A DNA stretch of 64,000 bases from Roseimaritima multifibrata (lineage in GTDB: Bacteria > Planctomycetota > Planctomycetia > Pirellulales > Pirellulaceae), in contig NZ_CP036262.1 of NCBI RefSeq assembly GCF_007741495.1, positions 496,001 to 560,000 of the forward strand. Reading direction: 5' to 3'. The stretch's first letter is position 1. Every line of letters starts with the position of its first letter. The notes below the pieces were generated by a model that was not told the DNA's origin, did no database searches, and saw only the letters and a program-made list of their open reading frames with translations. Positions 1-64,000 of the stretch are shown piece after piece. The position numbers and the translations under genes are program-made.

Positions 1-520
1 CGTCAACTAATTTTGTCGTCTTTACGGCGCAATGCTTGCCATCCTGGAATGTCTGGACATGCATTGTTGACGGGTATTTACTGAAAGCAACATTGTATGA
101 ATACTCTGCGGGGATAACCGCTCCGCCCCTGGCAGTATGGGAAGCGATGGTGTCCTCCCATTCCGCTGCAGGCTTTTGGAGCGAGCGGTACAGTGACTCT
201 AGGTGCGTGTAGTCGGACCTCACTAGCTGAAACTGTCCCTCAATCAAAAAGTTGGCGAATGCTCGCAAGCTCAACAGCTTTCCACTTTGCTCTGCTTCAG
301 CAGATAGCCGGGACCACACAGCCTTACCCGCTGGTGAAACAGTGCCTATCTTTACCCGCTGGTCGATCAAAGCTTCTTTGCTTCGGAATCGTTCGCGCAG
401 ATCATCACTACCGCCTGCCGCAACAGCATGCATCGGATCTACGCAGGCAATGGCCACGCATAAGCAAGAAAGGAAAAACCGCCATTGAAACCGAGGCGAT
501 TGCCCAGGACTGTTATTCAT
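1..520 (-). CDS. Secreted protein of unknown function, 3' end cut by the window edge
   Basis: Reading the minus strand from an ATG at 520 gives 173 codons open to the window edge, so the C-terminus lies outside. The first residues form a signal peptide: a basic/polar start, a hydrophobic stretch (FFLSCLCVAIACV, about residues 15-28) and an AVA-A type cleavage site near residue 35. The mature part looks like ordinary protein, with charged and helical stretches (DDLRERFRSKEALIDQ) and no low complexity. A TGA lies just upstream of the ATG in the same frame, which supports this start. I recognise no domain. It is probably exported; function unknown. Confidence 0.7.
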   Translation of the reverse strand, partial: MNNSPGQSPRFQWRFFLSCLCVAIACVDPMHAVAAGGSDDLRERFRSKEALIDQRVKIGTVSPAGKAVWSRLSAEAEQSGKLLSLRAFANFLIEGQFQLVRSDYTHLESLYRSLQKPAAEWEDTIASHTARGGAVIPAEYSYNVAFSKYPSTMHVQTFQDGKHCAVKTTKLVD

Positions 521-552
521 CTGTCATTCCGAAGTGAAGAGGCAAGTCGCGG

Positions 553-942
553 TTGCCATGTCGTTGCCCTTTGCCTGCTAGAAACGCATCGCGACCGAGG
601 GGGAACGCACTGAAAATCATTGCGATGCACGAACTGTCGGCGACACAGTATCGCCCGATCTTACCTGGTCAGAAGGCGAGGGGGGGGCTGCTTCAAAGCA
701 AATCGAAGAATTCTTCACGACAAGCGATTGAAGAACAGCTTGCTGGGTTAGGTGGTGTGTTTTCACCTCGCGTGACTCAAAAACTGAACTACCTTGTTGT
801 TGGAGCGGAAGGGAATCCATGCTGGGCATTCGCATGCTATGGTCGTAAGGTTGAAGCTGCGGTTGAATTGCGCAAAAAAGGAATTCCTCTTCTGATCGTT
901 CATGAGAATGATTACTGGGACGCGGTAGCAGATGTTTCATGA
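553..942 (+). CDS. Short BRCT-domain protein, N-terminus uncertain
   Basis: The last ~80 residues match the BRCT fold pattern: SSRQAIEEQLAGLGG, then SPRVTQKLNYLVVG, a glycine and tryptophan, YGRKVEAAVELRKKGIP and a terminal HENDYWDAV with the conserved tryptophan. BRCT domains bind phosphopeptides or DNA ends in repair proteins such as NAD-dependent ligase and in some stand-alone bacterial proteins. The first ~45 residues do not look like BRCT. A run of eight G at about 680-687 sits where the domain's first strand should be, so a frameshift or a later start (ATG at 625) is possible. It could be a remnant of a longer gene. No partner gene is adjacent. Confidence 0.55.
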   Translation: MPCRCPLPARNASRPRGNALKIIAMHELSATQYRPILPGQKARGGLLQSKSKNSSRQAIEEQLAGLGGVFSPRVTQKLNYLVVGAEGNPCWAFACYGRKVEAAVELRKKGIPLLIVHENDYWDAVADVS

Positions 943-1187
943 GTTCGTCACCAGGGAATCGCTTGCGAGACTGACTGATTCGGCGCATCGAAAACGCATT
1001 TTCTGGTGACCCGCAAGGGCTACCGGCGAGCGCGACCATCGCGTCGCAGGGCCCGCATCCTCTTTCGGTGCCGTTGCACTTGCAGTTCGTCAAAGATGGG
1101 ATCTGAGTTTGATTTCCGTGTTCAAACCGGCTTTATGAAGTCGTGCCTCTAGGATGCCCATCCACATGCCCCCTCGCATCAATGGAG

Positions 1188-1970
1188 CTAATCCGGGCTC
1201 CTGACTTCTGTTGAAAAAGGGAACGTGGAACCTCCTGCCAACGCGCGGAGCTTCGCATTTTGGTCCCTATTAATTTGCAAGACGTCAAGCTGAGTCAACT
1301 TTTTTAGAATGCTTCGCGAATCCGTATGAACAAGCGACCGTGACAAGTCAAGTCGCCGCAAGGTTCTTATTTTTTGCAAACCTTCAATGCCCTGACTCGG
1401 AACATTCTGAAGTCCAATTGTTAGTGAAGTCAAGTTTGGCAATAACAGCAGTCCCTCGACGGCATCGGCGTCGAGCGTGCGGTAAAGAACCACCCAGGTG
1501 ATGCCGTTAATTGCAACATCCGCATCGTCGGTTGCTATCTCATCCACCAAGTCTTGCCTCGCCGATACTTGCCGCGTTGAAATCGCTTGGCAGGAAGGCA
1601 GATCGACACGAAAACGCAGTTGCTCTGCGACGATTGAATTGGCCCAACTGTCCTGAGAGGCAGCAGCGGGGAATACAGACGTGGCATGACTTGGCTGTAC
1701 TAAATAAGCAAAGCGTTCGTCACTGGAGCGGTACAGTCGATACGTGGAACGGTTTAAGGACCCGTAAGGATCAAAGCCAATTTGAAGCGGAGCCGTTTCG
1801 CACTTATCCGAAGAGTACCACGCGAAAACTTCGGAACGCTTCTTGTTCACCGAAATTGCACCGCCGTTTGTGGTCGGATAGTGAATGATGTTAATCGATT
1901 GAAGTGCTAAATCGCCGACTACGCAAATGATCCCTACCGCGATAAAAATCAAAATTGTTTTGGCGGTCAT
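1188..1970 (-). CDS. Membrane-anchored protein with leucine-rich-repeat-like C-terminus
   Basis: This 260-residue protein starts with a hydrophobic segment (ILIFIAVGIICVVG, residues ~6-20) that should anchor it in the membrane or act as an uncleaved signal. The C-terminal third carries leucine-rich-repeat-like strands (LLLLPNLTSLTIG, LQKIRTLRRLDLSRS, LKKLTQLDVLQINR), a fold used for protein binding. The middle part, with two cysteines, is not recognised. Planctomycetes carry many such LRR proteins of unknown role. It is a single gene, separated from the Hsp70 gene upstream by about 390 bases with no clear gene. Confidence 0.7.
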   Translation of the reverse strand: MTAKTILIFIAVGIICVVGDLALQSINIIHYPTTNGGAISVNKKRSEVFAWYSSDKCETAPLQIGFDPYGSLNRSTYRLYRSSDERFAYLVQPSHATSVFPAAASQDSWANSIVAEQLRFRVDLPSCQAISTRQVSARQDLVDEIATDDADVAINGITWVVLYRTLDADAVEGLLLLPNLTSLTIGLQNVPSQGIEGLQKIRTLRRLDLSRSLVHTDSRSILKKLTQLDVLQINRDQNAKLRALAGGSTFPFSTEVRSPD

Positions 1971-2357
1971 CGCTGTTAGCTGTATGGTGAGCGGTCTTTT
2001 GATGTATGGGAACAGATTCGGTTGCTGGAGAATGTTGAGGTGGTGTTTCTATGATATTTGTTCCAAATCCGACCGGTACGCTACGGTAGTCACGCAGCTG
2101 CGCTCGCCAAAGCGTGGGCAGCCTGGTATGCGTCACCAATAGATTTCACGTCCCGAGCGACGCGGCTACGGCGCAGTCCTGGAGTGGATTAGGTGCTTGC
2201 TGTCGGATCCCCCTGCTCTGTGCTGAAAAAAACGTCCCAGCATGACATGAAAGAGGTGCGATCACGCCTGCCGCTCCTTCGATCCCACTCATTTTCTTGC
2301 CCCCATTTTCTTGCCCAAAATTCCCGGCTGGTCGATTTGGTTTGGATGAAGCTTGGC
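1971..2357. other. Intergenic stretch without a convincing gene
   Basis: About 390 bases between the Hsp70 gene and the LRR gene. It contains one copy of the CATTTTCTTGCC double repeat (2290-2315). Short frames on both strands lack start context and domain similarity. The hydrophobic plus-strand frame at 1927 is the antisense of the LRR protein's membrane segment. Confidence 0.5.
2290..2315 (+). repeat. Family A dispersed repeat, copy 1
   Basis: The 12-mer CATTTTCTTGCC occurs twice, separated by CC, giving a 26-base unit. It is followed by a degenerate tail, GGTCGATTTGG. The same 26 bases occur at 6514, 7884 and 18808 in the same orientation. This copy lies about 40 bases beyond the stop of the minus-strand Hsp70 gene. 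Confidence 0.9.
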
Positions 2358-4040
2358 TCAATTCAAAAAATCGTCGAGATCGAAAATGTCGTTAAATTTG
2401 CTGTCCAGATCCTGCTCATCTGAAGTCTCCACTTCACCGGTTGGCGTATCGGTTTCGCTTGAAGCGGGACGGCCTCGACTGCGGATCTTCTCGCTCCAGT
2501 CGTCAAGTTTGCTGTCGGTCACCGCCGAAACACGATCGATCTCCATCTTTGCTTTTTGACCGGTGCTGGGGATCGATGCCCGGACTTTCAGTCGCCCGTT
2601 GTTTTCGTATTTGAAAATCACGTTCACTTGAGTGCCGGCCGGCAACCCATGTGGCAAGTCGCGAATCACACACGTCCCGATCGACGTTGAGTGGTTCCCG
2701 CTCGCGTCACCCCCTTCGACCACTTTCACCGCCACCGATCGTTGGTTGTCTTTTGCGGTCGTGAACGCCGCCCCGTGCGTCGCCGGCAGAGCTGTGTTCT
2801 GCGGCACTAGCACTTTCGTACGGCTTAGCCCGGTTGCTTTCTCCAGGCCGAGAACGCCAAGGTTGTGAGAGTTCACGTTCGTCACTTCCACGTCCAGCCC
2901 ATTGCCGTTGCCTTGCGATAGCAGGTTTGCATAGATCGCCGCTCCGTGAGCAATCGCTTCATCCGCCGCTAGGCTGCGGTCGACTCGCATCCCGCTTTCC
3001 GTTTCCAGCATTTCGAGGACTGCCGGCATCCGGGTCGCCCCGCCGACCAATAGGATGCGAGTCAGGTCAGTCCACTTCAGCCCTGCATCCCGAATCACCT
3101 TTGACGTTGTAAAACGCGTCCGTTCAATAATGCTGGCTGTCATCTGGTTAAAGGCACGGCGTTTCAGTGGAAGGCTGAGTGCGTGACCGGCGTGTTCAAA
3201 GTGGATTGTGACCACATCACGAGTTGATAGTGATCGCTTTGCGTCTTCGGCTTCACGCAACAATCGTTGTTCACCTTGAGCGTCTGTGCTGGGATCGATT
3301 AAGTACTTGCTGTGGAACGCATCCGAAAGATGTGAAACGACCTTTTGGTCGAAGTCGACACCGCCCAGTTGAAAGTCACCATCGGTCGCGATGACTCGAA
3401 ACCGGTTGGCCTCGATACGCACGACCGAAACGTCAAACGTACCGCCGCCTAAGTCGTAAACGAGAACCGTTTCGCCGTTCTTCGATGCGGCCTGTTGGTC
3501 CAGGAAGCCCTGTTCGACCCCGAAAGCGATCGCCGCTGCGGTTGGTTCGTTAATGATATCCAGCACATTCAAGCCGGCGAGTCGTCCAGCGTCTTGTGTT
3601 GCCCGTCGTTTCGGTTCGCTGAAGTAAGCTGGTACCGTGATGACGGCATTCTGAACCGGTCCAGTCTTCAGTTCCGCGTCCGCTTTCAGTTTTTCCAGAA
3701 CGAGCGATTGGATGACTTCCGGCGGATAGCTTTCGCCGTCAAACGACTTCGAAAAAAGCGGATTGCCCATTTCGCGTTTGACGCATCGCGCGATCATCTC
3801 CGGTGAAACGATCGCCGCTTTTAATGCTTCCTTTCCGACAACAAAACCGTTCGTTTCAAACAACACCACGCTCGGTGTCGTCGGGTCACCGTCGGCGTTG
3901 GGTAGTGTTCTTGGGACGCCCCTGCCATCGACCTGCGCGACACAACTGAACGTGGTCCCCAGGTCGATTCCAATCGCAGCCGTTTTGTCGGGTCGGGGCG
4001 AGCCGCGACTAGGTCGTTGGCCGGATAAGTCATTGCTCAT
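2358..4040 (-). CDS. Hsp70/DnaK-family chaperone, shortened C-terminal region
   Basis: ATP-dependent chaperone of the Hsp70 family, 560 residues from the ATG at 4040; the frame also allows a start at 4052. The nucleotide-binding domain is complete: [10 protein letters not shown] near residue 25, [12 protein letters not shown] near 170, [12 protein letters not shown] near 195 and [12 protein letters not shown] near 325. A beta substrate-binding domain follows (~385-500). The helical lid is shorter than in DnaK (~640 residues), and the C-terminus is acidic, ending DLDDFLN rather than EEV or DDK. The start overlaps the stop of the upstream J-like gene as ATGA, so the two are translationally coupled. 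It is probably a dedicated partner of that protein rather than the housekeeping DnaK, because grpE and dnaJ are absent here. Confidence 0.9.
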
Positions 4041-6271
4041 TCTTTGCCCCACTCGATCGCGAAGTACAGTTTGGAGTCGCCCCAGTCATGCCACAATTTG
4101 GTCCGGTCATTGATCGCAGTGACGATTTCTTTCGAAACCTCTTCCGGCTGGCGATTGCGTCTGTCCCATAAGAAAAAATACTGTTTCTCACCGAGCGAGT
4201 CATACCAGACGCCGCCACGACGCAGCATTCCCAGCATCAGTGGACGGCGCGAATGTTCTACCAAAAAATCATGTTCCGCTTGGCTGCGAACGACGACCAA
4301 TCGGCCGCCCGCCTTGCTGGCCGCGGCGACCGCATTTTTGAATCGAACCTTTTTTTCCGAAAACAGATACCAGTTCCCGTTGAAATAAATCGCATTAGGT
4401 GGCACGCCCCGTGGCGGTTTTGGTTCTCGCAGATCCACGTTTGGCGCCACGGAGGCGGCAATTTCATCACCGTGCTCGGATTCATACTGGTCCAAACGCG
4501 AGCGAGCTGCGGTTCGGGCTTCCCCGCTCAAACCAGCCGCAATGGATCGACGATACCAGTGGACGGCTCGCTCTTGGCTAGCACTCGTCAGTATCGCGTC
4601 GTTCTCGGACAGCATGGCAAGATCCCACCAGCGAGCCGCCAGTTCTTCCATCGCCTCGCCCGTCGTTGGAGATTTTAGCTCGAGCGTCGCCAGTTCCACG
4701 AGCTTTGCGTTTTCGCCTCGCTGCATTAACGGAAGGCCCTCGGCCCAGTCCGATTTTCCAAAACATAGAACGCGACCGAGGTATTCGTTGATGACCGCGT
4801 CATCAGCATCCAGTTGCAATTCCAAGCGACACTGCTCCACTTTCGGCTGGACTTTCTGCAATAGGCTTGCCTTGTCCATTTGCATCGCGAACTTCCGCGA
4901 CATCGGAATGTTCTTAAGTTCTACCGCGATTTTTCTGGCAACCTCGCTCAAGTCGATCGCGGCATCGTACTCTTCTCGCTGGATTGCTTTCTCGATCATC
5001 GCCTCGACACGGTCCACTCCAGCGACTTGATCGAGCGGTCGGTACATCGCTGGGACAAGTTTTTTCACCATCGCGATCCGATCGGAAAACAAGTCGACTT
5101 CAAAGCGTGATTCCCGCTCATCGCATGCCCGCAAGGCTCCCAGGCAGTCATTCCCCTCGACGAAATAGTCCTGAGCCATTTGCAATAGAACGTATGTTTT
5201 GCCTGCGCTATTGGCCTGCATGGCCAGTTCATAACAAACGGTTGCAAGGTGCTGTTTGTCATGAGGCGACTTCGCATCACGAATTTGCGACGCGAGTGTT
5301 TCCTGCAGCGAGCGGTCTGCTGATTTGAGTTCGTTTTCCGGTACTGGTAATCGTTGCCCATTCGACTGATAAGCGGCTTGCGAGCTGTTGCCGTCACGTC
5401 CCGATTCGTACGCTTCCAGGCTCATCTCGCGAAATGAATCGAGTCGCTTTTGGTCCTCCGATGGTGCCATTGAGTCATCGGCAGTGCTCGAACTTGAGTT
5501 CGCGACGGTATTGCCATTTGTAGGCGAACCGGAATTTGAAGCTGGAGCTGAATTTGGGTTTGGGGAAAACGGCGGCGCATCAGCATCTTTGCCGTCAGGT
5601 TGACCGGTCGTCGCGATGGAGTTGGCTCTCGCAGGCGGATCCATCGCGCGCGCGGGTACGGGTTGAGGTAAGCTGCGTTCCGAATTTAACGAAGGAGATT
5701 TAGCTGAAGTGACAGCCTTTTTCTGCGACACTTCTTTTGAACTTCCGCCGAAGTCGATCAATCCGATTTGCCACGCGACCAATATGCTCACTAGGCCGGG
5801 GACAAACACAGGGAGTATCCAACGCAAATGGTTTGAGCGTTTTTTCGGGTCTCGGGCCTTCGCGCGAATAACAGGTCCCGGAGCGACCGTTTCAGACACG
5901 ATCGGCGATGGCGTAGGAAGACGTTGCGGAACGGTCTTTGCAATCGACGAATCGACGACCGGTTGATTGGCAGCATCCGGCGACTGTTGCTCAATCGCTT
6001 TACGAAGTTCAAGATCGTATTGAGTCTTGGACGCCGGCGACAGCAAGCGCAACCGAGCCTCGGAGACCTCGTTGAGCAGTCCCTCTGCTACGGCAGCATG
6101 CTTCCCGTTGCAGCAACTTTGCAAATACCCCATTTGCTTATTTGCTGCCGCGTCGATCACCTCGCGGTCGCTTTCAAAAAGATCGATCCCAAGTAGCCGG
6201 TACGCCGTCGGAGGTTGATCGCGTGGGGAGATCCCCAGTAGTTTGTGATAGCCTTCGTAAGCATTGTTCAT
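4037..6271 (-). CDS. Membrane protein with J-like N-terminus, TPR-like middle and C-type-lectin-like C-terminus
   Basis: 744 residues from the ATG at 6271. I chose this start because [14 protein letters not shown] begins the conserved domain; the frame stays open for 50 more codons upstream. Residues ~5-95 resemble the J-like module of planctomycete proteins ([10 protein letters not shown]...., then [15 protein letters not shown]), but the HPD triplet that activates Hsp70 in true J-domains is absent. A membrane segment at ~150-173 follows basic residues (DPKKR), predicting the N-terminus in and the C-terminus out. A Ser/Pro/Asn-rich linker, a helical TPR-like part (~330-600) and a C-terminal C-type-lectin-like domain (~630-744, with [12 protein letters not shown] and [17 protein letters not shown]) follow. 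It is coupled by ATGA to the Hsp70 gene. The two may form a membrane-associated chaperone or sensing pair (inference). Confidence 0.75.
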
Positions 6272-6888
6272 TAGCGAGAACCGACCGTTTAGCAGCCTCC
6301 AAGACGTGGGCATGCCGAGTTTCGAAATCAAACGTTTTTCAGCAACATTTACCTGCCAACGTGATCCTGGCAATTGTACCGATTGCGAGTGGTAGGTGTA
6401 GGATAGGTAAAATTGTAACACGGCGATTCAAACGGTGACCTACGAAGGGCCGCGATTCAACTGATTTCCCGGTCGACCATCCCGCCTTCGCGTCCGCCAT
6501 AAACCTAAAAGCTCATTTTCTTGCCCCCATTTTCTTGCCATAAACTTCAGGCGGGTCGATTTCTCTCTTCGTACTCACTGCAAAAGTCGTTTCTCGCGAT
6601 GCAACGAGAAGGCTTTGGTGATGGTTTGTTCAGGGCGGTTTGGTGAATCCGAAGGCTTACCAATACACAGCCGATCGCCGACTTGCATCGATCGAAGGAA
6701 GTTGTCCGGTTCTTGTCATGTGCCTTGCCGCAGCTACAGTCCTTCAAACTCATTTTCTGACTGCTGGAATCCTTTCTTTTTCAACCTAAACGGTACCTTG
6801 CTCCTTGGATTATGCTTGTGTGACATTCGGGGCATCGGCACAACAGCTTTCTTGGCTAAATATGGCCCTGCTACTTGAGAATCGACTT
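6272..6888. other. Intergenic region of about 600 bases
   Basis: It lies between the divergent J-like gene and the glycerophosphodiesterase gene. It holds one family A repeat copy (6514-6539) with the tail GGGTCGATTTCTCTC. Short frames on either strand show no domain or signal peptide. The promoters of both flanking genes must lie here, but I could not pick out convincing boxes. Confidence 0.5.
6514..6539 (+). repeat. Family A dispersed repeat, copy 2
   Basis: Identical to the 26-base unit at 2290: two CATTTTCTTGCC separated by CC. It is followed by ATAAACTTCAGGC and then the tail GGGTCGATTTCTCTC. It lies about 240 bases upstream of the minus-strand J-like gene. Confidence 0.9.
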
Positions 6889-7839
6889 ATGCTCAAAACA
6901 ACGCAATCACATCGGATTCCGTCTTCCACGGTGATGAGACCTGCGCGACGCGATAGCTATCCGCGTCGCATCGTCGGTTGCGTATTGTTATTCGCGGGGA
7001 TTGTCGGCACCGCGGGTGGAAGAATCGATGCATGTCTGTCTGCTGCCGATTTGCCATCCGATGTTGGTAATTCAGTGGAGCTGGCGGCTGCGGCTCAGGG
7101 AGTGCAACGGATCGCCGCACATCGTGGAGCGATGTTGGATCGTCCTGAAAACACGATCGCGGCCATCGAGCGAGCTATCGAAGCTGGAGCCACCGCGGTC
7201 GAAATCGACATCCGTACATCGCGCGATGGCAAGCTGCTGTTGATGCACGATAGCAAGGTCAACCGTACGACCAATGGCACTGGACGAGTCAACGATCTGA
7301 GCTGGGCTGAATTGGAGAAGCTTGATGCTGGCAGTTGGTTCGGAGCCGAGTACGCTGCGGAACAAGTCCCGTCGCTGGATCAAATACTGCAGGTCTGCCG
7401 AGGACGAATTGAAGTTCAATTGGATTTAAAGGAAGAAGGTGCAGCGTATGCCGATCGAATCGCAGCCTCCGTGAAAGCCCACGGCGAACCGACACGAATG
7501 GTCGTCGCGGTGCGAAGCGTCGAGCAAGCAAAGCAGATAAAGCAACGGCTGCCCGAAGTAAGCACGCTGATCTTCCTGCGAAAGAAAGGACAGCTCGATT
7601 CGTTTTTAGCAGCAAAAGTAGATTTCCTGCGCCCGCAGATTGCCTGGCTAGAGAATGATCCCGCGCTACTAAAGAAGATTCGTGACGGCGGCGCCAAAAT
7701 TCATTTCGACGCAACCACGGCCACATCCGAAAAGGTTTTGCCACTACTAAAATACCGCCCCGAATCCCTCCTCTGTGATGATCCAGCACAACTGGTCAAA
7801 ACACTCGCTCAGCTAAAGAAGAAAGCCAAAGGAATCTAA
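6889..7839 (+). CDS. Secreted glycerophosphodiester phosphodiesterase (GDPD family)
   Basis: Hydrolyses glycerophosphodiesters to an alcohol and glycerol-3-phosphate. The family motifs are present: AHRGAMLDRPENT (catalytic His-Arg and Glu-Asn), VEIDIRTSRDG (metal-binding Glu-x-Asp) and LLMHDSKVNRTTNGTG (second catalytic His), then EVQLDLK. From the ATG at 6889 the protein is 316 residues. A basic start with RR, followed by a hydrophobic stretch (IVGCVLLFAGIVGTAGG), looks like a signal peptide, so the enzyme should be exported. An ATG at 6934 is an equally good start. It is a single-gene unit, convergent with the next gene. Phosphate scavenging is a likely role. Confidence 0.88.
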   Translation: MLKTTQSHRIPSSTVMRPARRDSYPRRIVGCVLLFAGIVGTAGGRIDACLSAADLPSDVGNSVELAAAAQGVQRIAAHRGAMLDRPENTIAAIERAIEAGATAVEIDIRTSRDGKLLLMHDSKVNRTTNGTGRVNDLSWAELEKLDAGSWFGAEYAAEQVPSLDQILQVCRGRIEVQLDLKEEGAAYADRIAASVKAHGEPTRMVVAVRSVEQAKQIKQRLPEVSTLIFLRKKGQLDSFLAAKVDFLRPQIAWLENDPALLKKIRDGGAKIHFDATTATSEKVLPLLKYRPESLLCDDPAQLVKTLAQLKKKAKGI

Positions 7840-7883
7840 AACGCGATGCGCACCCGCCCTCTGCGTTCTCTCCGGATCCCACA

Positions 7884-7909
7884 CATTTTCTTGCCCCCAT
7901 TTTCTTGCC
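7884..7909 (+). repeat. Family A dispersed repeat, copy 3, with an attached family E module
   Basis: Same 26-base double CATTTTCTTGCC unit, lying between two convergent genes. At 7937-7952 the sequence AACGGCTCCTGACCCC follows. This module recurs inside the tandem duplication at 12992 and 13123, so two repeat modules are combined here. Confidence 0.9.
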
Positions 7910-7968
7910 ACAAATGCCACACGGGTCAAGTTCCATAACGGCTCCTGACCCCGTTTTTGCAAATCGAC

Positions 7969-9372
7969 TTACTTCGACCCCAAACGATCGAGCACGTTGC
8001 GGGTGATTTGAATCACGGCCGGGTCGTTTCCTGATAGCCCGTGTGCCCAGTCGGTGGTTCCTGCCGTGACGACCGTGCCCCCGTTTGTGTATACGCCCAG
8101 CACGGCTGCTCCGACGCGGTCCTTGGGAAAGCGGTCGTACCACAAGCTGTCGCCGGGGGCCCAGCGGGCCGGGCACGAGCCCAGGATCGTAAACGTTTTC
8201 GGCGTACCGTCACGGTGCGTTGGGAACGGCAGTCCGTCCTTCCATTCCATTTCACATCCGTCGCACTCGTAGCCAACGATCGTATCTTTCCCGCCGAATC
8301 GGTCGCCGCGTTTGAGCTGCGAGTTTTCAAACAGCCAATGATCGGGGCGATGGACCTCGAAGGAAGCGGGCCCATCCATGAATTGGCCATGGCTGCGATG
8401 GTAGCCGCCCCAAAGGAATCCAACGCCGGTGAGTTCGTTTTCGGGCCGCTCAACCAAATGATGGCTCCATGCCGTGCTTAACAATCCGTGATCGCCCTGT
8501 CGGTAAATCGGGTCGGTGTTGTAGCCCTGCTTGTGGCAAGTCAACGCACGCCCATCGTCCTCGCTGCGGACTTGCCAGCAGCAGGTGTTGCCGCTGAAGA
8601 ATGCAACGTTGCCACCATCGCGAATGTATTGTTCCAAATGATCGCGCATCGGCGATGACCAGTATTCGTCGTGACCAACGCTTAGCACGAGTTTGTATTG
8701 CTGAAGGATCTCGGGATGAAACTCCAGGTCGCTGTTGACTGCATAGTCGATTTGGTATCCGTTCTGCTCCGCCCACTTCACGAACGGCAGTTCCCATTTC
8801 GCAAACTGTGACGAGACGGGACGATTGAATGAGACACGATGCCCCTGAACTCCATCACGATCATGGTACGAATACAAGCTGTGCCCGCCCCAGTTGGTAT
8901 AAGCGTTGTACGTATTGGTCGACAGTTGCAAAAGAATCTTTGTGTTTTTGCCAGGTTCAGCGCTGCGAACGACAAAGAAGAGCGAGCCGCTGGCGGACTT
9001 GTCGCCGTCCTTTACATGCATTTTCGTCTCGTAGTAACCTGTTTCCCAGTCCTTGGGAATCGTTATTGAAAAGGCGCTGGGCCAGTCGCAGCCGTGCGAC
9101 GAGGCACGATCGGGAATGGGATGAGTAGCACAGGCGATATCCGTCTTTTTGAAGACCTCAACACTCTCCTTGCCAAGACGTTGGATCGTGAGGTCAACCG
9201 ACGGGCCGCTGGCCGAAAGATGAAAGGAAATCTCCTCGCCCGGTTCGCAACTGAGTCGATTCGCGTACCCCATCACAAATGGTGAGGCCGGCTGGGTCTG
9301 GTCGGCTACCGAGGGTCGGTCCAGCGAAATCAGCGCAATCAACAAGAGTAGCGAAAGTTTTCTTCGCATCAC
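7969..9372 (-). CDS. Secreted protein of the N,N-dimethylformamidase large-subunit-like family
   Basis: 467 residues with a signal peptide (RRKLSLLLLIALISLDRPSVA). An N-terminal beta-sandwich-like part (~30-140) binds an unknown ligand. The rest matches the C-terminal domain family named after the beta subunit of N,N-dimethylformamidase, recognisable by NTYNAYTNWGGHSLY, the hallmark SVGHDEYWS, FFSGNTCCWQ and a Gly-rich end with TAGTTDWAHGL. In true dimethylformamidase this subunit binds iron. In planctomycetes the family is common, exported and without known substrate, so I would not assign the reaction. The first codons include two ATGs; the RR next to the hydrophobic core fits either. It is convergent with the GDPD gene and has no operon partner. 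Confidence 0.65.
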   Translation of the reverse strand: MMRRKLSLLLLIALISLDRPSVADQTQPASPFVMGYANRLSCEPGEEISFHLSASGPSVDLTIQRLGKESVEVFKKTDIACATHPIPDRASSHGCDWPSAFSITIPKDWETGYYETKMHVKDGDKSASGSLFFVVRSAEPGKNTKILLQLSTNTYNAYTNWGGHSLYSYHDRDGVQGHRVSFNRPVSSQFAKWELPFVKWAEQNGYQIDYAVNSDLEFHPEILQQYKLVLSVGHDEYWSSPMRDHLEQYIRDGGNVAFFSGNTCCWQVRSEDDGRALTCHKQGYNTDPIYRQGDHGLLSTAWSHHLVERPENELTGVGFLWGGYHRSHGQFMDGPASFEVHRPDHWLFENSQLKRGDRFGGKDTIVGYECDGCEMEWKDGLPFPTHRDGTPKTFTILGSCPARWAPGDSLWYDRFPKDRVGAAVLGVYTNGGTVVTAGTTDWAHGLSGNDPAVIQITRNVLDRLGSK

Positions 9373-9746
9373 TCAATTCCTAGTTCAACATGAAAGACGG
9401 ATGAAAGTTCGGTCGCATTATAATCTAACGACTTCAGCCTCTCTAAGCGGCTCTTGGTCCCTCCTCTTCTGGAGACGTGAAATTTCTTGGTGACGTATTT
9501 ATCGGTCCAGCATGCTTTCCAAAATTCTTAGCGGAACGGCGCGAGCCGTCCGGCAAGAAAGTAGACGGCAAGGGCCGCACGCCCTGCAGCCCGAAGAGCA
9601 ATCTGCAAGTGTTGCCTTTCGTCCACTATGTCACTTGTAAATTTCACGTCCTCTGAAGACGCGATTCCTGCTGACAGGCGGGAATGGTCTATTTTGTGCA
9701 TGCCCGATGTGAAATGGTTGAGGGTGTCGCTTGACTTGTTGATGCA
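9373..9746. other. Intergenic region upstream of the MarR gene
   Basis: It holds one family B REP-like element (9527-9554) and otherwise no frame with a recognisable product. The minus-strand gene at 7969-9372 starts at its left end and the MarR promoter lies at its right end. Confidence 0.5.
9527..9554 (+). repeat. Family B REP-like element
   Basis: The 28 bases begin CTTAGCGGAACGGCGCGAG and end CCGTCCGGC. GGAACGGC and GCCGTCC can pair around CGCGA, giving a short hairpin. The same element occurs at 22806 and 22888 and, with the G-rich complement, in the array at 54371-54667. It has the size and GC-rich stem typical of bacterial REP sequences. Confidence 0.8.
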
Positions 9747-9759
9747 TTACATGTAAAGT
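9731..9759 (+). promoter_or_regulatory. Predicted marR promoter with overlapping palindromic operator
   Basis: TTGACT at 9731-9736 and TAAAGT at 9754-9759 are spaced 17 bases apart and resemble a sigma-70 promoter. The perfect palindrome TTACATGTAA (9747-9756) overlaps the -10 box. The same palindrome with matching flanks (GTA.TTG) stands before the azoreductase gene at 10284. A MarR repressor controlling its own gene is the simple reading. Confidence 0.6.
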
Positions 9760-9800
9760 AATTGCAGTGGAGTCACTTGGTATTTATTTGTGCGGCAATT

Positions 9801-10265
9801 ATGGCGCTTGCAGACGAACTGAAGAAACGTGGACCGTTCGATTCGCTCGAGCAGGAAGCGACGCTTGCGGTCTTGCGTACCAGCGATTTGCTGGAGAATC
9901 GGATCGCCCGTTTGCTGCGTGAACATCGGTTGACGATGTCTCAGTACAACGTCCTCCGGATACTACGCGGTGAAGGCAAGCCGATTCCTTGCCTAGAGGT
10001 TGCCGACCGAATGGTCCAAGTCGCCCCGGCGATCACTCGTGTTGTGGACCAGTTGTTAGGGGCGAAGATGATTAGGAAGACGCAGTCGTCTAAGGACCGC
10101 CGAGTGTTTCTCGTTGAAATCAATTCGTTGGGGAAGCGTACGCTGGAAAAGCTGGATCAGCCGATCCTTGATCTGCACGCTTCGTTGCTTCGCGGAGTAT
10201 CCAAATCGGATATGAAGACGCTTGTCGGTATTTTGGAGGCTGTGCGAACCGGAGTCACTGTTTAG
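9801..10265 (+). CDS. MarR-family transcriptional regulator
   Basis: 154 residues from the ATG at 9801; an upstream ATG at 9762 in the same frame would add a non-conserved hydrophobic piece. The winged helix-turn-helix is clear: LTMSQYNVLRIL, then LEVADRMVQVAPAITRVVDQLLGAKMIRKTQSSKDRRVFLVEI, with the SSKDRR wing typical of MarR. Such regulators usually repress their own gene and a neighbour and release DNA on oxidation or on binding phenolic or quinone ligands. Identical TTACATGTAA palindromes before this gene and before the azoreductase gene support control of both. No conserved redox cysteine like that of OhrR is seen near the N-terminus, so ligand sensing may differ. Confidence 0.85.
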   Translation: MALADELKKRGPFDSLEQEATLAVLRTSDLLENRIARLLREHRLTMSQYNVLRILRGEGKPIPCLEVADRMVQVAPAITRVVDQLLGAKMIRKTQSSKDRRVFLVEINSLGKRTLEKLDQPILDLHASLLRGVSKSDMKTLVGILEAVRTGVTV

Positions 10266-10283
10266 TTTTTTTGCAGGAATGCT

Positions 10284-10293
10284 TTACATGTAA
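10284..10293 (+). promoter_or_regulatory. Second MarR operator, before the azoreductase gene
   Basis: TTACATGTAA with flanks GCT and GGTACTTG. Aligned with the copy at 9747 (flanks GCA and AGTAATTG), 17 of 20 positions agree. It lies 88 bases before the azoreductase ATG and 18 bases after the marR stop. Confidence 0.65.
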
Positions 10294-10380
10294 GGTACTT
10301 GTGTGTTCTCGCTGTTTTCGTTCAAGGAACTAATTCTTTTGGTGTTAGGTCACCGAGCCATCGTTTTAGGAAACTGATTT

Positions 10381-11007
10381 ATGTCTAAGCTGCTCTACAT
10401 TGAATCTTCACCTCGTAAACAACGCTCGAAATCCATCACGGTGGCAAAAGCGTTCCTCGAAAAGTACCAGGCGGTACATCCCGGCGATGAGGTCGTTACG
10501 CTCGATCTTTGGCAGCGGAAACTGCCCGAATTCGATGGCTACACGATCGATGCTAAGTACCAAGTGCTGCACGGTCATGGCTTCGATCCCGATCAAGAGG
10601 CCGCTTGGAAATCGGTCGTTGAAATCTGCGATGAATTCAAGTCGGCGGACAAGTACGTCATCAGCCTGCCAATGTGGAACTTTGGGATTCCATACAAACT
10701 TAAGCACTACATCGACGTGCTCACCCAGCCCGGCCAAACCTTTAGCTTCGATCCTGCGACCGGCTACAGCGGCTTGGTCACCGGCAAACCGGTTGCCGTC
10801 GTTTACGCTCGTGGCGGCGCCTATGGAAGCGATGAGGCCAAGGGGATGGACTTGCAGAAAGGCTATATGGATTTGCTGCTGGGCTTCATAGGCTTCACCG
10901 ACGTGCATTCGATCATGGTCGAGCCCACGCTGGCGGCTGCTGACGACGTTGCTAAGACGGAAGCCGCAGCGATCGAGCGAGCTGAGGAAATTGCCTCCGG
11001 GTTCTAG
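10381..11007 (+). CDS. azoR: FMN-dependent NADH:quinone oxidoreductase / azoreductase
   Basis: 208 residues, the usual AzoR length. The flavodoxin-like fold is visible: LLYIESSPRKQRSKS (FMN phosphate loop), then LPMWNFGIPYKLKHYIDVLTQPGQTFSF, which contacts the flavin ring, and VVYARGGAYG. AzoR reduces quinones, and azo dyes in vitro, by two electrons using NADH, protecting against thiol-reactive quinones. It lies between a MarR gene and a pirin gene and has its own copy of the MarR operator. An intrinsic terminator follows the stop, so it is probably transcribed as a single gene. Confidence 0.92.
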   Translation: MSKLLYIESSPRKQRSKSITVAKAFLEKYQAVHPGDEVVTLDLWQRKLPEFDGYTIDAKYQVLHGHGFDPDQEAAWKSVVEICDEFKSADKYVISLPMWNFGIPYKLKHYIDVLTQPGQTFSFDPATGYSGLVTGKPVAVVYARGGAYGSDEAKGMDLQKGYMDLLLGFIGFTDVHSIMVEPTLAAADDVAKTEAAAIERAEEIASGF

Positions 11008-11045
11008 GATGGATCGGATTCTAGATTGAATTTCGATGAATACGG

Positions 11046-11076
11046 AAGCAATCGTTTGATGGCGATTGCTTTTTTG
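11046..11076 (+). terminator. Intrinsic terminator after azoR
   Basis: The arms AAGCAATCG and CGATTGCTT form a perfect nine-base stem around an eight-base loop and run into a stretch of T (11070-11075). It lies 39 bases after the azoreductase stop and before the pirin gene. Confidence 0.8.
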
Positions 11077-11119
11077 AAGTCATTTTGTTTTTGTGTAAAT
11101 CAACTGCAGGCATAGAACA

Positions 11120-11818
11120 ATGCTTACCATTCGACGCTCCAGTGAACGAGGCCATGCAGACCATGGCTGGCTGAATTCTTACCACACCTTTTCGTTTGCC
11201 GGCTATCGCGATCCTCAGCACATGGGGTTCCGGTCATTGCGGGTCATGAATGAAGATCGTGTCGCGGCCGGCCAAGGATTTGGCACTCACGCCCACCAGG
11301 ACATGGAGATCGTATCCTACGTGCTGGATGGGGAATTGGAGCACCAAGATTCAATGGGCAATGGTGAAGTCCTTCGTCCCGGTGAATTCCAGTGCATCAC
11401 CGCTGGCACAGGCATCACGCACAGCGAATTCAATCCGTCCGCGGACAAACCGACGCATTTCTATCAAATCTGGTTGCGACCCGAACGTACCGGCATCGAC
11501 CCAGGCTACCAGCAAAGACGCTTTGAACCGGCTGGACGGAGGAATCGTTTGCAGTTGGTCGCTTCGCACGACGGTTCGGATGGATCGTTGCGGGTCCACC
11601 AGGACGCGAGAATCTATCTGGCGGACTTGACGGCGGACCATGAGGTGAGATTCGAAATCCCAGCCGAAAGGCATGTTTGGCTGCAGGTCCTGCGCGGCTC
11701 GGTGCGCGTCAACGGGCAAACGCTTGAGACGAGTGACGCCGCTGCGGTTAGCGATGAGCGTGCGCTATTGCTGCAAACCGATGGCCAAGCCGAATTGATG
11801 CTTTTCGATTTAGCGTAA
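11120..11818 (+). CDS. Pirin-family bicupin (YhhW-like quercetinase)
   Basis: 232 residues, a normal size for YhhW-type pirins. The N-terminal cupin holds the metal ligands: HAHQDMEIVSYVLDGELEHQD (two His) and TAGTGITHSEFN (His and Glu). The C-terminal cupin is degenerate, as usual. E. coli YhhW oxidises quercetin; in many bacteria pirins accompany quinone or redox-stress genes. Here it follows a MarR regulator and azoreductase and precedes a broken doxX, so a role in handling phenolics or quinones fits. A terminator upstream suggests its own promoter; no MarR palindrome is seen just before it. Confidence 0.88.
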   Translation: MLTIRRSSERGHADHGWLNSYHTFSFAGYRDPQHMGFRSLRVMNEDRVAAGQGFGTHAHQDMEIVSYVLDGELEHQDSMGNGEVLRPGEFQCITAGTGITHSEFNPSADKPTHFYQIWLRPERTGIDPGYQQRRFEPAGRRNRLQLVASHDGSDGSLRVHQDARIYLADLTADHEVRFEIPAERHVWLQVLRGSVRVNGQTLETSDAAAVSDERALLLQTDGQAELMLFDLA

Positions 11819-11886
11819 AGCAGACGATTTGTCGCTTCCACCGCTTCCTCGCCGTACCGATCCATTTTATGGAGCCACATCAAAGG

Positions 11887-12178
11887 ATGGATACAACACA
11901 AGCCATTTCATCTATTGCCGGACGTGTCATGATCGGCGACGGACGTTCTGATGAGCGCCGTCGGCAACAAGATTCTAAAATTCAATGGTGTGGCAGGCTT
12001 TACGGCCGCAGAGGGCATTTCGTTTCTGCAGTGGATGCTCGTTGGCCGCATGCTGTTCCTGATCGCCAACGGTCCAGGGCAACTGAGTCTGGGCAACCGC
12101 AAGATCGAAACGGCGGCGGATCCTTTGGCCGATCGAATCGAGGCTACAATCGACGTTGATAGGAATTTTGCTCACTGA
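11887..12178 (+). pseudogene. Decayed doxX-family gene (frameshift plus internal deletion)
   Basis: DoxX proteins are ~130-150 residue membrane proteins with four helices. Pieces of one are seen here in order. MDTTQAISSIAGRVMI (frame of 11887) matches the first helix start. After a shift between 11930 and 11950 comes LMSAVGNKILKFNGVAGFTAAEGI, matching the conserved loop after helix 1. Then directly comes MLFLIANGPGQLSL, matching the C-terminal end. About 60-70 residues holding helices 2 and 3 are missing. A 75-residue frame (11951-12178) stays open but lacks the fold. DoxX genes often travel with pirin and quinone-stress genes, as here. Confidence 0.6.
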
Positions 12179-12206
12179 TACTCAGAGAACTATTGGATAG
12201 CTTGAA

Positions 12207-12950
12207 ATGACAACTCTCGGGTGGATCATCGTCTCAGGGGTCGCGATGAGCGTACTCTCGTTGGTGGGTGGACTGACACTCATCTTGAAAAAGAGCACGT
12301 TGGAGCGAGTCATGTTGCCGCTCGTTGCATTTGCAGCGGGTGCGTTGATCGGTGGTGCACTTTTTCACATGATTCCTAATGCGATCGACGAAATCGGAAA
12401 CACCACTTCCGTTTACGTTTGGATCGCGGCGGGGTTCATCCTGTTTCTAGCTGTGGAGCAGTTTCTGAATTGGCATCATTCTCATTCTCCCGATGCAGCA
12501 GATCGTCAGCCGTTGACCTACCTGATCTTGTTAGGCGATGGACTTCATAACTTTGTGGGTGGACTGTTTGTCGGTGCCAGCTTTCTGGTGGATGTGCGTC
12601 TTGGCATAACTGCTTGGCTAGCCGCCGCGGCACACGAGATTCCGCAAGAACTGGGTGATTTTGGCGTCTTGCTGCATGGTGGTTGGTCTAAATCAGGGGC
12701 TCTGACGTATAACTTTTTTTCGGCATCCACGTTTCTGCTCGGCGGCGTGATCGCCTATTTTGCGAGCGGAACAATTGACGTTTCCTACCTCGTTCCGTTC
12801 GCCGCAGGCAATTTTCTTTATATCGGTGCCGCCGATTTGATCCCGGAAATCAAAAAGACGAGCAAGGTTTCCACAAACGCCGAACATTTCTTGGCATTTT
12901 CAGTTGGGCTTGGCGTGCTTCTGCTGCTCCGGTTGTTTCTGACTACGTAA
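12207..12950 (+). CDS. ZIP-family metal-ion transporter
   Basis: 247 residues with seven to eight membrane helices. It carries the paired metal-site helices of the ZIP family: GDGLHNFVGGLFVGASF (HNF motif) and AAHEIPQELGDFGVLLHGG (HEIPQELGDF), plus a His-containing loop (WHHSHSP). ZIP proteins move zinc or other divalent ions toward the cytoplasm. The last ~20 codons and 70 bases beyond the stop are repeated in tandem directly downstream. It follows the broken doxX by 28 bases. The substrate cannot be read from sequence; zinc is the default. Confidence 0.88.
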   Translation: MTTLGWIIVSGVAMSVLSLVGGLTLILKKSTLERVMLPLVAFAAGALIGGALFHMIPNAIDEIGNTTSVYVWIAAGFILFLAVEQFLNWHHSHSPDAADRQPLTYLILLGDGLHNFVGGLFVGASFLVDVRLGITAWLAAAAHEIPQELGDFGVLLHGGWSKSGALTYNFFSASTFLLGGVIAYFASGTIDVSYLVPFAAGNFLYIGAADLIPEIKKTSKVSTNAEHFLAFSVGLGVLLLLRLFLTT

Positions 12951-13151
12951 TTACCAAGCGTGGCCGACTCAAATGAGTCTCCTGTACTGGAAACGGCTCC
13001 TGACCCCTTTCCGCATGTCCCTTGGCATTTTCAGTTGGGCTTGGCGTGCTTCTGCTGCTCCGGTTGTTTCTGACTACGTAATTACCAAGCGTGGCCGACT
13101 CAAATGAGTCTCCTGTACTGGAAACGGCTCCTGACCCCTTTCCGCATGTCC
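12890..13151. repeat. 131-bp perfect tandem duplication covering the ZIP gene end
   Basis: Bases 12890-13020 and 13021-13151 are identical as far as I can read. The first copy holds the last 20 codons and stop of the ZIP gene; the second holds the same coding tail without a start. Each copy ends with the family E module AACGGCTCCTGACCCC. The lack of differences points to a recent event, or to an assembly artefact. Confidence 0.92.
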
Positions 13152-13440
13152 GCAAGGCTGCGGGGTAGTCATTGTTCGTTTCTGGCTAGGGCATTCTGAC
13201 GCATCCATTCGCGAAATTGGCGTTATTAGCGGGTAGAATCGCTCACGGTATTTTGCCCGCGAATGGCGCTAAGTTACGCTAATGATAACGCTCGTGATGC
13301 GCCGTCGGCCTCGATGCGCAGGACGGCCACACTCAAAGCCGCAGCAGTGGTGGCTCGGATAGACGGTCCTTCCAATGCTACAATTGAGGGTACCTCGATG
13401 ACGTTCCTCTCAGACATTCCCTCCTGCCACCGCCCCCCCC
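13152..13440. other. Leader region of the secreted glycosidase-like gene
   Basis: No gene seen. Two related stretches (CGCGAAATTGGCGTTATTAG at 13210 and a variant CGCGAATGGCGCTAAG near 13257) look like a small degenerate repeat. A run of C (13432-13440) directly precedes the ATG at 13441, so there is no ordinary Shine-Dalgarno sequence. TACAAT at 13379-13384 is a possible -10 box without a good -35. Confidence 0.4.
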
Positions 13441-15768
13441 ATGAAACCGTTTTTCGCCTACCTGTCCAGCTCACTGCCTGTCAGCGTTTTGTTGACCTGC
13501 GTCCTGTTGTCCAGCAACTTGACAGCACGCGAGCCTGTCTGGGTTTTTAACAACGGACCGGACGCAAAGCTGCTATCGCTCGGGCATGGCAACTTGTTCC
13601 ATGAGGTCGGGCTGACGAAATTGATTCCGACTGGTAGCGACCTTACGCTGACCGTATCGATGGCCGACGCCGATGCGTTTCCTGCTGACCAACGTCCGTT
13701 CTTTGCCGTTCGATATAAGTACGACACGACGATCACGAAGGCAGGTCTGTTCTTTACGACAGATTCGTTGAGCGTTCTTTCAGATAAGAGCTACTCCTCC
13801 TTTGCGATCGTCGGGGACAATAGCTGGCGAAACGTAATTGTCGACATGCGTTTGCTGAATCCTGAAAATTGGACAGGGACCATTACTTCGTTTCGGTTCG
13901 ACCCGAGCAACCCTAGCGATACCGAATCACGGTATCAGGTTTCACGGTTCGGTTTCTTCCCGTCCGCAGAGCAGGCCCAGAGTTTTCTCGATGCGGCTGT
14001 CGACGCGCCTGACTATGCCGAACCAACTCAATTCATCGCACCGCTGCAACAGGTACGGGTTCCCGGCGGCACCCTTTTTGACGGATACGATCGGGCGGAC
14101 TTCATGCTCCAGTCGACGTTGGTCGAAAACCCGTCTGAAACGACCGTTGTTTGGTTCAAGCCGCAAGATGGGAAGAGCGACGCGATCGTGATCCCGGCAA
14201 GCCAGACCAATCGACGGGGATTCACACACTTCGTCGCTAAGCAACCAGGAGAATACCGTCTGGGGAACGTGGACGTTTCCTTGCGAGATATTTCCAACCT
14301 TCCGACTGCAACCCAGACTGCGATTCGATTTGTTGTCGCGCGGGGTTTGCTTGGTGAAGCAGGCAACCAGACTTTCCGTCCCCGCGATCCTTTGGCGGAT
14401 GCCGACTGGAACCGTGCCGTCGATTCGCTGGCGGAGTACGGCATCGATACAGAAATCCAAAGCAAGCCAACGACCCGTGCCGATGCGGCGGTCGTGCTTC
14501 AGGTAGCGATCCAAACCGCCTTTGGGACCCACATCGATTCGCCTTATACCAACGAATATCTGACCCGCGACCGAATTCGAACCGGAGCGTGGGTAAGTCC
14601 GCGGTCGGAGGCCATCGGGCAAGATTTCGTCGAGACATACCGCTCTGGCGGGTTCGACTGGATGATCGCCAACGGCGCAATCGCCGGTTCCGAACACAGG
14701 AATAAGCTGCTGCGGGATTGCGACAAGTACGGCGTCGAACTGATTCTTGGCGACGGCGCGTACCGTAACCCCGCCGTCGCAACCGCCGAGTACTTCGACC
14801 ATCCGAGTTTCGCCGGAACCTATGTGACCGACGAACCGGGCACGGACCAGTACGACAGTCTGGCGGAGACCAGCAATGCCTACTACAAGGAAACCGGTGG
14901 CAAGTTACCCTACATCAATCTGTTGCCCATGTACGCCAACGCGGCGCAACTGAAGTATGGAGCTTCCGCTGCTGCGATCGAGTATTACGATCCCGATCCC
15001 GCTCTGTTCCGAAAATACTGTGACGCGTTCTGCGAAAAATTTGATGCTCCGTATATCTGCACGGACATCTATCCGCTGAACTGGAGCGGTGGTCGACGGA
15101 CGACCTACAAAGACTACTGCGAATCGATCAATGTCATTGCCGCGTCTGCTCGGGAGCATGGCAAGGATTTCTGGTGCTGCATCCAGACATACGCCTGGGT
15201 TCCGAGTAAACGAATCCCGACGGAATCCGAGTTCCGTTGGCAGTCCTACTGCATGCTGTCGTTTGGTTGTAAGGGTTTGCTGTGTTGGACTTATGCAGGT
15301 CACAATTCAGAATTTCCGTCGCTGATCACCTTCGACGGAAAACGGACCAACGCCTGGTACGATGCGGCAACCGTGTTCAAAGAAATCCGCAATATTTCGG
15401 ACGCTTTTGTGCAGTATCAAAATATCGGTGCGATGAATCATAACTGCACCGACGATACGCCCTACTTGAAATTCAGTTCGCCTGTGGAGAACTTCCCGAC
15501 GGTCGAGCAAATCCGATGTGACGCTCCGCTACTGATCGGTTGTTTTGAAAAGAAAGAAAAGAACGACGCGATGGGGACCGCGCTGACGATTGTCAATATG
15601 AGTGAACTGGAAGCCGTCCAGACAGCCCAGGTCAAGGTGAACTTAAAAGGATCGAAAGTCATCGCCTGGCCCCGCGGGCAGCGTGAAGTCGAAACCCCGG
15701 ACGCCGACGGATTCTTTTCTTTCATGCTCGCTCCCGGGGAGGGGATTTTCGTGGAAGTTGAAAACTAA
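13441..15768 (+). CDS. Secreted protein with glycoside-hydrolase-like TIM-barrel region and an SLH-like segment
   Basis: 775 residues with a signal peptide ending at about LTA-RE (residue 30). The first ~200 residues look like a carbohydrate-binding beta-sandwich. Residues ~295-345 contain an SLH-like segment (FVVARGLLGEAGNQTFRPRDPL...), normally used for cell-wall attachment. From ~380 onward it resembles (beta/alpha)8-barrel glycosidases: FDWMIANGAI, FAGTYVTDEPG, YICTDIYPLNW, FWCCIQTY and GLLCWTYAG. The DE in VTDEPG could be catalytic, but I could not place it in a GH family. It ends with a small beta domain (WPRGQREVE...). Polysaccharide degradation is likely. It is a lone gene; the start is fixed by the signal peptide. 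Confidence 0.6.
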   Translation: MKPFFAYLSSSLPVSVLLTCVLLSSNLTAREPVWVFNNGPDAKLLSLGHGNLFHEVGLTKLIPTGSDLTLTVSMADADAFPADQRPFFAVRYKYDTTITKAGLFFTTDSLSVLSDKSYSSFAIVGDNSWRNVIVDMRLLNPENWTGTITSFRFDPSNPSDTESRYQVSRFGFFPSAEQAQSFLDAAVDAPDYAEPTQFIAPLQQVRVPGGTLFDGYDRADFMLQSTLVENPSETTVVWFKPQDGKSDAIVIPASQTNRRGFTHFVAKQPGEYRLGNVDVSLRDISNLPTATQTAIRFVVARGLLGEAGNQTFRPRDPLADADWNRAVDSLAEYGIDTEIQSKPTTRADAAVVLQVAIQTAFGTHIDSPYTNEYLTRDRIRTGAWVSPRSEAIGQDFVETYRSGGFDWMIANGAIAGSEHRNKLLRDCDKYGVELILGDGAYRNPAVATAEYFDHPSFAGTYVTDEPGTDQYDSLAETSNAYYKETGGKLPYINLLPMYANAAQLKYGASAAAIEYYDPDPALFRKYCDAFCEKFDAPYICTDIYPLNWSGGRRTTYKDYCESINVIAASAREHGKDFWCCIQTYAWVPSKRIPTESEFRWQSYCMLSFGCKGLLCWTYAGHNSEFPSLITFDGKRTNAWYDAATVFKEIRNISDAFVQYQNIGAMNHNCTDDTPYLKFSSPVENFPTVEQIRCDAPLLIGCFEKKEKNDAMGTALTIVNMSELEAVQTAQVKVNLKGSKVIAWPRGQREVETPDADGFFSFMLAPGEGIFVEVEN

Positions 15769-15797
15769 CGTTCGCAATACGGCTTCCTTTCTGCCAC

Positions 15798-15992
15798 TTA
15801 GGTCCACCGATGGGCCCCGTAAGTCAAGACTGCATTAAGCCAGTTAGCTCTCGTTGGAACGTCCATTGCCAATGAGGGACCATGTTCGATCGCGAGCAGT
15901 TGCTGAATGAGCCGCAGCGTGCACCACTGCCAGGTGTTGTACGCTTAATCTGATTCTTGACGCGTGATGCTTGATTGATTCTGTAATGTCAT
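15798..15992 (-). pseudogene. Possible small coding remnant just downstream of aceE
   Basis: On the minus strand an AAGGAGG (16010-16004) stands 11 bases before an ATG at 15992. The frame reads 15 codons, a TAA at 15947-15945, then 48 more codons rich in Trp and Leu (YNTWQWCTLRLIQQLLAIEHG) to a TAA at 15800-15798. The strong ribosome site and protein-like composition suggest a small gene interrupted by one stop codon. It does not resemble aceF, which often follows aceE. No family recognised. Confidence 0.3.
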
Positions 15993-16013
15993 CGTGGTTC
16001 CTGCCTCCTTGGA

Positions 16014-18704
16014 TTAAATCCCAACGGGGGCAAGTTTGTTGGCATCGATGCCAAGCATCTTTCTCGCGTCCGGCAACCGGCTTGGGTCGAATGTTTCGTC
16101 GGCGGCCATCGCTGTCAGTGCGGCATAGGCAATGTGGTTCGCATTGATTTCAAAATGCTCTCGCAACGCCTCTCTGGTATCGCTACGACCGAACCCGTCG
16201 GTCCCCAGCGTGACATACCGTCCTGGAATCCATGGTGCAATTTGGTCGGGTACCATGGCCATGTAGTCGGTTGCGGCAATGAAGGGGCCTGGGCGGCCGG
16301 CAAGTTCTTGCTGCAGGAAACTGGGGGTAGGCATCTCCGACGGTTGCAGTCGACTTTCGCGGTCGTTCGCCATCGCGTCACGCCGCAACAGGTTGTAGCT
16401 GGTGATGCTCCACACATCGCTGGGGATATGAAAGTGTTCTGCGAGTAACTGCTGGGCGCGGAGTGCTTCGTTAAGAATCGTTCCGCTGCCAAACAGTTGA
16501 GGCCTTGCCGAGGGGTGGTCGCCGTTTGCATCGTTGCGGCGAACTTCGTACATGCCTCGTAAGATTCCGTCACGCGCCCCATCGGGCATCGGCGGCATCG
16601 CATAGCTTTCGTTGTAGAGCGTCAAATAGTAAAAAACGTTTTCGTTTTGCTCGTACATTCGCCGCATTCCTTCCTGAATGATGACGACGACTTCGTATGC
16701 AAAGGCAGGGTCATAGATTTGCAGAGTGGGAATGGTGGAAGCAACCAGTGGGCTGTGACCATCACAGTGCTGCAGTCCTTCACCCATCAACGTCGTTCGT
16801 CCCGCAGTGCAGCCGAGCAAAAAACCTTTAGCTTGTGCGTCGGCGGCAGCCCACAGGAAGTCCCCAATGCGTTGAAAACCGAACATCGAATAGAACGCAT
16901 AAAACGGAATCATTGGCGTTTGTAGATTGCAATACGCTGTGCCAGCGGCGATGAACGATGCAATTGAACCCGCCTCCGTGATACCTTCGTCCAAGAACTG
17001 CCCGTCGACCGCTTGAGTGTATTGTGTCAGAGTGCCCGCATCCACGCTCTTGTAGAGTTGCCCCTTGGGCGAATAGAGGCCGTATCGCGAAAAGACACCT
17101 TCCAATCCGAACGTGCGCGCCTCGTCGGGTACGATCGGCACGATTCGATCGCCAATCGCATCATTTTCCATCAGTCGTTCCAGCATCCTTCCGTAGGTCA
17201 TGGTAGTTGCCGCTGAACGGTCACCGGAACCTTCAAGCAGTTTGGCAAAGGATTCCAGAGACGGAATAGAAAGCGTCGGTGACTGTTTCGCTCGCGCGGG
17301 CAGGTAGCCACCCAGGGCACGCCGTTGGTTGTGCAGATACTTAAGCTCGCGACTCGTTTCCGTGGGCTTGTAGAATGGGCTGTCGGCGACCTCTTCGTCA
17401 CTGATCGGGACGTTGAATCGCGTGCGGAATGCCAATAGTTGATCGGCTGTCATGCTCTTTTTCGCATGCGTCGTGTTGTATGCTTCGCCAGCGGACCCCA
17501 TGCCGTAGCCTTTGATGGTGTTGGCCAATACCACTGTCGGTGCTCCCCGGAATTTCACGGCGGCGTCGTAAGCGGCAAACACTTTGCGCGGATCGTGACC
17601 ACCGCGACTGAGTCGTTGAATCTGATCGTCGGAAAGATGTTCGACAAGCTTCTGCAACACAGGTGATTTGCCGAAGAAGTGTTCACGCATGTAGCTCCCC
17701 GGTTCATGGGCGTACATTTGGTATTCACCATCGATGGTTTCATTCATTCGCTGGATCAGTTGTCCCGATTTATCGGCAGCCAACAGTTCATCCCATTCAC
17801 TTCCCCAGATCACTTTCACGACGTTCCAGCCGGCACCGCGGAAAATTCCTTCAAGGTCTTGGATCACTTTGCCATTGCCGCGGACCGGACCGTCAAGTCG
17901 TTGAAGGTTGCAATTGATAACAAAGGTCAAGTTGTCTAGTTTTTCACGGGCAGCCAGCAGCAATCCGCCGGTCGACTCGGGTTCGTCCATCTCGCCGTCG
18001 CCCAGCAACGCCCATACGTGCGACTTTGAAGTGTCAACGATTCCGCGAGCTTGCAGGTATCGCAGGAATCTGGCTTGATAGACAGCCATCAACGGCGCCA
18101 GTCCCATCGATACGGTGGGGAATTGCCAGAAATCTGGCATCAGCCACGGGTGTGGATACGATGGTAAGCCCGTTTCCCGGGGCGTTTCGCGGCGGAATCG
18201 CTCTAGCTGCTGTTCGCTGATACGGCCCTCCAAGAACGCACGCGCGTAGACTCCGGGTGAGGCGTGCCCTTGGAAGTAAACAAAGTCGCCGGGGTGGTCT
18301 TCGTTTCGAGCGTGAAAGAAATGGTGAAAACCAACTTCAAAAAGCGTCGCGGCCGAAGCGTACGTGGCAATGTGCCCTCCGATTCCCGGATTGTGCTTAT
18401 TCGCGCGCACTACCATCGCCATCGCATTCCATCGAATGAGATGCCGCAATCGGGCTTCGATTTCGCTATCGCCGGGATACTCTTGCTGCTGCGCCGGAGG
18501 AATCGTGTTGACGTAGGGCGTCAGAAGAGGCGGTGCGGTCGGTACGCCAAGGCTTTCAGCGTGTGCACGTAATGCATCGAGCAACTGCGCCGATTCGGTC
18601 GCGCCATATCGGTCCACCACGTCACGGAAACTGTCGAACCAATCGGATAGTTCGTCGTTGACGGATGGCTGTAAAGGGTCGGTTGGATTGGATGGCTTGT
18701 TCAT
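16014..18704 (-). CDS. aceE: Pyruvate dehydrogenase E1 component, homodimeric type
   Basis: 896 residues, close to E. coli AceE (887). Decarboxylates pyruvate with thiamine diphosphate and passes the acetyl group to E2. The ThDP-binding motif GDGEMDEPESTGGLLLAAREKLDNLTFVINCN is present from ~240, preceded by FVYFQGHASPGVYARAFLEG. The central domain (YGRMLERLM, GSIASFIAAGTAY, FYSMFGFQRIGD) and C-terminal domain (YMAMVPDQIAPW..., GTDGFGRSDTREALREHFEI) are complete. The start is the first ATG of the conserved N-terminus. E2 (aceF) and E3 (lpd) are not adjacent, so the complex must be completed from elsewhere. A possible small broken gene lies 20 bases downstream. Confidence 0.95.
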   Translation of the reverse strand: MNKPSNPTDPLQPSVNDELSDWFDSFRDVVDRYGATESAQLLDALRAHAESLGVPTAPPLLTPYVNTIPPAQQQEYPGDSEIEARLRHLIRWNAMAMVVRANKHNPGIGGHIATYASAATLFEVGFHHFFHARNEDHPGDFVYFQGHASPGVYARAFLEGRISEQQLERFRRETPRETGLPSYPHPWLMPDFWQFPTVSMGLAPLMAVYQARFLRYLQARGIVDTSKSHVWALLGDGEMDEPESTGGLLLAAREKLDNLTFVINCNLQRLDGPVRGNGKVIQDLEGIFRGAGWNVVKVIWGSEWDELLAADKSGQLIQRMNETIDGEYQMYAHEPGSYMREHFFGKSPVLQKLVEHLSDDQIQRLSRGGHDPRKVFAAYDAAVKFRGAPTVVLANTIKGYGMGSAGEAYNTTHAKKSMTADQLLAFRTRFNVPISDEEVADSPFYKPTETSRELKYLHNQRRALGGYLPARAKQSPTLSIPSLESFAKLLEGSGDRSAATTMTYGRMLERLMENDAIGDRIVPIVPDEARTFGLEGVFSRYGLYSPKGQLYKSVDAGTLTQYTQAVDGQFLDEGITEAGSIASFIAAGTAYCNLQTPMIPFYAFYSMFGFQRIGDFLWAAADAQAKGFLLGCTAGRTTLMGEGLQHCDGHSPLVASTIPTLQIYDPAFAYEVVVIIQEGMRRMYEQNENVFYYLTLYNESYAMPPMPDGARDGILRGMYEVRRNDANGDHPSARPQLFGSGTILNEALRAQQLLAEHFHIPSDVWSITSYNLLRRDAMANDRESRLQPSEMPTPSFLQQELAGRPGPFIAATDYMAMVPDQIAPWIPGRYVTLGTDGFGRSDTREALREHFEINANHIAYAALTAMAADETFDPSRLPDARKMLGIDANKLAPVGI

Positions 18705-19058
18705 GAAACCGAAGCCAAAGCAAATTCAATGCCGTTTGTATTCGTCGCCGGTTGACTACCAGCCGATCCAATAGGTTTGCTGGCTCGTCCTTTGCATTGC
18801 GTCTATTCATTTTCTTGCCCCCATTTTCTTGCCAATATTTTCCCGTGATCGAGTTCTCTCTTTGATCCCCGGGCATCGCGCGCGCTCCCCTTTAGTTTCA
18901 GTCTTTCTTTCGCTTTCTGTCGTGGAGCGGCCGCAAAAGAAATCACATCGTTGTCTAGCAACCTCTGGCACCTAGGCTTGCTGAGAAACGCAGAAACTTC
19001 CCCTCGATGGTGGGTATGATGGGCTGGTTGGCATCATGACTTTCTATGGAGTTTTCGT
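18705..19058. other. Divergent promoter region between aceE and the FAD oxidoreductase gene
   Basis: About 350 bases. It holds family A repeat copy 4 (18808-18833). No protein-like frame is seen, and no promoter boxes stood out clearly. Confidence 0.5.
18808..18833 (+). repeat. Family A dispersed repeat, copy 4
   Basis: The same 26-base unit, two CATTTTCTTGCC separated by CC, followed by AATATTTTCCCG and the tail TGATCGAGTTCTCTC, similar to the tail after copy 2. It lies in the divergent region upstream of aceE. Confidence 0.9.
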
Positions 19059-20918
19059 ATGAGCAAGTTTGGTTGGCTGCTGGGGATCGTTGTTTTGGCA
19101 GCCTCATTTGACGTGGGGCCTGTGGTGGGTGCGGATCCGGAATATGACGTTGTTGTCTATGGAGCGACGCCCGGTGGGATCGCGGCTGCCGTGGCAGCTG
19201 GCAAAGCGGGACAGTCGGTTCTGTTGGTCGAGCCGACTGCACGCGTTGGAGGACTGGTCACCAGCGGGCTCTCTCATACCGACTTTCATTCTTTGGAAAG
19301 TCTCAGTGGGGCATTCCTTGATTTTGCGAACCGCGTCCAGTCGTTTTATGTTCAAACCTACGGTGCTGATTCGCCGCAGGTTCAGGCTTGCTTTCATGGC
19401 ACTTTTGGCGAACCCAAAGTGAATCTGGCGGTCTTCCACGATTTGCTAGAGGAACAGGCGAGCGTCAAGGTGGTCCGTCAGCATCGACTTGCCTCTTTGG
19501 CTGTTAGTGATTTAGCAGAGCGGAAGCATATTGATTCGGCGACCTTCGTCGATCCGCAAGGCGACGTACTGGCTGTGCGAGGCCGGGTGTTTATCGACGG
19601 AAGTTACGAGGGAGACCTGATGGCCATGGCTGGAGTGGCCTGGCGAGCCGGGCGTGAAGCGGCCGCCGAACATGGTGAATCGCTGGCGCCCGATACCGCT
19701 GATCAGCAATTGCAAGCCTACAACTTTCGCTTCATCATGACCCGTGATGAATCCAACCGCGTAACGCCCGTTGCTCCACCGGGCTATCGCCGTGAAGATT
19801 TCGTGGGGGTTTTGAAGGCGTTGCAGTCGAACCAAATCCAGCACGTTTTCGATTATCCCAGCAAGTGCATTTTTAAGGCTCAGACTCCAGCTTTGCCCGG
19901 CGGTAAGTACGACATCAATGATGTTTCGCGGAGCTTAGTGCGGCTCTCATTGCCCGGCAAAAATCTCGGGTGGCCCGACGGCGATCAAAAGGAACGGCAG
20001 GCGATATTTGACGAGCATTTGCGTGATCAGGTGGGGCTGCTCTATTTCTTGCAAAACGATCCAGAGGTTCCGGGAAAATTTCAACAGGAAGCGTCTGAGT
20101 GGGGATGGTGTCGCGACGAATTTCTGGAATCGAATCACTTGCCGCCGCAGTTGTATGTGCGTGAGGCTAGACGTATGCAGGGAGTGTATGTCTATGCACA
20201 GGCCGATAGCGAATACGCCACAGAAGGGACGCGTGCGGTCTTTCACAAAGATTCGATCGCGATGGCGGACTACGGTAATAACTGCCATGGTACGGCTCAC
20301 GAAGGCCTACGCTTTGGCGGCAAGCATACGGGTGAGTTCTACAATCCTGTACCACCATATCAAATTCCCTATGGCGTCCTGCTTCCCAAGGATGTTGATA
20401 ACTTGCTGGTTCCCGTTGCCGCGTCCTCATCGCATGTCGGTTTTTGTGCGTTGCGATTGGAACCGATTTGGATGTCGCTGGGGCAAGCGGCTGGGCACGC
20501 CGCGGCGCTTGCGGTGCAGGCAGATCATCCGGTGCAACAAGTCAATGTTTCGGACTTGCAACGTCAACTGCACGCCGACGGTTCGGCCACGATCTACGTT
20601 AGCGATGTACTACCAGATTCAACGGATTTTGTTGCGGTTCAGTGGTGGGCGGCAGCGGGTGGATTGCAGCATGTCTATCCGGATGGTGAACCGCGAAAAC
20701 CCCGAGGCCCGAAACTGCACGGACAATACTGCGAAGCCGCTCCAGGTCACGCGGCGGGACTGGACCTGCCATTGGACGCAGATCTTGAACGGCGTTGGAT
20801 CGATCTCGCCGCAACCATCGGTGTTCCGGCGACTGCCCTGCCAGAAGGGAATGGCAAAATCACTCGAGGCGAATTTATTCGCGCTGCAGCGAAAGCCAGA
20901 AAAACGGCGAAGAATTGA
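19059..20918 (+). CDS. Exported FAD-dependent oxidoreductase (FAD_oxidored family)
   Basis: 619 residues. A signal peptide (FGWLLGIVVLAASFDVGPVVGA) is followed by an FAD-binding Rossmann motif, YDVVVYGATPGGIAAAVAAGKAG, and VLLVEPTARVGGLVTSGL. VFIDGSYEGDLMAMAGV and the late LLVPVAASSSHVGFCALRLEPIWMSLGQAAGHAAALAV are hallmarks of the family often found beside polysaccharide-degradation genes in planctomycetes and Bacteroidetes. The substrate is not known. The C-terminal ~120 residues (WWAAAGGLQHVYPDGE..., ITRGEFIRAAAK) look like a small SLH-like or EF-hand-like tail. It is transcribed alone, convergent with the sulfatase gene. Confidence 0.8.
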   Translation: MSKFGWLLGIVVLAASFDVGPVVGADPEYDVVVYGATPGGIAAAVAAGKAGQSVLLVEPTARVGGLVTSGLSHTDFHSLESLSGAFLDFANRVQSFYVQTYGADSPQVQACFHGTFGEPKVNLAVFHDLLEEQASVKVVRQHRLASLAVSDLAERKHIDSATFVDPQGDVLAVRGRVFIDGSYEGDLMAMAGVAWRAGREAAAEHGESLAPDTADQQLQAYNFRFIMTRDESNRVTPVAPPGYRREDFVGVLKALQSNQIQHVFDYPSKCIFKAQTPALPGGKYDINDVSRSLVRLSLPGKNLGWPDGDQKERQAIFDEHLRDQVGLLYFLQNDPEVPGKFQQEASEWGWCRDEFLESNHLPPQLYVREARRMQGVYVYAQADSEYATEGTRAVFHKDSIAMADYGNNCHGTAHEGLRFGGKHTGEFYNPVPPYQIPYGVLLPKDVDNLLVPVAASSSHVGFCALRLEPIWMSLGQAAGHAAALAVQADHPVQQVNVSDLQRQLHADGSATIYVSDVLPDSTDFVAVQWWAAAGGLQHVYPDGEPRKPRGPKLHGQYCEAAPGHAAGLDLPLDADLERRWIDLAATIGVPATALPEGNGKITRGEFIRAAAKARKTAKN

Positions 20919-21084
20919 ATCCGCTGGATTTGCAAGTGAGAGACAAACGTTTGGCTCGGATCGAGCGGCTGTCGGTATTGGTGTGAAGGATTCGCATCCC
21001 TCCTCTTGGAACCGTCAACGCTGCAGCGGTCAACGCTAGTGTTTGAAAGTGTCATGCCCGAATTCGTTCTCGACTTGTTCTTCG

Positions 21085-22614
21085 CTACTGCAGGTCGGGA
21101 CGTGGAGAATTCATTTCCTGTTTGAGAATCTGCTTCAGCCGATTGACGGTCTCAGGCGACTGCGGTGCCAGGTCGTTTCGCTCTTCGTTGTCGTCCAAAA
21201 TGTTGTATAGCTGGAAGAGGCCTTTCCTGCGGTCGGCTTCGACCAGCTTTAAACCTTCCTGCGTGATCAATGCACTGCTGCCCATCGACGTGTTGTGGTT
21301 ATGGACGACGATGTAGTCATGTCGCTGAGTTTGAGGTTTACCTAGTAGCGTCGGTAGGTAGGAAACACCGTCTTTGCCGGCAGGTGTTGGTTCGCCGACC
21401 ACATCCGCTAAGGTGGGCAGGAAATCGTAGTGCGCGGTCAACAAATCGGTCACGGAACCCGCGGCAATTTTTCCTGGCCAGCGGACGATGAGAGGGCATT
21501 GCATGCCACCTTGATACCCACTTCGTTTCAGTCCCGCGCGGCCACCTGCACCATCAAAGATGTCGCCGCACTCCGAGGTCCGCCACTTCTTGTCGGTCAA
21601 GTTCGCGGGTTCTCCATTAAGAAGTCTTTGCTTGCGGTAACTCGGTTTCGGGCCGTAATAAAGTTCATGACCATTGTCGGACGCGAACAGCACTATCGTG
21701 TTGTCATCGATTCCCAGCGTTACCAATTCGTTCATGATCAGGCCAACGTGGTCATCTAGCATTTTGACCATCGACGCATACTTCTTCTCTGCAAGACTCA
21801 TTGAAGGATGGTTTGCAAAATCGGGGTGGAGTTTTGGAATGGCCACTGGCCCGTGAGGCAGTTGCGTGGGGTGGTAAAGAAAGAATGGCTTGTCTTGATG
21901 AGACCGCAGGAATTTCAAGATCCCTGCAATGAAGACTTCCTGGGAATAGGTTTCGCCACCGTAGCCGACCGGTTCGTTTCCTTCTTCGCTGGTCTTTCCG
22001 CAGTTAGGCATCGTATTGCCCGGCAGGTCAAACCGTTTGCCGTTGCGCCACAGATAGGGAGGATAGAAACCGTGACAGCGTTGATGATCGTAGAAGCCTT
22101 CGTAGAAATCCCAGCCAAAACGTTTGACGCGTTCGTGCCAAGTCAGAAAGCCGCGATCCAGTTTGCCGAACTGAGCGGTTTCGTATCCGGCCCGCTGCCC
22201 GATTTGGGCTAAAAAGACTTCATCGTCCGTGATCGGATGCGCTTTGGCTTTTAAGTTGGTCAAGCGCTTCTGGTAGTCCGCCTCGGTAATCGCCCCAGAG
22301 TCGCGCCAAATCGGCAGACCGGGGCGGCTTTGTGACCAGCCTCCCACTCGGCCGTCATGCATTCCCGTTAGAAGAGTCCATCGCGCCGGCGCACAGAAAA
22401 CACCACCGTAGTAGTTCGTGAACTTCATCCCTTCGCGAGCCAGGCGATCGATGTTCGGTGTCGTTATCACCTGTTGCCCATAGCAGCCAAGCATTCCCGG
22501 ACCGAGATCATCCGCAAAAATAAGAATCACGTTGGGGCGTTCGGTCGCTTGCCCCTGCTGTGCGATTCCGCAAACCGCAAGCAGGATCGTAAAGACGTAC
22601 CGTATGGATTTCAT
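21085..22614 (-). CDS. Secreted type I sulfatase
   Basis: 509 residues with a signal peptide (YVFTILLAVCGIAQQGQA). Hydrolyses sulfate esters. The metal site begins PNVILIFADDLGPGMLGCYG. The sulfatase signature is CAPARWTLLTG, whose cysteine is converted to formylglycine by a separate maturase not seen here. Later metal and active-site parts are LLYHPTQLPHGP-like (FFLYHPTQLPHGP) and VLFASDNGHE. The ending GLFQLYNILDDNEERNDLA is typical. Planctomycetes carry dozens of these for sulfated algal polysaccharides. It stands next to the FAD oxidoreductase and PhoD-like genes but in its own unit. Confidence 0.93.
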   Translation of the reverse strand: MKSIRYVFTILLAVCGIAQQGQATERPNVILIFADDLGPGMLGCYGQQVITTPNIDRLAREGMKFTNYYGGVFCAPARWTLLTGMHDGRVGGWSQSRPGLPIWRDSGAITEADYQKRLTNLKAKAHPITDDEVFLAQIGQRAGYETAQFGKLDRGFLTWHERVKRFGWDFYEGFYDHQRCHGFYPPYLWRNGKRFDLPGNTMPNCGKTSEEGNEPVGYGGETYSQEVFIAGILKFLRSHQDKPFFLYHPTQLPHGPVAIPKLHPDFANHPSMSLAEKKYASMVKMLDDHVGLIMNELVTLGIDDNTIVLFASDNGHELYYGPKPSYRKQRLLNGEPANLTDKKWRTSECGDIFDGAGGRAGLKRSGYQGGMQCPLIVRWPGKIAAGSVTDLLTAHYDFLPTLADVVGEPTPAGKDGVSYLPTLLGKPQTQRHDYIVVHNHNTSMGSSALITQEGLKLVEADRRKGLFQLYNILDDNEERNDLAPQSPETVNRLKQILKQEMNSPRPDLQ

Positions 22615-23030
22615 GATGCTAGGTCTTTCGCCGTCGAGTGTGTCTACGGTTCATCAGGCACCAATGATTTGATGCTTCCGCCGAAACCTTTCGTACCGTG
22701 GGGGCCAGCCCACAGCATTGGATTGTAGATCAAAAGTACCCAACAGGTTTTGCTGGACGCTTTGCATCCAGTGTCACCTGCATTGGCATCTCACGTACGA
22801 ATCTACTTAGCGGAACGGCGCGAGCCGTCCGGCACCCGCATAGAAAACTCATCTGCCGAACGACGCAAGCCCAATGTCATCTACTTTCTTAGCGGAACGG
22901 CGCAAGCCGTCCGGCCCCCGCTTTGAGAATCCTTCTGTCGTTCCACTAAGAAAGGATGCGGTATCGAGCTTACGCGACTCGGCTGCGAAAGCCGTTCGCT
23001 ATCCTTCAAGCGGCGTCACCGTTGACACTT
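22615..23030. repeat. Intergenic region with two family B REP-like elements
   Basis: About 415 bases without a gene. Two REP-like elements lie in the same orientation at 22806-22833 and 22888-22915 (CTTAGCGGAACGGCGC[GA]AG...CCGTCCGGC). A worn piece between them (GCCGAACGACGCAAGCC, from 22854) may be a third. Confidence 0.75.
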
Positions 23031-24869
23031 TTACTTGGCTAGTTTCACGGAATGAGCGGCGCCATCCACTTGAGCGTCTTTTACAACGATCGTATCGGGA
23101 GCGTCTTTGCCGGCTCGAATGACAAACGTCTTGCCTTTTGGAGCACCAGGGACAAACGATGTTCCGCTGACACGGACGGTGTAAAGGATGTCACCGCTGT
23201 CCGAATCGACCAATTGGACAACGGGTGAATCAACGTCAAATGTCAGTTCACCAAGTTTTCCCCAGGAGGGCGGGCTGTAGTTGTCGAACTGCGAAATCGT
23301 CCGCGGCCAGCCTGGGTATTGCTTGGCATCTGGATCGGTAACGTCCACATTCCGAGGCCAGCATTCCATCGTGATCGTGCGTGTGTTTGTATTGATTCGC
23401 ACGAATCCAAATCCGGCGGCTCGGGTATTCAGCAGGTTTCCGGCAGGCATTTTCTCGGGGTTGGCCGCGGCGTAGTTGGTGACTTTATTGTCGAAGCCGT
23501 CGAGAAGGTCTCCCGTGTATTCGGGGCTGCCAGGTTCCCGGTTCTTGCCAGGTTCAAGCGGTTCCCACCAGCGAAGGTAAAGATTGGCGATCGAAGGGAC
23601 ACAGAAGGACCAGATCGCATCACGGTGTTCATCCACGCCATGATGAAAGATGGTGGCCAAGTGTTGGTCGCCTGCATAGTGAAACGCAAAACCTTTTCGT
23701 AACGATTTCAATGCGAGATTTCGGCCCGTCTGTGGCCAACCATTCGAATCCATGTCGGCGTGCAGACGGCCGTTGGCTGCGCCATGGATGTGGGCGCCTC
23801 CGCAGAAGATGGTTTGTGAAAGAGCGACCTTGACCTTGGCGTTCTGCCAGTCTTGAACCCAGTTATTAATGAAGTCCAGTTGTCTTTGCCCAAGTAAGAT
23901 GGCTCCTTCAACATCCACACTTGCCGGATCGTATTCGGGGTTGCGAATATGATCGGGACGAGGGCCTTGTTTAGGAACTCGACCGGCCGGACCTGTTTTA
24001 AATTTGCGGTCTTCAAGAATCGCAAAATCGATATTGCCCCAATTCAGGTTGGTGAAATAGACCCCAATCCCCTGCCCCACTTTGCGTGGATCGACCGGGT
24101 CCGGTAGATGGCTGGTCTGGGCGCGTTCGACTTCTTGAACATAGATGCCAGGTTTGGAGTATCCACCGTCAGCGGCTCCACTGAGCGTTGAGATCTTTCC
24201 GCTTTCGCCCCACAGGTTGGGCTGTCCTACGTCATGATCGTCGGGCAGGCAAACGGTGGGTCGGTCTTTGATGATGTCGCCAAAGTCGCGGCCGAATTTC
24301 AGCCAGGCCGCGTAGTGTCGATTGTGGTCGTAAACTTGATCGCCTGAGAAAAATAGCACATCGGCGTCGACCTTGTTGACGTTATCGATCAGGTCCTGAC
24401 GAGCGATGTCGCCGCCATGGGCTGGCTGGATGGAGTTCCCGGTAAATCCGGCGATGATGATTTCTTCTTTGTCCACAGGGTTCTTGCGGATCGTTCCTTC
24501 ATACTTGGCTTGGGGGCCATGCAGGACACGGTACGCGTACGCTTGGTTGTCCTGCCAGTTTTCGACTCGAAACGGTGCGGTCCAGCCAGGTTCCACAACC
24601 GTGGTGCGAGCGACTTCAACCCACTTGCCTTCTTTTTGAATTTCCAGCCGAACGGTTTTGGAGTCACCCGGTTTCAGAGGGTATAGCTGGGCTGTCAGTT
24701 TGAGAGTGTTGTCGCTAACCGTGTACAACGCAAAACAAATGATCTCACTACGCTCGACGTCGGGGATCGTCAGGTTGGCGCGTCTCGGTCGTTTTTGTTG
24801 TCCGAAAAGCGGCGTGCCAACCAGCAATATCAGAAGGCAGCTGAGGACAATTTGTTTGTGTTTTTGCAT
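23031..24869 (-). CDS. Secreted PhoD-like metallophosphatase
   Basis: 612 residues with a signal peptide (IVLSCLLILLVGTPLFG). The phosphodiesterase/alkaline phosphatase D core has SGDQVYDHNRHY (176-), CLPDDHDVGQ (~208-) and a late FHYAGDQHLATIFHHG, which supply metal ligands. An N-terminal beta domain (~35-130) and a C-terminal beta domain (~540-612) flank it. PhoD enzymes release phosphate from esters or diesters outside the cell using Ca/Fe. Residues between ~215 and 300 form a longer loop than in Bacillus PhoD. No Pho box could be identified upstream. It lies next to a sulfatase, which fits release of inorganic groups from marine organic matter. Confidence 0.82.
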   Translation of the reverse strand: MQKHKQIVLSCLLILLVGTPLFGQQKRPRRANLTIPDVERSEIICFALYTVSDNTLKLTAQLYPLKPGDSKTVRLEIQKEGKWVEVARTTVVEPGWTAPFRVENWQDNQAYAYRVLHGPQAKYEGTIRKNPVDKEEIIIAGFTGNSIQPAHGGDIARQDLIDNVNKVDADVLFFSGDQVYDHNRHYAAWLKFGRDFGDIIKDRPTVCLPDDHDVGQPNLWGESGKISTLSGAADGGYSKPGIYVQEVERAQTSHLPDPVDPRKVGQGIGVYFTNLNWGNIDFAILEDRKFKTGPAGRVPKQGPRPDHIRNPEYDPASVDVEGAILLGQRQLDFINNWVQDWQNAKVKVALSQTIFCGGAHIHGAANGRLHADMDSNGWPQTGRNLALKSLRKGFAFHYAGDQHLATIFHHGVDEHRDAIWSFCVPSIANLYLRWWEPLEPGKNREPGSPEYTGDLLDGFDNKVTNYAAANPEKMPAGNLLNTRAAGFGFVRINTNTRTITMECWPRNVDVTDPDAKQYPGWPRTISQFDNYSPPSWGKLGELTFDVDSPVVQLVDSDSGDILYTVRVSGTSFVPGAPKGKTFVIRAGKDAPDTIVVKDAQVDGAAHSVKLAK

Positions 24870-24882
24870 GGTCTTTCTTGGC

Positions 24883-25896
24883 CTATTGATCGGATGGAGT
24901 CCTGTCTAGTGTACACAGACGGTTCGTTGCTGGCAGCCCTAAATCGGTCACGTCAGCGTCCGTCACCGTTGGGTTTTGCTGCGGATCATCGGCTGTCTGT
25001 CCTGTTTCTGGGCCGCGTCGCTGACGCCAAACAATTAGTAAATAGACAGGGATTAGGAAGTGCGGGGCGCGAAGCACCGCTTCGTGCAGGAATTGATCAG
25101 CCCCCCAGTAATGAAGACCCCAGGACATTCCGGCAACCGGTCGAGCGATTGAGGTTAAGAATCCCCAAATGGTCGCGTACCAAGCAGACGGATGACGCAG
25201 GTAGGGAATGCAGATTCCGATGCAGACCAGAAAGTCCAGCATTCCCGCAACGCGTAGCAGCGATTGAGCCGTTGGGTATTCAACCTCCAGGATCAAGGAG
25301 GTCATGGCATAAAAATTCCCCGGCGTTGGCCAGTATCCAAGTGCGTAGCTTCCATGGCCGGCAAAGGTCATGATCACGGCAATCACCGCGGTGATGACCG
25401 TCAGTCGGTGCCGCGGTCCTAGGCTGAGTGCCAACACCAAGAGAATCGGAATTAGCATCTGGCTGCCATGTTCGACGAACATCGGCAACTGACGCTGGGA
25501 GGCAACATATTTGGCGTAGCAGAGAATGGTCAACATCCCGCTGCCGAACACCAGTCCAGCCATCTGAAACCAAGACTTCTTGCGGACTGTCAACGTCATC
25601 ACCGTGCAGGCAAGGTAGAGCCACCAGATTTTGCCGAGCCATTTTTGCACGAACCCGTCGTCGGCACCGGTGCCGACAAACTCATCCCATGTGAGTCCAA
25701 GGCGAGTTGCCAGATCGAAGGTGGCGTCTTGCCAAAGAAGTACCCCATAGGGCGCTTCCCAGTAATAATGAACCCAGGTCCAGCCAGCAAAGCAAAGAAA
25801 CGCACCTAAGCGAAGGGCTGCGATCGGTAGACTGAATGGTTTCGAATCGTTCACATTGGACCTGGAAGGTACGCTCACTTGGGCAGCGTGCTCCAT
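24883..25896 (-). CDS. Multi-pass membrane protein of unknown function
   Basis: 337 residues from the ATG at 25896; an upstream ATG at 25947 would add 17 residues. About eight membrane helices are visible (LRLGAFLCFAGWTWVHYYWE, WWLYLACTVMTLTV, MAGLVFGSGMLTILCYA, LIPILLVLALSLG, LTVITAVIAVIMTFAGHGSYALG, LLRVAGMLDFLVCIGICIPYL, FLIPVYLLIVWR). Several Trp/His pairs near helix ends (WVHYYWE, GLHYWGADQFLHE) are notable. The C-terminal tail is hydrophilic. I do not recognise a family; it resembles DoxX-like or uncharacterised planctomycete membrane proteins. It ends 14 bases from the start of the PhoD-like gene, so the two may be co-transcribed. Confidence 0.7.
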   Translation of the reverse strand: MEHAAQVSVPSRSNVNDSKPFSLPIAALRLGAFLCFAGWTWVHYYWEAPYGVLLWQDATFDLATRLGLTWDEFVGTGADDGFVQKWLGKIWWLYLACTVMTLTVRKKSWFQMAGLVFGSGMLTILCYAKYVASQRQLPMFVEHGSQMLIPILLVLALSLGPRHRLTVITAVIAVIMTFAGHGSYALGYWPTPGNFYAMTSLILEVEYPTAQSLLRVAGMLDFLVCIGICIPYLRHPSAWYATIWGFLTSIARPVAGMSWGLHYWGADQFLHEAVLRAPHFLIPVYLLIVWRQRRGPETGQTADDPQQNPTVTDADVTDLGLPATNRLCTLDRTPSDQ

Positions 25897-25947
25897 TCTA
25901 TTCCGATCCACTTCCCCTGCAAAGCGAATCGCCGATCGGCATAGCAT

Positions 25948-26353
25948 TCGTTACGCGAGGGGCACCATTCGACGGTTGGGGGCCCTGCGAACAACCGAAT
26001 CGACAGGTTGCAATGATGTCGGTTCTCTTCGTTTCAAGTCGATAGCCATCGCCGACTGGTTCTTTCGGGTCGTCGACAGCAGGGGGGCTTCTGAAGTTGC
26101 TGCACAAACCTGATGGGTAAACGTACGTCTCTTTCGCGTTTTCCCCGTGGACCGTTGATGGATGTTTCCATCTCCCGTCGTGTCGACGTCAACACGTGAG
26201 ATAGCGGCCCTCCACCCAAGGGCCGGGACGTCCACGACTTAGACGCCTCCTGCTTTTTCCGAGACGTCGTACCGCTAGGTTCTCAGGTCAAGCGGACGCG
26301 CGTGATCGACCCGGTCCGACCACCCGCGATTCTATCGCTGGCGGAGTTCATGT
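25948..26353. other. Intergenic region between two minus-strand units
   Basis: About 400 bases without a recognisable gene. A short stem (CGGCCCT ... AGGGCCG, near 26203-26223) could be part of a terminator but has no T run on either strand. One GGTCCGACC (26313-26321) lies 33 bases beyond the permease stop. Confidence 0.4.
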
Positions 26354-27952
26354 CTATTCTGGTGGTCGAAAGGATCGTACCCACCGGGAATTCGAGGCCT
26401 GGATTTCCCGAACAACCTTTTTGGTTTCGTCCGGTTCAAACGGATCGTGCTCGAGTTCATGCTCGAGGTTCTCCAGCTTTTTTCGGATCAGATAGCCTTG
26501 CATTCGCTGGTACGGACGAACCTGACCGGTGCGAATGAACGTGCCGACTTCCAGTCGTCGGCTCCAGTCCTCCCAGACCGGCAACCAGAACAAAGCATGA
26601 TCGATTTGCCCGCTGTTGGCCGCTGCCAGACATTCTCCCCTTGCCAGCCTGATTTCTTCCAAGCATTCGTTTGGCGACGGGTAGTACGCATAACAGGCGA
26701 CGACGCTCAGCGCGACCAAACCCGCCAGCATCGTCGCACCGATCACTCCCGGCGGGACGACGACATCGAAACCCTGGCGTGGCTGGGCATGTTCGGTCTG
26801 CAGCGACGACGCAAACGATCCCGCCTTGGCGTTTTTGCGAAGCGAACTTTCATCAATTTTCAGTACCCGGAACAGCAACCCGAATGCCCCCACGACGGCC
26901 AGGACGACCAGGGATGCGATCACGCTGAAGTCCATTTCTTTGGTGACTTTGTCACGGATGATTTGCAAACTCAATGCGTGATTGTTCGGCAAGGGGTTTA
27001 CATAGATGTCAAACGCATGCGTGTGCCCGGCCGGTTCGACGCCTGGCGGGACGAGCGGTTCATTGATCGCGTAGGACAATCCCACAACAATTATCAGCAG
27101 CGATGCAAACCACCACGATGCGGCTTTCCATCCGTAGTGACGTCCGAACCATAGCAGCGTGGCGAAGTTCATGCCCGCACCCAAAATCAAAAGGGTGAAC
27201 GAAGCGCCGGGCGAATTAGCATGTTGAAACATCATCCCCATCTGACTCATTGCCAGCATCGGCGTGGCATAGACCGGAATCGCCACAAACAACATCTTCA
27301 ACGGTGCCCACCAATCGTCACGTTCGACTGCATTTTGCATCGCACCGTACGGCAATACCGCGGCGAGCAAAGCCAAGCCCGATAAACCGACCAGAGCGAT
27401 CAGCATCGTTGTTCCCGTGGTCTCGCGAGCGATGTGGACCATTGTCGCAAAGACTCGGCGCAGTCCGATCAGGTGATCCGACGCTGTCTGTTCTTCATCC
27501 ATAGCTATCGGCAGCGGCGCAACACGTTTTGAAAACGCGTCCCAGAACAGGCCGAGGGCCGTCACAACCACCAACGACCCCAGCACAAACAGGATGATCA
27601 CCAACGGTCGGCTGAGCGTTAATCCATACAACAGCGACAGCGGATTGAATAACGGAGCCGACAACGCGAACGCTGACATCGCCCCTGGTTTGATCTTGGC
27701 GCGTCGCATTTCGAACAGGATCGGCAGCACGCCGATCGAGCAAACTGGCAGCAGCATGCCGACCAACCACGATTGCGGCAGCGAACGTAGCCCGTCGCCA
27801 CCAAACAGTCGTCGCGTACCCGCACTGCCCAGGTAATAACGCAGGATGGATGCAATTAGCAGGCCGACCAGCAACGTCGGTGCAGCAGCGGCAAACCCTT
27901 GTAGGACGCGAATGAACCCACCGATAAGTATCACGGAAATCGGTTGAATCAT
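26354..27952 (-). CDS. Permease of the YraQ/ArsP-like family with extended C-terminus
   Basis: 532 residues with eight or more membrane helices in two homologous halves. The family loop is seen as GMLLPVCSIGVLPILFEMRRAKIKPGAMSAFALSAPLFNPLSLL and again as IPVYATPMLAMSQMGMMFQ. The usual PxCSCG is PVCSIG here, so one cysteine is missing. After the permease core a further helix and a soluble tail (~430-532) follow. Family members export organoarsenicals or are uncharacterised; the substrate here is unknown. It overlaps the upstream lipoprotein gene by four bases and is the last gene of the DUF58-transglutaminase-MoxR operon, an unusual companion. Confidence 0.72.
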   Translation of the reverse strand: MIQPISVILIGGFIRVLQGFAAAAPTLLVGLLIASILRYYLGSAGTRRLFGGDGLRSLPQSWLVGMLLPVCSIGVLPILFEMRRAKIKPGAMSAFALSAPLFNPLSLLYGLTLSRPLVIILFVLGSLVVVTALGLFWDAFSKRVAPLPIAMDEEQTASDHLIGLRRVFATMVHIARETTGTTMLIALVGLSGLALLAAVLPYGAMQNAVERDDWWAPLKMLFVAIPVYATPMLAMSQMGMMFQHANSPGASFTLLILGAGMNFATLLWFGRHYGWKAASWWFASLLIIVVGLSYAINEPLVPPGVEPAGHTHAFDIYVNPLPNNHALSLQIIRDKVTKEMDFSVIASLVVLAVVGAFGLLFRVLKIDESSLRKNAKAGSFASSLQTEHAQPRQGFDVVVPPGVIGATMLAGLVALSVVACYAYYPSPNECLEEIRLARGECLAAANSGQIDHALFWLPVWEDWSRRLEVGTFIRTGQVRPYQRMQGYLIRKKLENLEHELEHDPFEPDETKKVVREIQASNSRWVRSFRPPE

Positions 27953-28428
27953 GGCGATGTTCCCTTTTGTCTGGCGAGTTGGTCGGGGATTACTAGGACC
28001 GTGTCATCGATCAATTTGCAGAACGATTGAATTTGCGATCGGTCATCACTGCTTAAGCCTTGCTTCGCTTTCTCAAGGTTTGCCATTAAGGATTCCGAGT
28101 GGTGATATAGCGGCAGCCAATCCGCTTCGGAGAGATTGGTGTCAGCGGCAATTTCCGCCGTCCAACTGACAAGATCTTCGATTTCTTTTTGTGCCTGTTC
28201 GTTCACTTCAGGCGAGGCCAGACGTTCACGAAGTTTCGCGGCAACGTCTGAAAGATCCGCGGGCCAATGTTCGGCGACCACGTGATCGTCTTCAAATAAC
28301 GAGGTCTTTGGTTCGGAGTCTTGGGAACCACAACCGACCATCAGTAGAACGACCAAGGCAACTGTCATGGACCTTGCGAAAGATCTTTGCTGAGGAGGTG
28401 TCGCCGCGTCCTTTTTATCGAGAGGCAT
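27949..28428 (-). CDS. Small lipoprotein of unknown function
   Basis: 159 residues from the ATG at 28428, which shares one base with the stop of the MoxR gene (TAATG), so translation is probably re-initiated. The N-terminus has a signal peptide with a lipobox (VVLLMVGCGS, Cys near residue 32) and would be lipid-anchored. The rest is helical and acidic (DVAAKLRERLASPEVNEQAQKEIEDLVSWTAEIA). No family recognised. Its position between MoxR and the permease suggests it works with them at the membrane. Confidence 0.75.
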   Translation of the reverse strand: MPLDKKDAATPPQQRSFARSMTVALVVLLMVGCGSQDSEPKTSLFEDDHVVAEHWPADLSDVAAKLRERLASPEVNEQAQKEIEDLVSWTAEIAADTNLSEADWLPLYHHSESLMANLEKAKQGLSSDDRSQIQSFCKLIDDTVLVIPDQLARQKGTSP

Positions 28429-29369
28429 TATTTGTACTCCGGTGAAGGAACCTGGGTCATGATGCGATCGATCACCAAATCGGTATCGTCTGTTGTTGTC
28501 AGTAAACGAACCGACAAAACCGGATGAGCGACTTTTGCTACGTCGCTGGGCGTGACAAAGTCGCGACCTTGCAGTACCGCCCACGCTTGAGCGATCCGTT
28601 GCCAGTGCAGCATGCCACGTGGACTGACCCCTAATTGAATCGAGGCATCGTTTCGCGTTGCCTCTACAAGGTCTACCAAGTACTCGCGAACCCGTGGATG
28701 TACCGTGATCGTTTGGACTTGTTGTTGGATTTTCCGCAAATCCGACAGGGACAAAACGCTGTGCGGTACGTCATCGTCGCGGTTGATCCGTGAAGCGTTT
28801 TCCAAAATGCCCAGTTGTGCCTGGCGATCGGGATACCCGATTTGTAATTTAATCGTGAATCGATCGAGCTGGGCTTCTGGAAGCGGATACGCTCCGTGCG
28901 AGTCGATCGGATTCTGAGTTGCAATGACAAAGAATGTATCTGACAAACGATGGGGAACCGCGTCGATCGTCACCTGCCGTTCGGCCATCGCTTCCAATAG
29001 CGCGCTCTGCGTTCGTGGCGTCGTACGGTTCAGTTCGTCTGCCAACAACACGTCCGCGAACACTGGTCCGGCATGGAATTCGAACTCGCGAGTCTTTTGG
29101 TTGAACAGATTAAATCCGGTCACATCGGTCGGCAACAAATCGGGCGTGCATTGGACTCGTGCCAGACGTCCACCTAAACATTCCGCGAGCGCCTTTGCGA
29201 GTGTTGTTTTTCCGGTTCCTGGCAAATCGTCTAGCAATAAATGTCCTTGGGCGAGCAAGCATGCAATCACAATTTCAATTTGTTCGGATTTGCCCAGTAA
29301 CACTCGGCCGAGCTGCTCACGCAGCCTGTTCAGCACCGTTTGTACTTCGTTTTCCATCACCACGCTCAT
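28428..29369 (-). CDS. MoxR-family AAA+ ATPase
   Basis: 313 residues. Walker A is GTGKTTLAKA at ~51-60, Walker B is VLLADELNRTTPRTQSALLEAM, sensor 1 is FFVIATQNPID, and the AAA lid follows with SPRGMLHWQRIAQAWAVLQGRDFVTPSDV. MoxR ATPases are chaperones that insert cofactors or mature complexes, and are normally encoded beside DUF58 and transglutaminase proteins, as here. It overlaps the transglutaminase-like gene by four bases and the lipoprotein gene by one. The real target is unknown. Confidence 0.92.
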   Translation of the reverse strand: MSVVMENEVQTVLNRLREQLGRVLLGKSEQIEIVIACLLAQGHLLLDDLPGTGKTTLAKALAECLGGRLARVQCTPDLLPTDVTGFNLFNQKTREFEFHAGPVFADVLLADELNRTTPRTQSALLEAMAERQVTIDAVPHRLSDTFFVIATQNPIDSHGAYPLPEAQLDRFTIKLQIGYPDRQAQLGILENASRINRDDDVPHSVLSLSDLRKIQQQVQTITVHPRVREYLVDLVEATRNDASIQLGVSPRGMLHWQRIAQAWAVLQGRDFVTPSDVAKVAHPVLSVRLLTTTDDTDLVIDRIMTQVPSPEYK

Positions 29370-31585
29370 ACCGTTCCACCGTTGTTGAATTGTTTTAATC
29401 GGCGCGTATTCAAACCACGAACCACGCCGCTTAGACGTCCGCGGTCGATCGTGGTGCCGCCACCGAAAATGCTCATGTCCGCGTCATTGCAGAATTCACG
29501 CACGCGGGTACGAAGAGGAAGATCGCAAGCGACGAGTGATTCCATCCAATCTCGCTGTGGCGTGCCGACGGGACGTTGCTTTCCCGCTAATTTCGCTCGG
29601 GTTTCGACGATTTGCATGGCGAGGCGAAGCTGTCGCTGGCGACCGAGTGGCCATGACAACGACCAACCGACTGTTAGCAACCATTCGATCCAAATCAGAC
29701 GCGTGAAGGCCAGCAAAGCGAACGCGAAGATGATTGCCAATCCATGGATCCAGTATGCGCCGGCAAACCGCTTCGCCACCAACCACGTCGAAGGTGTGTA
29801 AACCGGTTCACGGTAGCCGGGCGTCGGTTCGATTTCGAACCAACGACCGTCGTCAAGCCTGATTTCGGTCCAAACATGAACGTCGTCAGGTGTCAGGCAA
29901 GCGTGGCCTGCGGCAATATCAAACGAATCCGGCCGCACGTAAAACCCCGTCACAATGCGGGACTGCAATCCGATCTCGCGAGCTTTGAGTGCCGCGACCG
30001 TCGCAAATAGATGATCCCCGCCACGTCGATTGCGTAGGAATTCGGCAACTGGATCGTCAGTTGTGGTTGAAGTGTTTCGGTCAAGTGTGAAGTTCGAGCG
30101 AAGCTCTTTCACGATCGCTTGAAGTTGCTCATAGGCGGAAGGCCCCCGCCCGCTAACCCCTTTCGCCGAGGCGGGCTGCGGAGTGCTGGAATCGCTTGTT
30201 AGCAGCGTAAGTAATTCGTCTTCCATTACTTTGACCGAAGCCAAATTCACCACCGTCAATGGCGGAATTTTTTCACGGCCGGGCATGTACAGCGAACCAT
30301 CGTTGTCAATGGCGAAGAAGTCCTTACGATCGACGTCCTTGATGTGCAGGCCAGCGGTCATCATCGGCGCTGGTAGGCGAGTCGAATCCAGTCGCAGTAC
30401 CTTCAGTAGATTGACCTCGACATCATCGGAGTTCTCAAACGCTTTGGGTTGAAGTTTTCGATCAAAGAACCAAACGTGCTTGTCGATCTCGATGCGCTGT
30501 AATTTTTCGTCTGCAAGTTTTGCCGAATTCGTCCAGTCCTTGCCATCGAACGTGTCGAACCGATTCATTGCCAAACGAATACCCGTTGGCCCGTCCCACT
30601 GAACGACCGACGCTTCGACCGCATCGTCGAAATGGTGATGCTTCTTTGGTGTCATTCGATCGGTGCTGAACGACGCTCCACCCTTCTCGCTTTTCGCCGT
30701 CCGCTCGTGCGTCTGAATGGCGTTTTGATTTGCCAACCCTTGGCTGCGTTCCGATTTTTTCTTCTTGGGTTCGCCGATGGTATCGTTGAACATGTCGAAT
30801 AGGGACGGCTCTGGGGACTCCAGAAAGATATCCGAATCGACGGCGCCGAAGGAGTCCGCGTGGTCCTTGGCCGCGATCGCGGCGTCCCCTGTTCCGACAC
30901 CCGATCGAGCCGCCGGGTCGGACCATTTCGATCCGCCACTAGTGGGCATGAAACCGAAGGCCAGGTGATCGGATTCTCCAAAACGATCGTGAATCAATAA
31001 TCCACCGATGATGCAAAGTGTGGCCGCAAGCAAGACGCTGGCTGGTCGCACGCCGCTGGTCGGTCGCACGGAATCTGGCAAACAGAGATCCAGTCTTTCC
31101 CAGTGGTTAGCGACCAAATGCCAAACACAAATGGTTAGCCAAAGGATCGCCAACCAGACGGCACGGGGATCGTCGGAAATCGAATTCGAAAATAGCACAA
31201 GAAAACCGCTGGTGACCAGCGACATCGCTCGGGTGCGTTCGCTGGTAGCAAGCAACGCGATCACCAGCGACGTGGTCCCGAATAGGGTCAATGCTGACGT
31301 CTCAAACGCTATCAGTGATCCACTGCCGCGCGCGACGACCGCAAACAAGACAGGGGCGATGATCAACAGGCCTATAGCAAAATTCGCCAGAAATTGTAGT
31401 TTTCGACGTCCCGGTTTGCCGAAAGTCTTCGCGATTTTTGCTACGAGAAGTGCGACAACTAAAACCCCTATCTCCGCGAATAGCCAACCCCGCGACTCCG
31501 CAAAGTACCGCAGCGGAATGACCGAAGTGATCGATAGGATGGCCAGTAAAATAGTTTCGTTGCGTTTACGCGGCGACGTTGGCAT
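29366..31585 (-). CDS. Membrane-bound transglutaminase-like protein lacking the catalytic cysteine
   Basis: 739 residues. About six N-terminal helices (~10-215, DUF3488-like), a large extracytoplasmic part, the transglutaminase-like core (~480-580), one helix (~600-625) and a cytoplasmic tail. In active enzymes the core reads G-x-C-E-x-F-A-T; here it is GGDHLFATVAALKAREIG near residue 523, with Asp in place of Cys. The His (DDVHVWTEI) and the following acidic position (WFEIEPTPGY) are kept. A protease or crosslinking activity is therefore doubtful; it may bind peptides. It overlaps the DUF58 gene by 20 bases and MoxR by four. TG/MoxR/DUF58 trios are known; their joint role is unclear. Confidence 0.82.
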   Translation of the reverse strand: MPTSPRKRNETILLAILSITSVIPLRYFAESRGWLFAEIGVLVVALLVAKIAKTFGKPGRRKLQFLANFAIGLLIIAPVLFAVVARGSGSLIAFETSALTLFGTTSLVIALLATSERTRAMSLVTSGFLVLFSNSISDDPRAVWLAILWLTICVWHLVANHWERLDLCLPDSVRPTSGVRPASVLLAATLCIIGGLLIHDRFGESDHLAFGFMPTSGGSKWSDPAARSGVGTGDAAIAAKDHADSFGAVDSDIFLESPEPSLFDMFNDTIGEPKKKKSERSQGLANQNAIQTHERTAKSEKGGASFSTDRMTPKKHHHFDDAVEASVVQWDGPTGIRLAMNRFDTFDGKDWTNSAKLADEKLQRIEIDKHVWFFDRKLQPKAFENSDDVEVNLLKVLRLDSTRLPAPMMTAGLHIKDVDRKDFFAIDNDGSLYMPGREKIPPLTVVNLASVKVMEDELLTLLTSDSSTPQPASAKGVSGRGPSAYEQLQAIVKELRSNFTLDRNTSTTTDDPVAEFLRNRRGGDHLFATVAALKAREIGLQSRIVTGFYVRPDSFDIAAGHACLTPDDVHVWTEIRLDDGRWFEIEPTPGYREPVYTPSTWLVAKRFAGAYWIHGLAIIFAFALLAFTRLIWIEWLLTVGWSLSWPLGRQRQLRLAMQIVETRAKLAGKQRPVGTPQRDWMESLVACDLPLRTRVREFCNDADMSIFGGGTTIDRGRLSGVVRGLNTRRLKQFNNGGTV

Positions 31586-32771
31586 CTCTCACCTCCGTCC
31601 AAAAATCACGCAGCTGATTTGCGAACGTTTCTCCCCGGTGAATGCGTTTCGTTAGTAAACGACCTCTCGCTTGACGTCCGCCTTGTGGGTTAATCAAACG
31701 AACGATCGTGTCTCCACCATGGTCCGATGAAAATTCAATTGCTGCGTGTTGGGGCACCGTGTCTCGTTTAGGCGGAACGTCCGTTCCATCAGCCGGCACA
31801 TCGGCTAGAGCATCCAAAATCTGCCGACGACCCTTTGTACCTTGCGCCAATCGTAGGCGTCGCGATCCGATCATCACACGCATCGGGACGTTCGCTTGAT
31901 GCAGATTGACCAACAGACTTGCTGCAACGCGGATTCGATCAGCGAGTTGATCTCGTGTGCCTTGACAAAACGTATCGACCCACAAATCCAATTCCACGTT
32001 CTGGGGGCCGCCACGTTCGGTCACGATCAATGAATCGACACGGGCGGAAGCGACCCAGTTGATGTGTTTGGCTGCATCGCCCTGTCGGTAAGGTCGTACA
32101 CCTACAAAATCACCGCTACGTCCACCGCGACTTCCTTCGCCGTGTAGCGAGTTGGTCCCGCCGGCGATGGGGCAAGTTCCGGTAATTGGGAAGACCTTCG
32201 GCCACACGGTTAATGATTTCGTTGCCGTCAGCTTACGCTTCGCCGTCCAAATTCCAAACGGAAACGAACAGGAAACCCGAGGCATTTGAACCGGGTAATG
32301 CCCACGCAGCGATGGGGTCACCGTGATTCCGAATTCGCTGACACAAAGCGGCGGCACACACGCCAGCCCCACCGTCGGCATCGCCTCGTCGCTTTCGCAG
32401 TCCAGGTAGCCCTCAACCGCCAGTCCCCAAACGGGAATAGGGATGCGGTTGCGAACCGACAAGATCATCCGGCACGCATCGTCTTCGGGAACCCAGGTCA
32501 CTTCAGGCTTCAATTCGCAGGCAGTGACATGAATGGCGACCAAAGGCCACGTGATGCCCACACCTATGATCGCGGTTAACGAAGCAGCCAAAGTCCAGCC
32601 GATTGGGTTTAGGAACAGGCCGATCACGACACTGATCGCGGTCGCCAAAACGAACCAGCCGATCGGTTCTTTTAGCCAATAAACAAAACGATTCGCCCAG
32701 GGGCAAAAGTCGGTCGTCAACACACGAGACAACCAACCCGCCGAGCTGGGCGATTCATGGGCCATCGCCAT
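31566..32771 (-). CDS. DUF58 protein, first gene of the MoxR operon
   Basis: 401 residues from the ATG at 32771, chosen because GAAGG stands just before it; a longer frame starts at 32798. Two membrane helices (~28-75) are followed by a beta domain and the DUF58 signature GRSGDFVGVRPYRQGDAAKHINWVASARVDSLIVTERGG (~205-245), then a von Willebrand A-like region (LDLWVDTFCQG). DUF58 proteins are thought to be membrane scaffolds activated by MoxR. The last 20 bases overlap the transglutaminase-like gene in another frame, so translation of the two is coupled. Confidence 0.85.
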   Translation of the reverse strand: MAMAHESPSSAGWLSRVLTTDFCPWANRFVYWLKEPIGWFVLATAISVVIGLFLNPIGWTLAASLTAIIGVGITWPLVAIHVTACELKPEVTWVPEDDACRMILSVRNRIPIPVWGLAVEGYLDCESDEAMPTVGLACVPPLCVSEFGITVTPSLRGHYPVQMPRVSCSFPFGIWTAKRKLTATKSLTVWPKVFPITGTCPIAGGTNSLHGEGSRGGRSGDFVGVRPYRQGDAAKHINWVASARVDSLIVTERGGPQNVELDLWVDTFCQGTRDQLADRIRVAASLLVNLHQANVPMRVMIGSRRLRLAQGTKGRRQILDALADVPADGTDVPPKRDTVPQHAAIEFSSDHGGDTIVRLINPQGGRQARGRLLTKRIHRGETFANQLRDFWTEVRDANVAA

Positions 32772-32831
32772 GGGATCGCACCTTCGGTACAGAAACAAAC
32801 AAAACGCGGAGAGAAAGAAACGGCGTAAGCG

Positions 32832-33284
32832 CTAGACGCTTGGCGGTCCCCGTACCGTGTGGCTGCGTGAAAGATGGCTTTGGGCGATCAGGTCGTCAAT
32901 GAAAGCAAGCTCGCGACCAACTGCTAGCCGTTCCATGCAGACGACAGCGTCCGCAAGCATGATCGCGTGACGCGAAGCAAAGAAGCTTTGACAAATCGAA
33001 CAGCGATCCGAATCGTGTTCCTCGGTTGGCTGCGCAGGATCGTGTTTTTCGTCCGGTTTGTCTGTGTGGGCGAGCGCGTCTGCTTGGCAGGTGTCGCCGT
33101 GATTGTGGTGGCAGCAAGAATGACTGCCGTGCTCACCCGTCGAAGTTTCGCCAGGATTGACCGCATTCGTTGAACAGCATCCCGCTGGGTGACTCGAGCA
33201 TCCGACGTGAACCCAGCCGGTGACGTTGCCAAATAGCAATGCCGCCAAAGTCAGGTAAACGGTCAGGATTCGAGACGAACTCAA
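32832..33284 (-). CDS. Small His/Cys-rich secreted protein
   Basis: 150 residues with a signal peptide (ILTVYLTLAALLFGNVTGWVHVG). The mature part is packed with His and Cys: CSSHPAGCCS, HGSHSCCHHNHGDTC and HDSDRCSICQS, then an ending with RGPPSV. Such clusters normally bind copper or zinc. The divergent gene at 33587 encodes a relative with the same frame of features (HDSDNCVTCQS, ending RGPPAVA). Both resemble the DUF2946-type layout, but this is only a likeness. A YTTGGTCGGACC motif precedes both. A role in metal storage or buffering outside the cytoplasm is inferred. Confidence 0.75.
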   Translation of the reverse strand: MSSSRILTVYLTLAALLFGNVTGWVHVGCSSHPAGCCSTNAVNPGETSTGEHGSHSCCHHNHGDTCQADALAHTDKPDEKHDPAQPTEEHDSDRCSICQSFFASRHAIMLADAVVCMERLAVGRELAFIDDLIAQSHLSRSHTVRGPPSV

Positions 33285-33586
33285 AGGTCGGTTTCCAGCA
33301 TTGATAAAGAAAGCACCCTAAGGAATAGCTCTTAGGTGAGAATCAACGGTCCGACCAAGGATGTTAAGATTGTCTAAGCTGGTTTACGTTCTGTCAATCG
33401 TTTTGGTTCAGCACGCGTGCAATGTTCATGGCTATTTCACGAAACTAGTGAGTGCATCGAACCACCCGAACGCCTAAAATTTTTTGAGCCTTGACGAACC
33501 AGCTGAGTTCGATCATCGTAACAACTAACAATGATCTTTGGTCGGACCATTTTGTTACTCAGTCTCCTGAATTGAATGTCTTTTTG
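33285..33586. promoter_or_regulatory. Divergent regulatory region of the His/Cys-rich pair
   Basis: About 300 bases with two copies of a near-palindrome, one facing each gene. CGGTCCGACCAAGGAT is at 33347-33362, which reads CTTGGTCGGACC toward the minus-strand gene. The other is TTTGGTCGGACCA at 33538-33550 toward the plus-strand gene. The core GGTCSGACC is symmetric except for its central base. It may be an operator. No clear -10 box was assigned. Confidence 0.5.
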
Positions 33587-34003
33587 ATGCATCCGTTGTT
33601 CCGACCCCTTCTGGCTAGCCTACTGTGCGGCACGATCGTTCTCGGTCATGCTCCCGCTTGGCTGCATGTCGGCACCTGTGAAGGTCATGGTCATGCATCG
33701 GCCGCCGTCGCTCCCGAGGGATCTGTTTCGGCTTGTTCGTCTGGGTGCATGCATCATGCTTCATCGCCAGCGGCGACCGAGACCGGGGCTGGCTTGCACG
33801 ATTCGGGGGATCATCAACCGCATGATTCCGATAACTGTGTGACTTGTCAGTCTTTGGCGAGTCCAAGCGGTGTGACATGGGAATTGCTGGTTTCGCTACC
33901 ATCGCAATTCGTTTCGCACCCTGCCTGTGTCGCTTCTGAGTCTAGTTTCTCGGCGACTCTTCTTTCGCTCCCGCAGCCTCGCGGGCCGCCCGCTGTGGCG
34001 TAA
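33587..34003 (+). CDS. Small His/Cys-rich secreted protein, relative of the divergent gene
   Basis: 138 residues from the ATG at 33587, chosen because the signal peptide (LFRPLLASLLCGTIVLGHAPAWLHVG) starts there; a frame from 33491 would add 32 unlikely residues. The mature part has CEGHGHASA, CSSGCMHHAS, HDSGDHQPHDSDNCVTCQS and ends RGPPAVA. The pair shares W[VL]HVG after the signal, HDSDxCxxCQS and RGPP near the end, so it is a divergent duplicate. Extracytoplasmic metal binding is likely. A TTTGGTCGGACC motif lies 38 bases before the start. Confidence 0.75.
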   Translation: MHPLFRPLLASLLCGTIVLGHAPAWLHVGTCEGHGHASAAVAPEGSVSACSSGCMHHASSPAATETGAGLHDSGDHQPHDSDNCVTCQSLASPSGVTWELLVSLPSQFVSHPACVASESSFSATLLSLPQPRGPPAVA

Positions 34004-34414
34004 TTGCTTTCACTGTCTGGCTGTGGAATTAGGCCTTTGGTTTGGCGTTTCTGCAGTTGTTTGGCAGGCTGGAAGCGTGTTTCACGATTGTCTCACCACG
34101 TTTGGATTTTGATGGGTTCGCGGTTCGCGAATTCGTCAAGGTAAATGGGCTACCGACCTTATGCGTCCCGCCGCGTGCGGTGCGATCGGTCAATGGTCCG
34201 ACCAAACCCGATCGGTTGTGCCTGCGCGGTGGGGCTCCTTATGTAAAGCAGTTTGTGGTGGATCTTGTTAAGGATCGACTGCGAAGAAAGCTAGCAAGTC
34301 AAACGTGTGCGGACTGTTCGTCGCCGCCGCACACGCCTGCATTGGTCATGCGGAACCTTTGGTCAGGCGGCAATACGTTTTTTTAGTAACTCGTTTTCTA
34401 AAAAGGAAAACACC
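34004..34414. other. Leader region of the Tad pilin gene
   Basis: About 410 bases without a recognisable gene. A GGTCCGACCAAA copy lies at 34195-34206. A ribosome site (AAAAGGAAAA) stands directly before the pilin ATG. No clear promoter was assigned, though a strong one is expected for a pilin gene. Confidence 0.4.
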
Positions 34415-34726
34415 ATGCGTAAGTTGTTTAAGAACAAAAAGGGCCAAGGCCTGGTTGAATACGGAATTCTTGTCGGTGGCATCGCTTTGGTTGCCCTGGC
34501 TGCCACTGCCATCCTCGGGCACAAGACCACCGACCTGATCGGTACCGTCGCTGGCGCCCTGCCTGGTGCTCATAGCGAAGATGTCGGGCCGATCGTTAGC
34601 GGCCAGTTGGTTGCCACGACGACTCAGTCGAGCGGAACGGGGCTCGTGCTAGCCGCGAACGCTGGTTCGTTTAGTGATAACTTGGGAATCGACGTCGAAG
34701 GTTTGATTGTCGAGCCAGGTGAATAG
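34415..34726 (+). CDS. flp: Flp-type major pilin of the Tad pilus
   Basis: 103 residues from the ATG at 34415, which follows AAAAGGAAAA; frames extending upstream are spurious. The start MRKLFKNKKGQGLVEYGILVGGIALVALAATAILG is a class IV/Flp prepilin: a short basic leader, a G-Q-G cleavage region with the Glu and Tyr (EY) of the Flp box, and a hydrophobic helix that packs into the pilus. The C-terminal 60 residues are longer than in classical Flp (~50-60 residues total) and rich in Ser/Thr/Gly, a possible glycosylation surface. It is the first gene of the Tad locus, and a hairpin after it may limit read-through. Confidence 0.9.
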   Translation: MRKLFKNKKGQGLVEYGILVGGIALVALAATAILGHKTTDLIGTVAGALPGAHSEDVGPIVSGQLVATTTQSSGTGLVLAANAGSFSDNLGIDVEGLIVEPGE

Positions 34727-34783
34727 TTAAGTGTTTATTGACGAGTTCGCTGTAGGCTTTCAGTGCCTGTAGTGAAAAGACGT

Positions 34784-34820
34784 GCTGTCTGGCGGAGTTG
34801 TTTCCGTCAGGCAGCGTTTT
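34784..34820 (+). terminator. Hairpin with T run after the pilin gene
   Basis: GCTGTCTGGCGGA and TCCGTCAGGCAGC form a 13-base stem with two G-U pairs and a six-base loop, followed by GTTTTC. It lies 58 bases past the pilin stop. A partial terminator here would give more pilin than assembly proteins, a common arrangement. Confidence 0.65.
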
Positions 34821-34907
34821 CGATAGGCAATCTATGTGTATTGGGCGGGGCAGTTACCTGACGCTTTGCGTGGTCAAGTTTTAACGGCGACGTATGAACG
34901 GATCCCG

Positions 34908-35354
34908 ATGGAGATCGACGAAATGCTTTTTTGGTGGTTGCCAGCGGTTGTCTGTGGCGTGGCTGTGTACCACGACCTGCGATCGCGGGAGATTCCCGAT
35001 TGGTTGCCAATTGCTCTGGTCCTGTTGTTTCCGGTTCGGCTGCTGCTTGCACCCGATGCGGGCGTTTGGTGGCAACACCTGGTTGGCGGAGCCCTGGCGT
35101 TGTGCTTGGGGTTGGTCGTTGGCCGCGGTGATCGATTTGGCGGCGGTGACATAAAACTGTTCGCAGCGATCGTGATGTGGTTTGGTGTTTCGTCGCTACT
35201 TCCGTTAGCGATGTGGATTGCCATTGCGGGTTTGCCGTTGGCAATCTTTGCGGCGGTGAGGAAACAGGAGGATTTTGCCTATGCACCGGCGATCCTTGCA
35301 GGTGTGTTTTTGTATTCGGTCGCTCCGGACTTGGTTCAACGAATTATGGTGTAG
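34908..35354 (+). CDS. tadV: Prepilin peptidase of the Tad system (A24 family)
   Basis: 148 residues from the ATG at 34908; later (34923) and earlier (34836) starts are possible. Membrane aspartyl protease that cuts the prepilin leader. Both catalytic aspartates are in place: YHDLRSREIPDW near the first helix and GRGDRFGGGDIKLFAA (GxGD motif). Five to six helices are seen, as in TadV/CpaA, without the methyltransferase domain of PilD. It stands between the pilin and CpaB genes, as in other Tad loci. Confidence 0.88.
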   Translation: MEIDEMLFWWLPAVVCGVAVYHDLRSREIPDWLPIALVLLFPVRLLLAPDAGVWWQHLVGGALALCLGLVVGRGDRFGGGDIKLFAAIVMWFGVSSLLPLAMWIAIAGLPLAIFAAVRKQEDFAYAPAILAGVFLYSVAPDLVQRIMV

Positions 35355-35449
35355 TAATCGAGCGTTAACGTAAGCGTAAAAAATATTTTCGACGACAGAT
35401 GGAGCGTAAATGATCGGCCAGGATGGCTTGAGTTACCAAAGAGTTTTCC

Positions 35450-38068
35450 ATGGCAAAACAACGGCGTACCGCAGTTCGAGGGTCTTACCTCCCCATCATC
35501 TTGATGGCTGTTACCGTGATCGGCATGCTCGGTTTTTCCGGCATGGCTGTGGCCTGGACGCTGGGGTATTTTGACGCGGCTTCCAAGCCCAACGTTGCGG
35601 CGGTCGACCGGACGGGGCAGCTTGCCTTTCCGGCAATCGTGCGACCGATGAATGCCCACGAAGCGGTCACCAAAGACGACTTCATTCACCCGCAAACCAA
35701 GCAGCTGAACGTTGTCTGGCTGCCCGAGGCCACCGAGAAAGTGGTCTCCCGCAAAATGTCCGACCTGATCGGTCGCGTGCTGCGGCGTGACAAACAGGCC
35801 GGGATGGTGCTTAGTGAGGCGGATTTTCTTGAAAAGGGAACTCGCCCTGGATTGGTTGCCGGCATTCCTGCTGGCAAATTTGCCATGTCGATTCCGGCTG
35901 CGGAGATTGCTGGGCTGGATCAGTTACGCGGTGGGGATCGCTTTGACTTGCTGGTTTCACTGCCTAAACGAGACGATGGGGGGCAGATCGCCAACAGCGA
36001 ACCCGCCGCTTTGTTCGGTGGCATCAAGCCACCTTCGCTGCGCGTCGGCCAGCTGTCCCGACGCCATGGCGTCATGCATCTGGTCACCGATGGCATGTTG
36101 GTCACGCTGTTTAGTGGCAAAGAGCGTTCGACGAGTGGCCCCAGTGGGTTGACGGTGGCTCCCGGTGGTAGCAAATCCAAGAAATCCACACCCGCCATTG
36201 TGTATGCCGAACTGGCCGTTTCCCCCGATGAGATCGGCCCGCTGACTGAAGCCATTTCGCTCGGCACCAAATTGACCTGCGTCCTTCGCAGTGGATTGCC
36301 CAGTGATGATGTAGGCGATGCGACGTCCACCGAAGGAATGGTGCCGGTCATCACAGCCGCCAAGGAGGTCAGCGCATTCAGTGCGTTGACCGACGAAAAC
36401 CTGATGGATGATTCGACTGGGCAGTTGCACTATTACTACTTCCCCGCCGAAAAAATTTCCGATGAATGGATTACCGAGCCTTCGCAGTTGTACGGCCGAG
36501 TGGTCGCGCGGCCGCTACGACGGGGAGCGTTAATTTCCGAAAATGACTTGCTGCCTCCCGGAACGCGGCCAGGTATCTCGGCAGGGCTGCAGCCCGGTAT
36601 GGCGGGAATGAGTCTGTCAAAAGCGAACGTGTTGGGGTTTGAGAATTTGTCGGTCGGCGATCAATTCTCGATTTTGACGCGGGTCCCCGGTGAAGTCACC
36701 GCTTCAAGTCCCAGCACCACCTGGGCGACGTTGCTGGGCGGCCAGCCGACCGAAGATGACGCACGGATCGCCGAGATGGTGCGCACCGGCATTCGCGAAG
36801 TCGTTCGCAGTGCCATCTATTTAGCTCAAACCGATGGCGATTCGGTCATCATCGGTGTTCCCGAAATGGAAGTCGCTAAATTGGCCCAGCTCATTCGTGA
36901 TAAAGCAGAAGTGTTCGCAGTGGCGAGGTCGAGCCAGCAAGAGCTGGATTCGACAGGGATTCCAGGAATCCCCGCTTCGCGAGTCAAAGGGGCTGGAAAC
37001 ATAGATACATCCCGTCAGGAGTTTCGTTCGGCCCAGCAAGGCAAAGAAAGTCTAGGTGACTTCCGCTACGTCAGAGCGAGTCCATCTGAGACCGCTTTTT
37101 CTAGTCAGAGATTGGTCAGCCAAAACCAATCCGGCAATCCATTCGAATCACCAGAAGGGCAAGGCGACAAAGTTTCGGTGCCGATTTTGGTCCAAGAAGT
37201 TCCCGCGTATGAGGAGCTCTGGATCGATGACTTTATCGACCCCACGACCGGACGCATCCAAACGTTTTACTTCGATCCGGCGAATGTCGACGATGATTGG
37301 GAACTTGATATCCGCAAACTGATCGACCGTGTCCCACTGCGTCCCTTGCGAGCCGGCCGCCCCGTAAAGTCAATCGACTTGGCACCCCCTGGATCGCCAG
37401 CGGGTCCTGCGCTCGGATTGGAGCCAGGCATGCGAGCGGTGACGGTGAATGCAACCCAGTTGGTTGGTCTAGAGACGCTCAGGGTCGGTGCGGTTTTTGA
37501 TCTGGTCTCCGCCCGCGGCGTGCAAGTCAATTCGCTGGCTGACAGTGTCCGGCAATCGATTGCTAGTAGCGATGCTGTCAAAGAAGCGACCAAGCTTCCC
37601 GCCGGACGCGTTGCTGCGTCGCGTACGGTCGCATCGGGAGTGAGGCTTTTGTCGAACACGGGTGTGACGCAAATCATGGTGCCCAAGTCGACGGGCAAGA
37701 AGGAAACGCAGACGCAAACCCGCCTGGCAGCTGACGGTTCGACGGTCACCGAAACCTTGATAGCGGACCCCGTCGTATTCGAAGAACGGACCGTTCAACA
37801 ATTTGTGCTTGCGATTAAAAGCGAATTTGTCGGTTCCGTGCTGGGGCTGTTGGACGATCAGAATCCGATGTACGTATCCGTTCGGCCGTTGACACACGAC
37901 AACGGATCGGACGACGCAAGCGATGAAGTCGATCGTCCAGTGCGGGCGGTAATCCAGGAACATGTCCGTGGCACGGATATTACGAGCGAAGTCTTTCTCA
38001 CCGATCGCCCCGAACCGCTGTCGACTCTGGACAGTGCCGCCGCGAAACACGCACGCGAGGCTGGTTGA
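35450..38068 (+). CDS. cpaB: Giant CpaB/RcpC-family pilus assembly protein with three repeated units
   Basis: 872 residues; usual CpaB/RcpC is ~250-350. One membrane helix (IILMAVTVIGMLGFSGMAVAWTLG, 15-39) anchors it, the rest lying outside. Three related units follow at ~60-285, ~297-495 and ~576-820. Each has the SAF-like start (VxAxEA..DDFI.P.T..L....P), then L-x-R-V-x-x-R-x-x-x-G-x-x-[LV]-S-E-x-D-[FL], GTRPG-x-x-AG-[LI]-x-x-G-M/K, and [LF]-x-x-[LI]-x-[VG]-G-D-x-F-x-[LI]. CpaB is thought to sit in the periplasm near the secretin and may bind wall glycan. A three-fold version may span a wider envelope. Its stop shares one base with the TadZ start. Confidence 0.85.
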   Translation: MAKQRRTAVRGSYLPIILMAVTVIGMLGFSGMAVAWTLGYFDAASKPNVAAVDRTGQLAFPAIVRPMNAHEAVTKDDFIHPQTKQLNVVWLPEATEKVVSRKMSDLIGRVLRRDKQAGMVLSEADFLEKGTRPGLVAGIPAGKFAMSIPAAEIAGLDQLRGGDRFDLLVSLPKRDDGGQIANSEPAALFGGIKPPSLRVGQLSRRHGVMHLVTDGMLVTLFSGKERSTSGPSGLTVAPGGSKSKKSTPAIVYAELAVSPDEIGPLTEAISLGTKLTCVLRSGLPSDDVGDATSTEGMVPVITAAKEVSAFSALTDENLMDDSTGQLHYYYFPAEKISDEWITEPSQLYGRVVARPLRRGALISENDLLPPGTRPGISAGLQPGMAGMSLSKANVLGFENLSVGDQFSILTRVPGEVTASSPSTTWATLLGGQPTEDDARIAEMVRTGIREVVRSAIYLAQTDGDSVIIGVPEMEVAKLAQLIRDKAEVFAVARSSQQELDSTGIPGIPASRVKGAGNIDTSRQEFRSAQQGKESLGDFRYVRASPSETAFSSQRLVSQNQSGNPFESPEGQGDKVSVPILVQEVPAYEELWIDDFIDPTTGRIQTFYFDPANVDDDWELDIRKLIDRVPLRPLRAGRPVKSIDLAPPGSPAGPALGLEPGMRAVTVNATQLVGLETLRVGAVFDLVSARGVQVNSLADSVRQSIASSDAVKEATKLPAGRVAASRTVASGVRLLSNTGVTQIMVPKSTGKKETQTQTRLAADGSTVTETLIADPVVFEERTVQQFVLAIKSEFVGSVLGLLDDQNPMYVSVRPLTHDNGSDDASDEVDRPVRAVIQEHVRGTDITSEVFLTDRPEPLSTLDSAAAKHAREAG

Positions 38069-39255
38069 TGACGGAATCCAAACTTGCTCCTCGAGTGCTT
38101 GTCTTCACACAAGATGAAGCGGTGGGTCGAGAGATCCGCGAGGCGATTCGCAATGTTGCCGCCGATGGGCCGATTAATGTCTACGTCACCACCGACCTGA
38201 CTCAGGCCGTCGATACCGTGCGCGACCGCGAACCGAACGCAGTCATGCTTGAACTCTCTGGCGACCTTGCCAGCGACCGAACTCGGATCGGCGAACTGCG
38301 TTCAATCCACTCGGACTTGATGTTGGTTGGGGTCTATAGCGCCGAATCGAACAGCGCCAACATTCATTCAGGCTACATGGTGGAATTGGTTCGGCTGGGC
38401 GTTAGCGATTTCCTCCGTCGCCCCATCGCCGAAGGCGAATTAAGCGGTTTCATGAACCGCTTGGTCTCCACCGGCCAGGCCAATGAACCGGCCCGAAGCG
38501 GGACATGCGTTGCCTTTGTCAGCAACAAAGGGGGCGTCGGAAAATCTAGTCTGGCTGTTAACACCGCGACCGCCCTGGCGCTGCAATATCCCAACGAAGT
38601 TTTATTGATCGACGCTTCCCTGCAGATGGGCGTTTGCGCCCCGATGTTGAATCTGACGCCCGAAACATCGTTGCTTGACGCCTTCGAGCAACGCCAGCGT
38701 TTGGATAGCACCCTGATCCGCCAATTGGCTACGCCCCATGAGTCGGGATTGATGTTGCTGGCCGCGCCCTCGGACCCCATTGCTGCCGCCGACATTGACG
38801 ACCAATCGATCGTGCGGGTTTTGAACCTCGCTCGACGTACCTTTCGCTTCGTCATCGTCGACACCTTTCCCTTGTTCGACCAGGTCGTGATGAGTGTGCT
38901 GGATATTGCCACTCGCGCGTATGTGGTTTTGGATAATGTCGTCCCCACGGTTCTCAGTGTGGTTCATTTGTTGCGACTGCTGGAAAATCTTCAGTACCCG
39001 CATGAACGTCTGCGGATCGTCGTCAATCGCTATCAACAATTGGCTGGCAATCCACTTATCGATGATGTCGCGCGTTCCTTGCGAATGCCGGTCGATCACG
39101 TATTGCCTTATGACAAACGTATGATTACCGCAGCCAATGTGGGGCGTCCGTGCACGATGGACTTGGTGCGATGGTCCAAGCTGCATCGCGAATTGAAACA
39201 ACTGGCCAATGAAATCATCGCGTTGCAGCCCGTCCAAGACGAGGGCCGGCGATGA
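38068..39255 (+). CDS. tadZ: TadZ/CpaE pilus localisation ATPase
   Basis: 395 residues from the ATG at 38068 (TGATG overlap with cpaB). An N-terminal receiver-like domain (~8-125) without an obvious phospho-acceptor site is followed by a MinD/ParA-type ATPase: deviant Walker A VSNKGGVGKSSLAVNTA (~148-165), VLLIDASLQMG and FVIVDTFPLFDQ. TadZ places the Tad machine at a cell site, often a pole. It overlaps the cpaF gene as ATGA. Confidence 0.9.
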   Translation: MTESKLAPRVLVFTQDEAVGREIREAIRNVAADGPINVYVTTDLTQAVDTVRDREPNAVMLELSGDLASDRTRIGELRSIHSDLMLVGVYSAESNSANIHSGYMVELVRLGVSDFLRRPIAEGELSGFMNRLVSTGQANEPARSGTCVAFVSNKGGVGKSSLAVNTATALALQYPNEVLLIDASLQMGVCAPMLNLTPETSLLDAFEQRQRLDSTLIRQLATPHESGLMLLAAPSDPIAAADIDDQSIVRVLNLARRTFRFVIVDTFPLFDQVVMSVLDIATRAYVVLDNVVPTVLSVVHLLRLLENLQYPHERLRIVVNRYQQLAGNPLIDDVARSLRMPVDHVLPYDKRMITAANVGRPCTMDLVRWSKLHRELKQLANEIIALQPVQDEGRR

Positions 39256-40721
39256 ACCAATTACCTCAAGACAATGTCCCCCCAAGCGATCCGGGCAAAG
39301 AGGATTTGGGCAAAGAGGAAGCGGGCAGATTCGCACGTCAGCAATTGTCGAAGGTCCGCTTTAAAGTTCCCGCAGAACGGGCGACCGAGCGAGAATCGTC
39401 GAAGAATGCCTTTAGCGTTTCCAGCGATGGTGCAACCCGATCCAAAACGAAGACGGCCGACTACATCACGGTCAAATCAGGTCTGCACCAGCGTTTGTTG
39501 GATCTGCTGAACGAAAGCCGATTTGTCGGAGCCTCGGACGAAGTCCTGGAAGACGCCGTGCAGGAATTCGTCGAACGGATTCTTGATACCGAAGACTTGC
39601 CGCTTAACGCGGCCGAACAGCGGCAACTGGCCGATGACCTGACGGAAGAAACCTTGGGGGTCGGTCCGCTGGCGCCGCTGTTGGGCGACCCCGCGGTGAC
39701 GGACATTTTGGTCAACCGCTTTGACCAAATCTATATCGAAAGATTTGGGAAGCTGGAAGCGACCGATGTTCGTTTTCGAGACAACGAGCACTTGGTGCGG
39801 ATCATCCAGCGAATTGCCGCCCGGGTCGGTCGTCGCATCGACGAAAGTTCGCCGATGGTCGATGCCCGCTTGGCCGATGGAAGCCGTGTTAATGCGACGC
39901 TACCGCCGGTCACGATCGACGGACCAACGCTTTCGATTCGGCGATTCGGTAAACGTCGACTTCGCCAAGACGATCTGATGCGTTTGGGGATGTTTTCATC
40001 CGCAATGCGTGAGTTCATGCATTGGATGGTGCTGTCGCGCAGCAACGTTCTGGTAGCCGGTGGTACCGGGGCAGGTAAATCGACGTTCCTGGGGGCTCTG
40101 TGCGAAGCGATCCCCGATTCGGAACGGATCGTCACCATCGAAGACGCCGCGGAACTACTTTTGGACCAGGTGCATGTGGTACGCATGGAAACGCGCCCCG
40201 CCAACCTGGAAGGAACGGGGCGGATTGCGGCCCGCGAACTGGTGATCAACGCGCTGCGGATGCGGCCCGACCGGATCATCGTGGGCGAGGTCCGGGGTGG
40301 CGAAGCGCTCGATATGCTGCAAGCGATGAACACCGGCCATGATGGAAGTCTGACGACGGTGCACGCCAATAGCCCCCGCGATGCCGTCTCACGATTGGAA
40401 ACGATGGTGATGATGGCGGGGATCGATTTGCCCTCCCGCGCGATCCGCGAACAGATTGCCTCGGCGGTCGACCTGATCATTTCGGTTCGTCGCTATGACG
40501 ATGGTATCCGCCGCGTTGAATCGATTTCGGAACTGACCGGGATGGAAGAACTGACGCCGCAATTGCAAGAGATTTTTGTCTTCAAGCAACGCGGCCGAAA
40601 AGATCGCCAGATCGTCGGAGACTTTCAGCCTACAGGCATCGTCCCCAGACGGGTTCATAACCTTCGCGAACGAGGTTTTGATATTCCGCTGGAGATGTTT
40701 CGAAGTGAGCGTGAGGGATAG
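39252..40721 (+). CDS. cpaF: TadA/CpaF secretion ATPase
   Basis: 489 residues. Hexameric ATPase that powers Tad pilus assembly. After a variable N-terminus (~1-75) come the TadA N-domain (LLNESRFVGASDEVLEDAVQEFVERIL..., LAPLLGDPAVTDILVNRFDQIYIERFGKLE) and the RecA core: Walker A GGTGAGKSTFLGAL near 268-280, the Asp box VTIEDAAELLLD, Walker B RPDRIIVGEVRGGEALDMLQAMNTGHDGSLTTVHAN with the His box, and the late DLIISVRRYDDGIRRVESISEL. Complete. Starts inside the tadZ stop and ends two bases before tadB. Confidence 0.95.
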   Translation: MNQLPQDNVPPSDPGKEDLGKEEAGRFARQQLSKVRFKVPAERATERESSKNAFSVSSDGATRSKTKTADYITVKSGLHQRLLDLLNESRFVGASDEVLEDAVQEFVERILDTEDLPLNAAEQRQLADDLTEETLGVGPLAPLLGDPAVTDILVNRFDQIYIERFGKLEATDVRFRDNEHLVRIIQRIAARVGRRIDESSPMVDARLADGSRVNATLPPVTIDGPTLSIRRFGKRRLRQDDLMRLGMFSSAMREFMHWMVLSRSNVLVAGGTGAGKSTFLGALCEAIPDSERIVTIEDAAELLLDQVHVVRMETRPANLEGTGRIAARELVINALRMRPDRIIVGEVRGGEALDMLQAMNTGHDGSLTTVHANSPRDAVSRLETMVMMAGIDLPSRAIREQIASAVDLIISVRRYDDGIRRVESISELTGMEELTPQLQEIFVFKQRGRKDRQIVGDFQPTGIVPRRVHNLRERGFDIPLEMFRSEREG

Positions 40722-40723
40722 CC

Positions 40724-41614
40724 ATGGCAATCTTCTTGTTCACACTGTTTGGCTTGATGTTAGCCGGAGGCCTGGCTGCCGTCGCTATCGCCATGTCGCG
40801 AAGCCAACAGGCGACCACGGCTCGCCGACGCTTGTTCGAACAGGTGAAACGGGTCGACGATGCGACCGCGGCTGAAGATATCCAGGAATTCTCGGTTCGG
40901 CACCGCCGTAGTCCTGTGCTGATGCGCTATTGGTGGATCGGCATTCCCGTCGCCCTGTTGATCGTAGGCTTGGTTTGGTTTTTGCTATCGATCCCTTGGC
41001 CTTATCTGCTCGCTTTTTTCGTCATGATCCTGCTGTGTGCGGGGCAAATCGACGCCATCTTTGTGCAGATGCGCGTCCAAAAACTGGAACAACAGCTTGC
41101 CGATTCCATCGACATGATGGTGGCCGCGGTGAAGTCGGGGGCTGGGTTGCAGTCCGCCTTGGAATCCAGCGTGAAACAGGCACGACGCCCCTGGCTGACC
41201 GAAGCCGAACAATTGACGCAAGCGGTTCGCTATGGCGACGATCCGGTCGATGCTTTGGGAGACCTGTCCGAACGTCTGCCCTTGGAAAGCGTGCTGCTGT
41301 TTTCTCAAACCCTGGCCGTGAATTGGCGTGTGGGAGGGCGGTTGGCGTTGACTCTGGCGAATGTCGGCCGCACGGTGCGCGATCGGATCGAACTGTCGCG
41401 GCGGATGAATGCCATGACCACGCAAGCCAGATTGTCGGTTGTGAGTGTGATCGTAGTGACGTACTTCATTGGCGCATTGATATGGCGGAATGACCCTGAA
41501 CGGATGACTGGTTTTTTGACCAGCATGGTCGGTCAGATAATGGTCTCCGTTGGCATGATGTTGCAAGCTGTGGGTACCGTTTGGATCTCGTGGATAAGTA
41601 AGCCGAGGTTCTAA
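40724..41614 (+). CDS. tadB: TadB inner-membrane platform protein
   Basis: 296 residues. Type II secretion F-domain protein that forms the membrane platform with TadC and contacts the ATPase. It has an N-terminal helix, two central helices (~65-105), the F-domain (LEQQLADSIDMMVAAVKSGAGLQSALESSVKQ..., DDPVDALGDLSERLP, VNWRVGGRLALTLANVGRTVRDRIELSRRMNAMTTQARLSV) and two C-terminal helices. Two bases separate it from cpaF and four from tadC, so the set is one operon. Confidence 0.92.
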   Translation: MAIFLFTLFGLMLAGGLAAVAIAMSRSQQATTARRRLFEQVKRVDDATAAEDIQEFSVRHRRSPVLMRYWWIGIPVALLIVGLVWFLLSIPWPYLLAFFVMILLCAGQIDAIFVQMRVQKLEQQLADSIDMMVAAVKSGAGLQSALESSVKQARRPWLTEAEQLTQAVRYGDDPVDALGDLSERLPLESVLLFSQTLAVNWRVGGRLALTLANVGRTVRDRIELSRRMNAMTTQARLSVVSVIVVTYFIGALIWRNDPERMTGFLTSMVGQIMVSVGMMLQAVGTVWISWISKPRF

Positions 41615-41618
41615 TACG

Positions 41619-42545
41619 ATGACAGGCTTACAAATCTTTCTGCTCTGTTTGGTAGGGGCCGGAATTGTCATCGGTCTTTGGGGGCTGCGCTGGTTGTGGC
41701 TGCTGGCCCAAAGCGAGCAACGACTTGCCGCGGGGACGGCGGCGTTGGATGTTCGCGATGCCGATCAGGTCCCTACCCAAAGATCATGGTTGGGGTGGTG
41801 GTTGTTTCGAGCGGGGTTCCGCAAAAAGAACGCAGTGACATTGTTCATGCTGGCCACCGGCGTTTCGGTATTAATGTCCGTCCTCTTTGCCTACGTCATC
41901 TATCAAAGCCAGGTGTTGACGGTTTTGGAAATGGTGCTGCGGGCGATTCCAGGAAACGTGGGAGAAGTCTTTCTGCCCCTGGCCTGGCTCAGTCCGGTTG
42001 CGGCGATTTTTGTGCTTGCTGGATTACCGGCGGTGATCGTCCGCGGGCGTCGTCGCAAACGTGTGACTCAGATCGAACAGGACCTTCCATTGACGCTTGA
42101 TCTGTTGGCAACGCTTGCCGAAGCGGGATTAAGTTTCGATGCAGCACTCGATCGAGTGCTCGAAACACAGCGACGACAACGACCGCTGGCAGAAGATTTT
42201 CGGCTCTTCCGTCTGGAAATTCTGACCGGACGAGGACGCGTCGATGCGCTGCAGCGTTTGAACCAATATGTCAACGTTCCGTGGTTTGGCATCTTTGTTT
42301 CAGCACTGATCCATGCCGAGCAAGTCGGTTCGGGCTTGGCCGCCACGCTGCGAGCCCAAGCGGATGACCTCCGCAGCCGTCGCCGTGAACGGGCCTTGGC
42401 GATGGCCATGGCCGTGCCGGTGAAGTTGCTGTTTCCCCTGATCACCTGTTTCCTGCCAGGCATCATGATCGCTTCACTGGGGCCGATCATTTTCCAGATC
42501 GTGCAGGTGCTTGATCAATTCACTCGCTCCGCGTTCGGAGGGTAA
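41619..42545 (+). CDS. tadC: TadC inner-membrane platform protein
   Basis: 308 residues, partner of TadB. It has an N-terminal helix, helices around 70-130, then the F-domain core (LPLTLDLLATLAEAGLSFDAALDRVLETQRRQRPLAEDFRLFRLEILTGRGRVDALQRLNQYVNVPWFGIFVSALIHAEQVGSGLAATLRAQADDLRSRRRERA) and a terminal helix pair with KLLFPLITCFLPGIMI. Complete. Followed after two bases by the DUF192 gene, so co-transcription continues into the glycan cassette. Confidence 0.92.
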   Translation: MTGLQIFLLCLVGAGIVIGLWGLRWLWLLAQSEQRLAAGTAALDVRDADQVPTQRSWLGWWLFRAGFRKKNAVTLFMLATGVSVLMSVLFAYVIYQSQVLTVLEMVLRAIPGNVGEVFLPLAWLSPVAAIFVLAGLPAVIVRGRRRKRVTQIEQDLPLTLDLLATLAEAGLSFDAALDRVLETQRRQRPLAEDFRLFRLEILTGRGRVDALQRLNQYVNVPWFGIFVSALIHAEQVGSGLAATLRAQADDLRSRRRERALAMAMAVPVKLLFPLITCFLPGIMIASLGPIIFQIVQVLDQFTRSAFGG

Positions 42546-42547
42546 CC

Positions 42548-42922
42548 ATGAAATTCTCTCCCTTGGGACGCTGGGAAGATGCCGCGACTGGCGATGTGCT
42601 GTTAGATCAATTGCTGGTCGCCAATACCTTTTGGCAACGACTTCGCGGGCTCCAGTTTGCACCAACGCTGAATCCAGATTGTGGGCTCCTGCTTCGCAAT
42701 TGCCGGTCGGTGCACACGATGTGGATGCGATTCTCGATCGATTTGTTTTTCCTTAGTGAAGACTTGGAAGTGGTCGAAGTGCGGAGGGGAGTGAAACCCT
42801 GGCGAATGGTCATCCCAAAATCAAAACAAGTCGCTCACGTGATCGAAGTCACTGCGGGGCACCACAGCCATCTAACCGTCGGAAACAAGACGCGTTTTCA
42901 ATCGTTCGATATCCAGAAATGA
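42548..42922 (+). CDS. DUF192 family protein
   Basis: 124 residues. The family core is present: LLVANTFWQRLRGLQF, GLLLRNCRSVHTMWMRFSIDLFFLSEDLEVVEVRRGVKPWR and the ending VIEVTAGH. DUF192 proteins are small beta-barrels of unknown function, often linked with secretion or pilus loci. Here no signal peptide is present, so it should be cytoplasmic, and it is sandwiched in an operon between tadC and a membrane TPR protein (ATGA overlap with the latter). Confidence 0.82.
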   Translation: MKFSPLGRWEDAATGDVLLDQLLVANTFWQRLRGLQFAPTLNPDCGLLLRNCRSVHTMWMRFSIDLFFLSEDLEVVEVRRGVKPWRMVIPKSKQVAHVIEVTAGHHSHLTVGNKTRFQSFDIQK

Positions 42923-45006
42923 CAGCAGCTGACCGCAACGACCGCCAAACGCACGACGCGCCCAGTCCAGGCCCCGCCATGGTCTTTGGCATCGCGCTGA
43001 TCCTGTGCGCGTTCTGGATGTTGGTCTGGCGCGGATCGCTTGAGGGTGTCTTTCACTTCGACGATTACGGCAACATTGTCGACAACGAACGTATTCGTCA
43101 ATTGTGGCCCCTGGACGATTTTCTGCAAAACAATCGTCCGATCGGTCTCTACTCCTTTGCGATCAATTATCACTTTTCGGGTACCGATACGTACGCCTAC
43201 CACATCACCAATTTGGCGATCCACATCACCAGCGGGCTGCTGCTGTATGCTGGTTGCCTGCTGATGTGGCGTCTGTATCGCAAGCATTGGGCGAATGAAA
43301 CACAACCAGCCTGGACTTACGCTGCGATCTTGACGGCCGGGCTGATCTCCACCGCTTGGGTCGTGCATCCGCTGACGACCCAAGCGGTCACCAACGTGGT
43401 GCAGCGATACGAATCGCTGGCTTCGCTGGGATATCTGGGCGTTTGGGTGGGCATGCTGTTGTACCTGGACGGCCGACGCTGGTGGGGGATGGCGATCATC
43501 CTACCGCTGGCGTGGATCGGCCTGATGTCCAAAGAAGTCTTCGCCACGGCGCCCTTGGCGGTACTGTTGCTGGATCGTTTGCTGACTCGACAACCGTGGC
43601 TTGCGATCGCTCGCCTTCGTTGGCTTCCCTACGCGTTGATGATCTCGCCCTTCGTATGGTTTATTCCCAGCGTTTCCAGATTCTTCGATACCGAGCGAAC
43701 CCGTGGTAGCTCCATGGGGCTGGGCATGGATCGGATCACTCCCTGGGAATATCTGCGCACGCAAGCGGAGGTGATTTGGCATTACGTCGGCTTGGTTGTT
43801 TGGCCGAAAGACCTGTGCTTTGACTATGTCTGGCGGATTCAAGCCAATCCTTGGATCTATCTTCCGCTCGGTGCCGCCCTTATTGCGGTCATCGTCGGTG
43901 CGTTGGCGTGTTACGGACGAGCCATTCGCCAGTCCGCCGCAACGTCCACACAAACTTTTGCCATCGGCTTGGCCGGTTGGCTGGGGCTGATTTTCTTTTT
44001 TATCCTCGCCCCCACATCCAGCTTCATGCCGATTGCCGACATTGCTGTCGAACATCGCATGTACTTGGCTTCGGCAACGATCATTGCGGGCATTGTGTTG
44101 CTGATGCGACACTTGTTAAGCGTTTTGATGCGTCGCAGCGAACGACCGTTGGTCCTCCAGTTGGGGGCCAGTTGTATCCTGATTGCCTGCATCAGCCTGT
44201 TGGCGTGGCGCACCCATTTGCGTAACCAAGACTATCGCGACGGGTTGGTGTTGTGGACGACCGCCGCGCAGATCTCGCCCGAAAATCCTCGCGTTTGGTA
44301 CAACCTGGGGCAAGAGCTTTATAACCGAGGAGACAAGCGTGCCGCACTGCGTCCCATGGTCAGCGCTGTTGGTCTTTCAGCAACCAGCGTGCCGCTGTTT
44401 GATGTTGGGTTGGCGGATACGTTGCGGGACGTTGGACGATACCAGGACGCAATCACGCTCTATCAACGCGCCATTTCAAAGCAGCACCGTTTTCCGGAAG
44501 CGTACAACAATCTTGGCGCCGTGTTTTTCAAATTGGATCGGCTGGACGATGCTCAACAGGCCTTCGAAGCCGCGGTCGATCAAGACCATCCCGAAGCCAA
44601 GTACAACTTGGCGCTGGTCTATTTGAGACAAAACCAGCCTCGTCAGGCGATTCTCTTGTTTCAAGAATTGATCGACAGGCACCCCGAATTCACGGTGGCC
44701 AATCGACGACTGGCTTGGATCCTGGCAACGGCGAAAGAGGACTCGTTGCGAGATATCGAACGGGCTCGGCAACTGATGCAAACGCTCTATGACCGAAACA
44801 CCACGCAAAGTGTTTCCGTGCTGGACACCTTTGGCGTCATTCAAGCCGCGCAGGGCGATTTCGCAACCGCCATCCAGACCGCTCGACAGGCGCTGTCACT
44901 GGCCCAAGCAGCTCCAAAACCGAATGCAAAATTGATCGCGGATCTTCAGTTGCGGATCCAGCATTACCAAAACAATCAGCCCTGGATCGGAGGAAGCCAA
45001 CCATGA
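42919..45006 (+). CDS. Multi-pass membrane protein with C-terminal TPRs (TMTC/PMT-like glycosyltransferase candidate)
   Basis: 695 residues. About ten membrane helices in residues ~15-430 are followed by TPRs (~450-690; NPRVWYNLGQELYNRGDKRAAL, FPEAYNNLGAVFFKLDRLDDAQQAFEAAVDQDHPEAKYNLALVYLRQNQPRQAI). The first outside loop has FHFDDYGNIVDN, the acidic motif typical of GT-C glycosyltransferases and of the TMTC family, whose eukaryotic members transfer mannose to protein. An O-glycosyltransferase acting on pilus or surface protein is plausible from the neighbours but not shown. ATGA overlaps join it to DUF192 and to the GT2 gene. Confidence 0.75.
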   Translation: MTAADRNDRQTHDAPSPGPAMVFGIALILCAFWMLVWRGSLEGVFHFDDYGNIVDNERIRQLWPLDDFLQNNRPIGLYSFAINYHFSGTDTYAYHITNLAIHITSGLLLYAGCLLMWRLYRKHWANETQPAWTYAAILTAGLISTAWVVHPLTTQAVTNVVQRYESLASLGYLGVWVGMLLYLDGRRWWGMAIILPLAWIGLMSKEVFATAPLAVLLLDRLLTRQPWLAIARLRWLPYALMISPFVWFIPSVSRFFDTERTRGSSMGLGMDRITPWEYLRTQAEVIWHYVGLVVWPKDLCFDYVWRIQANPWIYLPLGAALIAVIVGALACYGRAIRQSAATSTQTFAIGLAGWLGLIFFFILAPTSSFMPIADIAVEHRMYLASATIIAGIVLLMRHLLSVLMRRSERPLVLQLGASCILIACISLLAWRTHLRNQDYRDGLVLWTTAAQISPENPRVWYNLGQELYNRGDKRAALRPMVSAVGLSATSVPLFDVGLADTLRDVGRYQDAITLYQRAISKQHRFPEAYNNLGAVFFKLDRLDDAQQAFEAAVDQDHPEAKYNLALVYLRQNQPRQAILLFQELIDRHPEFTVANRRLAWILATAKEDSLRDIERARQLMQTLYDRNTTQSVSVLDTFGVIQAAQGDFATAIQTARQALSLAQAAPKPNAKLIADLQLRIQHYQNNQPWIGGSQP

Positions 45007-45740
45007 ATGCTTCGTCAAACTTGGGCTTACGTCCAGCGCAAACTTCGGCCGGCTTGTCTGGAGAGCAACCGCAAAACGTATGGATCGTGATTGCCGCTTA
45101 CAATGAAGGTAGTCGTCTAGCGACTACATTGAAATCGCTCGCGAATTGCGGCTCGGTGGTGGTTGTGGATGATGGCTCACGCGACGACACCTTCGAAGTG
45201 GCCTGCTCGTTTCCCGTTTGGGTTCTGCAACATCCACTTAATTGCGGACAGGGAGCGGCCCTGCAAACCGGTATCGATTTTGCCTTGTCTCAGGGGGCCG
45301 ATGCGGTGATCACGTTCGACGCCGATGGGCAGCATGACCCGGCCGAACTTTCTCAGATGCTGCAACCGGTTGTCAGCGGGCAAGTCGATGTGGCCCTCGG
45401 TTCACGCTTTTTGGGCTCGACGCAAAACATGCCCTGGTCGCGGCGAATCCTGCTCATGCTGGCCATCTGGTTCACGCGGCTGACTAATGGTTTAGCACTG
45501 ACCGATACGCATAACGGGTTTCGAGCCTTGTCACGTTCGGCCGCACAGCAAATCCGGATTCGCCAACCGCGAATGGCGCATGCCTCGGAGATCCTGGACC
45601 AAATTGCCAAACATCGTTTGCGATACGTCGAAATTCCGGTGACGGTTCGCTATCACGCGGACACTTTGGCCAAGGGGCAAAGTTCCTGGGATGCGTTTCG
45701 GATCACCGGGCACCTGTTGGCGGGGAGGTTCTGGCAATGA
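45003..45740 (+). CDS. GT2 glycosyltransferase, dolichyl/polyprenyl-phosphate mannose synthase-like
   Basis: 245 residues with one GT-A domain: WIVIAAYNEGSRLATTLKSL, VVVDDGSRDDTFEVA, NCGQGAALQTGIDFAL, AVITFDADGQHDPAELSQML (DxD), ALGSRFLGS and THNGFRALSRSAAQQIRI. It resembles enzymes that make polyprenyl-phosphate sugars, the donors used by GT-C proteins such as its upstream neighbour. No membrane helices, so it acts at the inner face. Four-base overlaps on both sides place it in one operon with the TPR protein and DUF2304. Confidence 0.87.
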   Translation: MNASSNLGLRPAQTSAGLSGEQPQNVWIVIAAYNEGSRLATTLKSLANCGSVVVVDDGSRDDTFEVACSFPVWVLQHPLNCGQGAALQTGIDFALSQGADAVITFDADGQHDPAELSQMLQPVVSGQVDVALGSRFLGSTQNMPWSRRILLMLAIWFTRLTNGLALTDTHNGFRALSRSAAQQIRIRQPRMAHASEILDQIAKHRLRYVEIPVTVRYHADTLAKGQSSWDAFRITGHLLAGRFWQ

Positions 45741-46126
45741 ATCCATTTCAATGGATCACGATATCAGGGCTGGGGTTGTTGGCCTTGCTGGAGGTTCGTG
45801 CCTTTTTGAAGAACCGCCAGCCAATCCACGTGTTTCGGGAATTTGTCTGGCTGGCTGCGGTCCTGATGATTTTGTTTCCGGGGCTGACCACGCGGATGGC
45901 GGATTGGCTGGGCATTGGCCGCGGCACCGACTTGGTATTTTATGCCTTCATGCTATTGGCCACCGGAGCGTTCTTTCATTTCTACGGGCGCATTTATGTG
46001 ATGCGTCGCGACATCGTCGAACTGGCGCGGCGAGAAGCCCTCCATACGGCCACGCCGGGCGAGGGTCTGCAGCGTCCCGCACATCCCGCGACGATCGCTT
46101 CCCGCAATGAAGGAGGCGAACGATGA
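45737..46126 (+). CDS. DUF2304 small membrane protein
   Basis: 129 residues with three helices (WITISGLGLLALLEVRAFL, REFVWLAAVLMILFPG, DLVFYAFMLLATGAFFHFYGRIYVMRRDIVELARREAL). The ending matches DUF2304, a family almost always encoded beside a GT2 glycosyltransferase, probably as its membrane partner or flippase-like subunit. It overlaps both neighbours by four bases (ATGA). Confidence 0.87.
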   Translation: MNPFQWITISGLGLLALLEVRAFLKNRQPIHVFREFVWLAAVLMILFPGLTTRMADWLGIGRGTDLVFYAFMLLATGAFFHFYGRIYVMRRDIVELARREALHTATPGEGLQRPAHPATIASRNEGGER

Positions 46127-47325
46127 GCATCGCAGCAAATGATTCACCGACCATCGCCCTGGTAATCCCGGGCCGCAACTGTGCCGCCACGCTCGACCGC
46201 TGCCTGCAATCCGTCGTCCCCCTACTATCCCGTAGTGGACGAGGCGACGAGTCCCCCACGGACCACAACGGACGATACGACGAGTCCAGCGCAACCGGAC
46301 TGGTTGCCTCCTCCGCGACGCCCAATAACCATCGCGCCGGACTCGTCGCCTCGTCCACTACGGCCTCGCCGCCTGCAGCCCGCCTGCAAGAGATCATCTT
46401 CGTCGACGACGGATCGACCGACGCGACCGCCGAGATCGCGGCGCGGTATCCCGTGCGAGTGATCGCAGGCACGGGCCAAGGCCCCGGCGCAGCCCGCAAT
46501 CTGGGCTGGCAAGCGACCGACGCGGATTTGGTGTGGTTCATCGACAGCGACTGCGTAGCTGAGTCCGACGCCTTGGCAAAACTGCTCCCGCACATGAGCG
46601 ATCCCGAAGTCGCCGGAGTCGGAGGCAGTTACGCGAACCTCTATCCGGACTCGCTGGTCGCCACGCTGATCCACGAAGAGATCGTCGCCCGGCATCGTCG
46701 GATGCCGTTAAGGGTTAATTTCCTTGGAGGATTCAATGTTTTGTATCGCCGAACCGCATTGAAAACTTTAAATGGCTATGACGAGTTGGTTACCAATGGC
46801 CCGGGAGCCGCTGGTGCCGAAGATTGCGACTTGTCGTTTCGCGCCGTCGATAGCGGTATGCGCCTTCATTTTGAATTGAAGTCACGAGTCGGGCACTATC
46901 ATCCAACGAGCCTTTGGGGGTATCTACGAACTCAATTTCGACACGGACGTTTCCGCGCGAGCCTTTTCCGGAGACATCGCAACAAGATTTCCGGTGATTC
47001 GTATGCTGGATTAATCGACTACGTGCAGCCTCCGGTGGCTTTGGCTTCACTGGCAGTTATCCCGCTGATGGCGTTTGGTCTTTTGGGAGGGATTGCGTTT
47101 GGGCTACTGATCGGTCTGCTGTTGATCGTGCAATTGCCTATGGCCGCGGCAATTGCAAAGACTTCGTGTCGACTGGCTCTTATATTCGTCCCATTTGGAT
47201 TCATGAGAGCCTACGCCCGTGGGCTCGGTTTGACACAGGGCATACTGCTCATAACGCGTTCCGACCAACAGGATTGTACTCCAGCTACTGAATCAAAATC
47301 GAACCAACACGGGGTAGCCGGCTAG
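46123..47325 (+). CDS. GT2 glycosyltransferase with an in-frame repeat insertion
   Basis: 400 residues. The GT-A domain starts TIALVIPGRNCAATLDRCLQSV, then ~50 unexpected residues rich in Ser/Gly/Asp/Ala, then resumes at LQEIIFVDDGSTDATAEIAARYP, GPGAARNLGWQATDADLVWFIDSDC, GFNVLYRRTALKTLNGYDE and EDCDLSFRA. Two to three C-terminal helices follow (SLAVIPLMAFGLLGGIAFGLLIGLLL). The insertion corresponds to a repeat element at 46230-46363. It falls between the first helix and the strand before DDGS, a surface loop, so activity may survive. Base composition drops from ~46,700 onward. The stop shares one base with the next start (TAGTG). Confidence 0.85.
   Translation: MSIAANDSPTIALVIPGRNCAATLDRCLQSVVPLLSRSGRGDESPTDHNGRYDESSATGLVASSATPNNHRAGLVASSTTASPPAARLQEIIFVDDGSTDATAEIAARYPVRVIAGTGQGPGAARNLGWQATDADLVWFIDSDCVAESDALAKLLPHMSDPEVAGVGGSYANLYPDSLVATLIHEEIVARHRRMPLRVNFLGGFNVLYRRTALKTLNGYDELVTNGPGAAGAEDCDLSFRAVDSGMRLHFELKSRVGHYHPTSLWGYLRTQFRHGRFRASLFRRHRNKISGDSYAGLIDYVQPPVALASLAVIPLMAFGLLGGIAFGLLIGLLLIVQLPMAAAIAKTSCRLALIFVPFGFMRAYARGLGLTQGILLITRSDQQDCTPATESKSNQHGVAG
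46230..46363. repeat. Family D inverted-repeat element inside the GT2 coding sequence
   Basis: CCGTAGTGGACGAGGCGACG... (46230-46254) and its exact 25-base reverse complement (46339-46363) bound 134 bases. Inner parts repeat pieces of the same words (GACGAGTCC, CGGACTGGTTGCCTCC). The structure is like paired REP elements. It is translated in frame without stop codons. Confidence 0.9.
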
Positions 47326-48683
47326 TGAGTATCAGGAATTCCATGTGTTCGAAAAGCCGCATCAACGTCTTGGTATGTCCGTTTGGAGATCTCAATTTGT
47401 TGTTGTTTCTGTTTCAGGAGCTGGAGGCAAAATTCCCGGGAAAGTACTCGCCGACGTTTCTTTCTTTTACTGAATATGATCGTCTTGTCTATCGGAGCTT
47501 CGAGTACGAACACATCCATATTTCGCCCGCAACGCGCGCAGGCTGGTTTACGGAAAGCGATCTGGATGAGGTGTGCCGCTTCACCATTGGTCTTTCACGC
47601 TACCATGGAACGGCGACACCTGACGACTATTTTCATTCTGTCGCCAACCACTATGGTTATCAAATCAGCAAAGTGCTGTGCTCGAAAGAGTACGATCACG
47701 TCGTCCTGTTCAACGGCAGAATGAACTTGTTCATTGCCTGTCTCGATAAAGTCGCCGAGAACGAAAAGCTACCTCGACTCATTTTCGAACAGGGACTGTT
47801 TCGCCCGCGATGGATCACGCTGGACGGCCAAGGGGTGAATGCCAGAAACTCAATCCATTCAATTGAGCAGCTTCTTTCGGATGAACCATTCGATTATCAA
47901 CGGCGCGAGCTTTTCAAGGATATCTCGCTGCTGTTTCCTTTTGAACGGAAGCGGATTCCGGATTTCAAGCGGCGAGTCTCGAAGCCTGGGTTATTCCGCG
48001 CCTATATTTCTTCGAAAACACAATCGCGACGGAATCTGTTTCTGCGCACTGCCGAAAACAAAGATTTCTTCGATTCGACGGTGTTTCCGCGCAAGGTGAA
48101 ACAGACACGGCAACCCGAAATAAAACTCAGCGAGCTTTGCGAGGATAGGAACCACCATTTTATCTTCTGTCCATTCCAAGTCGAAACCGACACACAGATC
48201 ATTCTGCACTCACCGTGGATATCAAGGATGTCGGAATTTGCCGACATCATGTGCGATGTCGCGGATCGCCTTTACGCTGGCGGAGTTCCGATTCGCGTCT
48301 TATTCAAGCGTCATCCCATGTCAGCTACGCAGGTTCCAATATCTCACCCTCGTGCAGATCTGATCGAGGATGTCCCCGTGGATGACATTCTACGGCGACT
48401 CAAGCCTTTGGTCGTCACGATCAATTCCACTGCGGGGATCGAGGCGATCGATGCTGGACTGCCGGTGGTCACCTTGGGTGAGACATTCTTCAATCTGCCG
48501 GAAGTGATACTTGGGACATGCCGTGATATCGATGCATTGACAAACCTGTTGTCCAAATTTTTTCTTGGTAAAGCGAAATATTCTGCTTTCGCCGGCAGAC
48601 AGCTTATGGACGCAATGCGTGATAAATATCAAGTATTGGCGTATTCCGATTTGCCTGCTTGCTTCGAGGAGAAAGGCTCTTGA
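47325..48683 (+). CDS. Capsule polysaccharide biosynthesis protein (KpsC/KpsS-like)
   Basis: 452 residues from a GTG at 47325 that shares one base with the previous stop; ATG at 47343 is an alternative. The N-terminal half has a Rossmann-like region (HVVLFNGRMNLFIACLDKVAENEKLPRLIFEQGLF) and the C-terminal half reads FCPFQVETDTQIILHSPWI, VLFKRHPM, INSTAGIEAIDAGLPVVTLGETFF, the hallmark of capsule synthesis proteins that add Kdo linkers in KpsC/KpsS systems. It lacks membrane helices. A KpsF-like isomerase nearby supports a Kdo-type link. Lower GC than the Tad genes. Confidence 0.75.
   Translation: MSIRNSMCSKSRINVLVCPFGDLNLLLFLFQELEAKFPGKYSPTFLSFTEYDRLVYRSFEYEHIHISPATRAGWFTESDLDEVCRFTIGLSRYHGTATPDDYFHSVANHYGYQISKVLCSKEYDHVVLFNGRMNLFIACLDKVAENEKLPRLIFEQGLFRPRWITLDGQGVNARNSIHSIEQLLSDEPFDYQRRELFKDISLLFPFERKRIPDFKRRVSKPGLFRAYISSKTQSRRNLFLRTAENKDFFDSTVFPRKVKQTRQPEIKLSELCEDRNHHFIFCPFQVETDTQIILHSPWISRMSEFADIMCDVADRLYAGGVPIRVLFKRHPMSATQVPISHPRADLIEDVPVDDILRRLKPLVVTINSTAGIEAIDAGLPVVTLGETFFNLPEVILGTCRDIDALTNLLSKFFLGKAKYSAFAGRQLMDAMRDKYQVLAYSDLPACFEEKGS
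48666..48676 (+). promoter_or_regulatory. Strong ribosome-binding site that selects a TTG start
   Basis: GAGGAGAAAGG ends three bases before TTG at 48680, and its GAGGAG core is eight bases away. The TTG overlaps the previous stop (TTGA). No ATG is available until 48719, so TTG 48680 is the likely start. Confidence 0.7.
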
Positions 48684-49609
48684 TCGCGAAGAGACATTGC
48701 ACGATAGCAGTCGAGAAGATGGCCAGCCCTTACGCCCGTATTGGGCTTGATTGCGTTGCTGACTGTTTGGCCATGGACGGATACCGCGTGATTCGGTGGC
48801 AAGGACCCTACGCGAGAAGGTTCAAGTTTGTTGCATCGGCGATCCCGGATTGCGACGCTGCGGTCATTTGGAATGGGTTGAAACCACGCTATCAAAGTCC
48901 AGTGAAGACCCTTAAGCGTAAAAAGATCCCGTTTCTCGTAATGGAAGTTGGGTGGTATCCGCAAGCGGGGACCTATCAAATCGATAGCGACGGCATCAAT
49001 GTTGGCGCAAGCTGGGTGCAGACGCTACTCAGGCAAAAAAGTTCAATGAGTTCACCCGTCACATTGAATCAAAACGGAATGGATCTGCTGGTGATCATGC
49101 AGAATGATGCCGATTCGCAAATCACGCATTTCTCACCATATTTTGACCGGATGTCTGAGTTTTTGAGGTTTTTAATTGGGGCTTCATATTTGCCGTTGCG
49201 TATAAGGTTTCATCCGCGACATCCTCCAGGGATCCGCCTCAAGAAGTTGATTCGTCGGCACTGTGACAAACTCACTGTCGATCGCTCCCCAAGTTTGTCG
49301 TCAGCACTTGATCAAGCCCTTGCCGTAGCCTCGGTGAATTCATCTTCGGGGGTTGAGGCGATGGATCGTCAACTGCCGGTTCTCTGTTTCGGCGAATCGA
49401 TCTATGGCGTGACGGGCGCAGTTTACCGGCTCAATCGCGATCCTGAGAAAACGAGACACGTTACGCAGGAATTGTCCCAGGGACGGTGTGACCTCGATTC
49501 TGCATTGATTCAGTTGGTCGTGTCGACGATTAAGTCACATCAGTTGCCAGTGGAACAAATTCCCAAACAGATTAAACCTATGATTAAATCCCTCGTTTCA
49601 GGCAGTTAA
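48680..49609 (+). CDS. Second capsule-synthesis-like protein
   Basis: 309 residues from TTG at 48680, favoured by the GAGGAG ribosome site; ATG 48719 is an alternative. The end of the protein shows LRIRFHPRHPPG and AVASVNSSSGVEAMDRQLPVLCFGES, the same phosphosugar-binding pattern as in its neighbour (INSTAGIEAIDAGLPVV). The N-terminal part (IGLDCVADCLAMDGYRVIRWQGPYARRF, AAVIWNGLKPRY) forms the other half. It is thus a shorter, diverged member of the capsule synthesis family. Four-base overlap with the previous gene. Confidence 0.7.
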   Translation: MIAKRHCTIAVEKMASPYARIGLDCVADCLAMDGYRVIRWQGPYARRFKFVASAIPDCDAAVIWNGLKPRYQSPVKTLKRKKIPFLVMEVGWYPQAGTYQIDSDGINVGASWVQTLLRQKSSMSSPVTLNQNGMDLLVIMQNDADSQITHFSPYFDRMSEFLRFLIGASYLPLRIRFHPRHPPGIRLKKLIRRHCDKLTVDRSPSLSSALDQALAVASVNSSSGVEAMDRQLPVLCFGESIYGVTGAVYRLNRDPEKTRHVTQELSQGRCDLDSALIQLVVSTIKSHQLPVEQIPKQIKPMIKSLVSGS

Positions 49610-49630
49610 CAATTGCAAGGCTTAACGTCA

Positions 49631-50302
49631 ATGCGTCTCAGACAGAAATCAGAACGGCTTGTGGTCAGCCTGTTTCGCGCCATGGGCTACAGTATTCGAA
49701 AGATTCCTAAGTTGCCAGAGCGAGTGCGTGGCTACGAAGGAGCAGACTATGCCGACGCACGCGTAAATGTAGGCTGCGGTGAACGCGTTGAAGGTAGCTA
49801 TATCGGATGCGACGTTCGCGATCTTCCTCATGTAGAGATCGTGTGCGACGCTTGGAACCTTTCTCAACATGCCGCTAACCTTGCCGAAGTCTACACGCGG
49901 CATATGGTCGAGCACCTTACGATTTGGGAAGTCGAGCTCGCCTTAAAAGATTGGTTTCGGGCTCTTAAGCCGGGCGGGCAAGTTCACATCATCGTTCCAG
50001 ACCTGCGGTTTCATATGGAACAGTACATGCGGGCGACGTGGACCGATCTGAACTGGGGTATGTTGACATCTGATGCACGCCAAGGATTTGCGGGGCTGTT
50101 TGGGTGGCAACGGGAAACAGAATTTGACCCGGACGTGGAAGAATCGCTTCCCCTCTACTGGGACGTGCATAAGAGCGGATTCGATATTTATTCTCTGACT
50201 TTCTTCCTGCAACGCGCAGGTTTTGTCGGAATTGAATGCGTCGTTGAAGATGAATGTCATCTGCACGGTCGCGCGAGAAAACCAGCCAAAAACCTTTCAT
50301 AA
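49631..50302 (+). CDS. Class I SAM-dependent methyltransferase
   Basis: 223 residues from the ATG at 49631; a TTG at 49613 is possible. The SAM site is RVNVGCGERVEGSYIGCDVRD, followed by YTRHMVEHLTIWEVELALKDWFRALKPGGQVHIIVPDL, the usual motif for methyltransferases of surface glycan clusters. The acceptor is unknown, probably a sugar in the capsule or pilus glycan. It lies in the low-GC part of the cassette. The next gene begins 26 bases after this stop. Confidence 0.8.
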   Translation: MRLRQKSERLVVSLFRAMGYSIRKIPKLPERVRGYEGADYADARVNVGCGERVEGSYIGCDVRDLPHVEIVCDAWNLSQHAANLAEVYTRHMVEHLTIWEVELALKDWFRALKPGGQVHIIVPDLRFHMEQYMRATWTDLNWGMLTSDARQGFAGLFGWQRETEFDPDVEESLPLYWDVHKSGFDIYSLTFFLQRAGFVGIECVVEDECHLHGRARKPAKNLS

Positions 50303-50328
50303 ACCTATGCAGCGGATACCTCAATACG

Positions 50329-50985
50329 ATGTATTTCGATTACAACCAAGCGTTGTTTCACCCCGATCGCGACGAGATCGTCGTCAAGCGATGCGGGGGA
50401 AAACGAGTCTTGCACATTGGCGCCTGTGACAGCCCACATGCTCAGGAAAAACTCAACTCGGGCATGTTGTTACACACAAAAATCACGGAAGTTGCAGGTG
50501 AATGCTTGGGTATCGATATCGATCAAGAATCGATCGATTTGCTCAGGAAAAGGGGCATCGACAATATCGAATTGCGCAACCTGCACGACCTTGATCATTC
50601 CAGTTTTGATGCTGATGTGATCGTTTTCGGCGAAACAATTGAACATCTCGAGAATCCTGGAGAATGTCTCGCCAGTCTTCATCGCTATATGGGCGAATCT
50701 GCTCAGCTAATCGTTTCCACGCCGAATTGTTTTGGTCTTTGGCTATTCACGCAGTCGCTTCGGAATTTTGAGAAGCTTCACGACGATCACCAAATAGGAT
50801 TTACGCTAGGCCTGCTTTCTCAGCATTTGAATCGTTTTGGCTTTAAGATCGATCAGTTCTATTTTACCTTTCTTCCAAGAGCGAAGTCTAAATGGTGGCG
50901 GAATTGTTGGCGTGGGATAGCAAAAGTTCGTCCGGGAGTTGCTGAAACACTGTGCGTGGTCTGTTCCAAGAATCAAAGAACGTAA
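50329..50985 (+). CDS. SAM-dependent methyltransferase (type 23/11-like)
   Basis: 218 residues from the ATG at 50329; the frame extends into the previous gene but without conserved residues. It has GGKRVLHIGACDSPHAQ (SAM loop), CLGIDIDQESIDLLRKRGI, FDADVIVFGETIEHLENPGECLASLHRYM and LIVSTPNCFGLWLF, the class I order of motifs. The acceptor is unknown; a sugar methyl group is likely given the neighbours. It is the last plus-strand gene of the cassette and converges on the isomerase gene. Confidence 0.8.
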   Translation: MYFDYNQALFHPDRDEIVVKRCGGKRVLHIGACDSPHAQEKLNSGMLLHTKITEVAGECLGIDIDQESIDLLRKRGIDNIELRNLHDLDHSSFDADVIVFGETIEHLENPGECLASLHRYMGESAQLIVSTPNCFGLWLFTQSLRNFEKLHDDHQIGFTLGLLSQHLNRFGFKIDQFYFTFLPRAKSKWWRNCWRGIAKVRPGVAETLCVVCSKNQRT

Positions 50986-51035
50986 TCCATCGACTTCACT
51001 GAAGAAAAAAAACAGGGCTTGAATTCCTGAAGGCT

Positions 51036-51995
51036 TCATGCCAAGCCTGCGCGTAATACGTGATGCATGTGGAGGATCCCGGAGTTCTTTCCTTCCTCGG
51101 TGACAACAAGGACCATGATTCGGTTTTCTTCCATCAGGTGGAGGGCTTTGGCGGCCAATTCCTGAGCCTCGATCGATTTCGGATTCGCTGTTGCTACCTG
51201 GCCGATGGTCTTGTCAGTGAGATTTACGCTCGATGCGATCAAACGTCTTAAGTCTCCATCGGTAAAGATGCTCCACTGGGAATCCTTCTCACTTCGGGAC
51301 AGGATGCATCCAAGCCCACCCGACGACATTGTTTCAATTGCTGTGGACAGAGGCGTGCTGTAGTCGATTAGAGGTACAGCGTCTTCTGTGAGCATCAAGT
51401 CTCGAACTCGCAGCAGTGACTTCCGTCCGAGTGATCCACCTGGATGAAATCCCGCAAACTGATCGGCGGTGAATCCACGTCGCTCGAGATGCGAGATGGC
51501 CAATGCATCACAAATTGCTAGCACAACCATGGTGGAGCAAGTCGGGATCAAGTTCCAACCGTCTGCTTCCCCGGTGTGTGGTACAACCAGTGCCTGATGG
51601 GTCCGCCTCGCCAACGTAGATTCGCGGCGGCTGGTAATGGATACCGTCGTGACTCCCAAGCGTTCGAAATGCGGAATCAGCGAGAGAACCTCGTCGGTCT
51701 CCCCACTGTGAGAGATGCAGAGGGCAATATCATCACTGGACACGATTCCCAGATCGCCGTGGAGTGCTTCGCTGGGATGGAGGTAAACTGCAGCTACACC
51801 CGTACTGTTGAACGTAGCGGCGACCTTTCGACCGGCGATTCCAGACTTGCCCAGGCCAACAACGATCAATCGTCCCGCGAGACCATCTAACAAATCTAAT
51901 AGTTCACCGACCTGATCAGGAATCGCATCGACCAGCCGTGAAAGGGCATCTCTTTCAGCGATCAGAACGCGCCGTATCACATCAAGATCGTTCAT
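51036..51995 (-). CDS. kpsF: Arabinose-5-phosphate isomerase (KdsD/KpsF family)
   Basis: 319 residues. Converts ribulose-5-phosphate to arabinose-5-phosphate, the first step to Kdo. SIS domain: VVGLGKSGIAGRKVAATFNSTG (~45), VYLHPSEALHGDLGIVSSDDIALCISHSGETDEVLSL, and the C-terminal part of the domain with GFHPGGSLGRKSLLRVRDLM. Two CBS domains follow (~205-319). It overlaps the flippase gene by four bases (ATGA). Its place in a cluster with capsule-synthesis proteins favours a KpsF-like role in capsule over general LPS. Confidence 0.9.
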   Translation of the reverse strand: MNDLDVIRRVLIAERDALSRLVDAIPDQVGELLDLLDGLAGRLIVVGLGKSGIAGRKVAATFNSTGVAAVYLHPSEALHGDLGIVSSDDIALCISHSGETDEVLSLIPHFERLGVTTVSITSRRESTLARRTHQALVVPHTGEADGWNLIPTCSTMVVLAICDALAISHLERRGFTADQFAGFHPGGSLGRKSLLRVRDLMLTEDAVPLIDYSTPLSTAIETMSSGGLGCILSRSEKDSQWSIFTDGDLRRLIASSVNLTDKTIGQVATANPKSIEAQELAAKALHLMEENRIMVLVVTEEGKNSGILHMHHVLRAGLA

Positions 51996-53260
51996 TCGAG
52001 TGACTCAGAGTTTGGGGGGGCGGACAATCCGACTAGGCTGAGCAATGTTATCGCCGCTGAAACGATCGTTGAAAAAGCCACCTGACTGCCGCCGGCGATA
52101 TCAATTGGAAGCGAAAGAGATACTGTGAACGCTACGACGCTCAAAATAGCAATCACGGTTAGTTGATGTTCCTTTTGCTGGGCAATTAAGTACATGTTGC
52201 CGATGATCCCACCGACGCGAACAGTCGCAGCGACCAGCATGAGTGCGATCATCCAGCGTGCATGTACGAACTCTTTCGGCAACACGTAACGAATCCCTAA
52301 TTCACTGCAAACCGCTGCCATGATCGTCAGCGTCAGCGTCACTCCAAAATAGGCTGCAAATAAGCGGCGTTTGAAGGACAGCGTTTCACCAAACCTTCCG
52401 ATCACGTGTGGATAGACTGTTCGCGTCAGGAGACCAATCAGCATTGCGTGAGCTCGAAAAACAAATGCCGCGACGGCAAACAGGCCCGCTTGAATCGGCC
52501 CAAACAGGATCCGTGTGAGCGTAACGCCAATCGCAGCTGGTGCGACGTTCAGTATCGTACCCACAGACAAAACCCTCGCCGACCTCCAGAGTTTAAGTAG
52601 AGTAGAATGGTCGATTCGTGGCCGGAAACTTCGATGCCTTCGTTTAAAGTCGGCCAGACCGATTAACGCGCAAGCCCACCACTTGGCTCCAAAGAAAACC
52701 GCTGCAATAGGAACGGTGATCCATTCGATCCACCAGCAAAAGGCAAGTGCAGATAGAGTGCACACCTCACATATGGTTGCGATGACAGCCGCCTCAACTT
52801 GCAATTGTTCTGCATCAAATAATGCCAGCGGAAATAAACATGCACCTAAATTTCCGAACGCGATTAGCCAATACGCTAGCTTCTCGTCATTCCCGATCGG
52901 AAGGAAGCACACAGTCAGAGCCGTCAGGAGGAATGCCAGAACCCCGACGCCAGCGCAAAGCAGGAAATAGGAACCAGCGATGTATTCCTTGTTCTGCGGA
53001 TTTTGAAGGCTCTCACGAATGACCACGTTTCGGAGCCCAGAGATGCCGATGGTTGCTAGAAGTTGCTGCAAGAATAACGCGCCACTCAGTTGTCCGAATT
53101 CGGAAGTCGTAAGCGCGTTCGCTAGAATGGCGAATGTAGTGGCTCCGGCAGCCTGCGAAAGGCCAGTGCAGACGACGAGTCCTGACATTGTCCTTTGGAC
53201 TTGTTTTTCACCGGGAGTCGCAGATCTCTGCAATCGACGTAGGATTCTTTGCACTTTCAT
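51992..53260 (-). CDS. Polysaccharide flippase (Wzx/MATE-like oligosaccharide exporter)
   Basis: 422 residues from the ATG at 53260 (MKVQRILRRL); the open frame reaches 53512 but the first 84 residues look non-coding. About twelve membrane helices in the pattern of polysaccharide biosynthesis proteins: VVCTGLSQAAGATTFAILANALTTSEFGQLSGALFLQQLLATIGISGLRNVVIRE, then pairs of helices, and LTRTVYPHVIGRFGETLSFKRRLFAAYF. It should flip lipid-linked glycan units across the inner membrane. It is the first gene of a two-gene minus-strand unit with the isomerase. Confidence 0.8.
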   Translation of the reverse strand: MKVQRILRRLQRSATPGEKQVQRTMSGLVVCTGLSQAAGATTFAILANALTTSEFGQLSGALFLQQLLATIGISGLRNVVIRESLQNPQNKEYIAGSYFLLCAGVGVLAFLLTALTVCFLPIGNDEKLAYWLIAFGNLGACLFPLALFDAEQLQVEAAVIATICEVCTLSALAFCWWIEWITVPIAAVFFGAKWWACALIGLADFKRRHRSFRPRIDHSTLLKLWRSARVLSVGTILNVAPAAIGVTLTRILFGPIQAGLFAVAAFVFRAHAMLIGLLTRTVYPHVIGRFGETLSFKRRLFAAYFGVTLTLTIMAAVCSELGIRYVLPKEFVHARWMIALMLVAATVRVGGIIGNMYLIAQQKEHQLTVIAILSVVAFTVSLSLPIDIAGGSQVAFSTIVSAAITLLSLVGLSAPPNSESLE

Positions 53261-53819
53261 ACTCGTCTTATTGATGACGCCGCGTACGGCGTGCCCGTCT
53301 TCCAGCATCCGCTGACGAATGGATGTAGATGCGCTCAACTTTGGGTGCAACGAACCTAAACGGTCAATTGCCAGTATCGCAGGTCCAGCCCGGGCAAAGC
53401 GTAACAAGTGCATAAGAACTGCAAAAGAGGCGAGGTAATTTGGAGAAATCGTTCCTGCATGGTCTCCAGCGTGGTTCGCAATCGCAAAAACTCCGGTGCA
53501 ATCGCTGTGCAAAAGGGATGTATCTTGACATCAAGACGTCATCCCTTCACTTCGAGTGCGCCGTAAATGAATCATTGTTTGATCCATTAGGTCATAGCTG
53601 ATTCCTGCTAGTGATACTGATGCCCCGAAGTCGTTTTATCCTGGTTTCGAAGAGCATGCCTTTGGGCTAGCGAAACGTTTGTTTCTCATAGCAAGCAATC
53701 GCAGAAAGTCGTGTTAAGCGGTTCTTCACGGGAAGGTCACGAATTTGCTATACTTGCCTTTGGGGTTTTGGTCGGACCTGGAGTCTTGATTTTCTATTTC
53801 CGTTCTGAAGGAATGACCT
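53261..53819. other. Divergent region between the flippase and a His-rich protein gene
   Basis: About 560 bases. The left 250 are an open minus-strand frame continuous with the flippase, which might be coding. The right part holds a promoter-like pair (TTCACG 53725-53730, TATACT 53749-53754, spacer 18) and, between it and the gene, GGTCGGACC (53770-53778). Nothing else is recognised. Confidence 0.4.
53725..53778 (+). promoter_or_regulatory. Predicted promoter and GGTCGGACC site of the His-rich coiled-coil gene
   Basis: -35 TTCACG and -10 TATACT with an 18-base spacer; transcription would start near 53761. The palindrome-like TTTTGGTCGGACC (53766-53778) follows, 41 bases before the ATG. The same word stands 38 bases before the His/Cys-rich gene at 33587. 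Confidence 0.5.
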
Positions 53820-54317
53820 ATGTTGCTGTTTCGTTTTGCTGCTTTGACGCTTGCCGCTGCAGTACTGTTTCCACTTGCCACTCCCGCCTTTGCCGATGAT
53901 TCGGACGACCACCAACACATGCTTGAGGAACATGCTGCTGCCAAACAGCAGCATGCTGCTTGGTTGGCTAAAGCCGAAAAGATGAAGGTCGATCACCGCA
54001 AGGCGCTGGCCGCTATGGCTCGTCTGGAAGCCGAGATCTTGGATCACGAAGCGGAGCTTGAAGAGCAGATCTCCAAAATTCGTGTTCACGAAATGTTGAT
54101 CGAAGCCCATGAAAGCTCGATCGCCGCTCACGAAGCGGGGGATGATGTCGATCACGAAAAGCTGTCTAAACAGCACCAACAGATCCATCGTCAGCATGAG
54201 CAAATGGAAAAAGGCATGAGCGCCACAACCGATGACCATGCGGACTTGATCGGTCAATTGATGAAGTTCCTGAAAAATCACACCAAGAAGTTTCACGCCC
54301 ATGGTTCAGGTGAATAA
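53820..54317 (+). CDS. Secreted His-rich coiled-coil protein
   Basis: 165 residues; AAGGA lies seven bases before the ATG. The signal peptide (FRFAALTLAAAVLFPLATPAFA) is followed by a helical, heptad-like mature part with many His (DDHQHMLEEHAAAKQQHAAW, HEMLIEAHESSIAAHE, HQQIHRQHEQMEK, KNHTKKFHAHG), about one residue in seven. Probably an extended coiled coil binding divalent metal outside the cytoplasm. It lies inside the Tad/glycan region but shares an upstream motif with the His/Cys-rich pair at 33 kb, suggesting a common regulator. Confidence 0.7.
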   Translation: MLLFRFAALTLAAAVLFPLATPAFADDSDDHQHMLEEHAAAKQQHAAWLAKAEKMKVDHRKALAAMARLEAEILDHEAELEEQISKIRVHEMLIEAHESSIAAHEAGDDVDHEKLSKQHQQIHRQHEQMEKGMSATTDDHADLIGQLMKFLKNHTKKFHAHGSGE

Positions 54318-54340
54318 AGAATCGGGTGGGAGAAGACGTG

Positions 54341-54363
54341 GGCCGGAACGATGCGTTCCGGCC
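54341..54363. terminator. Perfect hairpin after the His-rich coiled-coil gene
   Basis: GGCCGGAACG ATG CGTTCCGGCC is a ten-base perfect stem, 23 bases past the stop. There is no strong T run (GCCTTCTTT follows), so it may be a weak terminator or the first member of the repeat array that follows. Confidence 0.45.
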
Positions 54364-54370
54364 GCCTTCT

Positions 54371-54667
54371 TTGTGGAGTGTTTGCGGGCCGGAGGGCTCG
54401 GGCCCTTCCGCTAAGAATTCTTGGTTTGCGATCACTTTCTTAGCGGAAGGGCGCAAGCCGTCCGGCCTTTTTGTGGAGTGGTTGCAGGGCCGGAGGGCTC
54501 GCGCCCTTCCGCTAAGAATTTTGGTTTGCGATCACTTTCTTAGCGGAACGGCGCAAGCCGTCCGGCCTTCTTTTGTGGAGTGGTTGCTGGGCCGGAGGGC
54601 TCGCGCCCTGCTGCTAAGAATTCTTGGTTTGCGATCACTTTCTTATTCGCAACGGCGCAAGCCGGAC
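54371..54667. repeat. Three tandem ~100-bp units built from family B REP pairs
   Basis: Units start at 54371, 54471 and 54573 with TTGTGGAGTG. Each contains a G-rich arm (GGCCGGAGGGCTCG), a CCGCTAAGAATT, a constant TTGGTTTGCGATCACTTTC and the inverse REP arm (TTAGCGGAACGGCGCAAGCC). So each unit is a pair of REP elements in opposite orientation, as in BIMEs. The third is worn. An open reading frame through it is spurious. Flanking sequence to 54905 holds no gene. Confidence 0.88.
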
Positions 54668-54905
54668 GCTCTCTCAGGCGTCGCGAATCTTGAAATCAAC
54701 AAGCCGTGGATGAGTTTTGCTGGAAATTTCCACGGTGTTGGCCAAAACGGTTGCTGAAAAATTCTGGTCAAACGCATGCCCCCCCAGCCGGAAAAACCGG
54801 CACAACCGCTCAAGTCGCTGTCCGGGATTGCCGATGATAACGACTATTAGCGGGGTTGGTCGCCCGGATTCATTGGCCCTCAAACCCGTTTTCATAGGGT
54901 GACGC

Positions 54906-56753
54906 ATGCCTGGCTTGGGCACACTTCGACGAACCATTCTGCGGCTGGCGTCCGCTGTGGTGTTCGCATTCGCTTGCGTGCCAACGGCGTCGATCGCACA
55001 GGGCTTATCCAGTCCTCAGAATCCTGCACTGGCACTGCCTAGTCCCATTGCCTCGCCCCCGGTGCGGCGTGCTCCGGAAGCTTACACGGTTGACACAAGT
55101 GGCCCGCAAAATCCGAGTCGCAAAGAGCAACGTTTCCTGATCGAACGCATCGATCCGGAACGAACGCTCGACGTGACCGTCGGACGCCCTTCAATTCTGC
55201 GGTTTAAGGTGCCTGCGTTTCGCGATCAAGTGGGGGATCCCGGGATCGTTGATGTGTTGAGCCTGACGGAAACCGAGTTGAGCATCACCGGCAAGAAGGT
55301 CGGTTCGACCGTGCTGAATCTGTGGTTCAAAGATCCCGCTAACCCAAGCGGCCAAGAGGTGCTGAGCTACCTGATCCGGGTCTCGGACGATCCGGAACGA
55401 TCGCGTCATTACGACGTTCTGTTGGAAAACTTGGAGCGCGATCTCAACCATGGTTTCCCCAATAGTGTCGTTGATTTGAGCTACGTTGGTTCGCAAGTCG
55501 TCGTCCGCGGGAAAGCTCGCGACATCGAAGAGGCAACGCACCTTTTGAGGATTGTCTCACAGAGTTTGCCTACGGATGATCAGGTCGACCAATCGGTGAG
55601 CACCGTACCCGCCGTTTCGCAGAATTCCGCTGCTCCCGGTTTGCTGCAGCCAACGTCATTTCAGGCGGTCGAAGGTTTCACGATTGATGAGATCACTAAC
55701 GCTGGCGGCGTGAATTCGGTCTTTCGAGGCGACTCAGTGACGGGCGCTAATGCCACTCAAATCAATAACCGCGTGGTCAACATGTTGGAGATCGCGGGCG
55801 TTCATCAGGTGATGCTAAAAGTTACGCTGGCGGAAGTCGTTCGCGATTCGGGGCGCAGTCTGATCGCCACGACGCGATTCGGTGTCGATTCCGACAATAC
55901 CAGCGACATCTCGTTCACCCAAGAAACGGGACTGGGGCGATTGACGTTTCAGACCGATCAGTTCTTTTTGCGATTCGATGCACTGAAACGACTGGGAATG
56001 GCTCGCTCGTTATCCGAACCGAACCTGACCACGCTCAGCGGCCAACCGGCAAATTTCCTGGTCGGAGGGCAGTTCCCCATCCTCGAGTCGGTGTCGACCG
56101 TCGCGGCGGTTAATCAGAACATTTCCTATGTCCCATTCGGCGTCCAGCTTTCTGTCCTGCCGACAGTGACCGACGGCGATCGGATTCGATTGCAATTGCA
56201 GGCAACGATCTCGGAAACGGACAGCGGCGGGATTGGCACGGGGAACGACGATCAGAACAACGATCCCAGCCAACCACCTAGCCTGACAACGCGAACGTTT
56301 ACGTCGACAGTGGAGCTGCGGGACACCGAGTCGTTGGCGCTCGCTGGATTGATTCGAAATTCACTAAGCAGTTCCTCGGCACGAGTTCCTTTCCTGGGGG
56401 ACCTGCCCTACGTCGGGAATTTGTTTTCGCAGAACTCGTCGAATTTCCAAGAACAAGAATTGCTGGTCATTGTGACGCCTTATTTGGTTTCGCCGGTTTC
56501 GGCCACAACTCCGCTGGCGCTCCCCGGCAGCGATACTTTTGAACCGGATGACCTGGAGTTCTTCTTGCGAGGATCGATTTATGGATCCGTTCCGGAAGAC
56601 TATCGCACGCCGGTTCGCAGTGACGTGTCGAAAATGCACGCATTTCGTAGCAGCGAACAGAAATACATCATCGGACTTCCTGGGCATTCCTCCGGTCGCC
56701 CGTTGCCAGCGTGTCCGTCGCCTGCCAACCAAATCCTGCGTGAGGTGCCCTGA
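54906..56753 (+). CDS. cpaC: Tad secretin (RcpA/CpaC)
   Basis: 615 residues. Outer-membrane channel for the pilus. It has a signal peptide (LRLASAVVFAFACVPTASIAQ), a pilus-specific N-terminal domain (~80-150: TLDVTVGRPSILRF, VDVLSLTETELSITGKKVGSTVLNLWF), a BON-like domain (~165-220: VVDLSYVGSQVVVRGKARDIEEATHLLRIV) and the secretin core (~300-545: QVMLKVTLAEVVRDS, SLSEPNLTTLSGQPANFLVGGQFP, LRDTESLALAGLIR, VPFLGDLPYVGNLFSQ, LLVIVTPYLVSP). A Ser/Pro tail follows. It starts the second Tad block, 20 kb from the first. Stop overlaps the next start (TGATG). Confidence 0.93.
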   Translation: MPGLGTLRRTILRLASAVVFAFACVPTASIAQGLSSPQNPALALPSPIASPPVRRAPEAYTVDTSGPQNPSRKEQRFLIERIDPERTLDVTVGRPSILRFKVPAFRDQVGDPGIVDVLSLTETELSITGKKVGSTVLNLWFKDPANPSGQEVLSYLIRVSDDPERSRHYDVLLENLERDLNHGFPNSVVDLSYVGSQVVVRGKARDIEEATHLLRIVSQSLPTDDQVDQSVSTVPAVSQNSAAPGLLQPTSFQAVEGFTIDEITNAGGVNSVFRGDSVTGANATQINNRVVNMLEIAGVHQVMLKVTLAEVVRDSGRSLIATTRFGVDSDNTSDISFTQETGLGRLTFQTDQFFLRFDALKRLGMARSLSEPNLTTLSGQPANFLVGGQFPILESVSTVAAVNQNISYVPFGVQLSVLPTVTDGDRIRLQLQATISETDSGGIGTGNDDQNNDPSQPPSLTTRTFTSTVELRDTESLALAGLIRNSLSSSSARVPFLGDLPYVGNLFSQNSSNFQEQELLVIVTPYLVSPVSATTPLALPGSDTFEPDDLEFFLRGSIYGSVPEDYRTPVRSDVSKMHAFRSSEQKYIIGLPGHSSGRPLPACPSPANQILREVP

Positions 56754-57604
56754 TGTTCCGAATCGCATCGACGTTCAAAAAGACGAAGGCAATCGAAAAA
56801 TCACCGGCTCCACAGGATGACGCAATGGCAGACGATAAGACGCGATCACGGTATCGCAAACGCATTGTCGCTCGGAGCCGAGATGCGGCGGTTGTTATCG
56901 TGTCCATGCAAGTTTTCATGGCTAGTGGATGTGCCAATCTCCCTTCGCCATTCGGTCAACGGGAAACCTGTTGTGCCGATGGGCAAGTGGGGTGCTTGCC
57001 TATCGATGCGAGCGAAGTTCCACCAGCGGCTTCGATTAATCACACATATCGCTGTGTCGAGCCAATGCCTGAAGATGCGGTTCCCGCTCCGATCGGAACC
57101 TACATGGGGCAGTGGCGAGGCGCGATGTCCGACGGGGCCCAAAAGCAAAATTGGATCGTCACCCGAAACGAATGGTTTGACGGAGGCAGCCAGCTTGGAC
57201 CGAAAGGGCAACAGCACGTTCAAAGGATCGCCCATTGCCTGGTTACTTATCCGCAACTGGTGGTTATTGAAAACGAGCCTGTGGCGCTGGCATTGGGGGA
57301 CCGTTACGAGGAAGCGGTTCGGGCCAATCAACAATTGCAAATCAAACGTCGTAACGTCGTCGTAGAGGCTTTGGCCGAAGCCGGCGTTCCGGATGCACCA
57401 CAGTGGGTCGTTTTCGCGGATGACCGGAGTGTTGGCGTCCGTGGCGTGGAGGCTCCACTGATTTATAACTCGCAGTTCAGCGGCACAGGGACCGGGAACC
57501 GCGGCGGCATCGGGCAGGGGCAAGGTAGCGGTTTCGGAGGTGGCAGCGGGATCAGCGGTGGTGGTTTTGGTAGTGGTGGATTCGGTGGCGGGGGAATCTT
57601 TTAA
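56753..57604 (+). CDS. Pilus-associated protein, CpaD/OmpA-like, with Gly-rich tail
   Basis: 283 residues. A basic N-terminus precedes a hydrophobic segment and a possible lipobox (FMASGC, Cys near 60), though this lies far from the start. The middle (~130-235: NEWFDGGSQLGPKGQQHVQRIAHCLVTYPQLVVIENE..., RRNVVVEALAEAGVPDA) resembles the OmpA-like/CpaD region that may bind peptidoglycan. The last ~40 residues are almost all Gly, Ser and Phe. Position directly behind the secretin fits CpaD. One of the internal ATGs (56826) may be the true start. Confidence 0.65.
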   Translation: MFRIASTFKKTKAIEKSPAPQDDAMADDKTRSRYRKRIVARSRDAAVVIVSMQVFMASGCANLPSPFGQRETCCADGQVGCLPIDASEVPPAASINHTYRCVEPMPEDAVPAPIGTYMGQWRGAMSDGAQKQNWIVTRNEWFDGGSQLGPKGQQHVQRIAHCLVTYPQLVVIENEPVALALGDRYEEAVRANQQLQIKRRNVVVEALAEAGVPDAPQWVVFADDRSVGVRGVEAPLIYNSQFSGTGTGNRGGIGQGQGSGFGGGSGISGGGFGSGGFGGGGIF

Positions 57605-57605
57605 G

Positions 57606-58343
57606 ATGATGAAACCGCAAATCTTGTGGCTGATGCTCGTTTGTCTGACCGGCTGTGCCGGACTGCCGAGTTTCGACCGATCGCCTGCTTCAAATGAACG
57701 CAGCGAATCGAAATCGAATCCTCGCACGCAACCGAGTTTGACCGATCCAGGCAATCAGGAGTTGGCGATTGCCTGGGAGACCGCACGCTTGGCCGAACAG
57801 CGGGGCATGGATCCTGAAGCGATCGATGCCTACTTGCAAGTTCGTAAACACGCCCCAAATAAGCCAGGTGTCGCGCACGCATTGGCGGTGCTGTACGATC
57901 GGTCGGGAATGACCGACGCCGCTTCACGCGAATACCAAGCGGCACTGCAGGAAAGTCCCAGTGACGCCAACTTGCACTGTGACTATGGCTATTTCCTCTA
58001 CTCAACCGGCGAGAGCGAAGGAGCGGAAGCGAGCTTGCGGGAAGCCTTGCGGCTGCAGCCGGATCACCAGCAGGCGACGATCAACTTGGCTTTAGTGATC
58101 GGCAGCCAAGGCGGTTACGACGAAGCTCACGCGTTGTTTACCAAAGCGATCGGTCCCGCAGCAGCGCTGCACAACGTCGGAATGTTGCGGCTTCGAGCTG
58201 GCGACACCGAAAAGGCGAAGACGATGCTGGCGGAAGCAAAACGCCGGGATCCCAGCATTTCGCAGGGCGAATCGGTGTTGAGCTGGCTGTCGTCGTCCCC
58301 CACCCCTAACGGGTTAGGCGTCGCAGCCCGCCCGTCATCTTAG
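57606..58343 (+). CDS. tadD: TPR lipoprotein (TadD-like)
   Basis: 245 residues from the ATG at 57606 (ATGATG; either can serve). Signal peptide with lipobox: ILWLMLVCLTGCAGLP. Three to four TPRs follow (~75-215: AIDAYLQVRKHAPNKPGVAHALAVLYDRSG, AASREYQAALQESPSDANLHCDYGYFLYSTGE, AEASLREALRLQPDHQQATINLALVIGSQGGYDEA). TadD is a pilotin-like TPR lipoprotein needed for secretin assembly. It directly follows the CpaD-like gene. The frame that starts earlier runs through the Gly-rich region of the previous gene and is not real. Confidence 0.85.
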   Translation: MMKPQILWLMLVCLTGCAGLPSFDRSPASNERSESKSNPRTQPSLTDPGNQELAIAWETARLAEQRGMDPEAIDAYLQVRKHAPNKPGVAHALAVLYDRSGMTDAASREYQAALQESPSDANLHCDYGYFLYSTGESEGAEASLREALRLQPDHQQATINLALVIGSQGGYDEAHALFTKAIGPAAALHNVGMLRLRAGDTEKAKTMLAEAKRRDPSISQGESVLSWLSSSPTPNGLGVAARPSS

Positions 58344-58349
58344 GCGAAG

Positions 58350-58402
58350 TTGCCATGCCGGGGCGTCCCAATGTATAATGCAATAAGATTGCAATTGTAC
58401 AT
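58350..58402 (+). promoter_or_regulatory. Promoter with overlapping dyad before the TadE-like gene
   Basis: TTGCCA (58350-58355) and a consensus TATAAT (58374-58379) are 18 bases apart. From 58371 to 58402, ATGTATAATGCAAT and ATTGCAATTGTACAT form an inverted repeat with one mismatch and one bulge around AAG, overlapping the -10 box and likely transcription start. A repressor or a stem in the leader could act here. Confidence 0.6.
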
Positions 58403-58426
58403 TTTGGTGAACGCCGGGTGAAAGAA

Positions 58427-60172
58427 ATGGCTGAAAATAAGACGGTTCGCGGGTCGCAAGCGACGGCACATCGGCGGGGGCAGGCGCTGGTTGAGTTTGC
58501 GATTATTTCTTTTGTGTTATCGGCGATCGTGGCGGGATTGTTGGGGATCATGGTATTGGCCCTGGGGTCTTTCCAGAACAACATTGCTGCGGAAGGCGCG
58601 GGGCGGATACTGGATCAGCACGAAGCACTAACTGAAGCGAACTTCCTGACGCATTTTGAACTCAATCCCCAAGAGTTCAGCATCGAGGACGCGACCGCTC
58701 AGCAGGTGTACCAGTTTCTGAACGAGTTTGGCGTCGACAGCTACGAACGACCCGAAGTCGATGAGGCCGGTGAGCAAACGTATGAAACGGTGGATTTGCC
58801 GCTGTACGACGAAACGCTGTTGATCCTCAGCATTGATAGTTGGTTGCATTTAGGCGCCCCTGAAAACGCGAACAAGGTGCCGGCGATCAACCGTCTGTTA
58901 TTGCCGAGTTATATCTTCGATCCCGATATCACTTCCGTCGACGGTGAAGCAGAAGATGGGGCGTATCGGTATCCCGGTGCCGTGGTGACCAATGGGGATG
59001 GAAAACCTTCCGTATTAATCCCATTGCTGGATGACGACCGCGACGGCACAACCGTTCCAGGTATCGAGCGTACGTTTAATATCGATCCGGATGAGTTGGA
59101 CGACGAAGAGCTGGAAGGGGATTACGCCTACCCCGTCGCTTCCAATTGGGTCGCGCCGGTGACGGTCGTCAAATGCGAAGAGTGTGGAGACGTGGATAAC
59201 GGGGTGGCGTTCAAGCTGGTCATTTTCTATCCCTCCCAACCGGCTTCGATGATTAGTCTTGAGGTTGTTCGAGACGCCGAAGGCAGAATCGAATCACAGA
59301 CGCCGGTCGAAGCGGATGATGAAGCTCTGGAAACGCAACAAAGTGGTCTGGCTACGCTTCCAACGGGATACGAACCCTTGACGGAGGCATCTGATGTGAC
59401 ACTTGAAGAGAATTCCGCGTTTGGTGCGTCCGCTTCGCGAGGAAAGTATGGTTTGGGTGAAAGCTATGCCTTTCTAATGAAAGTTCGTCCTTATCGCAGG
59501 GTGTTTGAGACGGCAAGTGTGTTTCGACTTCAGCACGATCGGTTGATTGCGAAGTATGAATACATCGATGAAGTAGAAGACCCATTGAATGTTGGCGAGA
59601 CCGTTGCAGTCAGCAGACAATTGCAAGACGACATACCGGAGGCTCTAATGTTTTTGAATCCGCTTATCGAGCGAGATTTCGATTCTTTGGCCGATGATTC
59701 GCTAGCATCGAGGCTTCGCTTGGTCCGTCCAAACTCTTCCATGGTCGGCAATGAGAATATTCAGCTGACAGTACCACAGTCAGGGAAGGGGGCATGGCGC
59801 GTGGTAGTTGCGGCGGAAATTGAGCCAAGGGAGTTGGGCCAATCATGGCTGGAGGGGCACGTTCTAGAAATCCGTGTATATCGCAATGACACTTTCGTTC
59901 AATTAATTGCAGCCCAAACATTGGTACCTCCAATTGCAGAGCCGATTCCTCAAAGCGGAGACCAAACCGGAGACGAGACCGGAGATGGAACCGAGGATGA
60001 AACCGAGGACAAAATTCAACTGGTCGGCCAAGCCGTCATCGATGCAGAGCCGAAGGACGTTATCCAAGTTCGTATCTATTCCAAAAGACCAGACGACGCG
60101 ACTTATGACGTTCAACTTACCGGCGCGCCGGAGCGGAACTGGGTCACCTACGAGTTTCTTGGGGCTCGGTAG
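58427..60172 (+). CDS. TadE-like minor pilin/pseudopilin with large C-terminal domain
   Basis: 581 residues from the ATG at 58427; a GTG at 58418 would add three. The N-terminus has the TadE pattern: HRRGQALVEFAIISFVLSAIVAGLLGIMVLALGSFQNNIAAEGAGRIL, a G-x-[AQ]-L-V-E-F cleavage-like site and a helix. Usual TadE is ~150-200 residues; the remaining ~500 here are acidic and beta-rich, with a Thr/Glu/Asp/Gly repeat (GDQTGDETGDGTEDETEDK, ~527) from a 12-base microrepeat. It may cap or decorate the pilus. CxxC (CEECGD, ~248) is notable. It has its own promoter. Confidence 0.78.
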   Translation: MAENKTVRGSQATAHRRGQALVEFAIISFVLSAIVAGLLGIMVLALGSFQNNIAAEGAGRILDQHEALTEANFLTHFELNPQEFSIEDATAQQVYQFLNEFGVDSYERPEVDEAGEQTYETVDLPLYDETLLILSIDSWLHLGAPENANKVPAINRLLLPSYIFDPDITSVDGEAEDGAYRYPGAVVTNGDGKPSVLIPLLDDDRDGTTVPGIERTFNIDPDELDDEELEGDYAYPVASNWVAPVTVVKCEECGDVDNGVAFKLVIFYPSQPASMISLEVVRDAEGRIESQTPVEADDEALETQQSGLATLPTGYEPLTEASDVTLEENSAFGASASRGKYGLGESYAFLMKVRPYRRVFETASVFRLQHDRLIAKYEYIDEVEDPLNVGETVAVSRQLQDDIPEALMFLNPLIERDFDSLADDSLASRLRLVRPNSSMVGNENIQLTVPQSGKGAWRVVVAAEIEPRELGQSWLEGHVLEIRVYRNDTFVQLIAAQTLVPPIAEPIPQSGDQTGDETGDGTEDETEDKIQLVGQAVIDAEPKDVIQVRIYSKRPDDATYDVQLTGAPERNWVTYEFLGAR

Positions 60173-60786
60173 ATTGGACGTGCCGCGCCGGACAATAATT
60201 TGCGCAAGCCTGGGCTGGTAAAAATTCGGAAGTGTGGCGTCTTCGGCTTTCGCACGTTTCATTCCCGAGTCACGAAGTGACGGTAAGTGATAGCCTGGGA
60301 CGCAAGTCCCAGGAAAGGTAAGCGGATGCAACGAGAGTCACGAAGTGACGGCAGGTGTAATTCGGCAGCTAGCGGGATTTGCTCAAAAAACACATGCCGT
60401 CGCTTCGCGACTCTGCTATTCGAATAACTTCACAACCCCGGACTTGCGTCCGGGGCTATCACATGCCACCGCTTCGCGGTTCTGTCGCTGCTCCGCAGCT
60501 TTGCGTATGGCGGGTGCACGCAGTCATGGGGTTGGCACCCCAGGCTCTATGCGACCGCCGCGGCCGATGCGCGCCCCCGGGCCTAAGGCGTCTAGGATCT
60601 ACCTTGAGCCCCCACCACACACATGGACCCAGCGTTGATGGCATGGGGCGGCCGCCCTTTGGTCACCTCACACCGCCGCTACGCGGCTGACGCTGTGCAA
60701 AATCTATTGGTTTGCGTCGAACCGCTGGCTCTCATTGTTCGTACTACCTGTGATAGGCTTGCCCACGCTCCCTTGCGGACTCCTCT
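60173..60786. repeat. Family C palindromic repeat cluster (BIME-like) and flanking intergenic DNA
   Basis: GAGTCACGAAGTGACGG occurs at 60267-60283 and 60335-60351 (stem GTCAC, loop GAA). CCTGGGACGCAAGTCCCAGG at 60294-60313 is an eight-base stem with a GCAA tetraloop. Mirror copies follow in opposite orientation: CCGTCGCTTCGCGACTC (from 60397) and CCCCGGACTTGCGTCCGGGG (60436-60455, loop TTGC). From ~60510 to 60700 there are further GC-rich palindromic pieces (CCGCCGCGG, GGCGGCCGCC, CCGCCGCTACGCGGC). No gene. Confidence 0.8.
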
Positions 60787-61494
60787 ATGCACGATCATGC
60801 CCACGAATTGACGCTCGGACTGGCGTTTGGACTGGGCATGCTTCATGCGCTCGAGCCGGGGCATGGGAAAACTGCGATGCTGGTTTACTTGTCGGGCGAA
60901 CGCCGCAGTATCTGGCATCCACTGGTGATGGGCGTCTCTAGTGGCTTGGCCCATTCGGTTTCGTTGATTGCGATCGCTATGGCGGTGCATCTGACTCATC
61001 ACCTGGTTACGGGCGATCATCATCACGATGATGAAGTCCTTACGCAGTCGTTGCAGTGGATTAGTGCGGCGTTGGTGATGTGCGTGGGCGTGTGGATGCT
61101 CTGGGCTGCGTGGCGGTCCAAGCCGATGAGTTGCGGTTGTAAATCGCATCGCGAGCACGCGTGTGAATCGCAAAGCGTTTCCAAACGATCGAGCTATTCG
61201 ATGAGTGCTCTGCTGGGTGTCGCTTTTGGGCTTTTGCCTTGCCCTTCGGCGCTGGCAGCCTACTTCACCAGCATGTCGACCGGTTCGCCAGTCGCCGCTT
61301 ACACCGTGATCGGCTTATTCGCCGCCGGCATCGCTACGTCCCTGACCGTTGTCGGTATTTTGCTGCAACGCTTCGGTGGAAAGCTAATTCGCAAAGACAG
61401 CCGACTGGGAAAATTACCCTGGTCCTATATCCGCGCCCTGCTGATCCTGGCCGTCGGCACTTTCTACTGCGGCCGACTTGCCCTGACCGTCTGA
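60787..61494 (+). CDS. Nickel/cobalt exporter, NicO/RcnA-like family
   Basis: 235 residues with six helices. The hallmark first-helix motif GLGMLHALEPGHGKTAMLVYLSGER and the second-half GVAFGLLPCPSALAAYFTSM match NicO/RcnA transporters, as do the His-rich N-terminus (HDHAHE) and loop (HLTHHLVTGDHHHDDE) and a Cys/His loop (CGCKSHREHACE). RcnA exports Ni/Co to avoid toxicity. The metal cannot be fixed by sequence. No rcnR-type regulator lies beside it. It stands alone between a repeat cluster and the PEP-CTERM gene. Confidence 0.85.
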   Translation: MHDHAHELTLGLAFGLGMLHALEPGHGKTAMLVYLSGERRSIWHPLVMGVSSGLAHSVSLIAIAMAVHLTHHLVTGDHHHDDEVLTQSLQWISAALVMCVGVWMLWAAWRSKPMSCGCKSHREHACESQSVSKRSSYSMSALLGVAFGLLPCPSALAAYFTSMSTGSPVAAYTVIGLFAAGIATSLTVVGILLQRFGGKLIRKDSRLGKLPWSYIRALLILAVGTFYCGRLALTV

Positions 61495-61776
61495 GCGGGC
61501 AAATGACAAACAAGCGTCGGCAGGAAGAAATGAGCAAAGCCGGCAGGTGGGTAGTTGGAGATAAGTCGATTGGGCAATAAAGCTTCGAACAGGATGATGA
61601 TGCTGGCGGTTCCGTATCTGGGCCAGCGATCTATCGTTCTCTGACCATTCTGTTGAACATCGTTCGGTGACTAAGCTTCCGCCGCCGAAAGCTCCGGCGG
61701 GCCTCCATGCTCGCCCGAACCGTTCGGTCGCAGTGCCAAGCTGTCTGTTGCGTGGCACGCCCTTTAGGCTTGTCGC

Positions 61777-62439
61777 TTAACTTGCCGTCACGGCGGCCGT
61801 CCGTTTGCGGCGACGATGCGTCCATCCCGCGCCGACGCAGGCAACACTGAGTATCAAGATGCTGGCCGGTTCCGGAACGGCGGACGCATTCACCGTGATG
61901 CTGGTACCCGTGGCGGTGAGTGCGAAATCGTTGAAGCTCTGATCGAAAAACGTTGAGAAAGGATCAAAATCGAATTCGACCAGTCCGGCAGAAATCGCTT
62001 CGAATTCTAGCTGAGCAAGCATCTTTGGTGACCCAATGCCCGGCAGTGCAATGGGCAATGGAGTAAAAGGGAGGAGCGGGTCTTCGGTGTTGTCGCCGAC
62101 CGTGATCGTGCTTCCGCCACCGCCTACCAAGGTTGCGGGCCAGGTATTGAGGAAGTTCGCACTGCGACCAGAAAAGACGTAGTCCCCGTTGGTGAGAAAA
62201 TCTTCGCTCTGCGGATCCGTAAACACGACCCCGCCGCCGGTAATGTTCAGGCCGTAAAAATAGGAATCCAGCTCGTCGGATGAGTCACTGTAGATCAGCA
62301 GATTCAGCACGCCACTGTCACCGACCTCATAGCTGGCCGCGGACGGAGTGGCGGTAATCATGATAGCGGCATTTGCGGATCTGGCTCCGCAGAGCATCAG
62401 CAGGATTATCGTTAATAAAAATAGGGTTCTGGAATTCAT
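61777..62439 (-). CDS. PEP-CTERM sorting-signal protein
   Basis: 220 residues. Signal peptide (LFLLTIILLMLCGARSANA), a beta-rich body (~25-185, GLNITGGGVVFTD, FEFDPFSTF-like) and a C-terminal tripartite sorting signal: VPEPAS, a hydrophobic helix (ILILSVACVGAGW) and RRRKR. Exosortase, not seen here, would cut it. Planctomycetes carry many such surface proteins. The gene stands in tandem, 52 bases downstream of the large surface protein on the same strand, and could be co-transcribed with it. Confidence 0.88.
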   Translation of the reverse strand: MNSRTLFLLTIILLMLCGARSANAAIMITATPSAASYEVGDSGVLNLLIYSDSSDELDSYFYGLNITGGGVVFTDPQSEDFLTNGDYVFSGRSANFLNTWPATLVGGGGSTITVGDNTEDPLLPFTPLPIALPGIGSPKMLAQLEFEAISAGLVEFDFDPFSTFFDQSFNDFALTATGTSITVNASAVPEPASILILSVACVGAGWTHRRRKRTAAVTAS

Positions 62440-62491
62440 CGGTTTCTCGATTGGGTTGAAAGATCAAAGGAAAGTGTTTGTGGAAGGAACA

Positions 62492-64000
62492 TCAAGGGGT
62501 GTCGTCGCCATCGGTGAGTAATCCATCCTTGAGTTTCTTGCCAAACGCTCGACTGACCAAAGCCAAGTCGGCACTATTGATCACTCCGTCTCCGTTTACA
62601 TCCGAATCTGGATTCTGATTTCGCAGTGACGACATGACGGCCATCCGGTCGGCGATGTCCACCTTGCGGTCGCCGTTCAGGTCACCAAGCATGCGGTAGA
62701 ACGATTGAACCGTTTCGAATTCACCGTCACCGTCTGCATCGATACCGATCTGGTAGTAGCCATCTCCGGCGTTGGAATTACGATTGCCTCCCAGGCCTTC
62801 TGCGCCAAAGTCGAAGCTCAACGCGTTTCCGGATGCACTTAACTCGAATGCGGATCCGGCCATCAGCGAGCCGTTTTCGCCGTTGAGGTCATACTTCATG
62901 ATCTGCACTCGGTCAGAATCGGCGAGAATTTCATCCAGGCCGTCATCGCTGCCGAACAAAATGTCCAGGTCGCGAATGTAGGACCGTTGAGTCATCCCGT
63001 TCTGCACCTCGATCGCGTCGGCGGTGTTACCGACCTTGAAGAAGTAGGTGACATCTTCGCTGGCAACTACGTCGCCGTCGGCCAGTGTGCCGCTTGCCTG
63101 GAAAGTGATCCGATAGGTTCCCATTTCTGTGAAACCAAAGTTGACGTGAGTGTGGTTGCCTTCCAGCAACTCGATCAGGTCCGTTTCGGTGATACCATCT
63201 GACGTGGCCATGGCCACCGCGGGGGATCCGTCCAGGGCTGAAGTCCACATTGAAAAATGTCCGGGACCGCTGGCTGATTCCAGACGCAGCGTCAGTGAAC
63301 CATCCAGGAACGTACCGTCCTCGATCTCTTCCGTTCCCAGTCCAAGGAAAAGAAGGTCCGGGTTTTCAACGGCAGGCAGCACGAAGACCGATTCACCGGC
63401 ATCTGTTCCGATGAAATCGTATTCCGCACCAGCAGGGCGCTGGGCGATCGCATCCATGCCGACGTAGAGCAGTGCTTCGTCGGGATGATACTCGGCCTCG
63501 CTGTCATGGTCGTGGACGTGCAGATTCCATTCGGGATCTTCTTCGCCTTCTGCGTGGTCATCATGATCGTGATCATGCCCGTCATGATCGTCTTCGTCGT
63601 GGTCTTCCTCTTCATGGTCATGGGCTCCGATGGCGACGCCGATGTCCACGTGCCCTTCCGTTAGAACGGCCTCAAACTCCCGTTCGGCAGCCGCGCTGAT
63701 CAGAACGGTCCCTGTCGACGTTCGGCCTGTTCCGTCGTTCACCGAATAGGCAAAACTGTCGGACCCATCAAAAGCGTCGGACGGTGTGTACACAAACGAT
63801 CCGTCCGGAGCGAAGCTGAGGTTCCCCTTCAACACCGTTGTCCCCAGTTCCGCGACCAGAACATCTCCATCCGGGTCCGAGTCGTTGAACAGCACATTGC
63901 CGTGGACCGCGTTGCCACGCCCGACGACGTAGGAGTCGTCGACGGTGACGGGGGCATCGTGTTCCGGTGTGACTTCAATCGTCACGGTCGCGACGTTTCC
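62492..64000 (-). CDS. Large surface protein, 5' end cut: Ig-like, choice-of-anchor M, dockerin
   Basis: 502 residues are visible; the frame stays open to the right edge, so the N-terminus is outside. In order: an Ig/cadherin-like unit (DDSYVVGRGNAVHGNVLFNDSDPDGD..., FVYTPSDAFDGSDSFAYSVNDG), a choice-of-anchor M-type domain (LTEGHVDIGVA, WNLHVHDHDSEAEYHPDEALLYVG, FIGTDAGESVFVLP, THVNFGFTEMGTYRITFQASG), a module of unknown type and a type I dockerin with two Ca loops (DLNGDRKVDIADR, DVNGDGVINSADL). A His/Asp/Glu-rich loop (about visible residues 128-155, 11 His) interrupts the anchor domain. Metal binding at the surface is likely. Confidence 0.85.
   Translation of the reverse strand, partial: GNVATVTIEVTPEHDAPVTVDDSYVVGRGNAVHGNVLFNDSDPDGDVLVAELGTTVLKGNLSFAPDGSFVYTPSDAFDGSDSFAYSVNDGTGRTSTGTVLISAAAEREFEAVLTEGHVDIGVAIGAHDHEEEDHDEDDHDGHDHDHDDHAEGEEDPEWNLHVHDHDSEAEYHPDEALLYVGMDAIAQRPAGAEYDFIGTDAGESVFVLPAVENPDLLFLGLGTEEIEDGTFLDGSLTLRLESASGPGHFSMWTSALDGSPAVAMATSDGITETDLIELLEGNHTHVNFGFTEMGTYRITFQASGTLADGDVVASEDVTYFFKVGNTADAIEVQNGMTQRSYIRDLDILFGSDDGLDEILADSDRVQIMKYDLNGENGSLMAGSAFELSASGNALSFDFGAEGLGGNRNSNAGDGYYQIGIDADGDGEFETVQSFYRMLGDLNGDRKVDIADRMAVMSSLRNQNPDSDVNGDGVINSADLALVSRAFGKKLKDGLLTDGDDTP

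Follow-up and report, generated by a model that had tools for sequence, protein, structure and literature searches.

The 64,000-nucleotide stretch of the Roseimaritima multifibrata genome analyzed here (the window) carries a glycosyltransferase gene in which units of a dispersed palindromic repeat lie in frame within the coding sequence. We consider it likely that this insert is an array of GTAG-tagged REP-type units, founded when a pair of units entered a loop of the enzyme in an ancestor or in a shared locus and altered thereafter in copy number. The gene and the parts of its insert are as follows.

46123 to 47325, + strand: GT2 glycosyltransferase gene (GT-A type), 400 amino acids, carrier of the insert (Pfam PF00535, E = 2.3e-24; AlphaFold2 mean pLDDT 83.2).
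46225 to 46383, + strand: coding segment for residues 35 to 87 (53 amino acids; five residues in homolog L157), from a MAFFT alignment with 20 homologs.
46232 to 46254, + strand: REP unit A, intact (0 mismatches), reads SGRGDES; the perfect arm begins at 46230.
46265 to 46287, + strand: REP unit B, decayed (6 mismatches), reads GRYDES.
46288 to 46296, no strand: spacer between units B and C, 9 nt, the commonest +/− spacing in R. multifibrata (G000) and in genome G115.
46297 to 46319, − strand: REP unit C, decayed (4 mismatches), reads GLVASSAT.
46339 to 46361, − strand: REP unit D, intact (0 mismatches), reads GLVASSTT; the perfect arm finishes at 46363.

The initial annotation had reported a 25-base perfect inverted repeat at 46230 to 46363, in frame and without a stop codon in a glycosyltransferase gene, and this observation is confirmed. 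The arms (46230–46254 and 46339–46363) are complementary at 25 of 25 positions, are separated by 84 nt, and span 134 bases overall, and the ORF that contains them has no internal stop along its entire length. The 134-base segment folds 8.3 SD below dinucleotide shuffles. Other inverted repeats of 14 to 19 nt in the window are few, and this one alone reaches at least 20 nt (overlapping offsets counted). A chance inverted repeat or an assembly artifact is almost inconceivable as an explanation, given that no inverted repeat of at least 14 nt within 200 nt appeared in ten randomizations of the window by a first-order Markov model and that an independent genome of another genus (G009) carries a comparable insert at this site.

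The earlier estimate of about 50 residues added over 134 bases holds for the residues, about 48 of which are added relative to L157, the closest insert-free homolog (53 versus 5, read off the alignment). It does not hold for the boundaries, because 134 is not divisible by 3 and the segment that differs from the homologs is 46225 to 46383, or residues 35 to 87. The proposed placement between the first helix and the DDGS strand agrees with an AlphaFold2 model built from a 12-row alignment (mean pLDDT 83.2, pTM 0.81), in which the insert falls between the first helices (residues 21–31 and 33–37) and the DDGS strand (residues 87–95). Residues 42 to 81 are the sole internal stretch with pLDDT below 50, the only other such residues being at the protein ends; this low value is expected in part because the other alignment rows all lack the insert. 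A downstream start, which would yield an enzyme made without the segment, is argued against by the conserved LVIPGRN strand upstream.

Each arm contains one unit, GTAGTGGACGAGGCGACGAGTCC, of the dispersed palindromic repeat. The four units are ordered + + − −, with the decayed pair between the intact arms, and the two + units share one frame (SGRGDES and GRYDES), as do the two − units (GLVASSAT and GLVASSTT). Among 301 distinct units the GTAG end is kept at 287 (G), 286 (T), 272 (A), and 286 (G), counts that lean toward GTAG because the set was gathered by a GTAG-containing pattern at up to six mismatches and includes chance matches from unrelated loci. The unit consensus holds a GGAC/GTCC inverted repeat, and the proposed hairpin is GGAC-GA-G(GYNA)C-GA-GTCC behind the GTAG. 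All 14 one-mismatch matches to the 19-base core in R. multifibrata vary at the same position, the third base of the proposed four-base loop.

Formation of this hairpin within a single unit is likely, with modest support. In a set of 250 distinct units with at most two mismatches, three compensating double changes are seen at pair 9–20, where 0.05 are expected, two at pair 12–17 (0.10 expected), and none at the outer three stem pairs. The double changes at 9–20 come from G000, G014, and G100, and those at 12–17 largely from one G100 cluster. Larger counts obtained with units at up to six mismatches were dropped, as these included chance matches in unrelated loci, and the recounts are smaller. 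Mutual information in the 301-unit set is strongest in the neighboring columns 14–15, 22–23, and 21–22 rather than in stem pairs, positions 14–15 having been left free in the scan pattern. A single unit folded alone gives −1.8 kcal/mol (z 0.47), which makes the hairpin unremarkable by the energy model.

The description of the insert as a REP-like element of a dispersed family, tolerated in coding DNA, is borne out by genome-wide copies, by a survey of the taxonomic family, and by the homolog alignment described below. A search of the R. multifibrata genome (7.22 Mb, one contig) with the 19-base core at up to three mismatches returned 28 matches versus 2 for the reversed control. In the family sample, the 23-base unit at up to one mismatch occurs in 38 of 149 genomes, this one included, and the reversed control in none. 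At this threshold the counts are 20 in R. multifibrata, 19, 0, and 0 in G001, G002, and G003 of the same genus (the G003 assembly is 82% complete), 86 in G009, and 203 in G115, the maximum in one genome. A slightly wider pattern found units in 3 of 392 genomes of a phylum sample, 9 of which belong to the same family; the three are R. multifibrata itself and two genomes of the same class, with two copies and one copy. The units thus appear largely confined to this planctomycete family (Pirellulaceae).

Most copies lie between genes, according to our own codon-usage ORF calls rather than curated annotation. In R. multifibrata, 17 loci were examined after neighbors were merged, and two were dropped (L043, with no unit at five mismatches, and L039, a lone unit with four). 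The 15 retained sites comprise 12 between genes, 9 of which are +/− pairs with a 9-nt spacer, and 3 in genes, so that the other copies sought by the initial annotation exist in both settings. The 60 sites of G009 (113 units at up to four mismatches, in loci around 100 of 116 matches) are intergenic in 56 cases and lie in ORFs in 4, and 40 of them are a lone +/− pair. Two of the four in-ORF sites are sound, both in the ortholog of the window glycosyltransferase gene; those at 2903148 and 3398238 were not counted as sound because of poor upstream coding scores. For G115, where the 100 matches listed out of 239 are all exact, the first 80 were resolved into 79 sites. Of these, 73 are intergenic, 3 lie in ORFs, 2 are close to an ORF start, and 1 overlaps an ORF end. 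Thirty of the 79 are a lone +/− pair, and 9 nt is the commonest +/− spacing (24 cases). At the 67 sites with a gene on both sides, the flanking genes are convergent in 40 cases, codirectional in 25, and divergent in 2. One of the three G115 in-ORF sites is inside a Pfam domain; the C8 site, with a poor upstream coding score, and the L216 match, located ahead of its sulfatase domain, were not counted as sound. For the statement that such elements are rare in coding DNA, the figures are thus 3 of 15 sites in R. multifibrata, 4 of 60 in G009 (2 of them sound), and 3 of 79 in G115; in-gene REPs have already been published (PMC3733652).

The window protein matches proteins in 10 of 241 family genomes at E ≤ 1e-30, its own included, and we aligned it with 20 homologs, 9 from those genomes and 11 from 13 further loci (L086 and L087, short and weak matches, were omitted). 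The alignment with orthologs proposed initially did recover insert-free versions: 18 of the 20 homologs lack the insert and have a short loop instead, e.g. SVVPL-KQS-GELKEI. Because of this distribution, the insert does not appear to be an original part of the enzyme. The initial annotation had held that the same residues in distant orthologs would mark the segment as an old part of the enzyme, and its presence in two genera goes some way in that direction, related residues being found in G009 in another copy number. However, the short loop is all that the 18 homologs possess, some of them in the same operon, and the arms match dispersed units. The idea of an old functional part that merely resembles a repeat is largely refuted by these insert-free orthologs, and we regard it as very improbable.

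The corresponding segment of the G009 ortholog, at the same site, is 96 residues long and comprises five + units spaced 39 bp apart, one of them with four mismatches, together with one − unit. The R. multifibrata and G009 inserts share site and frame, the residues SGRGDESPT and GLVASSTT, and a flanking CTATCC. In the G002 ortholog, from the same genus as R. multifibrata, the site reads RSLGYA and is coded by a 16-bp perfect palindrome, CGTAGCCTAGGCTACG. Palindromes of this size are not unique, with three in the 64-kb window; CGTAG followed by CTACG within 10 bases was found, in 164 kb, at the G002 site and twice inside REP units, and nowhere else. Judged from this one sequence, the palindrome looks like a deletion remnant of the array. 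Because of the G009 array and the likely G002 remnant, the window copy is probably not new: the insertion would be older than the splits between these lineages, or would have arrived with the locus, and copy number would have changed afterward. Taken alone, the window copy is no sign of recent movement; the earlier assertion that the family moves finds better support in a filled and empty epimerase gene pair, described below.

It is unlikely, in our estimation, that the R. multifibrata and G009 genes acquired REPs separately at one preferred site. The glycosyltransferase gene has been hit more than once, as a second REP pair later in the G009 gene attests, and in two Xanthomonas species different REPs are reported from nearly the same position in recB (PMC3733652). 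Separate events would nevertheless have to account for a codon position, a reading frame, a CTATCC flank, the SGRGDESPT residues, and a tandem + pattern that are all common to the two genes. The second pair lies deeper in the G009 gene, at positions 4565 to 4620 of L088, in a different + frame (NVVDEATSPQTGGLVTSSTTIN).

We favor one insertion, to which the common site, frame, and residues point. A head-to-head pair of units would have been carried, by whatever process spreads the family, into the glycosyltransferase loop that connects the first helices with strand 2, in the ancestor of the genus of R. multifibrata and that of G009 or in a locus common to both. The insert may owe its survival to a loop that tolerates length, to a unit that, in its window form, is free of stops in five of six frames and encodes mostly small polar residues, and to a net length that preserved the frame; the added residues may be neutral. 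Units would later have been duplicated, decayed, or lost, presumably through slippage and palindrome deletion, to leave two + and two − units here, five + units and one − unit in G009, and the 16-bp remnant in G002. The perfect outer arms around decayed inner units would need more than the ageing of one insertion.

The units might also be viewed as the terminal inverted repeats of a nonautonomous IS or MITE rather than as REPs, because perfect 25-bp ends enclose 134 bp and because some units elsewhere may be part of something longer. A conserved tail, CTGNNNATTACCCACAA, follows some units in G115 and G009; in 17 such units, 15 of them from G115 and 2 from G009, CTG followed by the conserved NNNATTACCCACAA replaces the terminal TCC, and the 3′ half of the stem is missing. 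In several G115 loci two tails are oriented toward each other at a distance of about 240 nt (e.g. L249 1293–1534, L259 1301–1542, L267 1621–1865, and L269 1307–1548), the second copy mostly at three to four mismatches, and this tailed part of the family may represent the ends of a longer, possibly palindromic, element with REP-like ends. Several intergenic copies in R. multifibrata (L032, L037, and L044) likewise share sequence such as GCATCAATAACTGGC outside the unit and its GTAG, and the intergenic element there may be longer than a REP pair. However, the units are also found in tandem + arrays and in close pairs separated by 9 nt, the tail is missing from the window insert (its best match in the window has four mismatches and is located elsewhere), and the one filled and empty alignment, of the epimerase gene, reveals no clear target duplication by eye. 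A nonautonomous IS or MITE is therefore improbable for the window insert, and we retain the REP-type array as the preferred description.

REPs are commonly associated with RAYT transposases, which, according to PMC3733652, accompany them in most, but not all, species that host GTAG repeats. We examined 38 Y1_Tnp loci, five of which are shortened by contig ends, for units within 1.5 kb on each side at up to five to six mismatches. None was present in any of the 8 loci of R. multifibrata (all of its Y1_Tnp matches) or of the 30 loci scanned out of 177 matches in 20 carrier genomes, and the tail was likewise absent from the 38 loci. The five Y1 matches in G009 are at least 9.5 kb from units, among the matches listed (100 of 116). 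A RAYT as a close neighbor of the units was rejected for the 38 loci, a result that bears on close linkage only.

Other in-frame copies occur in conserved proteins, and the glycosyltransferase, epimerase, and kinase genes all have insert-free relatives. An epimerase-family gene of G100 carries VVDDAISPESTGNGEGLVASSTT within a 78-nt insertion that is absent from three orthologs at 76 to 82% identity, and this comparison provides what we judge to be the cleanest evidence for units entering genes. A kinase gene of R. multifibrata (L164, 13323–15998, − strand) contains SGRGNESLADSTASTEGLVASSTT just ahead of its kinase domain and, farther along, a decayed pair; the first peptide is missing in four of four relatives (G002, G009, G127, and a paralog in the same genome), and the second is mostly missing in G002. 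The adjoining gene has one additional decayed pair, so that L164 12220–15998 bears three in-frame REP pairs in differing states of decay. In G014 a pair lies inside a Laminin_G_3 domain and in G115 three units lie inside an ECF sigma domain, cases for which there is no insert-free comparison.

The units resemble GTAG REPs in their GTAG end and in being dispersed, mostly intergenic, and often paired head to head. The GTAG-tagged REPs of Di Nocera et al. (2013, PMC3733652) share the terminal GTAG, the short palindrome, head-to-head pairs, an intergenic location between convergent or codirectional genes, and some units within genes, and Rhodopirellula baltica is named there among species with several REP families. 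Most hosts of GTAG REPs in that study have RAYT genes, and no RAYT was found near the present units in the 38 loci scanned. Rickettsia palindromic elements (RPEs; PMC2229807 and PMC3733652) are likewise palindromes tolerated in frame in many unrelated proteins; however, they measure 105 to 146 bp (PMC2229807) versus 23 bases for the unit here, and those classed as REPs end in CGTC (PMC3733652) versus GTAG. Class 3 TnpA-Y1 elements (PMC6006769) come from the same phylum and are hairpins beside Y1 transposase genes, but, compared by description, have a CnGA foot where the present units have GTAG.

The arrangement is therefore of a known kind, since both REPs inside genes and RPEs of Rickettsia have been published, and we regard it as a well-resolved new member, compared by text with the families of PMC3733652. 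Open-access literature, whose figures are not searchable and which thus gives a weak negative, held no report related to the unit sequence or its peptide, and a search of the open-access library for Rhodopirellula together with repeats or REPs found none. Rfam returned a sub-threshold MIR5534 match alone (25.1 bits, cut-off 79), which we take as chance, and a plasmid search gave no matches. What the case offers is a REP array within a conserved enzyme, one operon being available across genera in insert-free, array-bearing, and apparent remnant versions. With such a comparative set one can ask how genes gain, multiply, and lose palindromes and how the protein is affected. A planctomycete repeat family that is abundant in some species, with 203 units at up to one mismatch in G115, is described as well.

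The surroundings of the gene bear on its history, and the following features are relevant.

45003 to 45740, + strand: upstream GT2 gene, same operon, conserved partner.
45737 to 46126, + strand: DUF2304 gene, same operon, conserved partner.
54906 to 56753, + strand: conserved gene to the right of the variable stretch (81% amino acid identity to G009 and 67% to G002 over 142 residues compared).

The GT2–DUF2304–glycosyltransferase operon is common to G000, G002, and G009 and to the insert-free loci L157, L158, L160, and L162. Window genes at 39252 to 42545 are 88 to 95% identical to those of G009 at the amino acid level (the first gene over the part compared), and the next three are 67 to 80% identical. 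The glycosyltransferase gene itself is a mosaic: over residues 9 to 36 the match is 100% with G009 and 92% with G002, identity to G009 drops from 90–100% to 25–57%, and values below 60% are reached past about residue 120 for G002 and about residue 190 for G009. Between this gene and the one at 54906 to 56753 lies a stretch that holds a capsule-synthesis-type gene (PF05159). The region from 46123 to 54906, where conserved flanks surround a stretch that differs among the three genomes, carries the marks of an exchangeable polysaccharide-type cassette starting inside the 3′ part of the glycosyltransferase gene. The insert thus lies in the conserved part of this gene, whereas the other end of the gene is part of the exchangeable stretch; since the gene is mosaic, its 5′ part may have been transferred between genera. 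We give little credence to a broader proposal, in which the array, as a coding repeat of variable length where conserved and exchangeable parts meet, both tunes the linker of a surface-sugar enzyme and offers short homologies for downstream cassette swaps between species.

Units are clustered in two other genomes, with 10 of 14 within about 20 kb in G014 (L153 and L156) and 7 of 9 within about 5 kb in G100 (L154); several sulfatase genes lie in the G014 stretch. The idea that these clusters mark polysaccharide loci was examined on nine of their genes, which encode four sulfatases, a FecR/Laminin-G protein, an oxidoreductase, a PhyH-type protein, an epimerase-type protein, and an RlaP protein and so lend no support to a general link between units and glycosyltransferase clusters. 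At one G009 site (L155, 1576–1598), the upstream ORF at 581 to 1579 takes its TAG stop codon from the GTAG of the unit, as is likewise reported of other GTAG REPs in PMC3733652.
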